From: Myxococcales bacterium 68-20
GTDB lineage: Bacteria; Myxococcota_A; Polyangia; Polyangiales; Polyangiaceae
Direction of reading: 5' to 3'
Length of the DNA: 64,000 nucleotides
NCBI GenBank assembly: GCA_001899635.1
Contig: MKVQ01000004.1
Location: 252,023-316,022 of the forward strand
Part shown: positions 1 through 64,000 of the stretch, piece after piece
Position numbering within the stretch: position 1 is the first letter of the stretch
Layout: the number at the start of each line of letters is the position of its first letter
Notes under the pieces: generated by a model
What the model was told of the DNA's origin: nothing
What the model saw: the letters and a program-made list of their open reading frames with translations, nothing else
Databases searched by the model: none
Program-made: the position numbers and the translations under genes

Positions 1-164
1 CGAAACCCGTCGAGCGAGATGTGGAGCGTCTTCCGCTCGATGGGACGCGGCCCGTTGGGGATCCTCGCGCCGTCGTCGCAGCCGCTCAGGAGGCGTGTGT
101 TTACTCCAGCAGCCGCGAGGAACGCCGCGCCCTTGAGCAACGCGCGGCGAGAGAGTTGTACCAT
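1..164 (-). CDS. Tat-exported lipoprotein, N-terminal fragment
   Basis: Partial gene reading off the left edge; 54 codons are visible. The ATG at 164 follows a purine-rich stretch (GGGGGATC). The N-terminus carries a twin-arginine signal (S-R-R-A-L-L-K near residues 5-11), a hydrophobic segment, and a lipobox-like L-L-S-G-C near residue 29. This predicts export of a folded protein by the Tat pathway followed by lipidation. The mature part begins D-D-G-A-R-I and is too short to assign a family. Substrate and function are unknown. The signal-peptide call is good; the lipidation call is moderate. Confidence 0.75.
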   Translation of the reverse strand, partial: MVQLSRRALLKGAAFLAAAGVNTRLLSGCDDGARIPNGPRPIERKTLHISLDGF

Positions 165-173
165 GATCCCCCA

Positions 174-455
174 CTATATCGATTTCGCCGAGTCTCTGTC
201 GCGAACAGAATTGGGGCTGCACCCCAACCACCCGCAGATCGGATCGGGACGCAGGCGCGCATCAGGCATCGACGCCGTTGCACTGGGGGCCATTCCCTTT
301 GCAGAGCTCGATGCCTGCGAGACGCGGCAGATGTAAACGCATCCCGCGATCGGCCGCGCCTGCGGGTCGACGTTGGACTGCTCGACCGACACCGGTTCGA
401 GCGTATCGCCTCGAATCTCGTTGCGGTTCGCCCAGAGGTCGTGCGATCTCTCCAC
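174..455 (-). CDS. Possible small hypothetical protein upstream of the Tat lipoprotein
   Basis: Open frame of 93 codons starting GTG at 455 and ending nine bases before the ATG of the Tat lipoprotein, so it could be the first gene of a two-gene operon. It has no signal peptide or membrane segment; five Cys residues are scattered along it. Third-position GC looks lower than in neighbouring genes, which argues against a well-adapted gene. It could be a gene remnant or chance. It also accounts for most of the otherwise gene-free stretch 165-487, where nothing else was recognised. Confidence 0.3.
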   Translation of the reverse strand: MERSHDLWANRNEIRGDTLEPVSVEQSNVDPQARPIAGCVYICRVSQASSSAKGMAPSATASMPDARLRPDPICGWLGCSPNSVRDRDSAKSI

Positions 456-487
456 GGCTTCGAACGAGCCGGGCTTCGAGACACGAC

Positions 488-949
488 ATGGTGAGACCGC
501 GGATGACCGCGCAGGCTGTGTGGGCGCGAATGCGGGTGATTCTGGGGGCAGTGCTGGCGCTCTCGGCCGTCGGGTGTGGTGGCACCCGCTCGAGTGTCGC
601 CCGGCTCGCCGGCGACGGAGCTGAATACGCTGGGCCCGTGACCGTCGCGGCGGCGACGCTGCCGGCCTCCTACGAAGTCGTCGGCGCTGTCGAGGTCGAG
701 TCGATCAAGTCCCTCGACGACGCGCTCTCGGCGTTCGTCGAGCGCGTTCGTGAGGTCGGCGGCGACCACGGTCAGATCGACCGGTACTGGACGACCTTCG
801 AGACCCGCACGGTGACGAGCACGGAGAGCTACCCCTGCGGCACCACCAAGTCGCCACAAACGTGCACGCGATCGGTCACGCGACAACAGCTCGTCATCGC
901 CTCTCACTATATCGGGCGGGCGATGCGCACTGCAGCGAGGATTCAATGA
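488..949 (+). CDS. Small predicted lipoprotein
   Basis: About 153 residues. The start is placed at ATG 488; ATG 503 or 530 would also leave a full signal peptide. A basic N-terminus and hydrophobic run end in a lipobox-like L-S-A-V-G-C-G. The mature region contains V-E-S-I-K-S-L-D-D-A-L and a short Cys-bearing insert (Y-P-C-G-T-T, then Q-T-C-T-R) near the C-terminus. The stop overlaps the ATG of the next lipoprotein (ATGA), so the pair is co-translated. No family recognised; a periplasmic or outer-membrane-attached protein is likely. Confidence 0.7.
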   Translation: MVRPRMTAQAVWARMRVILGAVLALSAVGCGGTRSSVARLAGDGAEYAGPVTVAAATLPASYEVVGAVEVESIKSLDDALSAFVERVREVGGDHGQIDRYWTTFETRTVTSTESYPCGTTKSPQTCTRSVTRQQLVIASHYIGRAMRTAARIQ

Positions 950-1278
950 GGTTCGTCGCAGTTCTATGTCTCGGTCTTTCGCTCGCCGGATGTGGGCGGC
1001 TCATCTCGGACAGGGCCGTCACCGGCCGCACGTATCCCGCGCACAACAGCGCCGTTCGTCTATTCCTCGAGAACGACCCGCAGCCCTCGAATTGCGAAGA
1101 AATCGCCATCGTGCGGGCGGTCGGGACGGGCAGCGAAGCGACTCTGGAGTCGGTATTCGACGGCTTGCGGAAAGAGGCGCAGAGCGTCGGCGCGAACGCA
1201 GTCGTCCGCGTGCGCATCGATCACGGCGCGGGGGTTGCGGGAATCGGCGTCGCCGTGCGAATGCCGGACGGTGCCTGA
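946..1278 (+). CDS. Small predicted lipoprotein with 'GANAVV' C-terminal motif
   Basis: 110 residues, starting at the ATG that overlaps the previous stop. The signal peptide ends at L-S-L-A-G-C-G. The mature domain has a conserved-looking N-C-E-E-I-A-I-V-R-A-V strand, a helix, then S-V-G-A-N-A-V-V-R-V-R-I. That strand-helix-'GANAVV' arrangement is reminiscent of small envelope proteins such as the YbjQ and DUF4156 families, but this is by eye and not a firm assignment. It is the second gene of a two-gene operon with the preceding lipoprotein. The function is unknown. Confidence 0.72.
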   Translation: MRFVAVLCLGLSLAGCGRLISDRAVTGRTYPAHNSAVRLFLENDPQPSNCEEIAIVRAVGTGSEATLESVFDGLRKEAQSVGANAVVRVRIDHGAGVAGIGVAVRMPDGA

Positions 1279-1331
1279 GGACGACGGCCGAAGACAGCCT
1301 CTCCTCCGAATCTCGCTGTTCTCGACCAGCA

Positions 1332-1349
1332 CCGAGCTCACCGGCTCGG
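1332..1349. terminator. Weak hairpin between convergent genes
   Basis: Inverted repeat CCGAGC (1332-1337) and GCTCGG (1344-1349) with a six-base loop, lying in the gap between the convergent small-lipoprotein gene (plus) and the BatA-like gene (minus). There is no T-run on either strand, so intrinsic termination is only possible, not shown. Confidence 0.35.
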
Positions 1350-1430
1350 ATCCATCACCGTCAGGACCAAGCGCACTGCTTCACGATATTCGAGCGATGC
1401 AGGAGGATGTTGCGACCGACGGCAGCGTCG

Positions 1431-3389
1431 TCAGGCGGTCTCGCCGCGCGGACGCGTCATCGCACGCACGACGGTCTCCGCCGCCACGAGCGCGAGAAGC
1501 GCGAGCGCGATGGTCCACGACACGTCGACGACCGACACGCCGCCGCCGAGCGACGAGGACGTCGCTTCGGAGACCACCGCCCGCGGACGGAGATCGAGCT
1601 CGCGCTGCATCGGCGCCGCCACCCGGAGCTCCGGAGTGCCGTCCACGGTCAGCCGGTAAGGGCCGATGAGCGTCGGTACGATCCGCAGCGCGCCGTCACC
1701 GCGCGCCGAAGGGACGCGGCCTCGCGGCCCCTCGGCCTCCACCTGACGCGCTCCGGCGAACGCCCACGGCACGCCGACGTCTCCGCGCAGCGGCGCCGAG
1801 CGCTCCTTCGCGGCGGCGACGATCGCGTCGAGGAGCGAGAGGAACCCGGGGCGGAGGGGCATGTCCGAAGCGTCGACCGAGAACGAGAGCGTCGTCAGCC
1901 ACACCTCCCCTCGCCCGCGAGCGCGACGCAGGACGAGCGGAGCACCGTCCGACCACTTGAGCAGCGACTCGAACGCCGCCACGTCGTCCGGCGCGACGGT
2001 CGCTCGTCCCTTCGCGGTAAGGTCGTCGAGGCTCGTTGCGCCGTCGCCCAGCACCGGCGCACCGCTCTCCGGATCGACGCTCTGGGTCGGCGTCGGACCG
2101 AAGCTGGGAGCGTGAGCGAGGAACGGCTCGAACGTTGCGCCGAGCGGCGCGGCCGCGGCTCGTCTCCCGAGGGCGAGGACGAGGACCCCCCCTCGATCGA
2201 CGAACGCCGCGAGCGCATGCCGCTGCTCCGGCGTGAAGCCCGGGGGATCGTCGATGAGCATCGCCGCGAAGGCGGCGGTGTCTTCACGACGGTCCGGAGC
2301 CTGCGGGATCGGCCTTACGGCCATGTCGACATGGAGCGCCGCGAGCGCCTGCTCGACGACCGGCGCGCCGCCCGTCGAGACGGCGTCGTCGGTCCGATCG
2401 CCGACGACCGCGAGCGCCGCCGGCCCCGACTCGACGACCACGAGCGCACGATCGTCGGAGGCGATCGCGTCGGTGCCGGTGAGGACGGCGAACAGCTCAC
2501 GCGTGTCGTCACCAGTGAGGGGGATCATCACTTCCCCGAGCGCCGTCTGCGGAAGCGCCGCGCTCGCGAGGACCTTCTCCCCATCCTTGATCTGCACCTC
2601 GCGCCCGGTGGCTGCATGCGGGACCGAGCACGCGAATCGGACGCGAGCGCGACCGCCCGCTCGATCGGCGGAGAGGATCCCGCAGTCGACCGCGTCGTTC
2701 GCCTTCGCGAGCTCCGGCATCGCGACCCAGATCGGCACACTGGAGTCGCCGTTCGAGCCGAGCGCAGGCCCGTCCGACTTTCCATCGGCGAGATCCGAGA
2801 GGACGATGACCCGGCGATCGATCTGCGGGAGCTCTCCGACGAGCGTGCGCGCGATCGCGAGAGCTCCGTCGAGGTCCGTCGCCCGATCGCTCTCGCCGAC
2901 GCCTTCGAGGGCCGCGCGGGCGGCGCTCACGTCCGTCGTCGCGGCGAGGCCGACACGAGCCGGCGCGCCCGCAAGGACGATCGCTGCCGCATCGCCTTCG
3001 CGGAGCGACGCGAGGATCTCCTCGGCGCCCTTCTTCGCACGCTCGAAGCGGGTCGTGTCGCCGCTGTCCTTCGCCCGCATGCTCATCGAGTCATCGATGA
3101 CGATGGCGACCGCGACGGAGGCGCCGCCGCGAGAGAGCGCGAGGCGCGAGCAACGAACCAGCGGCGAGGCGCCGAGGAGCGCGAGCGCGACGATGGCCGC
3201 GGCGCGGATCGCGAAGAGCGAGCGGTCCTCCAGGCGCGCCCGACGACGCGCCTTCGGCGGCGCCTCCGGGACGAGTCGCGCCGGTGCGAACGGCACCTCG
3301 TCCGCGCGCTTGCGGCGGAGGCGATGCGCGAGATACGGCGCGGCGACGAGCACCGCAACGCCGAGCGCGAGGATCGTGAGGAAGCTCAC
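1431..3389 (-). CDS. BatA-like von Willebrand factor A membrane protein
   Basis: 652 residues. GTG start at 3389 overlaps the stop of the DUF58 gene (GTGA). Two N-terminal hydrophobic segments (about 3-20 and 58-77) precede a VWA domain with the metal-binding D-x-S-x-S at D99/S101/S103, followed by a glutamine-amidotransferase-like region (L-I-D-D-P-P-G-F, F-V-D-R-G-G-V-L-V) and a C-terminal membrane segment near 620-640. This is the layout of BatA/BatB-like aerotolerance-type proteins that pair with DUF58 and usually a MoxR ATPase. No MoxR gene is visible here. The probable role is an envelope-associated chaperone or assembly factor; the exact client is unknown. Confidence 0.82.
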   Translation of the reverse strand: MSFLTILALGVAVLVAAPYLAHRLRRKRADEVPFAPARLVPEAPPKARRRARLEDRSLFAIRAAAIVALALLGASPLVRCSRLALSRGGASVAVAIVIDDSMSMRAKDSGDTTRFERAKKGAEEILASLREGDAAAIVLAGAPARVGLAATTDVSAARAALEGVGESDRATDLDGALAIARTLVGELPQIDRRVIVLSDLADGKSDGPALGSNGDSSVPIWVAMPELAKANDAVDCGILSADRAGGRARVRFACSVPHAATGREVQIKDGEKVLASAALPQTALGEVMIPLTGDDTRELFAVLTGTDAIASDDRALVVVESGPAALAVVGDRTDDAVSTGGAPVVEQALAALHVDMAVRPIPQAPDRREDTAAFAAMLIDDPPGFTPEQRHALAAFVDRGGVLVLALGRRAAAAPLGATFEPFLAHAPSFGPTPTQSVDPESGAPVLGDGATSLDDLTAKGRATVAPDDVAAFESLLKWSDGAPLVLRRARGRGEVWLTTLSFSVDASDMPLRPGFLSLLDAIVAAAKERSAPLRGDVGVPWAFAGARQVEAEGPRGRVPSARGDGALRIVPTLIGPYRLTVDGTPELRVAAPMQRELDLRPRAVVSEATSSSLGGGVSVVDVSWTIALALLALVAAETVVRAMTRPRGETA

Positions 3390-4339
3390 AGCGCCGCCTC
3401 GACGATCGCGCGCACCGCGGCGACGGGATCGCGGTCGGTCGTCATAGTCAGGAGCTTTGCCCCGCGGCTGACGAGCGCTTGCCGCCAGGCGGCCTGCTCC
3501 GCCGCGAGCGCCGCGAGGTAGCGCTCCCGCGCGGCCTCGTCCGTCTCGACCGTGACGCCGCCTTCGAGCGACTTCAGGCGGACCGTCTCCTTGAAGGGGA
3601 AGTCGGCCTCGTCCGGATCGAGCGTCTGCACGACGACGACGACGCAGCCGCGCGTGGAGATGGCGCCGATGCGCGCCGCCGCTTGGGGGGGAAGGTCGAG
3701 GAGATCGCTCAGGACGACGACGACCGAGCCGCGGCGCGCCGAGCGCGCGATCGATCCGATCGCCGCGTCGAGCATCGCGATGCTCGAGCCGGCCTCCCCT
3801 TCCGCCGACTGCGCCTCGAGCGCGTCGACCACGCGCTCGAAGACCTCGCGACCGCCGCGCACCGGGACGGGTCGCGCGTCCTTCGAGCCGCCGATGAACG
3901 ACATGCCGATCGGGTCGCCGCTCTTGATCGCCACGCGCGCGAGCGCGGCCGCGACGAGCGCGGCCCACGCGAGCTTGGAGCCGGGCGCGCGCGACCCACG
4001 GTAGCCCATCGAGGCGGACGCATCGACGACGAGACGGAGCGCGCGATCGGTCTCGGTCTCGAACTGGCGAACGAGGAGATGATCGTGACGGAGGAGCGAG
4101 CGGACGTCGAGATGACGCAGGTCGTCGCCCGGCGTGTAGGCGCGATGCCCGCCGAACTCGACGCCCGCCCCCTTGCGCGCGCTCCGATGCGAGCCGGCGT
4201 AGACGCCCTCGGCGACCACGCGCGCGCGAATGCGGATCGGCGCGAGACTGCCCCAGTCGATCGCGCGGCGAACGTCCTTGGCGGGGCGCACCGCTTCGAT
4301 GCGCGGAGAGTTGTTGCGAATGCTCGAACGCGCGCTCAC
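3386..4339 (-). CDS. DUF58 domain protein
   Basis: 317 residues from a GTG at 4339, 13 bases after the TPR-lipoprotein stop; the longer in-frame reading would overlap that gene. The core DUF58 signature is clear: the Y-T-P-G-D-D-L-R-H-L-D segment near 68-78, followed by a VWA-like D-A-S-A-S (D106, S108, S110). No signal peptide is present, so it is probably cytoplasmic or peripheral. DUF58 proteins are typically encoded between a MoxR ATPase and VWA membrane proteins, matching the downstream BatA-like neighbour. No strong ribosome-binding site was seen, suggesting coupling to the gene before it. Confidence 0.85.
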   Translation of the reverse strand: MSARSSIRNNSPRIEAVRPAKDVRRAIDWGSLAPIRIRARVVAEGVYAGSHRSARKGAGVEFGGHRAYTPGDDLRHLDVRSLLRHDHLLVRQFETETDRALRLVVDASASMGYRGSRAPGSKLAWAALVAAALARVAIKSGDPIGMSFIGGSKDARPVPVRGGREVFERVVDALEAQSAEGEAGSSIAMLDAAIGSIARSARRGSVVVVLSDLLDLPPQAAARIGAISTRGCVVVVVQTLDPDEADFPFKETVRLKSLEGGVTVETDEAARERYLAALAAEQAAWRQALVSRGAKLLTMTTDRDPVAAVRAIVEAAL

Positions 4340-4352
4340 GGGAGTGCCGCGA

Positions 4353-6575
4353 TCAGGGCAGCCCGACTTCGGGCACGGGACCGCCGACCTGCGCCCGCCC
4401 GCCGCCGAGGATCTCACGCGCGAGGCCGAACTCGACGAGGTCGAGCCCGGTGGAGCTGATGACCTGCTTGAGGCCTTCGTCTGCGCCCTTCACGTCACCG
4501 GCGACCTTGCGATCGATCGCGGCGTAGAAGAGCGCCTCGGTCTTCTGCGTGGGGGTCTGCGCGGCGGCGACGAGATCGGACGCCTTGAGCTTGCCCGCGC
4601 CGAACGCGGCGATCTTGCCGATCCAGCGCGGATCGTCGGACGCGCCGACGAGGATCCGCTCGGCGGTAGGGTCCTTCGTATCGCGATGTTGGCGCTCGAG
4701 GAGGTGCACCCAGAGCGCGTCGTAGACGATGTCCTCACGCCCGAGCTCGGCGACCTGACCGCGCGCGAGACCTTCACGTGCAGCGGCGAGATCGCCGCGA
4801 ACGAACGCGCGGCCGACGATCTGACCGATCGTCGCCGCCGCCTGGCGCTTGTCGCGCGGGGCGGCCTCGAGGGCACGCTCGAGAGCCTTCTCGGCGCTCT
4901 TCGCAGCGCCGAAGCGATCGAGCACGCGGGAGATCAGACGCTCGACGCGGGCTCGGTCATCGGACTCGGTTGCTGCGCGTGCCTTCGCGAGGTCCCTGAG
5001 CGCGTCGGCGAGCGGCTTGCGAGCAGCGCTCGCGTCGCCCTGCTCGCGGGTGATGTCGCTCGTGATGAGGAGCACCTCGGCGCGAAGCGCAGGATCCTTC
5101 GCTACGTCGTCGGCGACGAGGGCGTTCTTGAGCCGCTCGAGCGCCTCCTTGGTGTTCCCCGCATGCCAGTCGAGCCGCGCGAGGTTCATCAGGACCGCGC
5201 CGGAGCGCTCGCGCTCCATCGACGCATCGAGGAGCTTCCTCGCAGCATCGAGCCCGCCTTCGCGGATCTCGATCTCGCCCATGAGCGCGTAGAGGCGCGC
5301 CGGGCTCGGCTGGATCTTGCCCTTCAGCGCATCGGCTGCGCCGAGGAGGGGCTCGGCCGCCTTGAAGGAGCGGCGCGCGGAGTCGCCTTCCTCCGCGTCG
5401 AGCGCGCGGAGCATCGCTTGAATCGTGACGGCGAGCCCGAACCCGACGATGCGCGGATCCTTCTGCGCCTTCACGGAGTCCGCGAGGATGGCCGGCGCGG
5501 CTTCGCCCATCCCGAGCTCGACGAGCGTCGTCGCGACGAAGGCCGCAGGCTCCGGTGAGGTCGAGTCGAGACGGTAAGCCTCGCAGGCGGAGACGAACGA
5601 GGCGACGCGGAGCAGATCGCTGTCGCGGCCGAAGTCCTCTTCGTCGCCACGCGCCGGTCCGCGCTGCCCAGGACGAAGCATGCGCGCGAGCTCGAGCCAG
5701 CGATCCGTATCCGGCCGCTCGACGACCGCCTTCAGCGCGCCCATCAGCTCGGGCCGCGTCATCTGCGGGTCCTTGAGGTTCGCCTTCTCGAGCGCCGCGA
5801 GCGCCCCGTGAGCGTCGCCGCTCCTCAAGTAGATCGCGACGAGCACGGTCGAACCGGTCTCGAGCGCGCGGACCGCCTCGAGCCCCTCCTCCCGCGTGAT
5901 CTGCATCCCGCGTGCGCGCCGCGCCGTCTTGACCTGGATCGCCTTGTCGATGAAGTCGAGCGTCTTGGCGACCGCGTCATCGCGTGCCTCGACGCTCGGC
6001 TCGAGGAGCAGCCGCGTCACCGCAGCAGCCTCGAGCGCGCCGGCCGTCTGCATCGACCCATTGCCGGCCGTGTCGCGGGTCCATGCGGAGATCGCGTCGA
6101 GGTGGCCCTTGATGTCGGCCTTCTCCTTCGGTGGAGCGACGCGCATGAGCATCTCGTAGGCGGCGCGTGCGCGCCCCTCGTCGCCGCGCTTCGCAAACTC
6201 GTCCGACGCGCTCTTGAGAGCGTCGTAACCGTGCGGACCGAGCATCTCGGTCGTGAGCTCGCCGGCTCGCACGAGGAACATCGCGCCAGCGAACGACGAG
6301 ACCGCGTTCTCTCGGTTCTTCGCCTTGAAGCGACTCGAGACACGCGACATCTGACGAGCAACCACGCCCGTGAGCCGCTGCTGGCGCTCCTTGCTCTGAG
6401 GCTCGCTCGCGAGGAGATCGCGGACGGCGCTCGGGAACTGGTCGTCGTCGACGGCGACGTCCGCGCGCGTGACGCGCTCGGCATGATGTGCCGGCTGCCC
6501 GTACCGCCCGCGGCCGGGACCGCATGCGGCAGCCGCCAGCGAAAGAGCGAGGAGAACTGGGAGGGCAAACCGCAT
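4353..6575 (-). CDS. Large TPR-repeat lipoprotein
   Basis: About 740 residues. The start is set at ATG 6575, which gives a clean lipoprotein signal (M-R-F-A-L-P-V-L-L-A-L-S ... A-A-A-C-G); an ATG at 6599 is possible. The rest is almost entirely alpha-helical with repeated A-rich helix pairs such as A-R-A-A-Y-E-M-L-M-R-V-A and A-R-L-D-W-H-A-G-N-T-K-E-A-L-E-R-L, typical of tetratricopeptide repeats. TPR lipoproteins scaffold protein complexes in the periplasm. It is first in an operon with DUF58 and BatA-like genes, so a role as partner or adaptor in the same envelope complex is likely. Confidence 0.78.
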   Translation of the reverse strand: MRFALPVLLALSLAAAACGPGRGRYGQPAHHAERVTRADVAVDDDQFPSAVRDLLASEPQSKERQQRLTGVVARQMSRVSSRFKAKNRENAVSSFAGAMFLVRAGELTTEMLGPHGYDALKSASDEFAKRGDEGRARAAYEMLMRVAPPKEKADIKGHLDAISAWTRDTAGNGSMQTAGALEAAAVTRLLLEPSVEARDDAVAKTLDFIDKAIQVKTARRARGMQITREEGLEAVRALETGSTVLVAIYLRSGDAHGALAALEKANLKDPQMTRPELMGALKAVVERPDTDRWLELARMLRPGQRGPARGDEEDFGRDSDLLRVASFVSACEAYRLDSTSPEPAAFVATTLVELGMGEAAPAILADSVKAQKDPRIVGFGLAVTIQAMLRALDAEEGDSARRSFKAAEPLLGAADALKGKIQPSPARLYALMGEIEIREGGLDAARKLLDASMERERSGAVLMNLARLDWHAGNTKEALERLKNALVADDVAKDPALRAEVLLITSDITREQGDASAARKPLADALRDLAKARAATESDDRARVERLISRVLDRFGAAKSAEKALERALEAAPRDKRQAAATIGQIVGRAFVRGDLAAAREGLARGQVAELGREDIVYDALWVHLLERQHRDTKDPTAERILVGASDDPRWIGKIAAFGAGKLKASDLVAAAQTPTQKTEALFYAAIDRKVAGDVKGADEGLKQVISSTGLDLVEFGLAREILGGGRAQVGGPVPEVGLP

Positions 6576-6860
6576 GGTGGGTAGGGACGAGAGGGCCATC
6601 CAACATAACCTGGGCAGCGGTCGACGGGCTACCGCCGGGGCACTCAAGAGCTCGAAAAGACGGCCCACGGAGAGGAACGATCTCACGCCGCGCCGCATCG
6701 GCCGCCCCGGCGCGCGATCCCCTTCGGACGGGGAAGCGGCGTTTACAACGGCGCTCCTCGCCCTCCGGGGAATGCGCCGGCGACCTCGGGCGTTCTTCAT
6801 CCCCACTTCCCCGGGACGCTGCTCTCACCGAGACGTCCCTGTTGGGCTAGCCTGCCAGCC

Positions 6861-8249
6861 ATGCCGCACGCGCACCTCCTCGTCGTCGACGACGAGCCGT
6901 CGATCCTCACGACCCTGCAGAAGGCCCTCACGCTCGAGGGCTACTCGGTGGACGTCGCGGGCGGCGTGAAGGTCGCAGACGAGAAGCTCAAGAAGCGAAG
7001 CTACGACCTCTGCCTCTTCGACGTGCAGCTCCCCGACGGCGACGGGATCACGCTCCTCGCGCAGATCCGCGCCGCGAAGAACGAGGTGCCCGTCATCATG
7101 ATGAGCGGGCATGCGACCATCGACACGGCGGTGAAGGCGACGCGCCTCGGCGCGCTCAACTTCCTCGAGAAGCCGATCAACACCGATGCGCTCCTCATCG
7201 CAGTCGAGACGGCGCTCCGCCTCCAGCGAGCGGAGACCGAGGCCCGCGAGCTCCGCGTCGCGAGCGGCACCACTGGCGAGCTCGTCGGTGAGAGCGGCCC
7301 GATCAAGAAGCTCGTCGAGCAAATCGCGCGCGCAGCGAAGAGCTCTGCCAGCGTGCTCGTCACCGGCGAGCGCGGCACCGGCAAGGAGCTCGTCGCCCGC
7401 GCAATCCACCAGCTCTCGCCGCGCGCGAAGGGACCGCTCGAGAAGCTGAACTGCGCTGCGCTCCCGAGCGAGCTCATCGAGAGCGAGCTCTTCGGCCACG
7501 AGGCGGGCGCCTTCACCGGCGCGACGAAGCAGCGCCGCGGCAAGTTCGAGCGCGCGAGCGGCGGCACGCTGTTCCTCGACGAGGTCGGCGACATGCCGCT
7601 CCCGATGCAGGCGAAGCTCCTCCGCGTCCTCCAGGAGCGCGAGATCGAGCGTGTCGGCGGCAACGAGACGATCAAGGTCGACACACGCGTCGTCGCGGCG
7701 ACGAACCGCGACCTCGTGAAGGCATGCGAGAGCGACGTGTTCCGCGCCGACCTCTACGACCGCCTCAACGTCGTGCCGCTCCACATCCCGCCGCTCCGCG
7801 CGCGCCGCGAAGACGTCCCGCTCCTCGCACGACATTTCCTCGAGCTCGCATCCAAGGCGAACGACCGTCCTGGCATGCGGATCGAGGAGGACGCCATCCA
7901 GGTCCTCGTCGCCTACAGCTTCCCCGGCAACGTCCGCGAGCTCCGGAACCTCACCGAGCGCCTCGTCATCCTCACGCCCGACGACGTCATCCGCGCCGTC
8001 GACGTCCGCAACTGCCTCCCCGGCGGAGGCTCGCCGAAGGCACAGGGGCTCTACCGCCCCGGCGTCCCCTTCCGCGTCCTCGTCGAAGAGTCCGAGCGCC
8101 AGATCCTCCAGGACGCGCTCGCGCACCACGGCGGCCAGATGGCCGCGACCGCGCGCGCGCTCGATCTCGAACGCAGCCATCTCTACAAGAAGGCGCGAGC
8201 GCTCGGACTCCGCGGCGACAGCAAGAGCGACGAGGAAGACGCGGGCTGA
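6861..8249 (+). CDS. NtrC-family sigma-54-dependent response regulator
   Basis: 462 residues with the full three-domain layout. The receiver domain (1-120) has acidic D10/D11, phospho-acceptor D54 in L-F-D-V-Q-L-P-D-G-D-G, and K104. The AAA+ domain has Walker A G-E-R-G-T-G-K-E (169-176), the sigma-54 contact loop G-A-F-T-G-A (216-221) and Walker B G-G-T-L-F-L-D-E (234-241). A Fis-type helix-turn-helix lies at the C-terminus (about 415-450). It should activate RNA polymerase with sigma-54 after phosphorylation. No cognate kinase is adjacent in an operon; the hybrid kinase 0.8 kb downstream is a candidate only. The 285-bp gap on its left is shared with the divergent TPR lipoprotein gene and must hold both promoters. 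Confidence 0.93.
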   Translation: MPHAHLLVVDDEPSILTTLQKALTLEGYSVDVAGGVKVADEKLKKRSYDLCLFDVQLPDGDGITLLAQIRAAKNEVPVIMMSGHATIDTAVKATRLGALNFLEKPINTDALLIAVETALRLQRAETEARELRVASGTTGELVGESGPIKKLVEQIARAAKSSASVLVTGERGTGKELVARAIHQLSPRAKGPLEKLNCAALPSELIESELFGHEAGAFTGATKQRRGKFERASGGTLFLDEVGDMPLPMQAKLLRVLQEREIERVGGNETIKVDTRVVAATNRDLVKACESDVFRADLYDRLNVVPLHIPPLRARREDVPLLARHFLELASKANDRPGMRIEEDAIQVLVAYSFPGNVRELRNLTERLVILTPDDVIRAVDVRNCLPGGGSPKAQGLYRPGVPFRVLVEESERQILQDALAHHGGQMAATARALDLERSHLYKKARALGLRGDSKSDEEDAG

Positions 8250-8280
8250 GGCGCACTCCACTCCGGAGGCGCCGGTCTCG

Positions 8281-8425
8281 AGTCATGAGATGATCCGAGC
8301 CTCGCGAACGACGTCCACCGCGGTGAGGACGCGCTCGCGCGTCGAGCGCCTGTCGAAGCCTCGCGCCGTATTCGTCACGAGGGCCAGGCCGACTCGTCCC
8401 CCACCTGGTCCCTCGACTTGCCGGC
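8281..8425 (-). pseudogene. Possible 3' remnant of a lost minus-strand gene
   Basis: The minus strand reads about 40 codons of protein-like sequence (G-L-A-L-V-T-N-T-A-R-G-F-D-R-R-S ... V-D-V-V-R-E-A) with GC-rich third positions, ending in a TGA at about 8281. No start or full domain is present, and upstream it runs straight into the antisense of the Cys-rich fragment. It looks like the 3' end of a deleted gene. No family can be named. Confidence 0.3.
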
Positions 8426-8431
8426 AGCCGA

Positions 8432-8746
8432 ATGATCCGGCATTTGCCGGCGCTGACGGCGCAATGCGTCGAGTGTGCGCAGGACTCCGAATGTCCGGTG
8501 GGCAAGCCGAAGTGCTTCTCCCGCGAGGGCAAGTGCGTCCAGTGCCTCGGCGATCCCGACTGCGCGGGCACGGCAACTCCGTTCTGCAAGGGCCAGGGTA
8601 AGTGCGTGCAGTGCACCACGAACGCTCAGTGCGCCGCGCCGAATCCGATCTGCGACGGCGACGAATGCGTCCAGTGCAGGAAGGACGACGACTGCACCGA
8701 TCCTGCCAAGTCGCGTTGCCGAGGGAAGGTCTGCGCGGCGAGGTGA
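8432..8746 (+). pseudogene. Cys-rich repeat protein, 5'-truncated remnant
   Basis: 104 codons carrying repeats of the pattern C-V-x-C-x-x-D-x-x-C ... C-x-x-G-x-C-V-x-C (four rounds), a disulphide-rich architecture common in exported myxobacterial proteins. The frame is open upstream to about 8327 but gives no signal peptide, which such a protein would need; an intact relative would be longer and exported. It therefore looks like the C-terminal end of a larger gene whose 5' part is gone. It could still be translated as a small protein from the ATG at 8432. Confidence 0.5.
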
Positions 8747-9074
8747 CCTCGACGCGATACTCGAGAGGCAGGTCGCGATCAGGGCGCGGCTGCGAGCGTG
8801 CCCTGATCGTGAGCGCCGGCGAGACGAGACCGCTGATCGTGGCTGCACCGCGGCGGGTGTCGATTCGGATGCGTCCGGCGCCGCCGTCACCGTTCCGGCG
8901 AAGTCGCCGTCGGGGATACGTCGTGTCAATCACGCCGGGCTGACCGTCCACCTCGGTAGCTTTTCGCGGTCCCCCGGCCACCTCCGACGAGAAACTCGAA
9001 TTTCGCGAGTGTGTCGCTTCATGCCGTGCGGCTTGAGTTACACTCGCGGACGGGCGGAGAAGAAGGGGGTTGGG
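8747..9074. other. Gene-free stretch with a possible decayed minus-strand coding segment
   Basis: 328 bases between the Cys-rich remnant and the hybrid kinase. On the minus strand, 8804-8896 reads G-D-G-G-A-G-R-I-R-I-D-T then A-T-I-S-G-L-V-S-P-A-L, resembling the glycine-rich tails of large myxobacterial surface proteins, but no intact frame surrounds it. The kinase promoter must also lie here; no clear -35/-10 was identified. Confidence 0.3.
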
Positions 9075-11051
9075 GTGGCGAGCACGTTGAGAGGGATCCG
9101 GACCTGGGACCGCGCAGGGACGCCGCGACAGACAGCGCAACTTCCCGATCCGTGTCGTGGGCGAGCGCTTTTCGAGCATGACGACCTCCTGAAACAGGCG
9201 CTCGCGGGGGAAGTGCATCGCGCCGCGGGGTATGAAAGCAGCGCCAGCGCCGAGAGCCTGGAGTGCATCTTCGCTCCGCTCGTCGACGAGGCCGGTCAGC
9301 CCGACGGCGCGGTCGCGGTGCTGCTCGACGCCGGGGAGCAACTCCGAGCCCAGGCGACGCTCCGGGAGCGCCTCGCGTTCGAGGAGCTAATCACGAGCCT
9401 GTCGAGCCAGCTCGTGAGCTTGTCCCCGGAGACCGTCGACGACGGGGTCCAAGAGGCGCTCCGCGCCATCGGCGAGTTCGCACGCGTCGATCGCGCGTAC
9501 GTCTTCCGTTTCACCGCCGACGGCACCGCGATGAACAACACTCACGAGTGGTGTGCAGCGGGCATCCACTCGCTGCTCGAGATGATGCAGGACTTGCCGC
9601 TCGACGTGTTCCCGTGGTGGACCGAACGGCTGCTCCGCGCTCGCGAGACCATCCATCTCCCCGACATCCAGCTGCTCCCGCCGGAGGCTGCCGCAGAGAA
9701 GGAGACGTTGATCGAGCAAGGCGTGAAGTCGGTCCTCGCGCTCCCGATGATCTATGCCGGGGAGGTGGTGGGCTTCCTCGGGTTCGACTCCGTGCACGTC
9801 ACCAAGGTATGGCCCGAGGCCGATGTCGCGCTCCTCCGGATCGCCGGCGAAATCGTGGTGAGCGCCCTCGAGCGCAAGCGCGCTGAGGAAAGTCGCCGCG
9901 CCCTCGAGATGCAGCTGATCCAGGCCCGGAGCCTCGAGAACGTCGCCCGCCTGGCCGGAGGTGTGGCGCACGACTTCAACAACCTGCTCTCCGTCATCCT
10001 GAACTACGCCTCGATCTTGAAGAGCGAGCTCTCCGACGAAGGCCAGCGCGAGAAGATGAGCGAGCTCTACGGCGCCGCCCTCCGCGCGGTCGGTCTCACG
10101 CGCCAGCTCTTGCTCGTCGGTCGGCGCGACATCGTCGAGCCGGTGCTCCTCGAGCTCAACACCGTCGTCATCGCGCTCGACAGTCTCGTACGGCAGGCGC
10201 TCGGCGAGAACATCCAGCTCCGGCTCCAGCTCGGCGACGAGCTCGGGCTCGTGCGCATCGGCCTCCCTCAGCTCGAGCAGGTCATCCTGAACCTGACGAT
10301 GAACGCTCGCGATGCGATGCCGCGTGGAGGCATGATCGCGATCGAGACCTCCGAGACGGACATCGATCCGAGCTACGCGGCCCGGCACGTCGATGTGAAG
10401 CCGGATCGCTACCTGCGGCTGCGCGTGACCGACACCGGCACGGGGATGACGCCCGAGGTGGCCTCCCGCGCGTTCGAGCCGTTCTTCACGACGAAGAGGG
10501 ACAAAGGCACCGGGCTCGGGCTCTCGACGGTGCACGGGATCGTCAAACAAGCGGGCGGTCACGTCATCCTCGCGAGCGAGGAACACGTCGGCACGAAGGT
10601 CGACGTGTTCTTCCCGATCGTGCGTGACGGCGTCGCGACGGACATTCGACCTCCGCTCCCCATCGACGCGCCGAAAGGGAACGGCGAGACCGTCCTCGTC
10701 GTCGAAGACTCGGCGAACGTGCGAAAGCTCGTCTGCGCGATGCTCGGCAAGAACGGCTATCGAGTGCTCGAGGCGCCCACCGCGCAGAGCGCGCTGGAGC
10801 TGCTCGAGCGTCATCGCGGCGCGATCGACGTCCTCCTCACCGACGTGATCATGCCGCAGATGTCGGGGCGCGACCTGGCGCTCCGCGCGCGGGGCGACTA
10901 CGGCCTCTCACGCGTGCTGTTCATGTCGGGCTACGACGACGAGATGATCGCGCACCAGGGAACGCTCGCACCGGGAACGCAGCTCCTCAAGAAGCCGTTC
11001 CTCGAGCCCGACCTCCTGCGCTCGCTGCGGAAGGTCCTCGACGCGAAGTGA
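9075..11051 (+). CDS. Soluble hybrid histidine kinase (GAF-HisKA-HATPase-receiver)
   Basis: 658 residues from a GTG at 9075 preceded by AAGGGGG; ATG 9021 is an alternative. The order is: a short PAS-like N-terminal region ending in D-E-A-G-Q-P-D-G-A-V-A-V-L-L; a GAF domain (about 100-265); an H-box with H299 in G-G-V-A-H-D-F-N-N-L-L; an HATPase domain with an N-box (L-N-L-T-M-N-A-R-D-A-M), D-T-G-T-G-M and G-T-G-L-G-L; and a C-terminal receiver with its phospho-acceptor in L-L-T-D-V-I-M-P. No membrane segment is present, so it senses an internal ligand or redox/light-like cue through PAS/GAF. Its output partner is not encoded next to it. Confidence 0.9.
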   Translation: MASTLRGIRTWDRAGTPRQTAQLPDPCRGRALFEHDDLLKQALAGEVHRAAGYESSASAESLECIFAPLVDEAGQPDGAVAVLLDAGEQLRAQATLRERLAFEELITSLSSQLVSLSPETVDDGVQEALRAIGEFARVDRAYVFRFTADGTAMNNTHEWCAAGIHSLLEMMQDLPLDVFPWWTERLLRARETIHLPDIQLLPPEAAAEKETLIEQGVKSVLALPMIYAGEVVGFLGFDSVHVTKVWPEADVALLRIAGEIVVSALERKRAEESRRALEMQLIQARSLENVARLAGGVAHDFNNLLSVILNYASILKSELSDEGQREKMSELYGAALRAVGLTRQLLLVGRRDIVEPVLLELNTVVIALDSLVRQALGENIQLRLQLGDELGLVRIGLPQLEQVILNLTMNARDAMPRGGMIAIETSETDIDPSYAARHVDVKPDRYLRLRVTDTGTGMTPEVASRAFEPFFTTKRDKGTGLGLSTVHGIVKQAGGHVILASEEHVGTKVDVFFPIVRDGVATDIRPPLPIDAPKGNGETVLVVEDSANVRKLVCAMLGKNGYRVLEAPTAQSALELLERHRGAIDVLLTDVIMPQMSGRDLALRARGDYGLSRVLFMSGYDDEMIAHQGTLAPGTQLLKKPFLEPDLLRSLRKVLDAK

Positions 11052-11052
11052 T

Positions 11053-11088
11053 CGCTCCCCGCCGGCGCGAGACGTCCGGCGGGGAGCG
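11053..11088. terminator. Strong bidirectional hairpin terminator
   Basis: Perfect 13-bp inverted repeat: CGCTCCCCGCCGG at 11053-11065 pairs with 11076-11088, with a 10-base loop. It starts at the second base after the kinase stop and lies 14 bases beyond the stop of the convergent hydrolase gene. There is no T-run, as is common in GC-rich genomes. Placement and stem length make a shared terminator likely. Confidence 0.75.
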
Positions 11089-11102
11089 CGAGTCGAACGC
11101 CG

Positions 11103-12026
11103 TCAGTCGAGGAACGCCTCGAGGTCACGAACGAACTTGCGCGGGCTCTCGACATGCAGCCCGTGTCCCGTCTGCGGGTAGACGCGGAGGCGGGAGCGCT
11201 TGATCTGCGAGGTGAGCGTCTGCTGGTCCGCAGCGCCGAAGAAGACGTCCTGGTCACCCCAGAAGATCAGCGTCTTCGCGCGGATTCGCTTGAGCTTGGC
11301 GGTGTGGTCCTCGGCGAGCATGCCGTCGAGCGCCTGCTGCCACACGGACGCCGGAAGCTTCGCGCTCTCGGCGACGGCGGTATCGAGGTACGAGGCCGGG
11401 ATCGGGCGGTAGAACGTGCTCGCCTGGAACTCGTAGATGAAGGTCTGGTCCACCGGATCGACGAGCGAGTCAACCGCCGGCTCGAAGCTCAGCGCGGCCT
11501 CGTTGCCGGCGAGCGTCGGCCCCGAACCGATGAGCACCAGCTTCTCGATGCGCCCGGGCCACTCGCTCGCGACCTTGTGCGCGATGAGCGAGCCCATCGA
11601 GTGCCCCACGAGCGTCGCCCTGCCGATGTGAAGGGCGTTCATGAAGGCGATCACGTCATTCGCGAAGTCGGACTGGCGATAGCAACACGTGGGCTTCGAC
11701 GAGTCGCCGTGACCGCGCTGATCGAGCGCGTAGACGTGATACCGCCGCGACAACGACGGCAGATTCAGATCGAACGAGCGATGCGAATCCGAATAGCCAT
11801 GAAGGAAGATCACCGGCTCGCCGTGCCGCGAGCCTTGCTCGAGATAAGAGAGCGTCACACCCGTGTTGAGCGTCACTCGACGGATCACTGCATCTTGCTG
11901 GTGAGCCTGCGTCGTGACGCCGAGCTCCTCTTGCACCTCGACGCCGACGTCATCGTCTCCCGGCGCCTGCGCAACACAAGCCATCATCGTCGACGCGAGG
12001 AGCACGACTGCCTTGAGCATCTTCAT
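11103..12026 (-). CDS. Alpha/beta-hydrolase lipoprotein
   Basis: 307 residues. The start at ATG 12026 is backed by a strong AGGGAGG site. A signal peptide with lipobox S-T-M-M-A-C (Cys17) is followed by an acidic linker and an alpha/beta-hydrolase fold: oxyanion H-G-Y-S-D (76-80), D-Q-R-G-H-G-D, nucleophile S143 in G-H-S-M-G-S, a likely acid Asp in F-W-G-D-Q-D, and catalytic His in Q-T-G-H-G-L-H. It probably hydrolyses an ester, lactone or similar substrate at the cell surface. The substrate is unknown. It lies downstream of module I on the same strand but is separated by 300 bases with a hairpin, so it is probably independent. Confidence 0.88.
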   Translation of the reverse strand: MKMLKAVVLLASTMMACVAQAPGDDDVGVEVQEELGVTTQAHQQDAVIRRVTLNTGVTLSYLEQGSRHGEPVIFLHGYSDSHRSFDLNLPSLSRRYHVYALDQRGHGDSSKPTCCYRQSDFANDVIAFMNALHIGRATLVGHSMGSLIAHKVASEWPGRIEKLVLIGSGPTLAGNEAALSFEPAVDSLVDPVDQTFIYEFQASTFYRPIPASYLDTAVAESAKLPASVWQQALDGMLAEDHTAKLKRIRAKTLIFWGDQDVFFGAADQQTLTSQIKRSRLRVYPQTGHGLHVESPRKFVRDLEAFLD

Positions 12027-12265
12027 CGACCACCTCCCTGCGCCACGATACCCCACTCCCGTCTTTCCCGATTACGCCGAATGAAACGGCTCCTCGGTAC
12101 GACGATGGGGGACGTCGACACACCGCCCGCGCACTCGACCCGAAACGACGAGCTTTGGCCGCGATTCCACGCAAAAGACGCGAGGCGCGCGCGTCGCCCT
12201 TCCCGGTCTAGTGGATCACCGCAGGCCGATGTTTTCGGCAGCGTTCATCCCGGTCGAGTGAATCG

Positions 12266-12289
12266 CTGCACGTCGATGCATACGTGCAG
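12266..12289. terminator. Hairpin downstream of module I, in the 300-bp gap 12027-12326
   Basis: Inverted repeat CTGCACGT (12266-12273) and ACGTGCAG (12282-12289) with an eight-base loop, 37 bases past the stop of the IgGFc-like gene of module I. It could end module transcription; no T-run follows. The rest of the gap has no recognisable gene, only an imperfect 28-base direct repeat (12204-12231 and 12251-12278, about 21 matches) of unclear meaning. The hydrolase promoter should also lie here. Confidence 0.45.
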
Positions 12290-12326
12290 GCGATCGGATG
12301 GAGCGGATCGCGGCAGGCGCGCTAGG

Positions 12327-14162
12327 TCAGTTCACCGGCGGGAGCGGCGCATCGTTGATTGGGCGGCTGCCCATGCCGCCCGCATAGCCGTAGCTCGCGT
12401 CCTGACTGACGCCCCACACGGTGACGGAGAACGGGCCCTCGCTCTTCGCTTCGTGACGGCCGTACCCGCACGAGCCCTTCGCGAACGTCGCCGGGACGAA
12501 GTTCTTCGTGAGCCGGACCCACGTGTATTCGTACTCGCCCGAGGTGCCGAGCGGCGTCCAGCCGGTCACCTCGCCGCCACAGCCGAGCTCGACAGGCATG
12601 AAGCCGCTCGCCGTCTTGCGGCGGACGAGCGTGAGCGATGTGTCCGGATACGTGTAGTCCGCAAAGAACACGTAGCGATCGAGGAACTGGTCCGACGGGA
12701 CGACGTTGACGAAGTCGGGGTCGCCCAGCGAGCCAGGCTGCGTCGGCCCAAACGGCTGCTCGGGCTGGCCCGTCCCGCCGTTGAACTTCGAGCCCGTCAT
12801 GTAGACCGCCGCGTGGAACGGATGCGCCGAGTCCTGACTCTTCACGACGACGAACGCGTCGGTGAAGAACGTGGCGACCTGCCCGGCACCGAGCGTCTCG
12901 GGCGCACCGAGCGGCCGCTCCGGCTCGTAGGTGAGCACGGTCCCGTCGACGGCGCCGACCAGACCCCACGGGACGATCTCGCGCGTCTGCCCGGTCAGAC
13001 TCTCGATCCGCGACGCGAACGGGACAAGGGCGTACTCGCTTCCCCACTGCGAGAAAGGCGCGATCTGCTGCTGGGTGAGATCGCAGTACTTGAGCTCGCC
13101 CGGCAAGAAGGCGCAGCTCGAGCCCCCGAACAGACCGACCGGCTTGTTCGCGACGATCGGGCTGCCGCTCGCGTTGTCGCTCTGCGTGAGCTGGAGCACC
13201 TGTCCGCGCGAGAGGGTCCACGACTGCGTCACGCCCTGGAGCGTGGGCGCGACGTCGACGCCCTGGATGATCCCGACCGTCGGGCGCATCTCGACTTTCG
13301 TATCGTCCTCGGCGGCGACGATCTGCAGCGTGCGCGGCTCGCGTCCCGGCTGCCCGAAGCGCTCGACGTTCGCCGTGCTGACCGCGAGGTAGTTCTTGTC
13401 CCACGACGTCTCGGGCAAGAGCAGCGTCGCGGTCGGGTAGAACGACAACGCTCCGCCATACGGGAAGATCGAGTACGCCGACGCCGGTGCATCGGTGATG
13501 ATGTGGAAGGCGCGCGTCTTCGAGGTGCCGTGAGAAATCGGGTCGGCAGCAAACGCCGGCATCACGCCCTCGGGGCAGCGCGTGAACTCATTGCTCGACG
13601 GCTTGTCCTCCTGGGAGAGGAAGATGAGCGCGACCTCCCCCGGAGGCAGCGGTCCGCCGAGCGGCGTGTACCTCGTGTCGACGCCATCCTTCGTCGCGAC
13701 GTACATGGACTTCGAGATGTCGAGCGGCTCGCTCCCGAGCTCCGCGCGGATCGTGATCGGACGCGTCCACGTGTTCGCGATCATCGAGACGAAGCAGGCG
13801 CCGCGACCGTAGAAGTCATCGTCGGGAGGGAGGGTCCAGAACGAGCACCCCGCCGACCCCTTGGAGAGACGGGCGCTCTCGCACGCGTCGACGCACGCGC
13901 CGCCGCCGCACCCCTTGTCCTCGGGGCACGTCTCGATGATCGCCTCGCCACCATCCGCACACGCGTTGACGATGCTGCGAAGATCGCGCGAGCACTTGCG
14001 ATCGGCGCACGGCGCCTCCGCGTCCCGGTCGAAGCCTGGCGGCGTATTGTCGTTGAAGCCGGTCCGGCTGCTGCACGCGGCGACGATCGCCACGATGCCG
14101 CTCGTAAAGGCGATGCGGGACGGACTGCGAGACGAAATCGGGATGGTACGGGCGATCGTCAT
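12327..14162 (-). CDS. IgGFc-binding-like lipoprotein, module I
   Basis: 611 residues from ATG 14162, preceded by GAGAGA and 14 bases after the RCC1 stop. The lipobox ends at C30. A Cys-rich neck follows (C-A-D-R-K-C-S-R-D-L, then C-P-E-D-K-G-C-G-G-G-A-C-V-D-A-C) before the large domain containing C-S-F-W-T-L-P, L-L-L-P-E-T-S-W and E-D-D-T-K-V-E-M. This matches the IgGFc-binding N-terminal domain family, large beta-rich surface domains in myxobacteria and other bacteria. Actual ligand binding is untested; the name comes from a mammalian mucin-like protein. It is last in the operon and probably the largest displayed product. Confidence 0.85.
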   Translation of the reverse strand: MTIARTIPISSRSPSRIAFTSGIVAIVAACSSRTGFNDNTPPGFDRDAEAPCADRKCSRDLRSIVNACADGGEAIIETCPEDKGCGGGACVDACESARLSKGSAGCSFWTLPPDDDFYGRGACFVSMIANTWTRPITIRAELGSEPLDISKSMYVATKDGVDTRYTPLGGPLPPGEVALIFLSQEDKPSSNEFTRCPEGVMPAFAADPISHGTSKTRAFHIITDAPASAYSIFPYGGALSFYPTATLLLPETSWDKNYLAVSTANVERFGQPGREPRTLQIVAAEDDTKVEMRPTVGIIQGVDVAPTLQGVTQSWTLSRGQVLQLTQSDNASGSPIVANKPVGLFGGSSCAFLPGELKYCDLTQQQIAPFSQWGSEYALVPFASRIESLTGQTREIVPWGLVGAVDGTVLTYEPERPLGAPETLGAGQVATFFTDAFVVVKSQDSAHPFHAAVYMTGSKFNGGTGQPEQPFGPTQPGSLGDPDFVNVVPSDQFLDRYVFFADYTYPDTSLTLVRRKTASGFMPVELGCGGEVTGWTPLGTSGEYEYTWVRLTKNFVPATFAKGSCGYGRHEAKSEGPFSVTVWGVSQDASYGYAGGMGSRPINDAPLPPVN

Positions 14163-14176
14163 GACTGTCGTCTCTC

Positions 14177-15589
14177 TCAGAACGTGACCTTCGTGGCCGA
14201 TGGATGCGCCTCGTCGTCTTGGATACCGAGGCCGAGCTCCCCATGCGCGTTCCCACCCCAGCACGCGACCGTGCCCCCCTGGACGAGGGCGCAGACGGTC
14301 TCCTTCGCGACCGCCACCTGGACGGCACGTCCGGAGAGCGTGGACGCACCGGTGAACGTGCTCGAAAACGGACCAGCAGCGCCAGTTCCGAGCTGGCCGC
14401 GCACGTTCTCACCGGTGCACGCGACCGTGCCGTCCGTGAGACGCGCGCACGTCGTCTCGCCCCCCACGGCGACCTGTTGCGCGTACGCGCGGGTACCGAG
14501 GCGCGCCAGCGTCGGCAGCGCGACGAGCGAGTCGGGGAGTCCGGTTCCGAGCGCCCCTCGTTCGCTCTTGCCCCAGCAGTAGACGTCGCCGTTCGCCACC
14601 GCGCACGCGTGCTGGTTCGGCGGAGGAGGAGGCATCCAGGGCAGCGCGTCCGGAGGGATCCGGCCGGGGGTCGGCCCGGACACCGCAAACGTCGAGACCG
14701 AGGCAAGCCGCTCCACGGAGCTCGGGATCGGCGATGGCGTCACCGACGACACGCGCCCGGAGAGGATGCCGGTCGGGCCCGCAACCGCCCCCCACGTGAA
14801 GAGCGTGCCGTCGCTCGCGAGCGCGAAAGCAGTGTCGATCCCCGCGGCGGTCCGCTTCACGGCGACGCCGAGATCGGCAGCCGCCGGCGCGAGCCCGAGC
14901 CCGCCCGGCTCACCGCGGGCCAGCTGCGCGCTCTCGTCATTGCCCCAGCAGAAGACGCCGCCGGTCGCCGTGGTCGCGCACGTGCTCCGCTGGCCGACGT
15001 CGACGCGCACGGCGGCGTCGATCGCGACGCGCTCGGGAAGCGGATGCGCTTCCTCGTCGAAGGGAGGATCGAGCTCGCGCCCGAGCTCGCCGTTCTCGTT
15101 ACCACCCCAGCATAGGACGCCGCCGTCACCGCTACGCGCGCAGGTGGTCGCGCGGGCTGCGCTGATCTGTGTGACGTCCGCGAGGTTCACGACGAACGGC
15201 TTCGCGTCGGCCTCGACCGCCTCCTCGTGCCCGAGCTGCCCCTTCGCGTTGTCGCCCCAGCAGCGAACGGTCCCGTCGCTGATGCGCGCGCAGAAGTGAT
15301 CGTCGCCCGCGACGATCTGCGTGACACACGGAGACGCGTCGCACGTCACGGCCTCGTCGCTCGGATCGAACGGACCGCGCGCATCGGGATTGGGGCCGTC
15401 GGTCGGCCCCCCAGCCTCGGGGAGCGACGCCTCTGGCCCGCTGTCCTCGACGAACGGCGTGCGAGCACCATCACCATCGTCGGAGCAGGCGAGCAGGAAC
15501 GCCGACGCACCGAGGGCACTGCCGGCCAGTGCGATGACGCAAGGAATCGCGCGCAGCGCCGAGCGCATCCCGTTCGAGTCCACGATCAC
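14177..15589 (-). CDS. RCC1-repeat propeller lipoprotein, module I
   Basis: 470 residues. GTG start at 15589 overlaps the previous stop (GTGA) and sits behind AAGGAGG. Lipobox Cys35 (F-L-L-A-C-S-D-D). After an acidic linker there are seven repeats of the V-x-C-W-G-x-N-x-x-G-x-L-G type (for example V-R-C-W-G-D-N-A-K-G-Q-L-G), one degenerate (L-F-T-W-G-A). Seven repeats fit a closed seven-bladed RCC1 propeller, usually a protein- or ligand-binding platform. The Cys in each repeat core could form disulphides outside the cell. No enzymatic residues are evident. Confidence 0.87.
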   Translation of the reverse strand: MIVDSNGMRSALRAIPCVIALAGSALGASAFLLACSDDGDGARTPFVEDSGPEASLPEAGGPTDGPNPDARGPFDPSDEAVTCDASPCVTQIVAGDDHFCARISDGTVRCWGDNAKGQLGHEEAVEADAKPFVVNLADVTQISAARATTCARSGDGGVLCWGGNENGELGRELDPPFDEEAHPLPERVAIDAAVRVDVGQRSTCATTATGGVFCWGNDESAQLARGEPGGLGLAPAAADLGVAVKRTAAGIDTAFALASDGTLFTWGAVAGPTGILSGRVSSVTPSPIPSSVERLASVSTFAVSGPTPGRIPPDALPWMPPPPPNQHACAVANGDVYCWGKSERGALGTGLPDSLVALPTLARLGTRAYAQQVAVGGETTCARLTDGTVACTGENVRGQLGTGAAGPFSSTFTGASTLSGRAVQVAVAKETVCALVQGGTVACWGGNAHGELGLGIQDDEAHPSATKVTF

Positions 15590-16794
15590 GGCGCCTCCTT
15601 GGGCTTGCGGTGGAGCGCGATGTTGCGCCCGACGACCCAGAAGTCGTCCGCCTTCGTCCCCCAGATCGCGTGGAGAGGCGCGATGACGGGGAAATCCGCG
15701 ATCATGATTGCAGCCTGCATCCATTTCGTACCGTCCCAGCTCCGGAGGCGTCCGTAGTCGCCTGCGACCCACGTCGTGGCGCCATCGAGCGCCCACACCG
15801 AGTGGAGATTCGGATCGTTCAGATCGCGCGCCTCGTACGACCACTCGATCTCTCCATCACCCCCCGGCGCGCCGGACCAGAACGAAGGTGTCCCGCTTCG
15901 TGTCCGGCCACTCAGGACGATGCGACCGTCACCGCCGAGCCCCCCGCCGGTGACCGTCCCTGGCGCGCCCGACACGGGTCCGTCCTCTTCGTTGTAGGCC
16001 GAGACCGTCACCTCTACGAAGTCGCTCGCGCCCGGAGCACGACGGAGAACGGCGTTGCTCTGCGAATAGCCCGATCCGTCGTCGCCGGCGATCCAGATCC
16101 CGCCCTCCGCATCTGCCCACACATGATTGAACGCGAACGGCTCCGACGAGACCGACGAGAGTGACCAAGACGATCCGCCGCCGTCGAGCTGGAGGACACG
16201 TGCGCGGCCCGCTCCCTCCATCATCATGTCGGGCTCGCCGCCCACCGCCCAGACGTCGGTCGCGCTCGTTCCCCAGATCGAGCGAATCGGGATCTCCTCG
16301 TCTCCCGGCGACGCGACTGGCTCGAACACGACAGCCTGCGAGGTCGCGCCGGTGCCGTGATGGAGGCCTCGCTCGCCGCCGATCCAGATGTCGGTCGGGC
16401 CGCTGCCCCAGATCGTGTAGAGCGCGCCCAATTTCGAGGCATGGACGCTCCACGCGGAACCATCCCAGCGAAGTACCTCGCCTTCCTCGCTCACGGACCA
16501 CACCACGGTCCCGTCGCCCCACACGCCGCGCAGCGTCGCTTGCGCCGACGGCAGCGTGGTGTGGCAGAAGTTCTGGTCCGAGCAAGTTCGCTTGCCGCTG
16601 TCCATGGCGTCCGGCGCGACCTCCGGGGTCGACGCGTCCGCTACCGACGCCTCGTCGAGACTGCCTCCGTCCGGCTCGCTCACGGGCGCGTCATCCGAGC
16701 TCGAGCACCCGCCGACGACGAGCGCCGCGCCTTCGAGTGCGATCACCGCGACGAGCACTTTCTGCACGGCGATCAGGTTCGACATGGCTCTCAT
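15586..16794 (-). CDS. VWGSG-repeat propeller lipoprotein A, module I
   Basis: 402 residues from ATG 16794, overlapping the stop of protein B (ATGA). Lipobox Cys30 (V-V-G-G-C-S-S-S) and an Asp/Ser/Pro-rich spacer precede a short Cys pair (C-S-D-Q-N-F-C-H-T-T-L-P). The body is built of repeats such as I-W-G-S-G-P-T-D-I-W-I-G-G and I-W-G-T-S-A-T-D-V-W-A-V-G, spaced about 45-55 residues with W-D-G-x-x-W between them: a beta-propeller-like fold. It ends W-V-V-G-R-N-I-A-L-H. No catalytic motif is seen. Probably a surface adhesin or scaffold; the family is known by pattern only. Confidence 0.78.
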   Translation of the reverse strand: MRAMSNLIAVQKVLVAVIALEGAALVVGGCSSSDDAPVSEPDGGSLDEASVADASTPEVAPDAMDSGKRTCSDQNFCHTTLPSAQATLRGVWGDGTVVWSVSEEGEVLRWDGSAWSVHASKLGALYTIWGSGPTDIWIGGERGLHHGTGATSQAVVFEPVASPGDEEIPIRSIWGTSATDVWAVGGEPDMMMEGAGRARVLQLDGGGSSWSLSSVSSEPFAFNHVWADAEGGIWIAGDDGSGYSQSNAVLRRAPGASDFVEVTVSAYNEEDGPVSGAPGTVTGGGLGGDGRIVLSGRTRSGTPSFWSGAPGGDGEIEWSYEARDLNDPNLHSVWALDGATTWVAGDYGRLRSWDGTKWMQAAIMIADFPVIAPLHAIWGTKADDFWVVGRNIALHRKPKEAP

Positions 16795-18020
16795 CGGCCG
16801 GCCTTCTTTCCGGTGAAATGGAGGGCGAATGCATCACCCACGACCCAGACGTCGTTCGGTCCGCTTCCCCACACGCCTCTGAGATCCGGCTTCTTTCCCA
16901 GCGGGAACGCGGCCGTCGCCTTCGTCCACGTCGCTCCGTCGAAGTGCAGGATCGTCCCGGCATCGCCGACGACCCAGACGTCCTTCGGACCGCTCCCCCA
17001 CACTCCATGGAGCGACTCGGTCGTGGGCACGCCGTCGACGACCGCGAAGCTCGTGCCGCCCGAGAAGCGGCGGATCTCGCCTCGATCCCCCACAGCCCAG
17101 ACGTCGTTCGCAGACGAGCCCCAGAGCGACTCGAGCGGAGCGTTCGACTTGCTGTCGACGGGCGTCCACACGAGCGGTTCGCCGGGAGCGGAGGCGACGC
17201 CGTGCGCGAGGGTTCCCCGCGCCCACGGCTCCTCGTTACCGTTGTCGAGGGACACCCAGAGATCGCTCGACGAGGTCCCCCAGATCGCCAGCACCGTGGC
17301 CTGCGCCCACCTGCCGTCGAGCCCCGAGACCACCTCCAGGTTGCTTCCTCCGGGATCGGCCGTCGTGGTGTGAAGCAGGTTCCCCTCGACGCTTCCAACG
17401 ACGGTCTCGTCTTCGACCAGGTCACCCCTGAAGGCCTGACCGCCGACGCGCACGTCCGATGCGCTCGAGCCCCAGACGGCGTGCATCCGGCCGTGGTAGG
17501 CGATGACGTCGTCACTGAACGCCGGCACGTTCGTCCATGGAGCGGCGCCGGAGGAGCGAAGGATCGACGCCGTCGAGCCCGCGACCCACACATCGCTCGC
17601 GCTCGAACCCCAGACCGCGTTGAGGGTCTCCCTCGTGCCCGACGGGACGGACCTCCACGCGGCACCGTCCCAGTGCGTGATGGTGCCTCCGGAGCCGACC
17701 GCCCAAACGTCGCTCGCGCTCGAGCCCCAGACGGCGGTGAGCACGTAGCGAGGGTCCACCCCCGAAGGCACGGGGCAGAAGTCGGCCTCCTCGCAGGTGA
17801 GGAGCTCGGAGACGCACGTCGGATCGCCCGCATCGCAGGGGAGGACTCCCGCGTCCGACGCATCGGTGGACGATGCGTCACTGCCGGGCTGTACCACCGA
17901 CGACGCGTCTTCTTTGTGCGGGTTCGCATCGTCGGAGTCGGCGCAGCTCGCGACGAGCAGCGGTGCGAGCGCGAAGAGCGGCAGGGCGACGACGGGCATG
18001 AGGAGTTTCGCGCGACTCAC
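16791..18020 (-). CDS. VWGSG-repeat propeller lipoprotein B, module I
   Basis: 409 residues. GTG start at 18020 overlaps the Cys-rich gene stop (GTGA), with AAGGAACGGAG upstream. Lipobox Cys26 (L-L-V-A-S-C-A-D-S). A Cys pair (C-E-E-A-D-F-C-P-V-P) opens the propeller region, with at least six V-W-G-S-S-A-S-D-V-W-A-V-G-like repeats, several followed by G-G-T-I-T-H-W-D-G-A-A-W. It ends V-W-V-V-G-D-A-F-A-L-H-F-T-G. It is a clear paralogue of protein A, so the module contains an older internal duplication. Role as for A, inferred: displayed binding platform. Confidence 0.8.
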   Translation of the reverse strand: MSRAKLLMPVVALPLFALAPLLVASCADSDDANPHKEDASSVVQPGSDASSTDASDAGVLPCDAGDPTCVSELLTCEEADFCPVPSGVDPRYVLTAVWGSSASDVWAVGSGGTITHWDGAAWRSVPSGTRETLNAVWGSSASDVWVAGSTASILRSSGAAPWTNVPAFSDDVIAYHGRMHAVWGSSASDVRVGGQAFRGDLVEDETVVGSVEGNLLHTTTADPGGSNLEVVSGLDGRWAQATVLAIWGTSSSDLWVSLDNGNEEPWARGTLAHGVASAPGEPLVWTPVDSKSNAPLESLWGSSANDVWAVGDRGEIRRFSGGTSFAVVDGVPTTESLHGVWGSGPKDVWVVGDAGTILHFDGATWTKATAAFPLGKKPDLRGVWGSGPNDVWVVGDAFALHFTGKKAGR

Positions 18021-19294
18021 TTGGTCTCCGTTCCTTCGCAGGGGGCGACGAGGCACTTGCCTTCGACGCAGGGCTGGCCGAGCCCGAGGTCGCACGTTAC
18101 GCCGCACGCTCCGCAGTTGGCGGGATGCACCCGGAGATCGATCTCGCATCCGTCGGAGAAATCGCCGTTGCAGTCGGCAAAACCAGACGCGCAGTCGAGG
18201 GCGCACACGCCCTTGTTGCACGCGCGCTGTTGATTCGGTCCGGCGAAGGGGCAAAGGAGCCCGCATCCACCGCATTGGTCGGGGTCGTTCTGGATGTCGG
18301 CGCAGGAGCCGTCGGGACACGTCACGCGGCCCATCGCCTCGCAGGTCGGCCTGCAGTCGATGACGCCGTTCTCCTCTCGACACTCGTCACCGGGATTGCA
18401 GACCCTCCGACACGCGCCGCAGTTGTTCGGGTCGCGGATCGACGTCTCGCAACCGTTCGACGCGCAACCGAGACCGAGGTCGCCATCACAGTCCGCAAAG
18501 CCGAAGTCGCACTTCAGCCTCCCGCAGGTGCTCGCCCTGCAGCCGTAGCCGGCGTTGTCCGGCAGCGGATCGCAAGGGTCGTCCGGCTCGGTGCACTCGT
18601 TCCCACACGCGCCGCAGTTGAAATCGTCGGACGAGGCGTCGATGCAGAAGCCATTGCACTCGATGAGCCCCGGCGGGCACCCGCACCGGCCCTGGATGCA
18701 ACGTTGACCGGCAGCGCACGCATTACCGCAGGCGCCGCAGTTGGCGCTGTTGGTGAAGAGGTCGACCTCACAGCCGTCGTCGAGGAGGCCGTTGCAGTTC
18801 TCGTACTTCGTCGGCGCCTCGCTGTCGGGGAAGACGTACCTCGGCATGCTGTAGCACTCGAGCTCGCACTTGCCGTCGACGCAGCGCGAGGTCATGTGAA
18901 TCGGCGCGAACGTGAGACACTCGTTCCCGCACCCACCGCAGTGCTTCGAATCGCGACGAGGATCGACCGCGCACTTGTTCGTCGGGCCGTATTCCGACGG
19001 ACAGGTCGTGTACGGCTCGGGGCACTCGGTGGCGACGCACATGAGCGTCGCGGCGCCGTCCGCGCCGCCGTCGACGTCGGAGGAGGCGTCGCTCTCCGGC
19101 GTGAGCTGCGGCGATACGGGAGCATCACCGAGCCATGCGTCGGTGGTTGCACAGCTCCACAGCGTCGTTCCGACGACGAGAAGCGTGAGCGCCTGGTGCA
19201 CGCGCGAGCGCGCGCGGCGCGGCTCGTTCGCAGCAGGAGGCGGCAGCGAAGAGCACGTGTCCCGATCGGGGCTCTTGTTCATCGGCGAACCCAT
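18017..19294 (-). CDS. Stig1-like Cys-rich lipoprotein, module I
   Basis: 425 residues from ATG 19294 behind AGAGGGA; the ATG at 19282 is possible. An unusually long, basic N-region leads to lipobox Cys48 (T-T-L-W-S-C-A-T-T). The mature part is a chain of Cys-rich units of the type N-C-G-A-C-G-N-x-C and C-x-x-G-x-C with interspersed F-A-D-C-N-G-D ... G-C-E-I-D-L motifs, about eight units, resembling Stig1-type repeats. Such proteins are rigid, disulphide-bonded rods outside the cell. A 55-base gap separates it from the upstream membrane regulator, leaving room for an internal promoter or processing site. Confidence 0.82.
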   Translation of the reverse strand: MGSPMNKSPDRDTCSSLPPPAANEPRRARSRVHQALTLLVVGTTLWSCATTDAWLGDAPVSPQLTPESDASSDVDGGADGAATLMCVATECPEPYTTCPSEYGPTNKCAVDPRRDSKHCGGCGNECLTFAPIHMTSRCVDGKCELECYSMPRYVFPDSEAPTKYENCNGLLDDGCEVDLFTNSANCGACGNACAAGQRCIQGRCGCPPGLIECNGFCIDASSDDFNCGACGNECTEPDDPCDPLPDNAGYGCRASTCGRLKCDFGFADCDGDLGLGCASNGCETSIRDPNNCGACRRVCNPGDECREENGVIDCRPTCEAMGRVTCPDGSCADIQNDPDQCGGCGLLCPFAGPNQQRACNKGVCALDCASGFADCNGDFSDGCEIDLRVHPANCGACGVTCDLGLGQPCVEGKCLVAPCEGTETK

Positions 19295-19349
19295 GGAAAT
19301 TCGATCCCTCTCGCTCGTGCCAATGGCCGAGCGATGCGTCTCGTCACGG

Positions 19350-20192
19350 TCAACGAGGCGAAGTCTGTGTTCGAGTGCCGTCTCCGCCGTCGGCGGCGAG
19401 CACTGCACGGATGCGTTTCGCGTGGACACTGTCCGGATGGTGGCGAAGGAGCTCGTCGCCGAGCGCCGTCGCGCCCGCGCGATCGCCCTTGGCGAGCATG
19501 AGCCGGATGCGGAGGACCCCGGCCTCCGGCTTCAGCGTCCCCCGACGGAACTCGGCGTCGTATGCGTCGAGCTCACGCTCCGCTGCATCGAGTGCGCTCG
19601 CGCGCAGGCTCCGCTTCACGGCATCGAGCAACTCGACTTCGCGTTGGAGTGATGCCTCGGTTGCGGGCGCAGTCGCCTCCGCGGGCGCGGGCACTTCGTT
19701 CGTCGACGGAGCCGCCGCAAGCACGACTGCTTCGCGACGAACCAGCGTCACCGCCGCTGGCGAGGACGTGGGCACCACTGCCGCCGGAGTGACGACGTTC
19801 GGGAGCGCGTCGGGCGTCGTGACCGCGAGACTCTCGCTCGGCGAGATCTCCACGGTCGGCGGAGCTTCCTCGCGTGCCTCGGTGAGGGGTGCTGGATTCG
19901 CGACCGCCGGTGTCGAGGTCTCTGCGATCGGAGTCGCGCTCTCGCCGCTCACGACCGCGAGCATGGACGCGCCGATTCCGATCGCGCCGATCGCGACGAA
20001 GCGAGAACGACCGAGACGGGCGAGGAGCGACGGCCTCGTGGTGCTCGCCGGCGGAGCAGGGACGACTGCCCCGCAGGCCGCGGCGATCAGGCGGCGCTCG
20101 AGCTCGGGTGACGGGCGGTCCGCGCGCGCTGCGCGAAGCAGCGTGCGATCGAAAGACGATCCCTCCTCGAGGAGACGCTTCGGCGATGTCAT
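19350..20192 (-). CDS. Single-pass membrane protein, likely ECF regulator, module I
   Basis: 280 residues. ATG 20192 overlaps the ECF sigma stop (ATGA). The N-terminal cytosolic part (about 1-60, beginning T-S-P-K-R-L-L-E-E-G) is followed by one membrane segment (V-A-I-G-A-I-G-I-G-A-S-M-L-A-V-V, about 66-82), a Pro/Thr/Ala-rich stalk and a helical TPR-like C-terminus (L-D-A-A-E-R-E-L-D-A-Y-D-A-E-F). Position and topology match anti-sigma factors, which hold the ECF factor at the membrane until an external signal releases it. No zinc-binding H-x-x-x-C-x-x-C is present, so it would be a non-classical anti-sigma. Function is inferred from context. Confidence 0.7.
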   Translation of the reverse strand: MTSPKRLLEEGSSFDRTLLRAARADRPSPELERRLIAAACGAVVPAPPASTTRPSLLARLGRSRFVAIGAIGIGASMLAVVSGESATPIAETSTPAVANPAPLTEAREEAPPTVEISPSESLAVTTPDALPNVVTPAAVVPTSSPAAVTLVRREAVVLAAAPSTNEVPAPAEATAPATEASLQREVELLDAVKRSLRASALDAAERELDAYDAEFRRGTLKPEAGVLRIRLMLAKGDRAGATALGDELLRHHPDSVHAKRIRAVLAADGGDGTRTQTSPR

Positions 20193-20776
20193 GGCTGCCT
20201 CGTCTGCATTCGTCGCGTCGCCTTCTGGAACTGCTCACGCCCGCGGCGCAGCCTCGACGCCACCGTTCCGATCGGTGCATCGAGCACGGCTGCGATCTCC
20301 GGCATCGTCAGCTCTTCGAGCTCGTAGAGGATGAAGACGGTCCTCATCTCGTCGTTGAGGGTGGAGAGGGCTTCATCGAGCATCGCGAGCGCCTCTCTGC
20401 GCTCGACGTATTCTTCCGATGTCGGCGCACCGCTCTCGCAGGTGTCGACATCGAGGTCCACGGCACGGCTGGTGAAGGACCTCGTCGAGCGACGGCGTCG
20501 CGATGCCACACGGACCGCGATCCCGAAGAGGAAGCGCTTCTCCTGCCCCTCGAGGATCGCATCGATCTTCGCGACGGCCGTGAGAAAGACCTCCTGACCG
20601 GCGTCCTCGGCATCCTCGGGCGAGAGCCCGAGCCGCCGGAGGAACCCCCACACCGACGTGAGGTGAGCGCGGATCAGAGCGACCTTGCGCTGCTCGAGGT
20701 CGCTCGCGTCCTCGACAGCCCTGCCCGTCAGAGACGGGCACGGCGCTTCGTCGAGGGCCGTGGGTGACGAGGCCAT
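20189..20776 (-). CDS. ECF-type RNA polymerase sigma factor, module I
   Basis: 195 residues from ATG 20776 (GTG 20779 is adjacent; a further upstream frame would need a TTG). Region 2 has V-W-G-F-L-R-R-L-G-L-S-P-E-D-A-E-D-A-G-Q-E-V-F with F-G-I-A-V-R-V-A-S-R-R-R-R; region 4 has L-N-D-E-M-R-T-V-F and the helix-turn-helix L-T-M-P-E-I-A-A-V-L then G-T-V-A-S-R-L-R-R-G-R. There is no C-terminal extension. It directs polymerase to its own regulon, probably including this module. A 57-base gap separates it from the upstream exported protein gene. Confidence 0.92.
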   Translation of the reverse strand: MASSPTALDEAPCPSLTGRAVEDASDLEQRKVALIRAHLTSVWGFLRRLGLSPEDAEDAGQEVFLTAVAKIDAILEGQEKRFLFGIAVRVASRRRRSTRSFTSRAVDLDVDTCESGAPTSEEYVERREALAMLDEALSTLNDEMRTVFILYELEELTMPEIAAVLDAPIGTVASRLRRGREQFQKATRRMQTRQP

Positions 20777-20833
20777 CACCCAAGCCCTAATCCCAGGACG
20801 AGCCCCAGGAGATCCCAAAAAGTCGATCGGCGG

Positions 20834-21880
20834 TCACAGAAATCGAACGCGGACGGCCACCCCGCCGCTCCCGGTAACCGCGGGCGTGCGGAAGAGCGTG
20901 ATATCCGGGCCGAGAAAGAAGCGGGTCCGCTGCACCGGAGCCACCACCCCGCCCTCGAGCTCGAGCGTGAGGCGCGGGCTCACGTCCCAGCTCAGACCAG
21001 CGGTGGCGCTCGGGGCGAGCCACGCCTTGTCCTGATCCCGCGCGTTCGGGATCCCGTCGCTCGTCCCGCGATGGATGCCGGCGCCGATCCCGACACACGG
21101 CATCAGACGGACGACCGGGACGACTGGAACCTGGATCGGACACGCACGAACGGCGCCGGCGACGAGATGGTAGCGCTGCGTCCCGAAGGCGACGGCAGCC
21201 TCCGTCGTGGCGACGTCGACCTGCACGCGCACGGCCGGCCGCAGCCAGGAACGCCCGGCTCGAACGAGCTCCGCATCGACGAAGCCGCCCGCCCGCGGCG
21301 CGATCGACGGTCCGATGCCGCCCAGCACGCCGCCCGCGGCGCCCGCGCCGAGGACGATCGACGATGAAGGCGGCGCGGGCGGAGACGGTCGCTCGGGCAC
21401 GGCCGGAGACTCTGGATGAACGGGGCCCGGGGCCGATCTCGGGCCAGACGGGCCCGGCTCCGGCTCGGGCTCCATGGTGCCGGTCGCATCCGGATCGAGG
21501 TAGAGCGCGGCGATCAGCGCGAGTGCCTTCGCCACGTCCGAGCACGCCTGGCCTTCGACCGTCCGCTGCTGCCGCGCTCCGTCCGGCTCGCGGATCTCGA
21601 GGCGCCCGACGACGCGACCGCCCTCGCCTTCCGCGATCGCAACGCCGATCACGGTCGCGGTATCGCTCGGCTCCGCGAGCCGGGGCCGATCCGTCCGTGC
21701 CCGGATGGCCGCAAGGAACGCCGGCGCGTTGGGACAGGAGCCGCCCGTAGCCTCGTAGAAGAGGCGGAACCGAGCCGACTCCGAAGCGTCCACGGGCTCC
21801 GCGCGCGCGACCGACGACGCCGTCGCCGACGACACGACGAGCGCGACAATGACGGCTCGTACGTGCATGGGTCGGACCAT
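20834..21880 (-). CDS. Exported protein with possible beta-barrel end, first gene of module I
   Basis: 348 residues from ATG 21880 (GTG 21889 possible). A signal peptide is cut after A-S-S-V-A-R-A. The N-terminal domain (about 30-125) has a conserved Cys pair (G-G-S-C-P-N and G-Q-A-C-S-D-V) and F-L-A-A-I-R-A-R-T-D-R-P-R-L. A Pro/Glu-rich linker follows, then a Gly-rich, alternating-strand C-terminal domain ending V-A-V-R-V-R-F-L. The terminal aromatic and strand pattern suggest an outer-membrane barrel, but this is inference. As first gene before the ECF factor it could be the sensor or an anchor for the module. Confidence 0.72.
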   Translation of the reverse strand: MVRPMHVRAVIVALVVSSATASSVARAEPVDASESARFRLFYEATGGSCPNAPAFLAAIRARTDRPRLAEPSDTATVIGVAIAEGEGGRVVGRLEIREPDGARQQRTVEGQACSDVAKALALIAALYLDPDATGTMEPEPEPGPSGPRSAPGPVHPESPAVPERPSPPAPPSSSIVLGAGAAGGVLGGIGPSIAPRAGGFVDAELVRAGRSWLRPAVRVQVDVATTEAAVAFGTQRYHLVAGAVRACPIQVPVVPVVRLMPCVGIGAGIHRGTSDGIPNARDQDKAWLAPSATAGLSWDVSPRLTLELEGGVVAPVQRTRFFLGPDITLFRTPAVTGSGGVAVRVRFL

Positions 21881-21951
21881 CGCGATCACGCGAGCCTAAC
21901 GCACTCTCCTTCCGCCGTTCGCCTCGTTCGAGACGCGCGCCCGCGCCCACG

Positions 21952-21969
21952 CCACGCGGGCGCGCGTGG
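21952..21969. terminator. Hairpin between modules II and I
   Basis: Inverted repeat CCACGCG (21952-21958) and CGCGTGG (21963-21969) with a four-base loop, directly after the stop of the IgGFc-like gene of module II (stop at 21970-21972). It lies in the only gap (90 bases) between modules II and I and may separate their transcripts. No T-run. Confidence 0.45.
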
Positions 21970-23799
21970 TCAGTTCACCTGCGGGAGTGGCGCAGCGTTG
22001 ATCGGGCGGCTGCCCATGCCGCCCGCGTAGCCGTAGCTCGCGTCCTGCCCCACGCCCCACACGGTGATCGAGAACGGAGCGTTGCTCCACACCTCGTGGC
22101 GGCCATAGCCGCACTCGCCCTTGCTCAGCTTCTGGGCCACCGAGCCAACGGTCAGCTTCACCCAGGCGTATTCGTACTCGCCGCTCGAGCCGAGCGGCGC
22201 GAAGCCCTCGATCGCGCCGCCACAGTCGATCTCCACGGGGAGGAACCCCTTGTCCGACCGCCGCCGCACCACCGTGAGGGTCGTGTCCGGATACGTGTAG
22301 TCCGCAAAGAATACGTAGCGGTCCAGGAACTGATCCGAGGGCACGATGTTGACGAAGTCGGGGTCGCCCGGCGTCCGGCCGCCGCCGTTCGCGCCGCCGC
22401 CGAAGCCCGAGCTCGTCATCTGGACCGCCGCGTAGAACGGGTGCTTCGAGTCCTGACTCTTCACCGTCACGAGCTGGTCGGTCATGAAGTAGACCGCCTG
22501 CCCTGCCTGGAGCGCGTCGGGCGCGCCCGGCGGCTTCTGCGGCTGGTAGGTGAGCTTCGTACCGTCAACCGCGCCGACGAACGTCCACGGCACGGTCTCA
22601 CGCGCTTTCCCGGTGACGCTCTGGATGCGCGCCGCGTATGGGACGAGCGCGTATTCGGTTCCCCACTGCGCGAAGGGCGGGATCTGCTGCTGGGTGAGAT
22701 CGCAGGACGTGAAGCCCGACGGGAGGAAATTGCACGGTGCGCCGCCGAAGAGGCCGATCGGCTTGTCCGCCTGGATCGGGCTGCCCGTCACGCCTCCACG
22801 CTGCGTGATCTGGAGGACCTCACCACGCTTCAACGTCCACGTGACGACCTCGTTGGCTCCGACCGGGGCCACGTCCTTGCCCTCGTCGATCGTCGCGTTC
22901 GGGCGCATCGACACCTTGGTGTCGTTCTCGCGCGCGACGATCTGGAGGGTACGCTTCTCGGCGCTCGCGGCCTGGAGATCGCCGAACTTCCCGGTCGACA
23001 CCGCGATGTAGCCCGTGTCCCAGGAGGACTCCGGCAAGAGGAGCGTCGCGGTCGGGAAGTAGCTCTCCGCTCCACCGTAGGGGAAGCTCGAGTACGCCGA
23101 CACCGGCACGTCGGTCTTCAGGTGGAATGCCTTCGTCCTCGTCGTGCCGTGGCGGATCGGATCAACGTCGACCGCAGCCTTGGTCCCCGGCGGGCACCGC
23201 ACGGCGAACTCGTCGGACTGGACCGCGGCCTCGGCGAGGAAGACGATCGCGACCTCGCTCGGTGGGAGCGGACCGGTGAGCCGCGTGTACTCGGGGTTGT
23301 CGCCCTTCATCTTGGCCGTGTAGACGGACTCGCTGATGTCGAGCGCGGCGTCGCCCCATTCGGCGGTGATGTTCACGCCGCGATCCCAGGTGTTCGCGAT
23401 CATCGCGGCGAAGCAGGCGCCGGTTCCGGCGGTGGTGTCGTCGGCCGGCAGCGTCCAGAACGAGCACCCGGTCGATCCCTTCGACGAGGCGGCGCTGTCA
23501 CACGCGTCGATGCACTTGTCGATGCCGCAGCCCTTCTCGGGTGGGCACGACGTCTCCTCCGGCTCGGCGCCGTCGCAGCTCTTCAGCACCTTCTTCAGAT
23601 CGCGCGAGCAGCGATAGCGGCAGACCGGGGCGCTGAGCGAGGGATCGGCGTCCGGCTCGATGAAGACCTCCCTCCGATCCTCGAAGTCCCTCCGGCCGTT
23701 GGTGCACGCGGCGAAGGCGGTCGCCGTGACGGTGATCCCGACCGCGAGGAAAGCAAGACGGATGACGCGACCTCGGGACAACATCGTCGACCTCTTCAT
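21970..23799 (-). CDS. IgGFc-binding-like lipoprotein, module II
   Basis: 609 residues from ATG 23799 (the GTG at 23802 is directly before it). Lipobox Cys32 (A-T-A-F-A-A-C-T-N). The Cys-rich neck (C-R-Y-R-C-S-R-D-L, C-P-P-E-K-G-C-G-I-D-K-C) and the large domain (C-S-F-W-T-L-P-A-D-D, L-L-L-P-E-S-S-W, N-D-T-K-V-S-M-R-P, C-D-L-T-Q-Q-Q-I-P-P-F) match the module I copy nearly position for position. The C-terminal ends are also alike (Y-G-Y-A-G-G-M-G-S-R-P-I-N). This is the closest pair among the three copies, supporting a more recent duplication of modules I and II. Confidence 0.86.
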   Translation of the reverse strand: MKRSTMLSRGRVIRLAFLAVGITVTATAFAACTNGRRDFEDRREVFIEPDADPSLSAPVCRYRCSRDLKKVLKSCDGAEPEETSCPPEKGCGIDKCIDACDSAASSKGSTGCSFWTLPADDTTAGTGACFAAMIANTWDRGVNITAEWGDAALDISESVYTAKMKGDNPEYTRLTGPLPPSEVAIVFLAEAAVQSDEFAVRCPPGTKAAVDVDPIRHGTTRTKAFHLKTDVPVSAYSSFPYGGAESYFPTATLLLPESSWDTGYIAVSTGKFGDLQAASAEKRTLQIVARENDTKVSMRPNATIDEGKDVAPVGANEVVTWTLKRGEVLQITQRGGVTGSPIQADKPIGLFGGAPCNFLPSGFTSCDLTQQQIPPFAQWGTEYALVPYAARIQSVTGKARETVPWTFVGAVDGTKLTYQPQKPPGAPDALQAGQAVYFMTDQLVTVKSQDSKHPFYAAVQMTSSGFGGGANGGGRTPGDPDFVNIVPSDQFLDRYVFFADYTYPDTTLTVVRRRSDKGFLPVEIDCGGAIEGFAPLGSSGEYEYAWVKLTVGSVAQKLSKGECGYGRHEVWSNAPFSITVWGVGQDASYGYAGGMGSRPINAAPLPQVN

Positions 23800-23805
23800 C
23801 ACCGT

Positions 23806-25248
23806 CTAGAACGAGACCTTCACCGGCGACGGATGCGGATCGCCATCGGGCGTGCCCTTCGCGAGCTCTCCCGACGAGTTGCCCCCCCAACACTCGACGG
23901 TGCCGTCCTTCACCAGCGCGCACACGGCGTGGTCGCTCGTCGCCACCTGGACCGCATGACTCTCGAAGGAGGCGACCGGCTTGAAGAAGGCCGAGAACGG
24001 CTCCTTCTGCCCGGTGCCGAGACGGCCGAGCCCGTCCGCGCCAGAGCACTGAATCGTGCCGTCGGTCATGCGCGCGCACGTGATCTCCACGCCCGCCGCG
24101 AGCTGCTGCGGCCATGCCTTGCCCTTGACGGTCGCGTGCGCCGGCGCGAGCTCCTCGTCGGGCAGACCGGTGCCGAGAGCACCGAGATCGCTTCGCCCCC
24201 AGCAGTAGACCTCACCGTCGGCGAGCGCGCACGCATGGGCGAGCTTGAATGGGGGCTTCGGAATAGGCCCAGCGCCGCCCGAGCCGGGACGATCGTGCGT
24301 GACCGTCGAGACGAGGCTCGTCACCTTGGTGAGCTGCGGGATCATCCCCGCCGCCGGGTCGGGGTTGATCGACGTCATGCGTCCACCGAGGAAGCCGGTG
24401 GTGCCTGCGACCTCGGCCCATGTCACCACTTGGCCGGAGGTCGTGAGACCGAGCATCGTCGTGTTGCTGATGCTCGTCTTCGCCAGCGTGAGCGGAGCGA
24501 GCTCCGCCATCCCTGGCCCGAGCACGTACGAGAGGCTCGCACCGGGGCGCGCGAGCTGCGCCTCCTCGTTGGTGCCCCAGCAAGAGACGCCGCCGTTCAC
24601 GAGGATCGCGCAGGCATTTCGAAAGCCCACGTCGACACGAACAGCGGGGTCGTGGAGAGCGACGGGCTCCGGCGTCGGGTGGCGCTGATCGTCGAAGGAC
24701 GGCCGAGCGTCATCGAGCCCGAGCTGTCCCTGCGAGTTCTGCCCCCAGCACCAGACGGAGCCGTCGTCGCGGCGGGCGCACGTCGTGAAGCGTCCGGCGC
24801 TGATCTGCGTTGCGTCGGTGAGCCCGCCGACGAGCGTCGTGAAGCCGGCATTCGAGCCGCCGTCCTTGGGGTCCTTCGGGGGCAGGCCTCCGCCGAGTGC
24901 GCCGTAGTTGTCGCTGCCCCAGCATCGCACGGTGCCGTCGCTCATCAACGCGCAGAAGTGATTGGCGCCTGCCGTGATCTGCTTCGCGCAAGGAGCACTC
25001 CCTGCGCAGGTCACCGGCTCGTCGGCCGGGTCGAAGGGCTCGCGCGGCTCTTCGGCGTCGGCAGCGTCGAAGCCGCCGTCGCTCGGCGGTGATGCCTCGG
25101 CCATGTCCGACCCGGTGTCGGGCGAATCGAAGCCGGGGCGAGACGCCCGCCCTTCGTCATCACACGCCGCGAGGACGAGAGCGAGAGCCGAGGACAGCGC
25201 CGTCCCGAAGACGAGCCCGGCGATCCATCTGGGCTTGGGTTTGCTCAT
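23806..25248 (-). CDS. RCC1-repeat propeller lipoprotein, module II
   Basis: 480 residues; ATG 25248 overlaps the previous stop (ATGA). Lipobox Cys29 (L-V-L-A-A-C-D-D-E). The Asp at +2 after the Cys, also seen nearly in module I (S-D-D), could favour inner-membrane retention if E. coli Lol rules applied; myxobacterial sorting rules differ, so location is uncertain. Seven RCC1-type repeats are visible, from V-R-C-W-G-S-D-N-Y-G-A-L-G to V-E-C-W-G-G-N-S-S-G-E-L-A; the fourth is degenerate (V-V-T-W-A-E). The stop is TAG, with only six bases before the next gene. Confidence 0.87.
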   Translation of the reverse strand: MSKPKPRWIAGLVFGTALSSALALVLAACDDEGRASRPGFDSPDTGSDMAEASPPSDGGFDAADAEEPREPFDPADEPVTCAGSAPCAKQITAGANHFCALMSDGTVRCWGSDNYGALGGGLPPKDPKDGGSNAGFTTLVGGLTDATQISAGRFTTCARRDDGSVWCWGQNSQGQLGLDDARPSFDDQRHPTPEPVALHDPAVRVDVGFRNACAILVNGGVSCWGTNEEAQLARPGASLSYVLGPGMAELAPLTLAKTSISNTTMLGLTTSGQVVTWAEVAGTTGFLGGRMTSINPDPAAGMIPQLTKVTSLVSTVTHDRPGSGGAGPIPKPPFKLAHACALADGEVYCWGRSDLGALGTGLPDEELAPAHATVKGKAWPQQLAAGVEITCARMTDGTIQCSGADGLGRLGTGQKEPFSAFFKPVASFESHAVQVATSDHAVCALVKDGTVECWGGNSSGELAKGTPDGDPHPSPVKVSF

Positions 25249-26477
25249 CGCTTCGCTCGAGGCTGGATTTTCGTGACGTCACGATGGAGGGCGATGTCCT
25301 CGCCGACGAACCAGAGATCATCCGGCTTGCCGCCCATGGCGTAGAACGGCGCCGTGAGCGGGTACTTGGAGACGGAGATCACGGCCTGCTTCCACTTCAC
25401 GCCATCGAAGGTACGGAGGCGGCTGTAGTCGCCGACGATGAAGACGCGGTCGGTGTCGATCGCCCCGATGGCGTTGAAATACGGATCGTCTTTGGTGCTG
25501 GTGACGCCGAAAGACCAGTCGAACGACTGGGCTCCGTTCGCGGTCGTGGCCATTGCAAACGCGGGGACGCTCCCGTGCGTCTTGCCGAGCACCCACATCG
25601 ACGCGCCGTCGCTGCTCACCGCGGCGTCGTAGAGGTGCTCGAAGTCGCCGCGCGGGTCGTTCGGGAGCGACGGGTTCTGTGGCAGCCTCTCCTGAACCCA
25701 GTCGTTCGTCCCGGGGCTGCGACGCATGATCATGACCTCGCGCCGCGAGCCCATCGCTGGATTGAACCACTCTCCCGCGACCCAGATGCCGTTCGCCGCG
25801 GAGCCGAACACGCGTGCCCAGAAGATGGGGGCACGCGACACTTCCTCGAGCGACCACTCGGGGACGGCACCGGCGTCGTCGACGGTCGCCCCGGTGTAGT
25901 GCAGCACGCGACCGAGGATCGGGAAGGTGTTGTTGTTGCCGGCGGCCCAGACGTCCGTCGCGCTCGCTCCCCAGATCGACGTGATCGGCGTCTTCGGCGG
26001 GGGCGTGTCGACAGCGGTGAAAGCGAGCTTCGCCGAGCTCCCGCCTTCGCCGTGGAAGAGCCCACTGTCACCGCCGATCCAGATGTTGGTCGGGCCGCTG
26101 CCCCAGATCGCCCGGAGCGGTCCGGTCACCGTCGCATGAACGGCCCAGGCCTTGTTCTCGTAGCGAAGGATCGCGCCCTGCTCGCTCACGGCCCAGGTCA
26201 CGCCGGCACCGTCGGACCACACGCCGCGCAGCGTCAGCCCCTTCGGAAGCGTGGTGTGGCAGTAGCCTTCGCGGGTGCACTCGCGTGGAGGATCGGGATC
26301 GAGCGAAGCATCGCCGGCGTCGTCGGCGTCGGGTCCGGCCTCCGGCGACGGCGCTCCCCCCTCGTTCTCCGACGGCACCGGCTCGGGGCCGTCGCTCACC
26401 CCGGAGTCGGCGCACGCGACGAAGGCGGCAAGCGCTGCGGCACCGAACACGGCGGTCACGAGCGTGACGCGTTTCAC
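25245..26477 (-). CDS. VWGSG-repeat propeller lipoprotein A, module II
   Basis: 410 residues. GTG start 26477 overlaps the stop of protein B (GTGA) and follows GGGGAGG; longer in-frame readings are antisense noise inside protein B. Lipobox Cys22 (A-A-F-V-A-C-A-D-S). The spacer is rich in Pro/Glu/Asp. The Cys pair C-T-R-E-G-Y-C-H-T-T-L-P matches the module I protein A exactly in spacing. Repeats include I-W-G-S-G-P-T-N-I-W-I-G-G and I-W-G-A-S-A-T-D-V-W-A-A-G; the last is F-V-G-E-D-I-A-L-H. The middle of the chain is less regular, suggesting worn blades. Confidence 0.78.
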   Translation of the reverse strand: MKRVTLVTAVFGAAALAAFVACADSGVSDGPEPVPSENEGGAPSPEAGPDADDAGDASLDPDPPRECTREGYCHTTLPKGLTLRGVWSDGAGVTWAVSEQGAILRYENKAWAVHATVTGPLRAIWGSGPTNIWIGGDSGLFHGEGGSSAKLAFTAVDTPPPKTPITSIWGASATDVWAAGNNNTFPILGRVLHYTGATVDDAGAVPEWSLEEVSRAPIFWARVFGSAANGIWVAGEWFNPAMGSRREVMIMRRSPGTNDWVQERLPQNPSLPNDPRGDFEHLYDAAVSSDGASMWVLGKTHGSVPAFAMATTANGAQSFDWSFGVTSTKDDPYFNAIGAIDTDRVFIVGDYSRLRTFDGVKWKQAVISVSKYPLTAPFYAMGGKPDDLWFVGEDIALHRDVTKIQPRAKR

Positions 26478-27706
26478 TTGCGACCTCCCCGTGCTCCTGG
26501 CTTCGGCCCGGTGTAGTGGAGCGAGACTCCGTCGCCCACGATCCAGACGTCGTTCTTCGAGCTTCCCCAGACGCCGTACAGATCGGGCTTCTTCCCGAGC
26601 GGGAGCGCCGCCACCGACGGTTTCCAGCTCGTGCCGTCGAAGTGGAGGATCGTCCCGGACTCGCCGACCGCCCAGACGTCGTCGGCCGCGGTCCCCCAGA
26701 CGCCGCGGAGCGTCTGCTTCGTCGGCGACGCGATGATCTCCCATCGGGTCGCGCCCTTCTTCATCCGACGCATCGTCCCCGCGTTGCCGACGGCCCAGAT
26801 GTCGTCGGCCGAGCTGCCCCAGATCGACAGGAGCGCAACGGTCGACTGGCTGTCGACTTTTGTCCATGTGAAGACGCCGCGGTCGGCGACGCCATGGAGC
26901 GTCTGGCCCTTCTCCCAGGGCTTGCGATCGCCGTTGTCGGCGACGAGCCAGAGATCGGTGGGTGAGCTTCCCCAGAACCCGAGGACGTCGCCCTCGCCCT
27001 CCACCGCGTCCCAGCGGATGCCGCCGTCGGCCTCGGTGTGCAGCGTGTACTGATCGAAGTAGACGTAACCGCGTCCCGGCACCGACGTGTTGCGAGCGCG
27101 CACGCCGATGCGAACGTCACCGGCGGAGGTTCCCCAGATCGCCTGGGCAGCAGACGCGATCTCGGGAGAGGTCGCGGGCGCCACGAGCTCCCAGCTTGCC
27201 GCTCCGTTGGCGTAGCCCGTGGAGTGCATGATGACGTCCGTCATCGCGACGGCCCAGACGTCGTTCGGCCCCGATCCCCAGATGGCGCGGAAGGTGTTCT
27301 TCACGCCCGTCGGTGTTTCCTTCCAGGCGGCGCCGTCCCAGTGGACGATCGATCCGCCGGAGCCCGCGGCCCAGACGTCCGTCGGGCTGCTGCCCCACAC
27401 CGATGTGAGGAGGAACCGAGTGCTGACCGTCGTCGGCACCGGGCACCACGCTGCCTCGTCGCACGAGATCACTTCCGAGACACAGTCGGGCTCCGAGGCG
27501 TCGCATCCGCCGTCGACCACGTTGGCCTCGGGGAGCACGTCGGCGTCGGGAGCGCTCGCCTCGGGCAGGCTCGCGCTGGCGTCCTCGTCCATGAGTCGCG
27601 AGTCTTCGGCCTCCGCACAGCTCGCGAACACCGCGACGACCGCGGGCACGAGAAGAGCGAGCAGAACGATCCGACGTCGCTCCGCCTTCCGCAGGCGGCG
27701 CATCAC
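26474..27706 (-). CDS. VWGSG-repeat propeller lipoprotein B, module II
   Basis: 410 residues. The GTG at 27706 overlaps the Cys-rich gene stop (GTGA), with AAGGAGA upstream; the next codon is ATG (27703), an equally possible start. Lipobox Cys30 (V-A-V-F-A-S-C-A-E). Cys pair C-D-E-A-A-W-C-P-V-P. At least six repeats such as V-W-G-S-S-P-T-D-V-W-A-A-G and I-W-G-S-S-A-D-D-I-W-A-V-G, ending V-W-I-V-G-D-G-V-S-L-H-Y-T-G. The match to the module I protein B includes the shared L-P-L-G-K-K-P-D-L near the end. Confidence 0.8.
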   Translation of the reverse strand: MMRRLRKAERRRIVLLALLVPAVVAVFASCAEAEDSRLMDEDASASLPEASAPDADVLPEANVVDGGCDASEPDCVSEVISCDEAAWCPVPTTVSTRFLLTSVWGSSPTDVWAAGSGGSIVHWDGAAWKETPTGVKNTFRAIWGSGPNDVWAVAMTDVIMHSTGYANGAASWELVAPATSPEIASAAQAIWGTSAGDVRIGVRARNTSVPGRGYVYFDQYTLHTEADGGIRWDAVEGEGDVLGFWGSSPTDLWLVADNGDRKPWEKGQTLHGVADRGVFTWTKVDSQSTVALLSIWGSSADDIWAVGNAGTMRRMKKGATRWEIIASPTKQTLRGVWGTAADDVWAVGESGTILHFDGTSWKPSVAALPLGKKPDLYGVWGSSKNDVWIVGDGVSLHYTGPKPGARGGRK

Positions 27707-28908
27707 TGCGGGATCTCCTTTCCGTCACACGTCGTCATCAGGCATTTCCCCTCGACGCACGGCTGGCCCGCAGCGATGTCACAACGATTGCCGCACGCAC
27801 CGCAGTTGGACGGATGAACGTTCAGGTTCACCTCGCAGCCATCCGTTGCGTTGCCATTGCAGTCGGCGAAGCCAGGAGCACATTCGAGATCGCACATGCC
27901 CTTGTTGCACGAGCGGATCTGATTCGGTCCCGCCGCGGGACACACGTTCCCGCAGCCACCGCAGCTGTGCGGATCGGTCAAGAGGTCGACACACCTGTGG
28001 TCCACCGGGAGGCTGGGACAGAAGACCTTTCCGAAGCGCGTGCACGGGACGGCGCACTCACGACCGAAGCCTTCGTCGATGCACTCCTCGTTCGCCTTGC
28101 AGGCGATCCCGCATCCGCCGCAGTTGTTGCGATCGGTCTTGAGGTCCAGAACCTCGCAGCCGTTGGAGGCGCATTGCTCGGTGGCGACGTCGCCGTTGCA
28201 GTCCGCCGAAGCCCCCATGCACTTCAGGCCGCAGGAGCCGCCTTCACAGCCGTAATAGGTGCGCGGGGGCAGCGTCGCGCAGGCCCCTGGAGGAGGCTTG
28301 CAGGCGTTCCCGCATCCGCCGCAGTTCTCGTCATCCCGGTTCGGGTCGACGCACGCGCCGTTGCACGCGAGCTGTCCCGGCGGGCAGGCGCACTTGCCCT
28401 TCACGCACGGCTGTCCGCCCGGGCACACCTTGCCGCAAGCGCCGCAGTTGTTCGGATCGACGAGCACGTCGACCTCGCAGCCGTCGTCGATCTCGCCGTT
28501 GCAGTTGCGTCGATCCGTCGGGCGAGACGGATCGTTCATGCACTCGAGCTCGCACGCGCCGTCGACGCAGCGCGAGGTCATCTTGAGCGGCTCGTAGACG
28601 AGGCACTTGTTCCCGCACGCACCGCAGTTCAGCGAGTCGTGCGCGAGGTCGGTCCCGCACTTGTACGAGGGTCCGTTGCCGGAGGCGCACGTCGCGAACG
28701 GATACGGGCACTCCGTGCCGATGCAGGCGAGGAGCTGTTCCGGGCGAGCGTCCGGCCCGGCTTCGACGGATGCGTCTAGGACGGGCGGCGTGAAGCCTTG
28801 CTGGGCGTCGGGCGCCTCTTCGCCGAGCTGGACGTCCGTCTGGGAACAGCCCCAAGAAAGAGCCCACGCGACGGCAAGGAGGATGGGAAGAGACTTCCGA
28901 GGAAGCAA
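27703..28908 (-). CDS. Stig1-like Cys-rich lipoprotein, module II
   Basis: 401 residues from a TTG at 28908. No ATG or GTG occurs in frame between the upstream stop (TAA, 21 bases before) and the signal peptide, so TTG is the only start that keeps the signal M-L-P-R-K-S-L-P-I-L-L and lipobox Cys21 (A-L-S-W-G-C). The mature protein is a series of N-C-G-A-C-G-x-x-C units with D-C-N-G and G-C-E-V motifs. The start T-E-C-P-Y-P-F-A-T-C lines up with the module I protein. Upstream lies a 137-base gap, the longest inside this module, where a second promoter could sit. Confidence 0.82.
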   Translation of the reverse strand: MLPRKSLPILLAVAWALSWGCSQTDVQLGEEAPDAQQGFTPPVLDASVEAGPDARPEQLLACIGTECPYPFATCASGNGPSYKCGTDLAHDSLNCGACGNKCLVYEPLKMTSRCVDGACELECMNDPSRPTDRRNCNGEIDDGCEVDVLVDPNNCGACGKVCPGGQPCVKGKCACPPGQLACNGACVDPNRDDENCGGCGNACKPPPGACATLPPRTYYGCEGGSCGLKCMGASADCNGDVATEQCASNGCEVLDLKTDRNNCGGCGIACKANEECIDEGFGRECAVPCTRFGKVFCPSLPVDHRCVDLLTDPHSCGGCGNVCPAAGPNQIRSCNKGMCDLECAPGFADCNGNATDGCEVNLNVHPSNCGACGNRCDIAAGQPCVEGKCLMTTCDGKEIPQ

Positions 28909-29045
28909 GGTCCGACACCCGTCGTTTTAACACGCCGAGCGGGGTCGATCCGCACCGTCACGCTAGGATGACCGAGCGCGCGGAAATTCTTTGCTTCAGT
29001 GGAAGGATCACGCGGCCGAGCCGGCCGCGTCACGCTCTCGATCCG

Positions 29046-29783
29046 TCACCGGGCAGGCGATTCACCGAGCAGCGCACGAACTCGCTTCGCGTGCACTCCG
29101 GACGGATGCTCCGCCAGGAAAGCGCTGCCGAGCTTCTCGGCGCTCGGGCGGTCGCCACTCGCAAGCAGCGTTCGAATCCTGAGAACGGTAGCCTCGGGCC
29201 GGAGCGTGCCTGCGGGAAACTCCGCGTCGTAGGCGTCGAGCGCCCGCGCCGCCTCGCCTGCTTGCCCCGCTCCGAGCTTCGCCTTGACGCTGTCGAGTAG
29301 CTCGACCTCGCGAGCGATCGACGCACTGCCTGCCGGCGCCGCTACCGGCGCTGGCGTGGTCACGCGCGCGGACGGCGACTGCGCCCCGATCGGCGCGCTC
29401 CGTACGGGAGCGCTCGGGAGCGAGTCGGGCGTGATCACGACCTCGCGCTCTTCGTCGGGCGCCGAGACGACTGCCGGCGGCGACTCGACGCGCGCTACGG
29501 GCGCGGGCGGCGCCGACACCGGCGTGGGGGCCGGTTCGCGCGCCGTGATGAGACCGACGAGGAGTGCACCGAGCCCGATCGCCGCGGTGCCGACCAAGAT
29601 CGAGCGCGGCCTCGGCCATCGGGAGGGCGAGGGGCTCGGGGCTGCGTGGGCGACCCGCACCGCGGCCATCGCCGACAGGGTCTTCCGCGCGAGGTCGTCG
29701 GACGGGGCCTCGTCACGACCGAACCCGAGGATCGAACGCTCGAGGGGCGAACCACTCTCGAAGAGACGCTTCGGCTCCTTCAT
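29046..29783 (-). CDS. Single-pass membrane protein, likely ECF regulator, module II
   Basis: 245 residues; ATG 29783 overlaps the ECF stop (ATGA). The cytosolic N-terminus M-K-E-P-K-R-L-F-E-S-G resembles the module I protein; the membrane segment (I-L-V-G-T-A-A-I-G-L-G-A-L-L-V-G-L-I) lies around residues 61-78; then a Pro/Ala stalk. The C-terminus (A-R-A-L-D-A-Y-D-A-E-F-P-A-G-T-L-R-P-E) is nearly the same as in module I, while the stalk differs. Conservation of both ends suggests the N-terminus binds sigma and the C-terminus binds a periplasmic partner. Anti-sigma function is inferred. Confidence 0.7.
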   Translation of the reverse strand: MKEPKRLFESGSPLERSILGFGRDEAPSDDLARKTLSAMAAVRVAHAAPSPSPSRWPRPRSILVGTAAIGLGALLVGLITAREPAPTPVSAPPAPVARVESPPAVVSAPDEEREVVITPDSLPSAPVRSAPIGAQSPSARVTTPAPVAAPAGSASIAREVELLDSVKAKLGAGQAGEAARALDAYDAEFPAGTLRPEATVLRIRTLLASGDRPSAEKLGSAFLAEHPSGVHAKRVRALLGESPAR

Positions 29784-30373
29784 GGCCTTCTCGACTCGCG
29801 CTGCATTCGCTTCACGGCTTCCTGGAACTGCTCTCGGGCGCGTCGCAATCGGGAGGCGACGGTCCCCATCGGTGTGTCGGTAACCGCTGAGATCTCCGCC
29901 ATGGTCATCTCTTCGAGCTCGTAGAGCGCGAAGGTCGTTCGCAGCTCGGGGGTCATCTTGGCGAGTGTCGCGTCGAGGAAGGCGAGCCCCTCCTTGCGGT
30001 CGAGGAGCTCGTCCGCAGTGGGATCGAGGGTCCCGCATGCGTCGACATCGACACTGCGGACGGTCCGCTCGGCCCGGAGGTTCTGCGAACGACGCTGTCT
30101 GGAGGCAACCCGAACGGCAATGCCGTAGAGGAAGCTTCGCTCGCGGTTGTCCTCGATTTGGTCGAGCTTTTTCACCGCGATGACGAAGACCTCCTGGGCG
30201 GCGTCGTCCGCATCTTCGGGGGAGAGCCCGAGCCGGCGGAGAAACCGCCAGACGACGGGGAGATGTTCGCGAACGAGCACGAGCTCACGTCGAGCACGCG
30301 CCACGTCCACGACCGCGGCTCCCGGCACGGGAAGGTCAGTTGCCTCCTCGGGCCGCCAGGTTGAAGCGACCAT
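29780..30373 (-). CDS. ECF-type RNA polymerase sigma factor, module II
   Basis: 197 residues from ATG 30373, chosen because it gives the same N-terminal length as the module I factor and follows a GGAGGGGG stretch; ATG 30394 is possible. Region 2: V-W-R-F-L-R-R-L-G-L-S-P-E-D-A-D-D-A-A-Q-E-V-F. Region 4: M-T-P-E-L-R-T-T-F-A-L-Y-E-L-E-E-M-T-M and G-T-V-A-S-R-L-R-R-A-R. The DNA-binding helix is almost the same as in module I (P-I/M-G-T-V-A-S-R-L-R-R), so these two factors may recognise similar promoters and cross-regulate. Confidence 0.92.
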   Translation of the reverse strand: MVASTWRPEEATDLPVPGAAVVDVARARRELVLVREHLPVVWRFLRRLGLSPEDADDAAQEVFVIAVKKLDQIEDNRERSFLYGIAVRVASRQRRSQNLRAERTVRSVDVDACGTLDPTADELLDRKEGLAFLDATLAKMTPELRTTFALYELEEMTMAEISAVTDTPMGTVASRLRRAREQFQEAVKRMQRESRRP

Positions 30374-30405
30374 CGCCCCGTCATCCCCCTCCATCGGCGA
30401 TTTGA

Positions 30406-31470
30406 TCACAAGAATCGTATCCGGGCCCCGAGGCCGACCATGCCGGCCGCGACCGGGACATCGAAGATCGTACTGTCGGGCGCCAAAAAGAAGCGCGATC
30501 TCCGCAGCGGGAAGAGGACGCCCCCATTGATCTCCAGCGCAACGGATGAGCTCATTTCCCAGGCCAGGGTCCCCGCGGCGACGGGCGCGAGCCACACCCC
30601 CACGTTCGTGCTCGGCTTGTGAACGTCGCGGGTCGTCCCGCGATGAACCCCCGTCTGGAGCGCACCGCAGGGCGCGAGGCGTAGCCGCCCGGGTAGGGTG
30701 AGATACGCCGGGCAGAGGCGGAGGGTCGCGCCGAGCCACTCGTAGGTCTGGGTCCCCGAGCGGAGATCGCTCGAGGTCGACGCGACATCGACGTTCAGGC
30801 GCACCGTCGACGTGAGCGCCCCGGCAGCTGCCCGCTCGACGTCGACGAAGACGCCGGCCATCGGCGCGAAAGCCGGACCTACGCCGCCGAGCCCTCCGAG
30901 CCCTGCGCCCCCCGAGAAACGCCACTCGCGCGGGAGCGACGCGGGCGGAGGCTCCGAGCGGGGCGGCGGCTTGGGGTTGGCCGCGGACGACGTCGGAACC
31001 GGTGCGACCGGCGTCGTCGCCGGTCCGGGCGGGGGCGGCGGGGGGAGCGCCGGCTCGGGCGAGACGCGCGCGTCCGGATCGAGCAAGACCGCGGCGACCA
31101 GCGCGAGAGCATTCGCAACTTCGCCGCAGGTCCGGCTGGCGACGCTCCTCGTCTCTTCGGTCCCGTCCGGCTCGCGGAGATCGAGGCGCCCCGATGCGCT
31201 CTCATTACCGCTCGACGCGATCGCGACGCGGAGGACGATGGCCGCGCCGGGATCGTCGTCCTCGACGAGCCGCGGGCGGGACGTCCGCGCGCTGATGCCG
31301 GTCGCGAAGGCGGCACGATCGGGGCATCCCGCCGGCGCGGTGTAGAGGAGGCGGTACCGCGGGCTCTCCGGCTCCGAGGCCTCAGAACCGGATTGTGCGT
31401 GGGCGGGGCGCCCGAGGAGGAGCAGCGCCGCGGCGCACAAAGCCCCTCGAATCGTCCTCACCACCACCAT
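30406..31470 (-). CDS. Exported protein with possible beta-barrel end, first gene of module II
   Basis: 354 residues from ATG 31470. The signal peptide is cut after R-P-A-H-A. The same plan as in module I: an N-terminal domain with a Cys pair (G-C-P-D-R-A-A-F; S-R-T-C-G-E-V-A-N-A-L-A-L-V), S-A-R-T-S-R-P-R-L, a polyproline linker (L-P-P-P-P-P-P-G-P), and a Gly-rich strand domain ending L-G-A-R-I-R-F-L. V-H-R-G-T-T-R-D in the barrel-like half matches I-H-R-G-T-S-D-G in module I. An 88-base gap on its left as drawn upstream holds the presumed module II promoter, with no motif recognised. Confidence 0.72.
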   Translation of the reverse strand: MVVVRTIRGALCAAALLLLGRPAHAQSGSEASEPESPRYRLLYTAPAGCPDRAAFATGISARTSRPRLVEDDDPGAAIVLRVAIASSGNESASGRLDLREPDGTEETRSVASRTCGEVANALALVAAVLLDPDARVSPEPALPPPPPPGPATTPVAPVPTSSAANPKPPPRSEPPPASLPREWRFSGGAGLGGLGGVGPAFAPMAGVFVDVERAAAGALTSTVRLNVDVASTSSDLRSGTQTYEWLGATLRLCPAYLTLPGRLRLAPCGALQTGVHRGTTRDVHKPSTNVGVWLAPVAAGTLAWEMSSSVALEINGGVLFPLRRSRFFLAPDSTIFDVPVAAGMVGLGARIRFL

Positions 31471-31558
31471 GCCCGACCATCAGGTTACTGGCGCGGACGA
31501 GTGTGGACGAGATGGATGTTCGCTCTCGCGCAGCTCTCGACCGAGCAAGCGCGACCGG

Positions 31559-31789
31559 TCAGAGGCGCATCAGGCCGAGCACCGTCACGGCGAGGAGGAT
31601 CCCGAGCCCGGCGCCGATCGCGAAGAAGAGCGGCAGCGGGATGCCGCCCACCCGAAGAGCCGTGAGCGACGAGGTCTCGTCCGCCGCGGCGGGAAGGGGC
31701 GGCGGCGGGAAAGGCGTCGTGCGCGGGGGCGGCGGCGGCGGGACCGGCACCGGGAACGGGAACGGAGCAGGGCGAGCGTCACGAGCCAT
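31559..31789 (-). CDS. Small proline-rich membrane protein
   Basis: 76 residues. The N-terminal half is Pro-rich (F-P-F-P-V-P-V-P-P-P-P-P-P, then F-P-P-P-P-L-P); the C-terminal half is one hydrophobic segment (L-P-L-F-F-A-I-G-A-G-L-G-I-L-L-A-V-T-V-L-G). It lies 99 bases after the PilT-like gene on the same strand. A single-pass anchor with a cytosolic Pro-rich tail is predicted. No family was recognised; a partner of the neighbouring ATPase is only a guess. Confidence 0.6.
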   Translation of the reverse strand: MARDARPAPFPFPVPVPPPPPPRTTPFPPPPLPAAADETSSLTALRVGGIPLPLFFAIGAGLGILLAVTVLGLMRL

Positions 31790-31888
31790 GCCCGCTGCCT
31801 ACATGTATCGTGCCTGCGCACGTCCGCGTACGAGCTGACTCGGCCTGAGCAACGACTTGCGCAACAAGCGCGACCGCGCGCGCTGCTT

Positions 31889-33841
31889 TCAGACCGGGGG
31901 GGCGATCCCGGCGGATCGAAGCATCGTGGCGAAGCCGTTCTTGTCCACCGCCTTCAGGTAGGCCTGCTTCGGATCGACGAGCTTCCGCTGGACGAGGTTG
32001 AGGAGCGAGTCGTTCATCGTGACCATCCCCTGCCCCTTCGAGGTCTGCATGACGCTCGAGAGCTGGAAGGTCTTGCCCTCGCGGATCATCGACGCCACGG
32101 CGTGGCTGCCGAGCAGGATCTCGTGCGCGGCCACGCGGCCACCGCCGATCTTCGGACACAGCACCTGCGCCACGACCCCCTTGAGCGACTCGCTCAGCAT
32201 CACGCGGATCTGTTCCTGACGATCGGAGGGGAACTGGTCGATGATGCGATCGACGGTGCTGATCGCCGTGGTCGTGTGGAGCGTGCCGAAGACGAGGTGC
32301 CCCGTCTCGGCGGTCTCGATCGCGATCGAGATCGTCTCGAGATCGCGCATCTCGCCGACGAGGACGATGTCGGGGTCTTCGCGAAGCGCCGCCCGGAGGG
32401 CGTTCTTGAAGCTCTTGGTGTGCTGGCCGACCTCGCGCTGGTTCACGAGGCACTTGTGGTTCTGATGAACGAACTCGACCGGGTCCTCGATCGTGATGAT
32501 GTGATCGGATCGGTTCTTGTTGATGAAGTCGATCATCGCCGCGAGCGTCGTCGACTTGCCCGAGCCCGTCGGTCCGGTCACGAGGACGAGCCCCTTCGTC
32601 AGCCAGCACAGATCGATGCATGCCTTCGGCAGGCCGAGCTTCTCCGCGGAGAGGATCTCGATCGGGATCTGTCGGAGGACGGCCCCCGTGCCCTGACGAT
32701 CCTGGAAGACGTTCACGCGGAAGCGCGCGAGGCCCGGGATCTCGTGGGCGAAGTCGGCGTCGCTCTGCGTCTCGAAGTCATCCCGCGCCCGCGGCGGCAT
32801 GATCTCCGCGAGCATCGACATGATGTCGTTCGACGAGAGCACGCTTCGATCGGTGCCGAAGTGGATGTGCCCGTCGACACGGAGCACCGGATGGCTCCCG
32901 GCCGTCAGGTGGAGGTCGGAGGCCTTCTTCTCCAGCATCTCGCGGAGAAGCGCGTCGATCTTCGCCGGCCCGCTGCGGGCGGGGACCGCCTCGGCGCTCA
33001 TCCCGCGACGCTCGCGCGACGCCGCGGCTTCGCCGTTCGAACGCGGAGCAACCTCTCGCGCAACCGCTTCTCGCGCAACCTCCCGCGCGACCTCTCGCGC
33101 CGCCTCGCGAGCGAGCTGGATGACCTCCAGCATGGAGGCACCGGCTTGCGGCGGCACCTCCGCGCGGCGCACCGGCTTCGTATCGTAACGCTCGTCCGGG
33201 AGCGCTGCCTTCGAGACGGCCGGCACCGCCGAGCCGAGATCGAGCTCGATCGCGCCGTCACGCCCCCGCCGATCATCGATCCTCGGCGGCTTCTCGGTGT
33301 TCCGCGACGGCATCCGCTTGGGTGCCTCGCCCGCGCCTGCGGGAGGTGGCGCCGGCGCCGATCGGCGCGTCCTCGCCGGAGATGCCTTCAGAGGCGCGGG
33401 GGGCTCCTCGCGACGAACCGAGTCACGAAGCCCACGCACGGGCCTCGCGGCCTGACGGATTGCGACAGCGACGCCGTTCGGCTGACGCACGATCTCGAGG
33501 ACGAAGTCCTCCCCGTCGTGCTCGTGGCGAACGATCCGGGGCCGGTTCGAGAGCCCCACGATGTCGTCCTGGGAGAGGAGCTCAGCCACCGCTTCGAGGA
33601 TCGTCGCGCCGCTGATCGGGCCCCCGGGGATGGCCCGCCTCGCCTCCCCATCGAGCACCACTCCTTGCTCGTTTGGCGCAAACATCACGCGTTCCGCACC
33701 GGACTGTTTGAGCATCGCGAGCAAGGGAATCAGCTGGGACACGCAGTACCTCTGGATCGGACGATACGCGATCGCATCGCGCATGGGTGGGTCTGTACCG
33801 CGAGCCGACGAGACATCGGCGGATGGTCCGACGGCCTCCAT
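31889..33841 (-). CDS. PilT-like type IV pilus retraction ATPase with long N-terminal extension
   Basis: About 650 residues from ATG 33841 (GTG 33844 or ATG 33784 are possible starts). The C-terminal 350 residues are a PilT-type hexameric ATPase: Walker A G-P-T-G-S-G-K-S-T at about 423-431, Asp box D-P-V-E-F-V-H, Walker B D-I-V-L-V-G-E-M-R-D, His box G-T-L-H-T-T-T-A, and M-I-R-E-G-K. Normal PilT is about 350-380 residues. Here about 300 extra N-terminal residues include a small folded part (G-A-E-R-V-M-F-A-P-N-E), a basic Pro-rich linker and an A-R-E-V repeat. It probably powers pilus retraction or a related motor; the extension may tether or regulate it. Confidence 0.88.
   Translation of the reverse strand: MEAVGPSADVSSARGTDPPMRDAIAYRPIQRYCVSQLIPLLAMLKQSGAERVMFAPNEQGVVLDGEARRAIPGGPISGATILEAVAELLSQDDIVGLSNRPRIVRHEHDGEDFVLEIVRQPNGVAVAIRQAARPVRGLRDSVRREEPPAPLKASPARTRRSAPAPPPAGAGEAPKRMPSRNTEKPPRIDDRRGRDGAIELDLGSAVPAVSKAALPDERYDTKPVRRAEVPPQAGASMLEVIQLAREAAREVAREVAREAVAREVAPRSNGEAAASRERRGMSAEAVPARSGPAKIDALLREMLEKKASDLHLTAGSHPVLRVDGHIHFGTDRSVLSSNDIMSMLAEIMPPRARDDFETQSDADFAHEIPGLARFRVNVFQDRQGTGAVLRQIPIEILSAEKLGLPKACIDLCWLTKGLVLVTGPTGSGKSTTLAAMIDFINKNRSDHIITIEDPVEFVHQNHKCLVNQREVGQHTKSFKNALRAALREDPDIVLVGEMRDLETISIAIETAETGHLVFGTLHTTTAISTVDRIIDQFPSDRQEQIRVMLSESLKGVVAQVLCPKIGGGRVAAHEILLGSHAVASMIREGKTFQLSSVMQTSKGQGMVTMNDSLLNLVQRKLVDPKQAYLKAVDKNGFATMLRSAGIAPPV
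33048..33112 (-). repeat. Short in-frame tandem repeat encoding A-R-E-V units
   Basis: Inside the PilT-like gene, a roughly 12-base unit (seen on the plus strand as variants of CGCGCAACCTCT) is repeated about five times and encodes A-R-E-A-A-R-E-V-A-R-E-V-A-R-E. The protein segment would form a charged helix. The unit is imperfect, so it is probably an older slippage product. It is not a CRISPR: the units have no spacers and stay in frame. Confidence 0.6.
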
Positions 33842-34070
33842 CACGTTCAGCCGCGCAATGCGACGCGGGCCGAAGGCTCGCGGCAGCCCCGACTACGCGC
33901 CCGCAGCGCCGGTCATCGAGCGCGGAAATCTCCAGCCATGACGGCCCGACGTTCGCGGCAGCGCGCGAACCTCGCGAGTCGCCACGAGTAGCAGGCCCTC
34001 GCACATGTCAAAGGCCCCGGCAGATGAAGGATCGGGGCGGTGGAACGACAGCTGCTTGCGTGCTCCGGCC

Positions 34071-35660
34071 ATGTTGCAGGGTAAACGCGCCACGCTCGCT
34101 CGAATCATGGGGCCGGTCGGTCTCGTCGTCATGGCGTCGTGCAGCAGCGGTCCCGACACGGCGCCCGCCATCGATTCCCCGTCGACGACAGGCGGGGTCG
34201 CGAGCGCCCTCTCCTCGAGCGCCGTCAAAGCGGGCGTGCCGCGCGATCTCCTCCTCGCGATCGCGAAGGTCGAAGACGGCCTCTCCCTTCCGGCGAAGCG
34301 GCTCGAGCTCGACGTCGACAACGAGGTGCCCGCCGCGGGTCCCCTGCAGCTCCGGCGCGGCAAGCTCGATACGCTCCGGCGCGGCGCAGAGCTCACGGGC
34401 GCGACGGAGCTCGAGCTCCGGATCGATGCCGACCTCGCGCTCGAGGCCGGAGCGCTCGTGCTCGCGGAGCTCGGCGCCAGGACCGGCGCGCGATCCGACG
34501 ACCTCGCATCGTGGAACGAGGCGATCGAGGAGATGAGCGGCTTCGCCGACGACGCGCACCGCGAGCACTACGCGCACCAGGTCTTCGCTACCCTCGCGCG
34601 TGGCGGACGGTTCGAGGCCCGCGACGGCGAGATCGTCGTGCTGCCGCCGCATGATCTTCCACCGTCGCTCACGCTCGACGTCTCGCAGAAGCTCCGGGCC
34701 CTCGCCGACAAGGCGGAGTACGACGGTGCCGAGTGGATCCCGACGAGCTGCACCAACAAGTGCACGCCCGGTCGCGGTGAGTTCGAGGTCGAGCTCGTCG
34801 TCGTCCACGACACGGAGGGCAACTGGAACGCCAGCGTCGCCACCCTCCAGAACGATCCGAACAAGAGCGTCCAGTACATCATCGACACGAATGGCCGCGT
34901 CGGGCAGTTCGTGACCGAGGACACGACCGCGTGGCACGCGGGCAACTTCAACTTCAACCAGCGAAGCATCGGCATCGAGCACGTCGGCTACGCGACGAAG
35001 CCGTTCGACGAGGCCGAATACGCCGCGAGCGCGAAGCTCGTCGACTACCTCGCCAAGAAGTACGGCATCCCGCGCGATCGCGCCCACATCATCGGGCACG
35101 ATCAGATCCCGAACGGGAACCGGGTCGCGCTCTCGTCCCCGCCGTGCTCCCTGTCGCCGAAAGAGTGCCAGTCGAACCCGAACTACGGCGGCGCGTCCAA
35201 GCACACCGACCCTGGCATCTGGGAGTGGCCGACGTACATGGCGCGCTTCGGCGGCAGCGCGAAGTGCAACGACGTCACCGAGCTCTGGACCTGCTCGCAC
35301 GACAGGACGAAGGCGTTCCGGTGTGCCGGAGCAGAAGAAGTGGAGCTCGAGAACTGCAACGGGGCCGGCGCGTGCGAGCCCGGAAGCGACGAGAACAGCG
35401 ACGCCGTCTGCCATGTCGCGCCGGCATCCGAGGCTCCGCCTCCTCCCGCGCCGCCCGCCGCGCCGGAGCCGGCCAAGTCCTCCTCGGGCTTCCTCGAAGC
35501 GACCGGCGACTCCACACCACCCCGCGCGGATACCGGCTGCTCGGTCGGTCCCGCGTCGAGCCCGAACGGCTGGCTCGGCGCTGTCGGGCTCGGTTGCACG
35601 GTCGCGCTCGTCCTCCGCCGCCGCCCGCGCCGCGACGAAGCCACTCCGCGAGCCAGCTGA
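34071..35660 (+). CDS. N-acetylmuramoyl-L-alanine amidase with MYXO-CTERM-like tail
   Basis: 529 residues from ATG 34071; the signal peptide ends in M-A-S-C, a possible lipobox. Residues about 50-190 look like a worn lytic-transglycosylase-type helical domain (L-L-L-A-I-A-K-V-E-D-G-L, A-A-G-P-L-Q-L). The amidase_2 domain follows with zinc ligands H246 (V-V-V-H-D-T-E-G) and H378 (K-H-T-D-P-G, with D380), and catalytic E303 (I-G-I-E-H-V-G). A Cys-rich module, a Pro-rich linker and a C-terminal D-T-G-C-S ... hydrophobic segment ... R-R-R-P-R-R match MYXO-CTERM sorting tails. It cleaves the amide bond between peptide and glycan in peptidoglycan, for cell-wall remodelling or prey lysis. Confidence 0.88.
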   Translation: MLQGKRATLARIMGPVGLVVMASCSSGPDTAPAIDSPSTTGGVASALSSSAVKAGVPRDLLLAIAKVEDGLSLPAKRLELDVDNEVPAAGPLQLRRGKLDTLRRGAELTGATELELRIDADLALEAGALVLAELGARTGARSDDLASWNEAIEEMSGFADDAHREHYAHQVFATLARGGRFEARDGEIVVLPPHDLPPSLTLDVSQKLRALADKAEYDGAEWIPTSCTNKCTPGRGEFEVELVVVHDTEGNWNASVATLQNDPNKSVQYIIDTNGRVGQFVTEDTTAWHAGNFNFNQRSIGIEHVGYATKPFDEAEYAASAKLVDYLAKKYGIPRDRAHIIGHDQIPNGNRVALSSPPCSLSPKECQSNPNYGGASKHTDPGIWEWPTYMARFGGSAKCNDVTELWTCSHDRTKAFRCAGAEEVELENCNGAGACEPGSDENSDAVCHVAPASEAPPPPAPPAAPEPAKSSSGFLEATGDSTPPRADTGCSVGPASSPNGWLGAVGLGCTVALVLRRRPRRDEATPRAS

Positions 35661-35720
35661 ACCGCCATCTCGACGCCGCTCGACGGGTTACGCCGCGTCG
35701 TGCGATGATTCTCGAGTCAT

Positions 35721-37055
<1,335 letters not shown>

Positions 37056-37065
37056 GCGAGCCCTC

Positions 37066-37108
37066 GAGCGCGACGGTCCCGACGAGCACGCTGTACTCGG
37101 TCATGAAC
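37066..37108 (-). pseudogene. Remnant of a Flp-like pilin gene
   Basis: The minus strand reads M-T-E-Y-S-V-L-V-G-T-V-A-L from an ATG at about 37105. The same 43 bases occur, with about two mismatches, in the intact pilin gene at 51.86-51.89 kb. The sequence then diverges and runs into the end of the PP2C-CNB gene. The frame before the ATG is shifted relative to the intact gene. Nothing else was recognised in the 252-base gap 37056-37307. Confidence 0.7.
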
Positions 37109-37307
37109 CGCACCGCCCGCGTGCCGGAGCGACAAGCGCGCATTGCACGTCACGACCAACGAAAGCGCATCGCGTAGATCTCCGCACGGTAGCGTTCGTC
37201 TTCGCGCGGAAGGCGGCCCCGAACGGCGGGAACGACCGAGGTGGTTGCGCTGCTCGAGAAGAGCGGCTGACGCGGCCCCGCCCGGCGCGATCAGGGCCAC
37301 GAGCGGC

Positions 37308-38234
37308 TCACTGCGCGCCCAGAATCTCGACGCAACGCATGGAGAGCAGCTGCAGCAACGTCTGCTCGAGGCCGGACGCCCCCAAGCCCCCGTCGGCGTG
37401 GGGATCGACGGTGACGCGTACGGCCTCGAGCTCGGCCGCGGTAATCCGACCATCACGGTCTCGATCGGCCGCCGCGATATCCTGAAAAAGAAGCCGATCT
37501 CGATCCATGAAGAGCGCTTCGGCGACGACGGGACGAGGGACGACCGTGAGCTCGTTGGCGCGCACGTCGACCCTCGGCTGTTCGGCCGCTGCGTCGCCGA
37601 GGTCGACTCTCCGCAGCGCGAGATCGAGGCGGACCACGACGCCGTCTTTCTCCCCCGTCGCGATGAAGACGACCGACGGCCCAACCTCGCCGGCCCCTCG
37701 GTGTCGGGGGCTGTCGCCTGGACCGGGGCTACTGGGCGACTCCTCGATTGAACCGGAGCCATTGGACGAGCCATCCGCATTCAGACCATCCGCAGGGCGC
37801 CTGAAACGATCGGCGAGGACCGGCGCGACGCCGAGGTCGGACCTGTTTTCGGTATCAGCGAATTCCTGCAGGCGGATGCTGAGGCGGGTCCGACCTACCG
37901 GAATGGCGGGGACGAAGAGGTCCTCGACGCTCGACGCATTCCACAGGTAGCGCCAGGATGAGTAAGAGTAAGAGCTGTCCCCCTCCACGTTGAGGTACGC
38001 CATCAGCGCGATGGCCTCGAAGCGCACGGTCCAGCCATCGTCCGTCACGAACGGCTCGCCGCGTGACGCGGCGGAGGGTTCGGTACGAAACCCCGCAGCG
38101 CCCCTCGGAGGGAGCTCTTCGGCGGCAGGAACGCACGAAGTGGATGCCATCCATGCCACGCATGCGAGCGCGAGCCCGGAAAGACGCGTTCGCCCCAAGA
38201 GCCCCGCGAATCTCGGCGAGCGCCGCCAGCTCAT
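37308..38234 (-). CDS. Lipoprotein with EF-hand-like calcium loop
   Basis: 308 residues; ATG 38234 overlaps the stop of the TonB-dependent receptor (ATGA), so the two are coupled. Lipobox near M-A-S-T-S-C (Cys34). The protein ends with D-R-D-R-D-G-R-I-T-A-A-E-L, a good fit to an EF-hand Ca-binding loop. A middle beta-rich part has A-L-M-A-Y-L-N-V-E-G and a Gly/Ser-rich stretch (G-S-S-N-G-S-G-S). No family was recognised. As the partner of an outer-membrane receptor it may be a surface-exposed or periplasmic substrate-binding protein, perhaps needing calcium. This role is inferred from the operon. Confidence 0.75.
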   Translation of the reverse strand: MSWRRSPRFAGLLGRTRLSGLALACVAWMASTSCVPAAEELPPRGAAGFRTEPSAASRGEPFVTDDGWTVRFEAIALMAYLNVEGDSSYSYSSWRYLWNASSVEDLFVPAIPVGRTRLSIRLQEFADTENRSDLGVAPVLADRFRRPADGLNADGSSNGSGSIEESPSSPGPGDSPRHRGAGEVGPSVVFIATGEKDGVVVRLDLALRRVDLGDAAAEQPRVDVRANELTVVPRPVVAEALFMDRDRLLFQDIAAADRDRDGRITAAELEAVRVTVDPHADGGLGASGLEQTLLQLLSMRCVEILGAQ

Positions 38235-40598
38235 AGTCCCGCCTCCACGCCCAAACTCGGAACGATGATCGGGCCGATGCTCTGATTGGAGCACCCGACG
38301 CCTTCTTCGCAACGAGTCCCGATGACGTCCTTCGAGCCAGTCACGTTGAGTCCTTCGAGGACGAGCGAGATCCATCGCTCCTTCTGCAGCGTCCAGCGCT
38401 TCTCGAGCCGCGCCTCGATCCGGTAGAAGGCCGGCAGTCGTCCACCGCCCGTGAGGCCGTCCGCGCTTTGCTTGGGCCATCCTCCGTAGGTGAGAAGGCG
38501 CGTCGACGCGCGCCATCCGCGCCCGAGGTCGGCCACCCCGCCGATCTGAAACACGTAGGTTCGGTCGAACGGACTCACGGACCTCGGCTCGGTCAGCGTC
38601 GCCCCGATCTCGGCGCGCGCGAGCGTGAAGCTCGAGAACGCCGAGAAGCGCTCGCTCAGCTTGCGGGAGAGAAAGGTCTCGAGGCCATACGCCTGCGTCG
38701 GGGAGCTCGCCGCAATTTGCGTGTCGTTGAGGTCCATGCTCTCGCCGTTTCGCGAGAAGTCGCGGAGGTTGAAGTAGCTATGGTGAAAGCCCACCGCTCT
38801 CAGCGAGAAGCGGAGCGGAAGCTGGAGCTCGGCGCCGGCGCTCTTCTGATATGCGAACGCCAAACCGCCCGGCAACCCCCGGTAGCCGACGGCAGGAACG
38901 GGAATCGCAAATGCGGGCGCCTGAGGGGCAATCCCCATCGCCGCGAGAAATGCCACCTTGCGTGCCACCGGGATGCGCGCGGAAACCCGCGGGCTCGGTC
39001 CGAGTGCGGATTTGCCCGCGCTCGTGAACGCGTCGCCGCGCAGCGTGCCCGTGATCTCCCAGCCCGGGTAGGGGCGGTAGACCGCGGATGCCCACGCGCC
39101 GCTCACCGTCTCCACACGCGGAGCAAAGAGCGTCACGGCCTGTTCATAGTCCCTGGGACGCACGGCGTAGCGGTTGGGCAGATCTCCCGTGTAATTCTCC
39201 GCCTGGAGGTCGACACCGATCTCGACGTCGAGCTTCGGGCCGAGCGGCCACCCGTGGCGACCGCGCACGCCGGTCAATATCGATTGAGCGAAGCGAGACC
39301 CCTCGAGGCGTGAGCGATCGAACCCGAGCGTCGCCGCAACGCGGCTCGTCGAGCCGTCGGCGCCGCGGCGATCGAACCTCATGTCGACGCGATGAAACTC
39401 GGACGCGAAAAACACCTGTTCGACCCCGTCTTCGACCTGCGAGGCGTAGTCGAACGAACCGAACGTGAGGATTGACGCGCGCCAGCGCTCGTCGAGCTGG
39501 TAGCTCGCGCGCGCGTTGTAGTCTCGGTAGTCGATCGTGAGGCCCGGCACGAAGAGCGACAAGAGCCCCGCCGTATACGAATACCGCCCTCCGATTCCCA
39601 CGGTCGCGCGGCCGTTGGCGAACGGCGTCTCGACGTAGGCGCCCGCGTCGTAGAGGCGGATTTGCGCTTCGCCGAGGAGCGCGCCATCGGGATCGCGCGT
39701 CTGCCCGGCGACGATGCCGCCCGCGAATCGACCGAAGCGCGCGGGGAACGCCGCGGGGTGCAGCGACACCTCTTCGAGGAGCGCCGGCTGCACGACGCCC
39801 GGGCCGAGCCCAAAGTGGAAGAGATAGGGGACGCGGACTTCGTCGATGTAGTAGCCGACGGCCGAGGGAGGCGCGCCACGGATGTAGAAATACGGAAGAC
39901 CCGAGACGATCGGAACGACCCCGGGCAAGACGTCGATGGCGCGGAAGGGGTCGCCGAACGCTCCGGGCAGAACGCGCACCTCGGCGCGTCCCAAGCGATG
40001 CTCGGTCGGAGACTGCGTCTCTCGACGACCGCTGACGCGCACCTCCTCGATCTCTTCCCGAGCCGCGGGAGCCGCTTCTGGCGACGCGCCCGGATTCCCG
40101 CCGTCGCCCGCAGCGGCCGGCGAGCCGTCGTCGACGGCGGGAGCATGCGTGTCTTGCGGAGGACTGAACGCGACTACCGCTCGAATGCGCGCGCGAAGTG
40201 GCTTTCCCGCGCGCGACGCAGGCGTGAATCGGTAGGTGCGCACGGCATCGACGGCGGCAGCTTCGAAGGGCCCTCCACTGTCGATGACCTTGACGTCTCC
40301 GACCGTCCCGTCGGCCTCAACGACCAACTCGACGAGTACGGACGCCGACTCCGTTGCGCCTTCCGGATACCGAGGCTCTTCGCGTCGAGACGAGCACCGG
40401 AGGAACGACTTCGTTCGAAGCGGCCGGCGGCGTCGAAGAGGGCGAGGGCGTCGCGGGCGTCGAAGACGACGGCTCGTCGGCGCGCGCGACGCGAACGACA
40501 CCGAGAGGCGGGCTTGCGAGGGCGCCGAAGACGGTGACGGTGGCGGCGCCGCAGACAGCCACCGTGCAAAGCCATCGGGAGTGCTGTCGGGAGCCCAT
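38231..40598 (-). CDS. TonB-dependent receptor with N-terminal TonB-C-like domain, interrupted by a frameshift
   Basis: Translation from ATG 40598 gives a signal peptide (W-L-C-T-V-A-V-C-G-A-A-T-V-T-V-F) and a Pro/Ser linker to V-V-P-P-V-L-V-S-T. The frame then changes at about 40382: one extra base (or two missing) puts the rest, E-E-P-R-Y-P-E-G onward, in another frame. The rest has a TonB C-terminal-like domain (L-V-E-L-V-V-E-A-D-G-T-V-G), a plug (I-D-V-L-P-G-V-V-P, Y-F-Y-I-R-G-A) and a large beta-barrel to the C-terminus. It would import a nutrient or metal complex across the outer membrane. The shift could be a real mutation, programmed, or a sequencing error. Confidence 0.82.
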
Positions 40599-41011
40599 CG
40601 GGAGCGTCGCCGCGCGAGGTCGTGCAGCAGGGCGAACCGGTATAGCATCCCGACGACGTCCACAACGCGCGCTCTACGACTTCCGCCGCCTCAAACTCCG
40701 CAGTAGCGAATCGAGATTCATGCGTTCGTCGCGACGTGGGCTCAGGGCGCGACTGCTTCGCTCCGGAGCTCGATGGGCGCGCGGCCGACTTCACCGAGCG
40801 AATCGCCCATCGAAGACGCCGCTCCCAGCGCGCTTGTCGCCGATACCCGACACCGCGGCGCGCGCCGTGTCGACGGCCGTGAGGGCACGGGCAAGCGCGA
40901 CCACATCGTCTTCGCTCGCCGGTCGACCATCGTGAGCACGGCATCGGCCGCGCTTGGCGCGAGTGCACCCCGCTTGCATCCTTCGTATCGCGAAGCGCTT
41001 CGAGCGCGGGC

Positions 41012-41106
41012 CCGCCGCGTCGACTTCTTCGAGAGCCTCCGCACCGAGCACGAGATCGCGGTGAAGATGCTCTGGCAGTTCCTCGGCGTCCTCGCCGAGC
41101 GCCTCG
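41012..41106 (+). pseudogene. Left fragment of the PP2C-CNB gene 3' end
   Basis: About 95 bases match 36831-36925 of the intact gene with only a few mismatches, reading R-V-D-F-F-E-S-L-R-T-E-H-E-I-A then V-K-M-L-W-Q-F-L-G-V-L-A-E-R-L. The intact gene has I for S and D for E at two of these positions. The match stops at 41106, directly before the module III flank. Confidence 0.85.
41082..41106 (+). repeat. 25-bp direct repeat, left flank of module III
   Basis: Begins CTCGGCGTCCTC and ends GCCGAGCGCCTCG. It matches 50594-50618 at 23 of 25 positions. Both copies share a G (GCCGAG) where the intact PP2C-CNB gene has T (GCCGAT), so they come from the same diverged copy. Confidence 0.8.
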
Positions 41107-41159
41107 GCCGGACCAGCGCCGGTCACCCCTCACCGCCCCCGCCCGCGCGGCGCGCTCCT

Positions 41160-42953
41160 TCACTTCACGACGACGAGCGGCGTGTCGACGAGCTTCCGGA
41201 TGGCCATGCCGCCGGGATAGGCGTAGCTCGCAGCGTGTCCCCACCCCCACAGCGTGGCGGAGAACGCTCCCTCGCTCTTCATGCGCTGAAGGCCGGTAAC
41301 GCACTGCCTATCTCCGAACGTGTCGCCCGGGCCGAAGCCGCGCGACAGGTCCACGCGCGCGTATTCGTATTCGCCGCGCGAGTCGACGGGAAGGAACGTC
41401 GGTAGATTCCCGGCGCACTCGAGCCATACGTCCTTGAATGCGCCGTTCGTCTTCTTTCGCACGATGACGAGCGAGTGCTCGGGGTACGTGCTGTCGGCGT
41501 AGAAGCTGTACGAGTTCAGAAACTGCCCACCGGGGACGACGTTGACGAAGTCCGGATCTCCCCGTAGTGCATACGGCGGTGAGTCCGGCGGCTCACCGCC
41601 CGAGCCGGACATGTGGATCCCGAGATAGAACGGATGTTCGGCGTCGCGCGATCGGACGACGAACGGCTCGTCTGCGTTCGCACGGAAAACCGCCAGCTCC
41701 CCGGCAGCCATCGTCAGCGGAGCTCCGGCGGGCTTGACGGGATCGTAGTCGAGCTCGGTCCCGTCGCGTGCCGCCACCATGCGATACCAGACGATCTCCT
41801 CCATTCCCGGCACGCGCGCTCGATAGCCCACGCCGACATACTCCGATCCCCACTGCTCGTAGGGCGGAACCTGCTGGGCGAGGATGTCACAGGTCCCCAC
41901 CCTCGACGGGAGAAACGAGCAGCTGTTCCCGCCGACGGTCACAGTCGGTTTGTTCGAGAGTAGGAGGCTGCCGGTGAGCTCTTGGGACTGGACGATCTGC
42001 GCGAATTGCCCCTTCGAGAGCATGATCTTCGTTGGTGCACCGGCAGCACCTCCCTTGAAACCGATGCCGTTCGAGACGTCTACCTTCCCGATGAGCGTCA
42101 GCTCGGTATCGTCCTCCGACGCGTAGATCTGCGTCGCAGGCTGACCAAAGTTGTCCTCCCAGCCGTCGACGATGACATGTTCCTTCGCCCACGCGCTCAC
42201 CGGAAAGACGAGGGTCGCGGACGGGACATAGCTCGCCGCGCCGCCGTAGGGAAAAATCGACGTAAGCGCGACAGGGACATTGCTCTTCAAGTGAAAAGCA
42301 TCGCCAATGGCGGAGCCGAAGGTAGCGAAGTCCTCTTGCACCGCAGGCTTCACGTCGAGGGGACAGCTTATGTAGAATAGCTTCTCCGTGATCGTGCGCT
42401 GCTTCGTCGGGTCACGATCCGAGACGAAGAGAATGGCGCTCTCGCCGGGGGCGATCGGGCCGTTGAGAGGCTCGAGAGCCGTGCTCCCCGAAACCGCACG
42501 ATAGAGCGCGTGCGTGATATCGAGCTCCTTGCCGGCGCGCTCCAACGAAAGCGTCACCGGCTGATTCGAGCTGTTGACGACGAACGTCGCGTGGCACGAC
42601 TGCAGGACGAAGGGGTCGAAGCGTGGACTGGCGAAGTAGAAGTCGCACCCGTTGGAGCTTCGGTCCGCGGCCGCAGCCGCGCACGGCTCCTGGCACTTCG
42701 CCGCGCCGCATGCAAGCTGGTCGGGACACGTCTCCACGACCTCGCCCGTGCATGACCGCACGATCGACCGACCGTCGAGCGAGCACTGGAGGAGGCAAGG
42801 CGGCAGCTCGCCGGCATCATCCCCAACCGCCAGCTCCCCCGGCGGTGTGAAACCTCCTCGATCGCTGGCGCACGCGGCGATGGCGGAGGCGGCGAAGCTC
42901 GCGCCCAGCGCGGCGAACGCGATCTTTGAGGAGAACTCGGCGCGTCGTCTCAT
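41160..42953 (-). CDS. IgGFc-binding-like lipoprotein, module III
   Basis: 597 residues; ATG 42953 overlaps the RCC1 stop (ATGA). Lipobox Cys28 (A-S-A-I-A-A-C-A-S). The Cys-rich neck is kept (C-L-L-Q-C-S-L-D-G, C-P-D-Q-L-A-C-G-A-A-K-C) but the large domain differs clearly from modules I and II (C-D-F-Y-F-A-S-P-R-F in place of C-S-F-W-T-L-P). Shared landmarks remain: S-I-F-P-Y-G-G-A-A-S-Y, E-D-D-T-E-L-T, Q-W-G-S-E-Y, G-D-P-D-F-V-N-V-V-P, Y-A-Y-P-G-G-M. It may bind a different partner while keeping the same fold. Confidence 0.85.
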   Translation of the reverse strand: MRRRAEFSSKIAFAALGASFAASAIAACASDRGGFTPPGELAVGDDAGELPPCLLQCSLDGRSIVRSCTGEVVETCPDQLACGAAKCQEPCAAAAADRSSNGCDFYFASPRFDPFVLQSCHATFVVNSSNQPVTLSLERAGKELDITHALYRAVSGSTALEPLNGPIAPGESAILFVSDRDPTKQRTITEKLFYISCPLDVKPAVQEDFATFGSAIGDAFHLKSNVPVALTSIFPYGGAASYVPSATLVFPVSAWAKEHVIVDGWEDNFGQPATQIYASEDDTELTLIGKVDVSNGIGFKGGAAGAPTKIMLSKGQFAQIVQSQELTGSLLLSNKPTVTVGGNSCSFLPSRVGTCDILAQQVPPYEQWGSEYVGVGYRARVPGMEEIVWYRMVAARDGTELDYDPVKPAGAPLTMAAGELAVFRANADEPFVVRSRDAEHPFYLGIHMSGSGGEPPDSPPYALRGDPDFVNVVPGGQFLNSYSFYADSTYPEHSLVIVRKKTNGAFKDVWLECAGNLPTFLPVDSRGEYEYARVDLSRGFGPGDTFGDRQCVTGLQRMKSEGAFSATLWGWGHAASYAYPGGMAIRKLVDTPLVVVK

Positions 42954-44287
42954 GGCAGCTTCACCTCCACGGGAGTCACCACCGAGCCCCTCGGCAATCC
43001 GGCGCCGAGCTGCCCATACGAGTTGGTTCCCCAGCAATACACTTTGCCGTTGGTCAAAATGGCACACGTCGAATAGGGCATGATCTTCACCTCGGCTGCC
43101 GACGCCGGAAGCTCCTGAACCCGCACAGCAGCAAGGGCAAACTCCTTGGTGCCGTCGCCTGCCTGACCGGCGTTGTTGAGGCCCCAGCAATAGAGCTCGC
43201 CGCTCACCGACGTCGCGCACCAGCGGTGTCTTTCGTAGACAGTGCGGCCGCTGTCATCTACCAACCGCGACGCGCTCGTCGCAATGCGAGTGATGGGCTC
43301 GGGCGTATCGACCGCGGCAGGCAGCGCGCGTTGGAGTCGATGGGGGTTCTGGGGCAGGCCCACCCGGTCCGCCTCTCCCCAACACCACCCAACACCGTTC
43401 GCGACGGCGCACGACTCCCTATCGATGGTGTCGATCATCGTGACGTGTTCGAGCGAGATGGGACTCGGCCATGGATCGACGTCGAACGGCGTCGCTCGTC
43501 CAACACCAGGGGTGTACCCCCAGCTCAAGATCCGGCCGTCTTCGTACAATGCGAATGCGCTGGCACCGAGCGTCACGCTCTTCACTCCAGCCGGAAGCTC
43601 GACCTTGCGCGGGGCGACGAAAGCGCCCACGACGTCCGGTCCAATCAGGGAGAGGCCATTCGATCCCCAGCAGACGACACTCTTGTCGATCAGAATCGCG
43701 CACGCCGTTGCCAGGCTGACGGCGACCTTCTCGGCAGGCCCCGGGAGGTTGATACGTACCGGGCTCGCCGTGATACTGGTGGCCGAAACCTCATTCTCGA
43801 TGAACGGACCTCTCCCCCAGCACCAGACGACGCCGTCGCTGGTGACTGCACACGTGTGGTCAATGGACGTGATCCCGGTGAGGCCCGGTACACGAACGGC
43901 AACTGCGCTCGCCGGCCCACTGGTTTCGCCTTGTCCAAGCTGGCCCGCCGAGTTGCCCCCCCAGCAGGCAACCGTGCCGTCGGACAGGAGCGCGCAATAT
44001 CCCTCCTCGTCGAAGGCCCCCCCCGGCGTCGTCGAGAGCGCAACGGCGCACGGAGGACTTTCGCACTGGATCGGCAGGGGCGCGGCGTCGACGACGGCAG
44101 CGTCCTTCGTTCCCGCGTCGACGACCCCTTCTGCGATGGCGCTGTCGTTCGACGAGTCGCTCGAAGCGTCGAATGCCTCCTCCGTCCCGAGGGGTCGACC
44201 GCTGCTCGAACAACTCGTCGGGGAGACGGCGAGCACCGGAAGGCTCGCGAGGAGTGCCCGTTCAAGGAGTCGTCTTGTGGTACGCAT
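42950..44287 (-). CDS. RCC1-repeat propeller lipoprotein, module III
   Basis: 445 residues from ATG 44287 behind GGAG. It overlaps the end of protein A by 26 bases, unlike the four-base overlaps in the other modules. Lipobox Cys26 (S-P-T-S-C-S-S-S-G). Seven repeats are visible, from V-A-C-W-G-G-N-S-A-G-Q-L-G to V-Y-C-W-G-T-N-S-Y-G-Q-L-G, but several in the middle have lost the L-G ending (V-W-C-W-G-R-G-P, I-L-S-W-G-Y-T-P). Blade number is thus kept despite sequence drift. Confidence 0.86.
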   Translation of the reverse strand: MRTTRRLLERALLASLPVLAVSPTSCSSSGRPLGTEEAFDASSDSSNDSAIAEGVVDAGTKDAAVVDAAPLPIQCESPPCAVALSTTPGGAFDEEGYCALLSDGTVACWGGNSAGQLGQGETSGPASAVAVRVPGLTGITSIDHTCAVTSDGVVWCWGRGPFIENEVSATSITASPVRINLPGPAEKVAVSLATACAILIDKSVVCWGSNGLSLIGPDVVGAFVAPRKVELPAGVKSVTLGASAFALYEDGRILSWGYTPGVGRATPFDVDPWPSPISLEHVTMIDTIDRESCAVANGVGWCWGEADRVGLPQNPHRLQRALPAAVDTPEPITRIATSASRLVDDSGRTVYERHRWCATSVSGELYCWGLNNAGQAGDGTKEFALAAVRVQELPASAAEVKIMPYSTCAILTNGKVYCWGTNSYGQLGAGLPRGSVVTPVEVKLP

Positions 44288-45563
44288 AGCGGGCTCCGAT
44301 TGCCCAGAGGTTTTGATTCGAGGTTCCGCGAATCCGATGCAGGGGCGCTCCGACCGGTGCGCCGTCACGTGAGATGGTGGAGACAGCGAAGGCGCCGTCC
44401 TCTGTTCCCCGAAGGACCAGGCCCAACGAGGTGAACCAGGTGTCGCCGTTCACCCGCCATACCGAGCTCGCGACCTGGGGGGCGATGCTCGATGCATTCT
44501 TGATGGGGACGGCCGAGTGGTCGACGGAATAGCCGCCATCCTCGACACGGACCTTCATGAGGCTGACGTGGTCGAGGTTCCACGGATTCATGGCATCCTG
44601 GAGCCCGATGTATTCGGTCGGGGAAATGGCCTGGAGCTCCGTGAGCCAGCCCGCGAATCCCTCGCCAATCCGCACCGTCCCCGCCCGCACGCCGCATGAA
44701 TCGGTGACGATACCATCGGCAACTCGAATCCACGCGTCGGCGGTCTTGCGAACGAGCAGGGGGCAGGCATAGCGACTGCGATCGCGAGCTCCGGAGAACC
44801 AGATGTCGTCCGGTCCCGCTCCGGCTGCCGCAGTGAAGAAGATATGCTCATTGGGCTCCGCGTCGTTGGCGAGGTATACCGAGGACCAGGTGCCGTGGAG
44901 CGGATCACGCCTGAAGATGGCATTGCTGTAGTACGCATACACATCGTCGACGCCGACGCCCCAAACTCCGAGCGTCACTTGCGTCATCCCCGTTGTGACG
45001 TAATAGGGCCTCCCGTGATCGTCAGGAGGCAAATGCCCGAGCACGTTGTCTGGGAGGACATGGCGTGTCCAACTCCACGCGCTCTCCGACGCATTTGGTC
45101 GCTTGCCGCGATAAACGAACGAGGGACTGACCGTGAAGTACACCTCATCCTCGTTCGGCGCGTAGATACGACCGGCGAACGTCTCGACTCCGACGACGTT
45201 CTGGCTTGCGTCGTCGATGTATTGCCACGCGTCCGTGGACTTCTGCCACTCGAGCACCTTCACGCCTTGGGTGCGGCTCTCGGCGATGGCGAACGCGCGA
45301 TCCTCGAACGGCCAGATGTCACGAAAGTCGAGGTCCTCGTCAGGGAAGGGAGTGACGCACCAGCCAGACGCGCTGCACCTGGGCAGGCTCGTATCGGGCA
45401 CGTCGCCATCCGATACAGGCGCGGAGGCATCCGGCGCGTCAGCGTCGAGGACCGTCGACGTGGGCGGCTCGGGTGCCGGCGCTGCCTGATCTTCCGAGCT
45501 CGCGCAGGCGGCGCTGATGGCCAAGGGCGCGGTAGCGACAGCGAGATGAATCCACGATCTCAC
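44262..45563 (-). CDS. VWGSG-repeat propeller lipoprotein A, module III
   Basis: 433 residues. GTG start 45563 overlaps the stop of protein B (GTGA), with GGAGGGAAG upstream. Lipobox Cys20 (A-I-S-A-A-C-A-S-S). The Cys pair is C-S-A-S-G-W-C-V-T-P-F-P. The repeats are much weaker than in modules I and II: one finds V-W-G-V-G-V-D-D-V-Y-A-Y, G-A-G-P-D-D-I-W-F-S-G and N-Q-N-L-W-A-I-G-A-R-Y-A-Y-H, but few full W-G-S-G motifs. It is the most diverged gene of the three A copies, assigned mainly by position, Cys pair and ending. Confidence 0.7.
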   Translation of the reverse strand: MRSWIHLAVATAPLAISAACASSEDQAAPAPEPPTSTVLDADAPDASAPVSDGDVPDTSLPRCSASGWCVTPFPDEDLDFRDIWPFEDRAFAIAESRTQGVKVLEWQKSTDAWQYIDDASQNVVGVETFAGRIYAPNEDEVYFTVSPSFVYRGKRPNASESAWSWTRHVLPDNVLGHLPPDDHGRPYYVTTGMTQVTLGVWGVGVDDVYAYYSNAIFRRDPLHGTWSSVYLANDAEPNEHIFFTAAAGAGPDDIWFSGARDRSRYACPLLVRKTADAWIRVADGIVTDSCGVRAGTVRIGEGFAGWLTELQAISPTEYIGLQDAMNPWNLDHVSLMKVRVEDGGYSVDHSAVPIKNASSIAPQVASSVWRVNGDTWFTSLGLVLRGTEDGAFAVSTISRDGAPVGAPLHRIRGTSNQNLWAIGARYAYHKTTP

Positions 45564-46762
45564 GGCTTCCCTCCAAGCGAAACGAGGACACCTTGGCCGG
45601 CGATCCAGACCTTCCCGGGAGAAGGAACCCAGACGTGCTCGAGGCGCGGGCGTCTTTGGCCGAGGCCCGCGATCTTCACGCGCTTCCATGACGCGCCGTC
45701 GTAGTGAAAGACCGTGGCCGCATCGCCGACGATCCAGATGTCTTTCGGCGATGAGCCCGCGATCGCGAGGAGGTGCTGCTTCGTCGGCACCTCTTCGTAG
45801 ATCTCCCAGAACCGCGCGTCGCCGCGGTAACGGCGCACGGTGCCGGTCGAGCCGACTGCCCAGACGTCGTTCGACGAGGCCGCCCACACCCCCTCGAGCG
45901 CCATCATCGTCAGAGCGTTGAAGGTGGTGAACGTTGGGGTATCGGATTCGGCGTTCGTGATCCGACACGCGGCGCCTCTTGTCCCGACAGCCCAGAGCTC
46001 GTCCGCGGAGAGGCCAAACAGCCCGTGAACGTTGGTGAGCACACTGTTGAAGGGCATCTCGATGGCCGTGAACGTTCCGGTCTCGGCGTCGCGGCGCATT
46101 CGCCACAGGCCACCACCGTAACTTGGCGAATCTACGCCGACCCAAAGCGACGCGGCATTGGGGTGCGCCCACGTCGCCATCACCCGTGCCCTGCTGTTCC
46201 ACGTACCGGAGAGCGTCGCTGCTCCGACGAACGACCAACCGTCGGCAGAGGTGCTGGCGTCAGCGCCAGCGTCGAGCCCACGAGTATAGAGTCGGCTCGG
46301 TTCGTCGAATGCTATTTCGGCATTACCGTAGAGCCAAAGTCCCCAAATCGATTGTTGAGTTCCCAGCGAAGATGGCCGCCATGAGGTGCCGTCGAAGTGC
46401 CCGAGCTGACCGACCGTGCCCGCCACCCAGACATCGGTCGGTGAGCGCGCGGCGAGCGCGGTGATATGGGTCCGGAGGTCGAGTCCGAGATTGCCGGACG
46501 GATCCGACGGATTGAAGAGTCCGCCGGCACAAAGCGCATCGTCGGTGCATTCCGCCGGGTAGAATTCGCAGTCTTCGCCGACGCAAACCGCACCGTCGGC
46601 GTCATCCGAATCGGATCCTGCGTCGGTCGCGGGAATGGGCGCATTCGCCTCGTCCGGCGGAGGCGCGCCGACCTCGCTATCGGTGGCGCACGCTGCCAGG
46701 AGCGCCGCGGCGTGCAGAGAGCCTGCCGCGCCGGCGACGACGAAGAGCCATCGCGTTTTCAT
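45560..46762 (-). CDS. VWGSG-repeat propeller lipoprotein B, module III
   Basis: 400 residues; ATG 46762 overlaps the Cys-rich gene stop (ATGA). Lipobox Cys25 (A-L-L-A-A-C-A-T-D). A four-Cys neck (C-V-G-E-D-C-E, C-T-D-D-A-L-C) replaces the simple Cys pair. Repeats: A-R-S-P-T-D-V-W-V-A-G, L-S-A-D-E-L-W-A-V-G, A-S-S-N-D-V-W-A-V-G, S-S-P-K-D-I-W-I-V-G, with H-F-D-G-T-S-W and H-Y-D-G-A-S-W. The W-G-S-G half of the motif is often lost while the D-V-W-A-V-G half is kept. Confidence 0.76.
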   Translation of the reverse strand: MKTRWLFVVAGAAGSLHAAALLAACATDSEVGAPPPDEANAPIPATDAGSDSDDADGAVCVGEDCEFYPAECTDDALCAGGLFNPSDPSGNLGLDLRTHITALAARSPTDVWVAGTVGQLGHFDGTSWRPSSLGTQQSIWGLWLYGNAEIAFDEPSRLYTRGLDAGADASTSADGWSFVGAATLSGTWNSRARVMATWAHPNAASLWVGVDSPSYGGGLWRMRRDAETGTFTAIEMPFNSVLTNVHGLFGLSADELWAVGTRGAACRITNAESDTPTFTTFNALTMMALEGVWAASSNDVWAVGSTGTVRRYRGDARFWEIYEEVPTKQHLLAIAGSSPKDIWIVGDAATVFHYDGASWKRVKIAGLGQRRPRLEHVWVPSPGKVWIAGQGVLVSLGGKP

Positions 46763-47958
46763 CGGGTCGGTCCTCCGCCGTCCTCGAGCACGTCGCACGG
46801 CTCGACCAAACACCGGCCGTCGACGCATGCTTGCCCTGCAATCCCGTCACAAACGTTGCCGCAAGCGCCGCAGTTTTTCGGATCGGCGGCGATGTTTGTT
46901 TCGCAATCGTCCCGGCGGTCGCCGTTGCAATCGGCCCAGCCCTGCATGCAGTTCATCACGCACTTGCCGTACACACAGGATTCGGACGCATTCTGCAGGC
47001 CGGTTGTATGGCAACTTTGTCCGCAGGCGCCGCAATTGTAGTTGTCGAAGGAGAGGTCCTTGCACTCTCCCTTTTCCAATCCAGTGTAGTCGACTCCGCC
47101 GCAGAAGGTAAGGCCCTCTGCACACATGCATACCGGCATCCGCAAGGGGTCGGGAGTGAGCCGGCACTTGGCGCCGCCCGTGCATTTGACTCCGCAGAGC
47201 CCGCAGTTCTCGTCGGTCAGGACGCTTTCCTCACAACCATTTGCGCTATCGGAGTCGCAATTTCCGTATCCCCATTTACACTTGAGCGTTCCACATGCAC
47301 TGTCCCAACAACCGGAGTACGTATTCGGCGGAAGCTCGCCACCATCGCCCTCGGGCGGACATTTGTTGTTGCACGCGCCGCAATTGTCGTCGTCGTACCG
47401 CGGATCAACGCAGGGCGCGACGGGCGAGGCGCAGTAGATCTCGCCCGTCCTGCACCCACATCCCCAGCCGTAGATCATTCGGTCGATGCACGGCTTGTCC
47501 GCCGGGCATTTGAGCCCGCAGACTCCGCAGTGATCGTTGTTCGGGAGCATCGTCTCGCAACCGTTGTCGGGGATCCCGTCGCAATCGAGCGAGCCCTGCC
47601 CGGTGCAAATCATCTGGCAGCGACCTTCGACGCAGATGTACTCCTCGAGGCGCCCGGAGGCCGGACAAGCGTTGCCGCACTCACCGCAGTTGTTCGGATC
47701 CGTCCGCAGGTCGACGTCGCAAAGGAACAGGGAGTTCGGACACGTGGTGTGGCCGGGCGGGCACCGGTCCGAAGGGCAGTACGATCGGACCTCGTCTGCG
47801 TCCGGACGGCTCACTCCGGCATCCGGATCGACAAACGAGGTCGGTGGCGTCGGCGGCTCGGGCGCTCCATCCGCGATCAGGACCGATTGGGAGCACGCGA
47901 CGACCGACGCGAACGAAATGAAGACGAATACCGTGAGCGAAGTGTATCTGCGGAGCAT
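46759..47958 (-). CDS. Stig1-like Cys-rich lipoprotein, module III
   Basis: 399 residues from ATG 47958 with GAGGAAAG upstream. Lipobox Cys22 (A-S-V-V-A-C-S-Q-S). Cys-rich units N-C-G-E-C-G-N-A-C, H-C-G-V-C-G-L-K-C, N-C-G-A-C-N-N-K-C, with W-G-Y-G-N-C-D and W-A-D-C-N-G-D. Only 27 bases separate it from the regulator gene, against 55 and 137 in modules I and II, so an internal promoter is less likely here. Parts look less GC-rich: 47041-47100 has 33 G/C of 60, while a matching stretch of the module II gene (28381-28440) has 44 of 60. Confidence 0.82.
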   Translation of the reverse strand: MLRRYTSLTVFVFISFASVVACSQSVLIADGAPEPPTPPTSFVDPDAGVSRPDADEVRSYCPSDRCPPGHTTCPNSLFLCDVDLRTDPNNCGECGNACPASGRLEEYICVEGRCQMICTGQGSLDCDGIPDNGCETMLPNNDHCGVCGLKCPADKPCIDRMIYGWGCGCRTGEIYCASPVAPCVDPRYDDDNCGACNNKCPPEGDGGELPPNTYSGCWDSACGTLKCKWGYGNCDSDSANGCEESVLTDENCGLCGVKCTGGAKCRLTPDPLRMPVCMCAEGLTFCGGVDYTGLEKGECKDLSFDNYNCGACGQSCHTTGLQNASESCVYGKCVMNCMQGWADCNGDRRDDCETNIAADPKNCGACGNVCDGIAGQACVDGRCLVEPCDVLEDGGGPTR

Positions 47959-47985
47959 CGCTTTCCTCGTCCGTGAGGCGAGAGA

Positions 47986-48786
47986 TCAGTGGTCGGTCTT
48001 GGAGGGCAGAGTGGGCGAGCCCGACCCGCCGAGCGCACGGTCGAGGCGGGCGCCGTAGGGGGTGCGCGGATAGAGCGCCCGCAGCGCATCTGCGCGGGCC
48101 TTCGCCTCCGGCATTCGATTGAGGCGCGCGAGAGCTTCGACCGCGACCACCTCGCGCTCCTGCACGAGCTCTCCCGCCGGGAACGCGCGGGCGTGTTCCT
48201 GCACGAGCGCCAGCGAGCGGGACGGATCCGACGCGAGCGCGTCTTGCGCCCGCCGGACGAGAGCAAACTCACTCTCGCGCACGGGCGCGGTGCCCGCATC
48301 CCCCGACGCCTGCGCCAACGCGGACGGCGCACGGCGCGGCGCGACGCTACGCGGAGAGGCGCTCGCGATGACGAGGGCGCTGGCCGTCGAGGGGAGCGCT
48401 TCGACCGGGATCGACGACGTCTCTACTGGGGCCGGCGATGGCGGCTCCGGCGGAGAGGCCGGCGGTAGAGCCACCTGCTCCGGGACGTGGCTCGGCGCGG
48501 GCGAAGGCCCCTCTGTGCTCCACGCTTGCCATCCGAGGATGGCGGCGCCAACCCCGACGAGGGCGAGGACGCCCAGCTTCGTACTGGAGCCTGGAGCGAG
48601 GAGGCTGGCTCGGGTAGTCGCCGAATGCGCGGCGGCGGCGTAGGCGCTCGTCGCCGCGAGCCGCTTCGCCATCTGCTCGGTCGTCCGCGAGCTCAGCCTT
48701 CGGGTCCGTGAAGCGCGCACCAGTCTCGCGAGCTCCGGATCCCCGCCCTCGCGGAGGCGAGGCGGATCGGTATCGTCGAATTTCAT
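47986..48786 (-). CDS. Single-pass membrane protein, likely ECF regulator, module III
   Basis: 266 residues; ATG 48786 overlaps the ECF stop (ATGA), as in the other modules. The cytosolic N-terminus (about 1-70) differs in sequence (K-F-D-D-T-D-P-P-R-L-R-E-G) but is again Arg-rich. The membrane segment is L-G-V-L-A-L-V-G-V-G-A-A-I-L-G-W, about 71-86. Then come a Pro-rich stalk and a helical end (L-A-L-V-Q-E-H-A-R-A-F-P-A-G-E-L). The A-x-x-F-x-x-G-x-L pattern in the tail is shared with modules I and II. Anti-sigma role inferred from gene order and topology. Confidence 0.68.
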   Translation of the reverse strand: MKFDDTDPPRLREGGDPELARLVRASRTRRLSSRTTEQMAKRLAATSAYAAAAHSATTRASLLAPGSSTKLGVLALVGVGAAILGWQAWSTEGPSPAPSHVPEQVALPPASPPEPPSPAPVETSSIPVEALPSTASALVIASASPRSVAPRRAPSALAQASGDAGTAPVRESEFALVRRAQDALASDPSRSLALVQEHARAFPAGELVQEREVVAVEALARLNRMPEAKARADALRALYPRTPYGARLDRALGGSGSPTLPSKTDH

Positions 48787-49310
48787 CGTTCCTCGGAGAG
48801 CAGGCGGGCAAGCTCACGACGGGCGGCGTAAAGACGTGCGTACGCAGCAGCCGGCTGACAGCCGACGGCTTCGGCGACCTCGCGCATCGTCATCTCCTCG
48901 ATCTCGTAGAGGACGAAGACGGTTCGCTTGTCTTCGTCGAGGGAAGCGAGCGCGCGATCGAGCCGCTCCGCGTCGAGGCGGACGGCCGGGTCGGCCTCGA
49001 TTCCGATCTCGGGCATCGGGTCGACAGCAAGCTCGTGGCGATGATGACCGCGCCGCCGGTACGTGGACGCGCAGCGCCGCGCGATCGCGAAGAGCCAACC
49101 GCGCGAGTGCTCCCCGTCCCACGTCGCGTAGCGACGATAGGCGACGAGGAAAACCTCGTGCATCTGGTCCCGGAGATCGGCTTCGCGGACACCGAGGTGG
49201 AGGAGTGACCGCCACACGTAGTCGGCGTGCGCCAGAAAGAACTCCTCGAGACCGGGCCGCGAGACCGCCACGACGGGGGATTCCTTTACGACGCCGAGTG
49301 CCGCGGTCAC
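48783..49310 (-). CDS. ECF-type RNA polymerase sigma factor, module III
   Basis: About 175 residues from GTG 49310; GTG 49271, which has a better-spaced AAAGGA, is an alternative. Region 2: Y-V-W-R-S-L-L-H-L-G-V-R-E-A-D-L-R-D-Q-M-H-E-V-F, W-L-F-A-I-A-R-R-C-A. Region 4: L-D-E-D-K-R-T-V-F-V-L-Y-E-I-E-E-M-T-M and A-A-A-Y-A-R-L-Y-A-A-R-R-E-L. The recognition helix clearly differs from modules I and II (A-A-A-Y-A-R-L-Y against G-T-V-A-S-R-L-R), so this factor probably reads another promoter. Confidence 0.9.
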   Translation of the reverse strand: MTAALGVVKESPVVAVSRPGLEEFFLAHADYVWRSLLHLGVREADLRDQMHEVFLVAYRRYATWDGEHSRGWLFAIARRCASTYRRRGHHRHELAVDPMPEIGIEADPAVRLDAERLDRALASLDEDKRTVFVLYEIEEMTMREVAEAVGCQPAAAYARLYAARRELARLLSEER

Positions 49311-49378
49311 TCCCCTTCTATGCGGGGACCTCGCGATCTTCGAAAATGCGGGTTCACTTTTTGGCTCGCCTCGGTCGA

Positions 49379-50365
49379 TCAGGGAAATTCCCACCCGAAA
49401 CCGACGGCGAGCCGTCCTTCGACCGACGCTGGGCGGTGCACATGGTAGAGCTTGCCGCGGTCGCTCACCATGAAGTCGTCGGCGTTGAGCGGCACGCGGA
49501 CGTCGGGCAGCACCTCGAGGCGCAGGGCCGGGCCGAGCGGAATGCGCCCGAGCATGCCGGCCGCGATGACACCGACGAAGCGCGTCGCGTCATAGGCAGA
49601 GCGAAAGCCCGTCGTGGACGCGACGGCGATCCCGCCACGCGCTTCGACGATCGGAATGAGCTCGAGCCAGCGCGCACGCATCACGCGAAAGCCGACGAGG
49701 GCGGCCGCATCGACGAAGCGGAACTTCGCCTCCGCGCCCAGCACCCGCACGGACTGCGACGTCTCGAAGCTGCCCTCCACGCCGACGACGACGGGTGAGA
49801 GCGTCGCGGTCCATCGAAGGGCTCCGCCGAATCCGATGTTCGGAAGGAGCCCCACGCTCGCGACCGCAGACGCGCCGAGCGTCATCGGTACATGCATGCG
49901 CGAACGCTCCGGCGTAGCTGGAGGCAGCGGACGTCCGACACGAGCTGGCGGGGGCGGAGGCGCGGACCGAGCTTCGGGCTCGCTAGCGGGCTCCGGCGCC
50001 GAAGCGTGGGGACGGGCGACCGCGATCATCATCGCGAGCACGAGGGCCGTCGATTCCACGATGTCCTCGCAGCGCGGCTCGTCGAAGCGGACCCGGCGTT
50101 CACCGAGATCGGCACCTCTCGTGTCCTTCAGCCGGAACTCGGCGGCGATCACGCCGTCCTCGACCGTGACGGTGCCGTGCACGTAAAGCTCGGGGGGCGC
50201 GCTCGAGCTGCTCTCTCCGAGCCGCGCGAGCGACGCCGTGACGATGCGCTCACCCGAGGGGCATCCTTCCGGCGCCGACCATTCGAGCTCGAAGGGAGCG
50301 GCCTTCGCGAAGCGCGCATGCATCAAGGAGGTGCAGACGACGAGAGCCGCCACCGTGGCCCTCAT
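49379..50365 (-). CDS. Exported protein with possible beta-barrel end, first gene of module III
   Basis: 328 residues from ATG 50365, which has AGGA at good spacing; ATG 50389 would add eight residues. Signal peptide cut after R-F-A-K-A. The Cys pair is kept (E-G-C-P-S-G-E and E-P-R-C-E-D-I-V), the Pro-rich linker is present (P-P-P-P-P-A-R-V-G-R), and the C-terminal Gly/aromatic strands end L-A-V-G-F-G-W-E-F-P. Sequence similarity to the module I and II proteins is low apart from these landmarks. Its gene is 68 bases upstream of the chosen ECF start. Confidence 0.68.
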   Translation of the reverse strand: MRATVAALVVCTSLMHARFAKAAPFELEWSAPEGCPSGERIVTASLARLGESSSSAPPELYVHGTVTVEDGVIAAEFRLKDTRGADLGERRVRFDEPRCEDIVESTALVLAMMIAVARPHASAPEPASEPEARSAPPPPPARVGRPLPPATPERSRMHVPMTLGASAVASVGLLPNIGFGGALRWTATLSPVVVGVEGSFETSQSVRVLGAEAKFRFVDAAALVGFRVMRARWLELIPIVEARGGIAVASTTGFRSAYDATRFVGVIAAGMLGRIPLGPALRLEVLPDVRVPLNADDFMVSDRGKLYHVHRPASVEGRLAVGFGWEFP

Positions 50366-50593
50366 CTTGGGCAGTCCTGATGCACGCATGCCCTCGAGCC
50401 CGCTACTCTATGCGAGTCGCGCCCAAAGCGGTCACGTCGCGCACGCGAACGGATCGCGAGCTCGACCGTACGTGCCCCGCGCACCCATCACGCCGGCCAC
50501 GGCCGTCAACGCGGAGCCTTATCGTTTTCCTGATTCCATGTGATCCCACGATCCCGAGGTGTAAGGCCCGACCCCGGCTGGCGACGTGGATGC

Positions 50594-50618
50594 CTCGGCG
50601 TGCTAGCCGAGCGCCTCG
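50594..50618 (+). repeat. 25-bp direct repeat, right flank of module III
   Basis: Partner of 41082-41106 (23 of 25 identical; differences at repeat positions 9 and 12). The two copies are 9,512 bp apart and bracket module III exactly. Confidence 0.8.
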
Positions 50619-50637
50619 ACGCGACCTCCAGCGAGCT
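50594..50637 (+). pseudogene. Right fragment of the PP2C-CNB gene 3' end
   Basis: 44 bases match 36900-36943 of the intact gene with three mismatches, reading L-G-V-L-A-E-R-L-D-A-T-S-S-E-L. The first 25 bases repeat the end of the left fragment at 41082-41106; the remainder continues the gene where the left fragment stops. Confidence 0.85.
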
Positions 50638-50727
50638 CGGGTTGCTCGATCAGGGCTTTTTGTGGATCGTCTCGCGAGCCGGCGGCTCAGGGCTGGTAGG
50701 AGGGGGCGCCCGGCGAAAGCCGCGGCG

Positions 50728-51603
50728 CTACCGCATACGACGACGTCGGCGAAGCGAAACGAGCCCGAGTAGTCCGAACGCACCGACGACGGCTTTGAGC
50801 TCGGTCGGGAGCGGTGGAGCGAAGGTGCATCCTCCGGCGTCGTTGGCCGGAGCGGCGTCGTTGGCCGGAGCGGCTTCGTCGTTGGGGCAGCGGACGTCGA
50901 CCACCGCCGTGTTGGTCGCGATCTCCGGCGCATCGAACTCTCTCGGAGCTCCGACCAACTGCACCGTGTGGCGCCCCTCCCCGATGACCGCGTCGGGGTG
51001 GCAGACCGCGACGCTCAACGGACGTTGAGCCACTTCGGATACCCTTTCGTACCAGCGGAAAGCGACACCGTCGATGAAGCTCGTCGCCCTGTAGAGGTCT
51101 GCCCACGGCGCGGCGCCGGGATCCGGCGTCAACAGGAGGTCGATGACCAATACGCCATCGGCCTCCGACTTCCGTATCGGCGATGCGGCGACAGAGCCGA
51201 GCGCGTTCGGAAAGGGAACCTCCGGGCTCACGGTGAACCGGTCGACAGCGAGTCCGCAGGACGAGGGGTACTCGAAGCGGTGGATTGCTCCGGCGATCAG
51301 CGAGGTGGGTACGATGCGAAAGTGGCGTACCCGTTCATCGACGTCCTCGGGACGCTCGGGCGTCAGCGTGACCGGCACGTCGACGTCGCCGAGCTCTGCG
51401 TCCTCACGGATCAGACGAATCTCGGGAGGACCAGATACGTTGACGAGGCGGAGGGGAGTATTCGCAGGAAGACGCGAGCCCATCGGCCCAACATGCGGCC
51501 CGCAGTAGACGGTGGCTCGGGCGGGCACCGACCATGAGATCCACGCGGCCGCCAAGGTGACGAGGGCCGGGAGCCAGAGGCGACGACGCTTCGCTGTGCG
51601 CAC
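50728..51603 (-). CDS. Exported protein with MYXO-CTERM-like tail
   Basis: 291 residues from GTG 51603, preceded by GAGGGGAG. Signal peptide (W-L-P-A-L-V-T-L-A-A-A-W-I-S-W-S ... A-R-A). The mature part is beta-rich with four Cys residues. Near the end lies a short repeat (A-P-A-N-D-A-A-P-A-N-D-A), then G-G-C-T-F, a hydrophobic segment (V-V-G-A-F-G-L-L-G-L-V-S-L) and a basic end R-R-R-R-R. That Cys-hydrophobic-Arg pattern is typical of MYXO-CTERM surface sorting. No family is recognised for the main domain. It is separate from the Flp operon end (153-base gap). Confidence 0.78.
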   Translation of the reverse strand: MRTAKRRRLWLPALVTLAAAWISWSVPARATVYCGPHVGPMGSRLPANTPLRLVNVSGPPEIRLIREDAELGDVDVPVTLTPERPEDVDERVRHFRIVPTSLIAGAIHRFEYPSSCGLAVDRFTVSPEVPFPNALGSVAASPIRKSEADGVLVIDLLLTPDPGAAPWADLYRATSFIDGVAFRWYERVSEVAQRPLSVAVCHPDAVIGEGRHTVQLVGAPREFDAPEIATNTAVVDVRCPNDEAAPANDAAPANDAGGCTFAPPLPTELKAVVGAFGLLGLVSLRRRRRMR

Positions 51604-51756
51604 GCTCCCCTCGTAGCGGGGCACCGTCGCGGCGGCAACGCTGCGAACGCGTAGTCTCGTACGACGCGCTCCGACGTGACGTGTCGACCGCCCCAGTAGG
51701 AGCGGTGGCAGCACCGGCGGGCGGCGCGATCGAGCGGCGGGCGTCGACGAGCGCGA

Positions 51757-51927
51757 TCACGGGAACGGATAGAGGATGAGCCCGCGAACGTGCTCGAAGC
51801 TGTTCACGAACGCGATGCCGAGCCCGACGAGCGCGACGGAGGCCCCGAGCGCGACGCTCCCGACGAGCACGCTGTACTCCGTCATGACCGCGCCACGCAC
51901 GCGCCTCGGTCGCGACGGGCGGCTCAT
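51757..51927 (-). CDS. Flp-like type IVb pilin
   Basis: 56 residues; ATG 51927 overlaps the FHA gene stop (ATGA). A short basic leader (S-R-P-S-R-P-R-R-V-R-G) is followed by A-V-M-T-E-Y-S-V-L-V-G and a hydrophobic helix to the C-terminus (V-A-L-V-G-L-G-I-A-F-V-N-S-F). The Gly before the cut and Glu at +5 of the mature end fit class IVb (Flp) prepilins cut by the A24 peptidase encoded upstream in the same operon. It would polymerise into thin adhesive pili. It is the last gene of the operon. Confidence 0.85.
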   Translation of the reverse strand: MSRPSRPRRVRGAVMTEYSVLVGSVALGASVALVGLGIAFVNSFEHVRGLILYPFP

Positions 51928-53669
51928 CGCGCCTCCGACGCACGCGCACGCAAGATCCTCGCGGCCTCGCTGAAGGCGGGGTTGTCCGCGTTCTCCTTCG
52001 CGAGCGCGTCGTACAGCTCCGCGTCGCCCGCGCCCGCAGCCACGGCGTCGAGCGCGCGACGCTCGGCCGTCTTCCGCTGCGCGGCCTTCGAGCTCGATGC
52101 TGACCGAGGGCCCACCTCTCCGGGGGGCTGGGGTTCGGTGACTGCAGCGGGCGATTCGGCTGCTGCAGCGGGTGGATCGCGCTCTACGGCGGAGGGTTCG
52201 GGCGCAAGCCTCGAGCTCGCGGCGCTCGCGTTGCCCGAGGTCGTCGTTCCTCTCGTTCGAGCAGCATCGGCGTTCGCTTCGCTGGCGCTGGGAGCAGGCG
52301 CTGCGCTCACCTGCGCCGTCGCCGACGAAGCGACTGGCGGCATCGAAGGGGCGTGCGCAGGAGCGGCCGACCCACGCAGCGAGAGAACCGCCGCGAGGAG
52401 CGCGGGGCCGAGGAGTACGACGATCGCCTTCCTCGGCTGAGAGCTCGAATGCCACGCCCGCACGAACGAGCCTGCAACGCGATCCGCGGTGACGCGCGGC
52501 GCGCTCGCCTCGTTTGGTGCAGCCGGAGCAGGCGCCATCGCGATCGGCCCTGCTCCCTTCGGCGATGCAGCCCCGATCCTCGACGCGAGCATCGGGTCGG
52601 GCAACGGATGGCCGCCCGAGACGTTCGACGACGCGAGCGGAGGAGCGAGACGCGTCGGCGCGAAGGAGTCGAACATCGGCGATGCCCGTTGCGTTCCGAG
52701 CGGTGCCCGCCATGCCATCGGAGGCACCATCCGTGTCACACCGAAGGACTCGATCGCGGCAGCTCGCGCGCCGCCGCTCGCTCGCGGGTCCATCGGAACC
52801 GGAGCGAGCGGCCCGGCCGGCTCCACCGGGGGCGGTGCATCCGAATACGAGTCGGTCGCTGGCAGACGGATGAGCGAGGATGGCCGGCGCTCTCCGGGCG
52901 ATGAAGCGCGTGCTGGCGGCATCGACATGCGCCGGTCGCGGACGATGGGCGGAACGAGCTGCGTCGTGCCGAACGAGCCTGCCAGCGACGCATCGACCGG
53001 ACGTGCATCGGGCGCCGCCGGCGGGACGAGCACCGTCGCAAACGGACCGCTCGCCGTCTCCGCCATCGATCGTCGGGCGCGCGCCGACGGCGGAACGACC
53101 TGCGTCGTCGTCCCGAATGCCGGACCGCTCGACTCGACCACGGTCGCGCTGCGCAGATCGCGAAGCAGCGACAGAGCGCCGGACGATTCGGCGCGACGGC
53201 GGATCCTCGGTGGCGTCGGCCATGCGGATACCTCGACGCTTCGTGCGCGAGTCAAACGCATCGCGCGCGTGGGAATGCTCGAGGGAGGAGCCGGCGTCGA
53301 CGCCGGAGCGCAGACGCGGTTCGTCATGACCGTCAGACGCACCTCGCCGAGCTCGAGGGTCGCGCCGACGGGCACCGGGACCCAGCCGGAGCTCGTCACG
53401 CGGGCGCCGTCGATGGACAGACGGGAGCCGTCCCGAACGCAGGCGAACAGGCCCTCTCCGTTGAAGGCGAGCACGAGATGGACCGGGGCGACGTCGCCGC
53501 CGCGCACCTGCCAGTCCCCTCGCGCTCCGACCGACACGAGCGGAGCCGCACGGCCGATCGGGAACGCCATCTCCGAAAGCGCGCTGGTCCCGGCGATCAG
53601 ACGAACGACGACCTCGCCGTTCTCCGGAGCATCGGGCACGCTGGTCACCAACGAAGGCTCCGCGCTCAC
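51924..53669 (-). CDS. FHA-like protein with repeated V-P-P motifs and a membrane segment
   Basis: 581 residues. GTG 53669 overlaps the TPR gene stop (GTGA). The N-terminal 120 residues look FHA-like (V-S-V-G-A-R-G-D-W, L-S-I-D-G-A-R-V-T-S-S-G, G-A-T-L-E-L-G-E). Residues about 190-380 contain five worn repeats of the type S-F-G-T-T-Q-L-V-P-P. A membrane segment (A-I-V-V-L-L-G-P-A-L-L-A-A-V-L) lies near 425-440, followed by a low-complexity Ala/Ser/Pro tail and an end helix. FHA domains read phosphothreonine, so this protein may link kinase signals to pilus assembly. Family role inferred. Confidence 0.72.
   Translation of the reverse strand: MSAEPSLVTSVPDAPENGEVVVRLIAGTSALSEMAFPIGRAAPLVSVGARGDWQVRGGDVAPVHLVLAFNGEGLFACVRDGSRLSIDGARVTSSGWVPVPVGATLELGEVRLTVMTNRVCAPASTPAPPSSIPTRAMRLTRARSVEVSAWPTPPRIRRRAESSGALSLLRDLRSATVVESSGPAFGTTTQVVPPSARARRSMAETASGPFATVLVPPAAPDARPVDASLAGSFGTTQLVPPIVRDRRMSMPPARASSPGERRPSSLIRLPATDSYSDAPPPVEPAGPLAPVPMDPRASGGARAAAIESFGVTRMVPPMAWRAPLGTQRASPMFDSFAPTRLAPPLASSNVSGGHPLPDPMLASRIGAASPKGAGPIAMAPAPAAPNEASAPRVTADRVAGSFVRAWHSSSQPRKAIVVLLGPALLAAVLSLRGSAAPAHAPSMPPVASSATAQVSAAPAPSASEANADAARTRGTTTSGNASAASSRLAPEPSAVERDPPAAAAESPAAVTEPQPPGEVGPRSASSSKAAQRKTAERRALDAVAAGAGDAELYDALAKENADNPAFSEAARILRARASEAR
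52630..53130 (-). repeat. Degenerate coding repeat (S-F-G-x-T-x-x-V-P-P)
   Basis: Five imperfect repeats inside the long FHA-like gene, seen at protein level as F-G-T-T-T-Q-V-V-P-P, F-A-T-V-L-V-P-P, S-F-G-T-T-Q-L-V-P-P, S-F-G-V-T-R-M-V-P-P and S-F-A-P-T-R-L-A-P-P. The Thr residues in each could be phosphorylation sites for FHA binding; that is speculation. Confidence 0.6.
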
Positions 53670-54268
53670 TCGGGCACCGTCTGCATGAGGGTGGGGTGCG
53701 GCCCCAAGCTCGCCCGCGCGACCTCGGCGTGACGCCCGGTCGGCTCGAGGCGGAGGTAGTGGCGGAGCTCGGCGTCCGCCCCCATGACGTCACCCTCGGT
53801 CCTCGCGATCTGCGCGAGCGCGTAGTGCGCGTCCGCGAGGTTCGGCTTCGCAGCGAGCACCATGCGGAGCTCGTCCTTCGCGCCCGACGCATCGCCGAGC
53901 GCCGCGCGCATGGTCGCCATCACGTAGCGGACGTCGACGTCACGCGGATGATTCCGGAGGTAATCCTCCGCGTACTCGATCGCCACGGGATAGCGGCCGT
54001 CGGCGACGCACACGGCGACGAGCCTCCGGACCAGCGCGCCGGGCTCCCCGCCCGCCTTGAGCGCGGCCACGAAGTACTGCTCTGCGCGCGTCATGTCGCC
54101 GAGCGCAGCGAAGGCTTCGCCGCGGGACGAGAGCTCCGTCGGGTTCGACTCGCGGCGCATCGTCTCGATGCCGCGATCGAGCTTCGACTCCGCCGGCGCG
54201 CAGCCCGTCATGCTCACGAGCGACACAGCCGCGACGACGGCCCAATACCTCCCACGCATCGACATCAT
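53666..54268 (-). CDS. TadD-like TPR lipoprotein
   Basis: 200 residues; ATG 54268 overlaps the FHA gene stop (ATGA). Lipobox (S-M-T-G-C-A-P-A, Cys23). Three to four TPR units follow (A-F-A-A-L-G-D-M-T-R-A-E-Q-Y-F, A-D-A-H-Y-A-L-A-Q-I-A-R). In Tad systems, TadD is a TPR lipoprotein that helps assemble the outer-membrane secretin, and gene position here fits. Confidence 0.78.
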   Translation of the reverse strand: MMSMRGRYWAVVAAVSLVSMTGCAPAESKLDRGIETMRRESNPTELSSRGEAFAALGDMTRAEQYFVAALKAGGEPGALVRRLVAVCVADGRYPVAIEYAEDYLRNHPRDVDVRYVMATMRAALGDASGAKDELRMVLAAKPNLADAHYALAQIARTEGDVMGADAELRHYLRLEPTGRHAEVARASLGPHPTLMQTVPE

Positions 54269-55119
54269 CCCTTCCCCGCCCGCCGGCTCTTCAGCTCCTG
54301 AGCGACCTTCGCGAGCCAGGAGACGTACGGTCCACGCTGGCCTTCGAGCAGCGCACGCAAGACGACGACGTCCTGGCGCGCGATCTCGTAGTCCTTCACT
54401 GCGAGCATCCGCTCGAGGCGAACACGTCGCGCGCGGAGCTCCCCCCGCGTCGCCGCCTCGAGCTCACGAGCAGTGCGGCTCGTCTCGGCGGCCGCCTCGG
54501 GATCCCCGGCGAGCGTGTAGCAAGCGGCGGCGAGGTCGTACGCCTTCACTGCGGCGACCGCCTCGCGCGGCTCGAACGGGCTCCGCTCGCGTGCCCCGTC
54601 GGCGATCGCGTGGGTATCGCTCGCGAGCGCGGCGGCCTCGGCCGGATCGGTTCGCGCGCAGGTGATCTCCTGCGCGGGGAAGAGCTCCGGGAGGTCGGCC
54701 GGCGCTCGGCCGACGCCCTCTTCCGGCATGTTCGAGATGACGAGCACGGCGCCGAGGAGCATCGCGAGCACGACTCCTTTGAGAAGGACGCCCGCGCCGA
54801 GCTTGCCATTCGCAGCTGCTACCGCGACCGCCGCTCGCTCGATGCGCACCACCGTTTGTCCGAGAACGACCGTGCCGCATGGCCCGAGCGTCGTGATCGA
54901 AAACGCGTTGCCGTCGAGTGAGGCCATCTCCTTTGCGACGCGCGTCAGCCGCGTCCCCTCGGGGAGCATCTCGACGACGACGTGCTCGAAGGCGGCCTGA
55001 TCGGGCGCGAGCCGCACGTCGCAGTGGGCGCCGCTTCCGATGACGACGCGCGCGGACTGGACGACGGAGCGCTCCGTGCGACCGCCGGGATACTGGATGT
55101 CGAAGCGCAGCTCTTCCAT
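54265..55119 (-). CDS. FHA-domain membrane protein in the Tad operon
   Basis: 284 residues from ATG 55119, 12 bases after the TadC stop. The N-terminal FHA-like domain (about 1-95) has V-V-I-G-S-G-A-H-C-D-V-R-L and L-G-Q-T-V-V-R-I. A membrane segment (V-L-L-K-G-V-V-L-A-M-L-L-G-A-V-L-V-I) lies near 110-127, and a helical periplasmic part follows, rich in Ala, Glu and Arg. Classical FHA residues are only partly kept. Probably a structural or signalling part of the Tad platform. Confidence 0.7.
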   Translation of the reverse strand: MEELRFDIQYPGGRTERSVVQSARVVIGSGAHCDVRLAPDQAAFEHVVVEMLPEGTRLTRVAKEMASLDGNAFSITTLGPCGTVVLGQTVVRIERAAVAVAAANGKLGAGVLLKGVVLAMLLGAVLVISNMPEEGVGRAPADLPELFPAQEITCARTDPAEAAALASDTHAIADGARERSPFEPREAVAAVKAYDLAAACYTLAGDPEAAAETSRTARELEAATRGELRARRVRLERMLAVKDYEIARQDVVVLRALLEGQRGPYVSWLAKVAQELKSRRAGKG

Positions 55120-55131
55120 GACGAGAGGCCC

Positions 55132-56034
55132 TCAGATGTTCTGCTGCGCGAGCTTGATGGCCATCGGAGCGACGATGAGGATCAGCACCGCGAGGAAGAG
55201 GAGGACGAGCGGTCCGATCATCGAGACGCCTGCCCTAGCTGCCGCTTCCTCGCCGAGGACGCTCCGCTTCTGTCGCGAGACCTCGGCCTGGATCTGGAGA
55301 ACGTCGGCGACGGGATTGCCGCGGAGCTCGGCCTGCACGACCGACCCGACGAACTCCTGCACCATCGGGATCGGCGCGCGCGCCGCGAGCTCCTCGAGGG
55401 CCTCGCGTCGCGTGCGGCCGAGCGAGAGGCTCACGAGGATGAGCGAGAGCTCCTCGATCAGCGGATCGTCGGGCGTCCCCGAGCGCTCCACCATCTGCCG
55501 GAGGGCGCCCGGAAAATCGAGCCCCGCCCCCATCCCTAGCGCAAGGAGGTCGATCGCGGGAGGCAGTCTCCGACCGATTGCCTGGAGCCGAGCGGCCGCG
55601 GCGCTCGAGAGGGTCATGAACGGCGCGAGCACACCGAACGCCCCGACGCCGATGACGAACATCGGCCCGATCGCGACGATCTGGTTGGCGAGCCCACCGA
55701 CGACGAGCCCGACGAGCCCGGTAAGGACGCTCAGCCCGACGAGCTCTTCGGCGTAGAGTCCGAGGTAGTCGCCGGCCATGCTCATCTGTCGGTCGATCGA
55801 GCGAAGGAGTTGCTGAGAAACGAACCGGCTCACGCAACCGCCCATCCAGCGGAGCACCGGCTCGACGTGGGCCCACCCATTGCCCTTGGCCAGGGCGCGC
55901 TGGCGCTTGAGCCCGCGAATGCCCGTCCGCGCCGCGGGCGGCATCGGCGCCGTGCCCGCGAGCGCACCGAAGACGAAGAGGCTGACGAACACCGCACCGA
56001 CGAGGGCCGAGCGGAGAAGCGCGAGGGTGCTCAT
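55132..56034 (-). CDS. tadC: TadC-like inner-membrane platform protein
   Basis: 300 residues; ATG 56034 overlaps the TadB stop (ATGA). Membrane segments lie at the N-terminus, around residues 100-145 (two close together) and at the C-terminus (I-G-P-L-V-L-L-F-L-A-V-L-I-L-I-V-A). The cytosolic part between them is a type II secretion F domain (L-D-L-L-A-L-G-M-G-A-G-L-D-F-P-G-A-L, A-E-L-R-G-N-P-V). With TadB it forms the inner-membrane base on which the assembly ATPase would act. Confidence 0.86.
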   Translation of the reverse strand: MSTLALLRSALVGAVFVSLFVFGALAGTAPMPPAARTGIRGLKRQRALAKGNGWAHVEPVLRWMGGCVSRFVSQQLLRSIDRQMSMAGDYLGLYAEELVGLSVLTGLVGLVVGGLANQIVAIGPMFVIGVGAFGVLAPFMTLSSAAAARLQAIGRRLPPAIDLLALGMGAGLDFPGALRQMVERSGTPDDPLIEELSLILVSLSLGRTRREALEELAARAPIPMVQEFVGSVVQAELRGNPVADVLQIQAEVSRQKRSVLGEEAAARAGVSMIGPLVLLFLAVLILIVAPMAIKLAQQNI

Positions 56035-56897
56035 ACGTCCACCGCCATGATCTTGCGCGCCAGAAGGAGCGAGCCGACCCAGAAAAGCGACGCCACCGCG
56101 ACGCAGAGCTGCCCGACGAACGAGTGCTGGAGCGGGTCGAAATACCCCGGCTCGATCACGTGAAACGCCCCGATGACGAAGAGCGGGAAGACGGCGAGCA
56201 CGAGGAGCTGCGCGCGGCCTTCGCTCGTCTTCGCGCGGACGATGCCGAGCAGGCGATTGATCTCCCGGATCATCGACGCGGTCCGTTCGAGGACGGCCGG
56301 CAGATTCCCTCCGACACGGAGGCCAATCACGACCGCCGAGAACGCGACGTCGACCCAGCGGCTCTTCACGCGCGCCGACATCGCGAGCAGCGCCTCTTCG
56401 AGGGTGCTGCCGACGCGCACCTCCTTCAGCACCTGCTCGATCTCCTGTCGCGTCGGCTGCGGAAGGATGACCGTCGTCGCCTGGAGCGCCGCGGCCGGGC
56501 TCGGCACCGTCTTCAGCGCGTTGGCGAGCGCGACGACGAAGCCGTCGACCTGCTCTTCGAGCGCCGCCACGCGCCGAGCGCGTGCGCGGACGAGCCAGAG
56601 CTCGGGCCCCACCGCGATCGCGAGGAGACAGACCGCTAGGAACGGCACCTCGGCGACGATGTCTGCCGCAACGACGAGCGCCGCCGCGCTCGCCTGGTAG
56701 ATCGCGATCCGGCGTCCGATCTCCGGCCGGTAGAGGAGCCGCAACGAACGATCGAGGTGCGCGACGTACCGTGCGTAGGCGCGTGAAAGGACGGTCTCTC
56801 CCGAGGCCACCGCGTAGCCGAGGAGCCCCGCCGCCATGAAAGCGAGGACGAGGCATCCGCCTCGGATCAGCGTGGCGGAGGAGACGCCTACGCTCAC
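56031..56897 (-). CDS. tadB: TadB-like inner-membrane platform protein
   Basis: 288 residues. GTG 56897 overlaps the secretin stop (GTGA). Four membrane segments are visible. The type II secretion F domain carries V-D-G-F-V-V-A-L-A-N-A-L-K-T-V-P-S and G-L-R-V-G-G-N-L-P-A-V-L. The usual Tad gene order places the CpaF/TadA ATPase between secretin and TadB; here secretin and TadB directly overlap, so the ATPase gene is missing from its normal place. Confidence 0.87.
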   Translation of the reverse strand: MSVGVSSATLIRGGCLVLAFMAAGLLGYAVASGETVLSRAYARYVAHLDRSLRLLYRPEIGRRIAIYQASAAALVVAADIVAEVPFLAVCLLAIAVGPELWLVRARARRVAALEEQVDGFVVALANALKTVPSPAAALQATTVILPQPTRQEIEQVLKEVRVGSTLEEALLAMSARVKSRWVDVAFSAVVIGLRVGGNLPAVLERTASMIREINRLLGIVRAKTSEGRAQLLVLAVFPLFVIGAFHVIEPGYFDPLQHSFVGQLCVAVASLFWVGSLLLARKIMAVDV

Positions 56898-58255
56898 GGC
56901 TTCACCCGCGGAGCAGCGCCTGGCCTCTTGTCGTACGCGTCTACGGTGTCGATCTTGCCGTCGTAGTCGGCGAACTTGGCGAGCGCGGTCTCGACCATCT
57001 CGGCAGCGGCCGATGGGACGGCCTCGACGACGCTCGGCACGACGAATACGGCGCCCTCGGTCTGGAGCTCGAGATTCGCGTAACTGCCGAAGAGGAGTCC
57101 GAGGACCGGGATCTCGCTGAGGAGCGGCAGCCCGGTGACGGCGTGCGTCTGGGACTGCGATCGAATCCCGGAGAGGACGATCGACTGACCGAGCTTCAGC
57201 GTGATGTTGGTGGTGAGCTTCGACGTCGTGCGCCCGGGGAGCGTCGTTCCGGCCGCCGCGCTCGTGAGGTCGCTCACGTCGGCGACGAGCTTCATCTCGA
57301 CCTCTCGCTTCTGCGGGTTGTAGCGCGGCAAGACCGTGACGTCGGTCCCGAAGGCGATCCGCTGGACGCCGATCGTGAGGCCGGTGTTGACGGTGAAGTT
57401 CTGCTCGCCGCCGTTGGCGAAGTTCGCCTCGACGCCGTTGTTCGTGACGACCGTCGCCTGCTTGAGGACCTTCGCCCAACCCTTGCGCGACGCGATGTCG
57501 AGGCGCGGAAGCGGCTGGTTCGTGATGCTCGCGGTCGCGGCGCGACTGCCGGCGACGAAGTCGAACGAGAGCTGGCTCCGGACGACAGCGTCGCCACCGA
57601 TGCTCCCGGGCCAGGCGAGGCCGACGCCGTAACTCGAGTTCTTGTCGTACTGGACGAAGTAGAAGTCGATCCGGATGATGTACTTGCCATTGCCGTCGAG
57701 CGTCGCCGCACCGCCGCCGCCCGGCAGCGTGACGAGCGACTCGACCTGGTTCGGATAGAGCGAGGCGACGTGCTGCACGCGCTTCAGCTCGGAGTCGCTT
57801 CCGACGACGCCGTCGATGACGATCCGCGCTCCGACGCGGCGGACACGCACGCCGGAGATCCCGTCCAGGAGCTGCCCGAGCTCCTTCTCGACAACGGCGG
57901 GCGAGCGGGCGAAGACGTGGACCGCGAAGCTCACCTGCGCCCCGTCGTTCTTGATCAGCAGCATCGTCGTCGAGCCGGGCTTCTTGCCGCTGATGACGAA
58001 CTGGCTGTTGTCGCTCGTGAGCTTGATCTCGATGATCCCGGGCGAGCCCTCGGAGAAGTTGCGGACATCTCGCGCCGAGATCGTCTTCGTCTCGCCGACC
58101 GCGAGCGCGATCTCGTCTCCGATCGAGGCGGCCTCGACGCCGTTCTTGTCCTGAGGCGGCGCGGCGAACGCGGCCGTCGGCGAGAGCGCCGCGACGGCGA
58201 GCGCGAGGACGAAGACTGAAACGGCAGCCGCAGTTCGCATACGAGGCGGGGTCAT
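56894..58255 (-). CDS. cpaC: CpaC/RcpA-like outer-membrane secretin
   Basis: 453 residues; ATG 58255 overlaps the CpaB stop (ATGA). Signal peptide cut near A-A-F-A-A-P. The N-terminal pilus/secretin domain (I-A-L-A-V-G-E-T-K-T-I, F-V-I-S-G-K-K-P-G-S-T) is followed by a BON-like domain (I-V-I-D-G-V-V-G-S) and a C-terminal secretin domain with Q-S-I-V-L-S-G and P-L-L-S-E-I-P-V-L-G-L-L-F-G-S. It forms the outer-membrane pore for the Flp pilus. Its pilotin-like helper is probably the TPR lipoprotein. Confidence 0.92.
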   Translation of the reverse strand: MTPPRMRTAAAVSVFVLALAVAALSPTAAFAAPPQDKNGVEAASIGDEIALAVGETKTISARDVRNFSEGSPGIIEIKLTSDNSQFVISGKKPGSTTMLLIKNDGAQVSFAVHVFARSPAVVEKELGQLLDGISGVRVRRVGARIVIDGVVGSDSELKRVQHVASLYPNQVESLVTLPGGGGAATLDGNGKYIIRIDFYFVQYDKNSSYGVGLAWPGSIGGDAVVRSQLSFDFVAGSRAATASITNQPLPRLDIASRKGWAKVLKQATVVTNNGVEANFANGGEQNFTVNTGLTIGVQRIAFGTDVTVLPRYNPQKREVEMKLVADVSDLTSAAAGTTLPGRTTSKLTTNITLKLGQSIVLSGIRSQSQTHAVTGLPLLSEIPVLGLLFGSYANLELQTEGAVFVVPSVVEAVPSAAAEMVETALAKFADYDGKIDTVDAYDKRPGAAPRVKP

Positions 58256-59028
58256 CGCTTCACTTCCTCGAGCTTGGTGGGGCCGGCGGGCGCTCGACGG
58301 CGCGGGCTCTCGACGGCTCGCCGACGACTCCCGTCGGTCAGGGCCTGAGCGCTCACGTCGGCGGGTGACTCGACGATGCGTTGGTCGGCAGGGTTTCGGA
58401 CGATGACGGTGAGCTTTCCCTTCTCCATCGCGAGCGCGAGGAGCTGGCTCTCCTGGAGCGACGCGCTCACGGTGAGCACGGTCACTCGACGCGAAGCGAC
58501 GTCCTTCGCGTCGGACGGGGCTGCGGTCTCGGTTCCGGTGGCGAGGACGAGCACGCGCTGGAGGAGGACGGTCGCGTCCTTCGATTCGCCGCAGACGCAG
58601 ACGATGTCGACGAAGTCGCCGGGATGAACGAGCGTGAGGACGTCGCTGATCTGCACCTTGATCGGCGTCGCGCGGTTGCCCGGCTGGACGAGGGCGCTCA
58701 GGGCGCGCTGGTCGTCCTTCGCCGCCATCACGTCGGTCCACGCGAGGCTCTGCTGCACGGGCACGTTGGTCGTCGCGCGCAGGTTCAGAATCTTGTCCTT
58801 ATCGGCGGCGCGCACGACGCGATCGTCGAGGTACGCGATCGGGACGTCGCGCGTCCCGAGCATCGCCTCGGTGATCGGCTTGCCGCGCGGGATCGACTCG
58901 AGCGCGACGAGGATCTGCACCTTCCGGCCTCCGGTCGCCTCGGTCTCGATGCGGCGGAGATACAGGATCAGGAGCGCGACGCCGACGAGGCCGACGACCA
59001 GACCGACGAAGAGCGGACGGATCTTCAC
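58252..59028 (-). CDS. cpaB: CpaB/RcpC-like pilus assembly protein
   Basis: 258 residues. GTG 59028 overlaps the peptidase stop (GTGA). One N-terminal membrane segment (L-F-V-G-L-V-V-G-L-V-G-V-A-L-L-I-L-Y-L) leads to a SAF domain (V-A-L-E-S-I-P-R-G-K-P-I-T-E-A-M-L) and a C-terminal part with V-H-P-G-D-F-V-D-I-V and V-L-T-V-S-A-S-L. The C-terminal tail is Arg-rich. It anchors and gates the secretin in the periplasm. Confidence 0.9.
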   Translation of the reverse strand: MKIRPLFVGLVVGLVGVALLILYLRRIETEATGGRKVQILVALESIPRGKPITEAMLGTRDVPIAYLDDRVVRAADKDKILNLRATTNVPVQQSLAWTDVMAAKDDQRALSALVQPGNRATPIKVQISDVLTLVHPGDFVDIVCVCGESKDATVLLQRVLVLATGTETAAPSDAKDVASRRVTVLTVSASLQESQLLALAMEKGKLTVIVRNPADQRIVESPADVSAQALTDGSRRRAVESPRRRAPAGPTKLEEVKR

Positions 59029-59588
59029 GGCAGCCCCCACTGGGAAGAAGACGCTCCGAACGCGTGGACGATCAGCGTCGCCGCCGTGCCCACGAGGATC
59101 GCGGGCCCGAGGCGGAACCATGCGCGCATCGCGGCGGGCACCTCCTTCTTTCCATCCTTCGCGCGGAGCGGGTTCGTGACGAGCGCGGCGGTGTTCGCGA
59201 GCGTGCGGACGAGCGTGCCTTCCCAGGCGAGCTTCGCCGGAGCGATCACGCTCGCGGCGACGAACGCGTACGTCTCGGCCTCGAGCCCCGCCAGCGGATG
59301 AAGCGCGGCGCCGAGCGCGGCGAACAGCTTCACGTCGCCGGCGCCCATCGCCCCGCGGAGGAACATGAACAACGGCACGACCGCACAGACGGTCGCGCCG
59401 GCGAGCGAGAGGCCGACCTCCTGGAGGCCGACGGCCACGCCACCCGCCATCGTGCCGCGTACGAAGTGAGCCCCAAGCGCGCCGCTGAACGCGAACAGTG
59501 TCAGCGGGTTGGGAATGACGCCGCGCCGCAGGTCCGTCCATGCCGCGCAGGCAGCGAGGACGGTGGCGCCGAGGAGGAAGTGGAGCAT
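59025..59588 (-). CDS. A24-family prepilin peptidase (CpaA/TadV-like)
   Basis: 187 residues from ATG 59588 with a strong GGGGGGAGGAG site. The two catalytic Asp motifs are present: W-T-D-L-R near residue 18 and G-A-G-D-V-K near 84. About five to six membrane segments. It lacks the N-methylation domain of long type IV peptidases, as is normal for Tad-type enzymes. It should cut the leader from the Flp-like pilin. A 44-base gap separates it from the GTPase gene. Confidence 0.9.
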   Translation of the reverse strand: MLHFLLGATVLAACAAWTDLRRGVIPNPLTLFAFSGALGAHFVRGTMAGGVAVGLQEVGLSLAGATVCAVVPLFMFLRGAMGAGDVKLFAALGAALHPLAGLEAETYAFVAASVIAPAKLAWEGTLVRTLANTAALVTNPLRAKDGKKEVPAAMRAWFRLGPAILVGTAATLIVHAFGASSSQWGLP

Positions 59589-59632
59589 GGCTCCTCCCCC
59601 TTCGGCCGCTCACGCGCGTAGTTGCGTCTCTA

Positions 59633-61216
59633 TCATGGTTGGAGCGCGCTGGCCTCGGTCGCGCTCGAGAAGCGGCTCTCGGGCTGCCCGGGCTGCTCCG
59701 GCTCTTCGGCCCCGCGTGCGAGGCCCGCTTCGATGCGCGCTCGGAGTGCCCCTGCATCGACCGAGCTGCGAAGGGCGCCTGCGATTCTCGCCACCTCGTC
59801 CCGCGTGAGCTGGCGGTGCAGCTCGCGGTCGAATGCGTCGTGGAAGGGCGTGATGTCGAGGCCGGTCGAGGCAAGCGCCGCGGCCAACCCCTCGAGTGCT
59901 GCTTGGAGGGTCGCGGTCGCCTCGACCGATGACGAGCCCGCCACGGGGCCGACGTACCGCAGCGCAGCGTCGTGCTCGCCGAAGCTCGCCGGCCCGAGAT
60001 CGAGGGTCAAGCCGTGGAGAAGACTGGCTCGCAGCGCGTCCACGACGGCGACGGCGTAGGCGTCGAGGACGCGGCTTGCATCGAGGGGACGCACGGCCAG
60101 CGTCTCCGCCAGGCTCGTGACCCTCGGCATGATGGTCCAAACCCACCAGCTCTCGTCGATGCCAGGCTGAGCGACGAGCACCGTCCCCGGGACGAGGAGG
60201 GCACCGAGCTGCGTTCGCTCCCGAGCCGCGCGCACGAGCGCCTGGCGCGCCTCCTCACGCTTTTCGAAGCGGGCATCGAGCGAGGTGCTGACGATGTGAT
60301 CCGGACAAGCCTGCTCGAACAGACCACCGGCGCGCTCGATGATGGGCTGCGCGAGCTGCGTGCCCTCGCCGAGAGCACGCACCACGGCACGTCCGGTATG
60401 CGCAGGCCAGATGAAGCCCGCGGGGACGTCGGCGGAGGGCGCCGGCGGACCGGACGTGCCGCGACCGCGACTCGCTCCGCGCGGGGCGGAGGCGATGCTC
60501 GCTCCGGCGAGCAAGAGCGCGGTCTCTGCCTCTTCGAGGAGCATCTCGGCGGCCCACTCGGGATCGAGCTCCTCTCGATTCAAGCGCTCGAGGAGATCCT
60601 CGGCGGAGGCCGCACGCACCACGGGGAGACGTAGGTTGCCGAGATCGTGCTCTTGCGTGAGCGCCAGAGACGCGAGCCGCACCGCGTTCACGAACGTGTC
60701 GATCACCCCGATCCCTTCGGTCGCGATCGCCTCGATGACCGGTAACCCCGAACGCTCGAGGCGCTCGAGGAGCGCGGTCCCCGAGAGAGCGTCGCCCTGA
60801 TCCTGCTTGTTCGCCTGGACGAGGATCGGCAGCTCGCGGTCGGCCGCGATGTCGTCCAGGAGCCGCATCGCCGCTCGCCCGCGCTCGGCTCCCGAGCTCG
60901 CGCTGTCGCTCACGAACACGACAGCGTCGGCGAGCGTGAGGAGGTGGCGTCGCCGCGGCGTGAGCACGAGCTGCCCAGGAACGCTGATGACCTGGCACAT
61001 CAGCGGAACGCCGCAGACCGATCCCGCCATGATCTGCGCCCAGTCGAAGTAGAGCGTGCGTCCGTCGAGCTCTCCGGGCGAGTAGAGCTCGGTGGCACGC
61101 TGGGTGGTGAAGAGGCTGCTGAGCATCTTCAGGTTCGTCGTCTTACCGGCGCACGCGATGCCGTCGTAGACGATGCGAATGCAGATGCGCTGCTCGACAG
61201 GGTCGAAGAAGGCCAT
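59633..61216 (-). CDS. MglA-like GTPase with large C-terminal extension
   Basis: 527 residues from ATG 61216. The first 195 residues are an MglA-type small GTPase: P-loop G-I-A-C-A-G-K-T-T (19-27), V-P-G-Q in place of the usual D-x-x-G (as in MglA), and A-N-K-Q-D for guanine. MglA itself is about 195 residues. The extra 330 residues are helical with a W-W-V-W-T-I-M-P core and no recognised family. MglA sets the polarity of motility and pilus machines in myxobacteria, so this gene next to a Tad operon may position that pilus. Confidence 0.85.
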   Translation of the reverse strand: MAFFDPVEQRICIRIVYDGIACAGKTTNLKMLSSLFTTQRATELYSPGELDGRTLYFDWAQIMAGSVCGVPLMCQVISVPGQLVLTPRRRHLLTLADAVVFVSDSASSGAERGRAAMRLLDDIAADRELPILVQANKQDQGDALSGTALLERLERSGLPVIEAIATEGIGVIDTFVNAVRLASLALTQEHDLGNLRLPVVRAASAEDLLERLNREELDPEWAAEMLLEEAETALLLAGASIASAPRGASRGRGTSGPPAPSADVPAGFIWPAHTGRAVVRALGEGTQLAQPIIERAGGLFEQACPDHIVSTSLDARFEKREEARQALVRAARERTQLGALLVPGTVLVAQPGIDESWWVWTIMPRVTSLAETLAVRPLDASRVLDAYAVAVVDALRASLLHGLTLDLGPASFGEHDAALRYVGPVAGSSSVEATATLQAALEGLAAALASTGLDITPFHDAFDRELHRQLTRDEVARIAGALRSSVDAGALRARIEAGLARGAEEPEQPGQPESRFSSATEASALQP

Positions 61217-61317
61217 GGGATCCTGGGCTCGAGCTGTCCGAAAGCGATTGGGGCGCTGTCAGCGGCGGAGCGTGGCTCGGACCGCGCGCCCCACGCGAGA
61301 GGCCGACGACCTCGTGC

Positions 61318-62751
61318 TCAGCTGAACCATCCCTTCTTCTTCTTTTTGAGCTCCTCGACCATCTCGGAGACGAGCGCGTGCGTCTCGGTGGTGGTCGTGC
61401 CGCTGCCCGCGATGGCCTCGCTCGTTTCGACGCGCAGAACGTCGACGCGGTCTTCGATCCTCGCCGCCGCCTTCCCGAGTCCCTCGCGGACCTCACGCAA
61501 GAGGGCGGCTTCGGCCTTTACCACTCGAGGCTCGATGGCTCGGACGGCAGCGGCGGCGGGCTCGAGCGTCTTCGAGAGCGCGGCGGTCTGCTCGGAGATC
61601 CCACCGAGGGCCGTCAGCATCGACGCGAGGCTGGCGCTGGTGTCGAGGTTCTTGACGTCCGCGGCGACGCCATCGATGGCGCGCTTGATCACGGTCGAGG
61701 CACCGAGGAGGTGCTCGCGCTCCCTGCGTGCGCGCGCCTCCAGGGCGCGGACCACGTCATCGCGAATCTCCTCGCGCAGACGATCGACCGTCGAGGACGC
61801 CGTGCGCACCGTCTCCTCGATCGCGGCGAACGCGGCGCCGAGCTGATCGACGGCGACGGCGGTCGACTCGGCCTTTGCTGCGAGCGACGCGCGCGCATCG
61901 CGCACCTCGCGATGCACGTCTTCGATCCGGCCATGAAGCGCTCCGACGGCCGCTCGAAGCTGCGCGTTCTCGTCGACGACGGCCTGGAAGGTCGCAAGGT
62001 CGGCCGAGGCTCGCTGCTGGAGCGAACCCGCGATGCGCTCGAAAAAGGCCGCGAGCGTTCGCTCCATGTTGGCGTTGGTCCGCGCCTCGATCTCGGCGAC
62101 GTGCTCGGCGACGGTGTCGCGCAGCACCTGACGGAGCGCCGAGAGGAGCGGGTTGCCGTCCCGCGACGTGACAGGAGCTACCGGTGCATTCGGACCAGCG
62201 GCGTCACCGCCGCGAGCGCGAAGGGCGTCGACGACCGTGGAGAGGGAGCGCTCCGCCGTTTCGACGACACCATCGCCGCGCGAGGCCGAAGCGCTGACGT
62301 GCGGCCATGCTTCGGCTTCGAGCGCGCGAACCACCTCGTCTGCAGAAAGAGCGTCGGGGAGGTCGGCCTTGTTGATCTGGACCACGACGGGGAGCTTGCG
62401 CGTCGGATCGCTGGCAAGGATCTCGCGGACGGTCGCGAGGGACGCACGGTTTCGGTCGTGCGCGGCGGGGTCGGCGTCAGCGACGAAGACGACCCCGTCT
62501 GCCTCGCGTAGGAGCTCCCGCACGCGCGCCTCGGACGGTACGCCTCGCGGCGTGACGAGCCTGACCGTGACCTCGAAGTCACCGAGCTCGGCTGGAGAAG
62601 ACCTCGGTGTCCAGTCGCGCGCGAGCACGTCATCACCGCTGGAGCGAGGGCTGCCGAGACGCTCGAGGTTGGTCGCCTTTCCGGCCAGCTCGGGACCGAC
62701 GTAGGCGATCGTCGCCTCGAGACGGCGTTCTCGAACGTTCAACTGGGCCAT
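61318..62751 (-). CDS. Degenerate MglA-like GTPase fused to a long coiled coil
   Basis: 477 residues from ATG 62751. The N-terminal part resembles MglA (G-P-E-L-A-G-K-A-T-N-L as P-loop, V-Q-I-N-K-A-D-L-P as guanine motif), but the Thr after Lys is Ala and the P-G-Q switch motif is lost (V-T-P-R-G), so GTP hydrolysis is doubtful. Residues about 225-465 form a long coiled coil (A-E-I-E-A-R-T-N-A-N-M-E, V-V-D-E-N-A-Q-L-R), ending K-K-K-K-K-G-W-F. The basic-aromatic end may touch the membrane. It may act as a scaffold or partner of the intact GTPase downstream. A 101-base gap separates the two genes. Confidence 0.8.
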   Translation of the reverse strand: MAQLNVRERRLEATIAYVGPELAGKATNLERLGSPRSSGDDVLARDWTPRSSPAELGDFEVTVRLVTPRGVPSEARVRELLREADGVVFVADADPAAHDRNRASLATVREILASDPTRKLPVVVQINKADLPDALSADEVVRALEAEAWPHVSASASRGDGVVETAERSLSTVVDALRARGGDAAGPNAPVAPVTSRDGNPLLSALRQVLRDTVAEHVAEIEARTNANMERTLAAFFERIAGSLQQRASADLATFQAVVDENAQLRAAVGALHGRIEDVHREVRDARASLAAKAESTAVAVDQLGAAFAAIEETVRTASSTVDRLREEIRDDVVRALEARARREREHLLGASTVIKRAIDGVAADVKNLDTSASLASMLTALGGISEQTAALSKTLEPAAAAVRAIEPRVVKAEAALLREVREGLGKAAARIEDRVDVLRVETSEAIAGSGTTTTETHALVSEMVEELKKKKKGWFS

Positions 62752-62852
62752 TGCTCTTCGCTCCGTCCACGCGTCAGTGCGGGCGCCACGGCAGCAGCAA
62801 CGGCCATTCCAGCGTCCAGCAGCCCCGGTTTTCACGCGCCCGCGGAGCGCGG

Positions 62853-62899
62853 GTCCAGGAACTGGATGGGGATGTGTCCAAGATGTCCAGACACTGGAC
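62853..62899. promoter_or_regulatory. Two inverted repeats GTCCAG-N3-CTGGA(C/T), probable operator
   Basis: Site 1 at 62853-62867 (GTCCAG, GAA, CTGGAT) and site 2 at 62885-62899 (GTCCAG, ACA, CTGGAC; perfect). The sites are 32 bp apart, about three helical turns, so one face of the DNA. Further half-sites lie at 62814-62819 and 62908-62913. They sit in the 388-bp gap between the divergent GTPase and DUF4388-like genes, which holds no other gene. A dimeric regulator could bind here; which one is unknown. Confidence 0.65.
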
Positions 62900-63139
62900 T
62901 CCGACGGTCCAGACGGCGCCTCGGACAGACCGTAGCCGCTCGATACGGAGCGTCTTCGTGTGCGCTGGGAGCAACTCGTACATCGGTGGCATGGCCGCTG
63001 CAGACGTCATCGTGCGATGGCGACGGAGCGCGAGGCCTGCCGGTCGCGCGTGCCATTTCGTGTAGGGCGCGTGCGCTCTGGACGAACGAGGAGAACGGAG
63101 ATCGCTCGTGAGCGGCTCGTTTCACGTTTCGAGGTTCTC

Positions 63140-64000
63140 ATGCTCGCCCCATCCATCGACCCGCTTCACGCAGTCACGAAGGAGAAGCGCCCTCTCGACG
63201 AGCTCGAGGGCGCGGTGCGCTCGCGGCGGTGCGGCGAGTTCATCTTCGCGACGAACAGTGTCGAGGTGCACGTCTTCTTGCAGCACGGTCGGCTCGCATG
63301 GGCGACCGACTCGTCGCACCCGTTCGAGTTCGCGCGATTCCTGAAGGCGCGTTGCGGGATCGACGACGAGGCGTTTCGAGAAGTGCTCGAAGAATGCCGC
63401 CGGTTGCGTACGCCGGTGGGGCAGACGCTCGTCGGCTGGGAGCTCGCGACGTGGGACGACGTTCGCGCGTCGCTCAGGAGTCAGATCGCGCTCGCCCTCC
63501 GCACGCTCGCTGCCCCCTCTGACGGAGCCACCATCTTCCTCACCCGCCAGCACTTCGCCGAGTACGACGAGAAGCTCACGTTCGAGCTCGGCGATCTGCT
63601 TCGGGAGGCCGACTCACCGCCGCCGGAGCCGCCGTCGAGCGTGTCGCTCCGGACCGCTCCAGCCGCGGACGCGCCGCCGGTCTCGGCGCTCCCGCTCTCG
63701 TCTCGAAGCTGGAGCGCGCAGAAGCTCCTCGAGCGGATTCGAGGTGCCTCGTGGGTGTCCGTCGCAGAGGGCCGAGCCGTCGACACGGCGACCGTGGGTC
63801 CGATGCCGCTGCTGCCCGCCGGCGTCGCGGATGCGACGCTCTACGATGGAGCCGACTTCGTCGCGCTGCGCTCCGCGGACGGATGCCTGATCGGCGCACG
63901 GCTCGCCCCGGCGAGTACCTCACCAGACGAGGCGGGCTCGGAGCTGTGGTGCATGCTCGGCAACTCGTCGGCCTTCCGGAAGGCGATCGCCGCGGTCGCT
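63140..64000 (+). CDS. DUF4388-like protein, N-terminal part (runs off right edge)
   Basis: At least 287 residues, open to the window end, from ATG 63140 with GAGG upstream. The first 100 residues (G-E-F-I-F-A-T-N-S-V-E-V-H-V-F, G-R-L-A-W-A-T-D, L-L-V-like helices) resemble the DUF4388/PATAN-type domain found in myxobacterial signalling proteins that work with small GTPases and roadblock proteins. A Pro-rich linker near 175-210 leads to a second domain (S-A-Q-K-L-L-E-R-I-R-G). No membrane segment. It is divergent from the GTPase operon and shares the probable operator. Confidence 0.75.
   Translation, partial: MLAPSIDPLHAVTKEKRPLDELEGAVRSRRCGEFIFATNSVEVHVFLQHGRLAWATDSSHPFEFARFLKARCGIDDEAFREVLEECRRLRTPVGQTLVGWELATWDDVRASLRSQIALALRTLAAPSDGATIFLTRQHFAEYDEKLTFELGDLLREADSPPPEPPSSVSLRTAPAADAPPVSALPLSSRSWSAQKLLERIRGASWVSVAEGRAVDTATVGPMPLLPAGVADATLYDGADFVALRSADGCLIGARLAPASTSPDEAGSELWCMLGNSSAFRKAIAAVA

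Follow-up and report, generated by a model that had tools for sequence, protein, structure and literature searches.

The window analysed is the whole 64,000-nucleotide stretch of DNA. It contains an intact gene encoding a PP2C phosphatase with a cyclic-nucleotide-binding part (PP2C-CNB), two fragments of this gene, and, between the fragments, module III, which is paralogous to two further modules in the window. The features are as follows.

12327-21889, minus strand: module I (paralogue)
21970-31470, minus: module II (paralogue)
35721-37055, plus: intact PP2C-CNB gene, source of both fragments (Pfam PP2C_2, cNMP_binding)
37058-37125, minus: pilin-like gene fragment (start codon, about 15 codons in all, 21 bp upstream), 85-87% identical to 51839-51905
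37126-41011, no strand assigned: inserted block with a TonB receptor (Pfam), absent from genome G006 at this site
37308-38516, minus: putative protein with a weak EF-hand match (Pfam)
38231-40663, minus: TonB_C/plug receptor gene (Pfam)
41012-41114, plus: left PP2C-CNB fragment, 94% identical to 36830-36932
41160-47958, minus: surface cassette of module III (Pfam; gene order conserved across the modules of this genome)
41160-43220, minus: IgGFc_binding ORF (Pfam)
42950-44368, minus: RCC1 gene (Pfam)
about 44369-45560, minus: unnamed cassette gene
45560-46828, minus: BNR/YCF48-like gene (Pfam; YCF48 match below the curated cut-off)
46759-47958, minus: STIG1-like gene (Pfam)
47986-50389, minus: regulatory half of module III (Sigma70_r4_2/sigma70-ECF; ECF paralogous to those of modules I and II)
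47986-48786, minus: putative anti-sigma-like protein, guessed from position; no family match
48783-49394, minus: ECF sigma factor (Sigma70_r4_2/sigma70-ECF)
49379-50389, minus: "first" gene, no family match
50593-50638, plus: right PP2C-CNB fragment, 93.5% identical to 36899-36944 over 46 bp
50639-51754, minus: segment of about 1.1 kb absent from G006, holding a putative exported protein gene (50728-51714)
51757-51885, minus: intact small pilin-like gene, 43 codons with stop (from translation; adjoins PP2C in G006)

In each of 38 genomes, our own included, the PP2C-CNB gene had a match at E ≤ 1e-40, in some over the PP2C domain only. The left fragment was 94% identical to the intact gene over 103 bp, with three differences within the first 95, and lay 46 bp from module III (41160-50389); the right fragment lay 204 bp from it. 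The two fragments overlapped at gene positions 36899-36924 (26 bp, 24 identical; 34 bp at 85% when extended). An earlier note on this DNA had placed them at 41012-41106 and 50594-50637 with an overlap of 25 bp, 23 identical, and both the fragments and, to within one base, the overlap proved to be real. Alignment of the loci also bore out a G shared by the fragments where the intact gene has T, namely a codon GAG vs GAT; among 16 other aligned orthologues, this codon was GAT or GAC in 15 and GAG in one (336R46). The shared GAG and the contiguous coverage of 36830-36944 fit the proposal in that note that one interrupted copy was the source. The 5' 370 codons of a second PP2C copy were absent, and no uninterrupted second copy was found.

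In searches of our own genome at E ≤ 0.001, the left fragment matched itself and the intact gene. The right fragment, used with its flanks as the query, matched itself, the intact gene (E = 7.5e-13), and two further places near 1e-3, one of which was the left fragment. The repeat was thus uncommon in the genome, not the frequent chance word that had been named as a possible objection, and this specificity ruled out a chance match as the source of the fragments. Taken alone, the left/right overlap is weak evidence: its score of 24 was reached by 15 of 97 modules, vs 1.9 of 97 expected from cross-pairing. Chance is excluded because both fragments relate three-way to the PP2C gene, not by the overlap alone.

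Directly after the PP2C stop lies a third gene scrap, missed in the earlier note. This fragment (37058-37125; translation MTEYSVLVGTVALEG) matches the 5' part of the small pilin-like gene, whose name rests on resemblance, no family match having been found. In G006, a genome of the same genus, PP2C directly adjoins the pilin-like gene: positions 37072 and 51754 correspond to 13270 and 13335 of the G006 stretch compared, and 37073-51753 is entirely missing (matches above 60 bits considered). Since the two genes are adjacent in G006, 14.7 kb were gained here; this empty site rests on one genome, G006, the contig of another relative, G003, ending inside PP2C. Beyond module III, the gain comprises the 3.9-kb TonB-receptor block, which had one partial match among the module segments of this genome, and a further stretch of about 1.1 kb that carries another gene. 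The proposed insertion with target duplication remains the best reading of the locus, but measured against G006 the insert has 14.7 kb and not the 9.5 kb of the earlier note. Genus-wide, 37056-38300 had no match longer than about 160 bp outside our genome. The 50639-51754 segment had no match in our other module segments, and its putative exported protein gene had none in Pfam or NCBIfam.

The same difference would be seen if the module had been present before the split and had been removed from G006 by recombination between the repeats. Direct repeats make a precise excision possible, and the PP2C junction is resolved in G006 only. However, at sites where our PP2C gene and that of G006 differ, the left fragment had our base at 6 of 8 and that of G006 at 1, and the right fragment had ours at 4 of 6 and that of G006 at 1. 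As the fragments carry mostly own-lineage bases, the duplication seems to postdate the split. Furthermore, the 3 to 23 kb past the PP2C stop in G005, G009, G004, G007, G011, and G001 held no module III match above 70 bits, PP2C itself aside, and such a loss is improbable. Module III in relatives that lack the fragments, which the earlier note had considered as counter-evidence, was not seen either, the listed matches from 11 other genomes of the genus being at most about 3.3 kb.

We then examined flanking repeats genome-wide, with cross-pairing and inverted repeats as controls. The genome contained 100 IgGFc features, and 97 module loci were used (IgGFc match of at least 1200 bp with an ECF or STIG match). 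A strong flanking direct repeat (score at least 28) was found at 12 of the 97, vs 0.62 expected from cross-pairing, and was missing at 85; inverted repeats reached this score at none, and at score 20 the inverted control was at chance level (13 vs 12). Module III, scoring 24, lies outside the twelve. In five of them, the repeat was the 3' part of a host gene with its intact copy beside the module; judging from the translations, these genes encode histidine kinases (C18, C48), a MocR-type regulator (C13), an L,D-transpeptidase-like protein (C33), and a lipoprotein-like protein (C23). The five repeats are 51 to 209 bp long and of unrelated host sequence, vs 26-34 bp at module III, and module ends vary from case to case. 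Such variable repeat length without fixed element ends is expected of insertion with long target duplication. The other seven (C16, C48 #56, C19, C48 #55, C49, C33 #83, and C4) are not clearly host-gene scars; the C16 repeat abuts a piece of the next module, and the C48 #56 repeat is a kinase motif 3.3 kb away. An MFS-like end at C33 had no intact copy beside it.

Empty sites were also observed at sister modules. At C18, where our genome has 9.5 kb between the flanks, these are contiguous in G006 with an overlap of 147 bp, and overlap by 134 bp in G003; the repeat of 134-147 bp thus occurs once in each empty relative and twice in our genome. The C23 site is likewise empty in G006 and G003, as is the PP2C locus in G006. 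For eight hand-picked modules without strong repeats, flank spacing indicated an empty site in G006 at five and in G003 at three. The C18 pattern and the recurrent repeats support insertion with long, variable target duplication. Module III is less clean than C18, since our genome has a third copy of the overlap in the intact gene, where G006 has one strong match, in its PP2C gene. Its history is also messier: the target was probably already a partial copy of the PP2C/pilin-like junction, and two other segments lie in the same gap.

Direct repeats and insertion at gene 3' ends are reminiscent of integrase islands. The five host-gene cases would be in keeping with module III being a transposon or an island placed by an integrase, the repeat then being an attachment site at the 3' end of a gene, but the repeats differ in sequence and length, module ends vary, and an enriched-word search showed no common non-coding motif at the cassette ends. 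In addition, Pfam and family profile searches of the module III ORFs gave no match to a transposase, an integrase, or another mobility gene. In place of the constant short target duplication of a transposon we found variable repeat lengths, and in place of a conserved attachment site a left fragment whose sequence occurs only here and in PP2C; a tRNA attachment site was ruled out, the window holding no tRNA. A classical mobile element is therefore very improbable. Another explanation is that tandem duplicates of the PP2C and pilin-like genes decayed, and that module III, the TonB block, and the 1.1-kb gene landed among the debris later, the overlap not being a target duplication. The fragments are indeed ordered as a tandem duplication would give, three unrelated inserts share the gap, and the overlap by itself is short and weak. 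This account, which we consider unlikely, leaves unexplained why the two PP2C pieces overlap instead of abutting, and why unrelated host genes show a similar pattern at other modules.

Our preferred reading, to which we assign a probability of roughly 0.7, is that module III belongs to a dispersed family of about 97 ECF-sigma/surface-protein operons and was inserted here with target duplication after the split from G006. A similar scar at several sister operons suggests that the family spread through the genome by such insertions. In the ancestral state, as in G006, PP2C-CNB would have faced the small pilin-like gene at a distance of about 85 bp. About 450 bp of this junction (PP2C 3' end, spacer, and pilin-like 5' part) may then have been duplicated, either along with the TonB block insertion or in its course, leaving the outer genes intact in the order PP2C, pilin', block, pp2c', pilin. 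Because the pilin-like fragment at 37058-37125 sits in the matching place, the interrupted copy was most likely only a short duplicate of this junction. The entry of module III into pp2c' would subsequently have duplicated about 26-34 bp of target and so produced the two PP2C fragments, which still agree at 24 of 26 bp; a further event must be invoked for 50639-51754. In general, the modules probably entered during the repair of a break, being either captured at its staggered ends or copied in by template switching that re-entered the target slightly behind its exit. Two matches to Ku, a break-joining protein, were present in our genome. Duplication of host gene 3' ends lets the host gene survive the insertion. 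Spread of operons without recognisable mobility genes is hard to see later, and here several scars and empty sites make it readable.

Insertion with long, variable target duplication is known from Helicobacter pylori, where it was reported for restriction-modification genes (Nobusato et al. 2000, Gene 259:99, as cited in passages of PMC1643837 and PMC3031569). As far as those passages describe it, both cases involve a gene block and a long direct repeat of variable length derived from the target and revealed by comparison with a related genome, whereas the cargo here is a 9-kb ECF-sigma/surface operon with many copies of one family in a single genome; module III carries an ECF sigma factor and surface proteins, not restriction-modification genes. 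By analogy, module insertion may work like the H. pylori pattern with new cargo. Vertebrate repair-mediated duplication through capture of nearby DNA, as outlined in part of PMC2671141, likewise leaves short duplications where breaks were repaired, but it is eukaryotic and the duplicate is the insert, whereas here a large insert has the duplicate on its flanks. Large myxobacterial genomes are also known for expanded gene families, as in Sorangium So0157-2 (PMC3696898), likewise a large, expanded genome; our case differs in being a single operon of defined structure, with scars at its junctions and relatives in which the site is empty. Our literature search found no paper combining IgGFc-binding and myxobacteria, nothing on an ECF-sigma/surface operon, and no reassorting surface repertoire of such scale.

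A point against the preferred reading is that the closest paralogue of module III in our genome is only 71% identical, vs 93-97% for the PP2C fragments to PP2C, and thus the donor copy was not seen. Modules do evolve fast, module II being 72-73% identical to its positional counterpart in G006, which may account for the 71%.

The gene histories of the modules were compared using, of the 97, IgG from 88, RCC1 from 94, BNR from 89, STIG from 97, ECF from 89, and first from 47, leaving out undetected genes and those with at least two stops. Correlations were 0.62-0.95 within the cassette and ECF-sigma halves and 0.07-0.15 between them. The latter are small, not zero: IgG-ECF, 0.065 (reached by 2.2% of 2000 permutations); STIG-ECF, 0.073 (1.6%); STIG-as, 0.076 (6.25%); IgG-first, 0.147 (0.25%); and STIG-first, 0.13 (0.45%). 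The closest ECF pairs tend towards above-median cassettes, and in six close module pairs similarity ends inside the STIG 5' end. Cassettes seem to have been reassorted among loci, the histories of the two halves being nearly unrelated. No non-coding recombination motif stood out at the cassette ends in an enriched-word search, which was not exhaustive; a site-specific motif was rejected, the words at the IgGFc end being coding and three-base-phased and those at the STIG end lying mostly inside the gene.

A tentative extension, which we rate at somewhat below even, is that a 6.8-kb exported-protein cassette (STIG1-like, BNR-like, unnamed protein, RCC1, and IgGFc_binding) is exchanged by recombination among some 97 loci, each under the control of a separate ECF sigma half, that target-duplicating insertions seed new loci, and that the whole acts like a variable-surface-antigen system. 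If true, the surface repertoire would be dispersed and reassorting, and would serve recognition, adhesion, or predation. The near-complete uncoupling of cassette and sigma factor histories is a direct, testable sign of exchange over dozens of loci, and such exchange would take surface variation in myxobacteria to a new scale. As a separate observation, the "first" gene of module C48_171501 follows IgGFc, and a 125-bp repeat lies on either side of the module; we do not claim a circular intermediate for it, since the same gene order would arise by copying from a tandem array.

Module III (41160-50389, minus strand), an ECF-sigma/surface-protein operon, lies between two pieces of a neighboring gene for a PP2C phosphatase with a cyclic-nucleotide-binding domain (PP2C-CNB). 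The features concerned were as follows.

35721-37055 (+): intact PP2C-CNB gene
37058-37125: scrap directly 3' of the PP2C stop, matching 51839-51905, where a pilin-like protein of 42 residues begins
41012-41114 (+): left fragment, 94% identical to 36830-36932 of the PP2C-CNB gene
50593-50638 (+): right fragment, 93.5% identical to 36899-36944
51757-51885 (-): intact pilin-like gene

The fragments, both in the gene's direction, overlap by 26 bp of it (24 identical). At one codon both read GAG and the intact gene reads GAT; this codon was GAT or GAC in 15 of 16 other aligned PP2C orthologues and GAG in 336R46. These results confirmed the two PP2C pieces and the common base reported in an earlier note, which had overlooked the pilin-like scrap. 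The repeat was also rare in the source genome, a point that the note had left to be checked: the left fragment matched itself and the PP2C-CNB gene only, and the right fragment matched that gene at 7.5e-13 and two more places near 1e-3, among which was the left fragment. The 42-residue protein is a putative pilin, judged from its own sequence and its neighbors (a T2SSF protein at 55132-56856); a family search gave no match backing that name. The PP2C-CNB gene also contains a perfect 24-bp palindrome (36279-36302).

The locus was compared with genomes of the same genus; the relatives there that carry names are Labilithrix and further metagenome genomes of Polyangiaceae/Myxococcales. The source genome (11.9 Mb, 52 contigs) has a contamination estimate of 4.2% and is possibly a metagenome assembly; the whole locus lies on one 627-kb contig. 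In G006, the PP2C gene directly adjoins the pilin-like gene, positions 37072 and 51754 mapping 65 bases apart; therefore, 14.7 kb is extra in the source genome. This DNA consists of a TonB-receptor block, module III with the two PP2C fragments on either side of it, and a stretch of about 1.1 kb carrying a further gene. The insertion proposed earlier was thus supported in that the G006 site is empty, but the extra DNA includes the TonB block and is not module III alone. The G003 contig (C337) ends within the PP2C gene at codon 345, just ahead of the duplicated part, possibly owing to a copy of the repeat in G003 as well, and in six others (G005, G009, G004, G007, G011, and G001) no module III match above 70 bits was found outside the PP2C gene in the 3 to 23 kb beyond its stop. 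The empty site here is therefore that of one genome, G006. Where the source and G006 PP2C genes differ, the left fragment agreed with the source at 6 of 8 sites and with G006 at 1, and the right fragment at 4 of 6 and 1, respectively, which makes an origin of the fragments in the source lineage, after its split from G006, most likely.

Modules I (12327-21889) and II (21970-31470) are paralogues of module III. PF17517 (IgGFc_binding) matches numbered at least 91 in the source genome (scoring covered 91 of 144 candidates), 46 in G003, 17 in G006, and between 0 and 9 in each of the remaining nine genomes of the genus. Across a 115-genome sample of the order, the source genome included (at least 18 in that scan), 94 had a match, and the highest other count was 16 among the genomes listed, from which G003 and G006 are absent. 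The expansion of IgGFc_binding operons in the source genome is extreme and lineage-specific. The 1.73 Mb around the PF17517 loci yielded 97 module loci. Almost all of them follow the order first, ECF, anti-sigma-like, STIG1-like, BNR-like, unnamed, RCC1, IgGFc, with some genes undetected in some modules. One module (L237, G000:C48:171501-191000) is permuted, the first gene following IgGFc rather than preceding ECF, and is flanked by a 125-bp direct repeat; in two others (L251, G000:C44:187501-207000; L231, G000:C23:234001-253500) the ECF part is opposite to the cassette.

The left and right flanks of each of the 97 modules were then compared, with the expectation taken from pairing flanks of different modules and with an inverted control. 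Direct repeats flank other modules too: 12 of 97 had a repeat at a score of at least 28 (0.62 expected; inverted, 0 of 97). Close flanks (450 bp left, 800-2200 bp beyond the ECF gene) gave 7 modules (0.17 expected; inverted, 0), and the 67 modules with no other module gene within 3 kb gave 5 (0.32 expected) with wide flanks and 2 (0.0 expected) with close flanks. Module III scored 24 and falls outside the twelve; the argument for it draws on the PP2C match, not on the repeat score. Five of the twelve repeats are pieces from the 3' portion of host genes, each with an intact copy still beside the module (contigs of the source genome; gene names read from translations).

Direct repeats derived from host-gene 3' ends
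C18: histidine kinase, 209 bp, 69%
C13: MocR-type regulator, 167 bp, 84%
C23: lipoprotein-like gene, 51 bp, 98%
C33: L,D-transpeptidase-like gene, 67 bp, 91%; beside it an MFS-like end, 163 bp, intact copy absent from the segment
C48: second histidine kinase, 125 bp, 89%

Outside this set were repeats at C19 (110 bp, 97%), C48 module #55 (123 bp, 88%), C49 (76 bp, 91%), C33 #83, and C4; for C19 and C48 #55, none of the matches listed in relatives for the queried flank was strong. Two repeats were rejected as host-gene scars, being better explained by abutment on a piece of the next module (C16) and by a kinase motif 3.3 kb away (C48 #56).

At C18, the flanks, 9.5 kb apart in the source genome, are contiguous in G006 with an overlap of 147 bp (134 bp in G003); judged by these alignments, the module inserted cleanly here, with duplication of its target. 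C23 is empty in both relatives, and the 14.3-kb insert is the module plus about 4.6 kb. Placement failed for the right flank at C13 and C33 and for the left flank at C48 #65. Joined flanks of eight further modules, hand-picked from the 31 solitary modules in which the first gene was detected (repeat scores all 21 or below; C6 with a perfect 21-bp repeat), were searched in G006 and G003, empty meaning flank matches 0.4-3.0 kb apart, too short for a module. G006 was empty at five, had 8.3 kb between flanks at one, and gave no call at two; the figures for G003 were three, one, and four. Most of the testable modules are thus late insertions, and a clear duplication is missing at many.

A transposon or integrase is disfavored by the variable repeats, the variable ends, and the lack of a mobility gene among the tested ORFs of module III. 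The module pattern matches the long-target-duplication type of insertion reported from Helicobacter (cited in PMC1643837 and PMC3031569). Staggered-break capture or template-switch copying would produce such flanking duplications; two Ku matches in the source genome permit end joining but prove nothing. Duplications may be enriched at gene 3' ends, possibly because the gene stays intact. For module III, a short stretch at the PP2C/pilin-like junction would first have been duplicated around the TonB block, and the module would then have entered the duplicated piece. Its closest paralogue in the source genome is 71% identical over 6.7 kb, and a donor copy was not seen among that genome's modules.

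The surface cassette (STIG1-like to IgGFc) and the regulatory half (first, ECF, anti-sigma-like) had nearly uncoupled histories. In six close module pairs (84-88%), the alignment is confined to 6.8-7.0 kb, beginning at the IgGFc stop and ending about 70-180 bp into the STIG gene; the ECF halves had no nucleotide match, their ECF proteins being 32-43% identical. Over all module pairs, identity correlations were 0.85-0.94 within the cassette and 0.72 for ECF-first, versus 0.04-0.06 for cassette-ECF and 0.13-0.21 for cassette-first. Normalized scores gave 0.91-0.95 within the cassette, 0.84 for ECF-first, 0.71 for anti-sigma-like-first, and 0.62 for ECF-anti-sigma-like; those between halves (0.065-0.147) were small, mostly above permutation. 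Same-site modules of the source genome and G006 or G003 align across both halves (22510-31434 at 72.5%; 12310-19655 and 19944-21908 at 74-77%); therefore, the halves separate on dispersal or via inter-locus exchange. The almost unrelated pairwise similarities of the halves (r 0.07-0.15) would point to cassette exchange among loci. A function in surface recognition, adhesion, or predation may be supposed from the lipoprotein-like domains and the ECF gene. At 21970-31470, the same-site modules of the source genome and G006 (C2) are about 72% identical and the neighboring PP2C gene about 92%.
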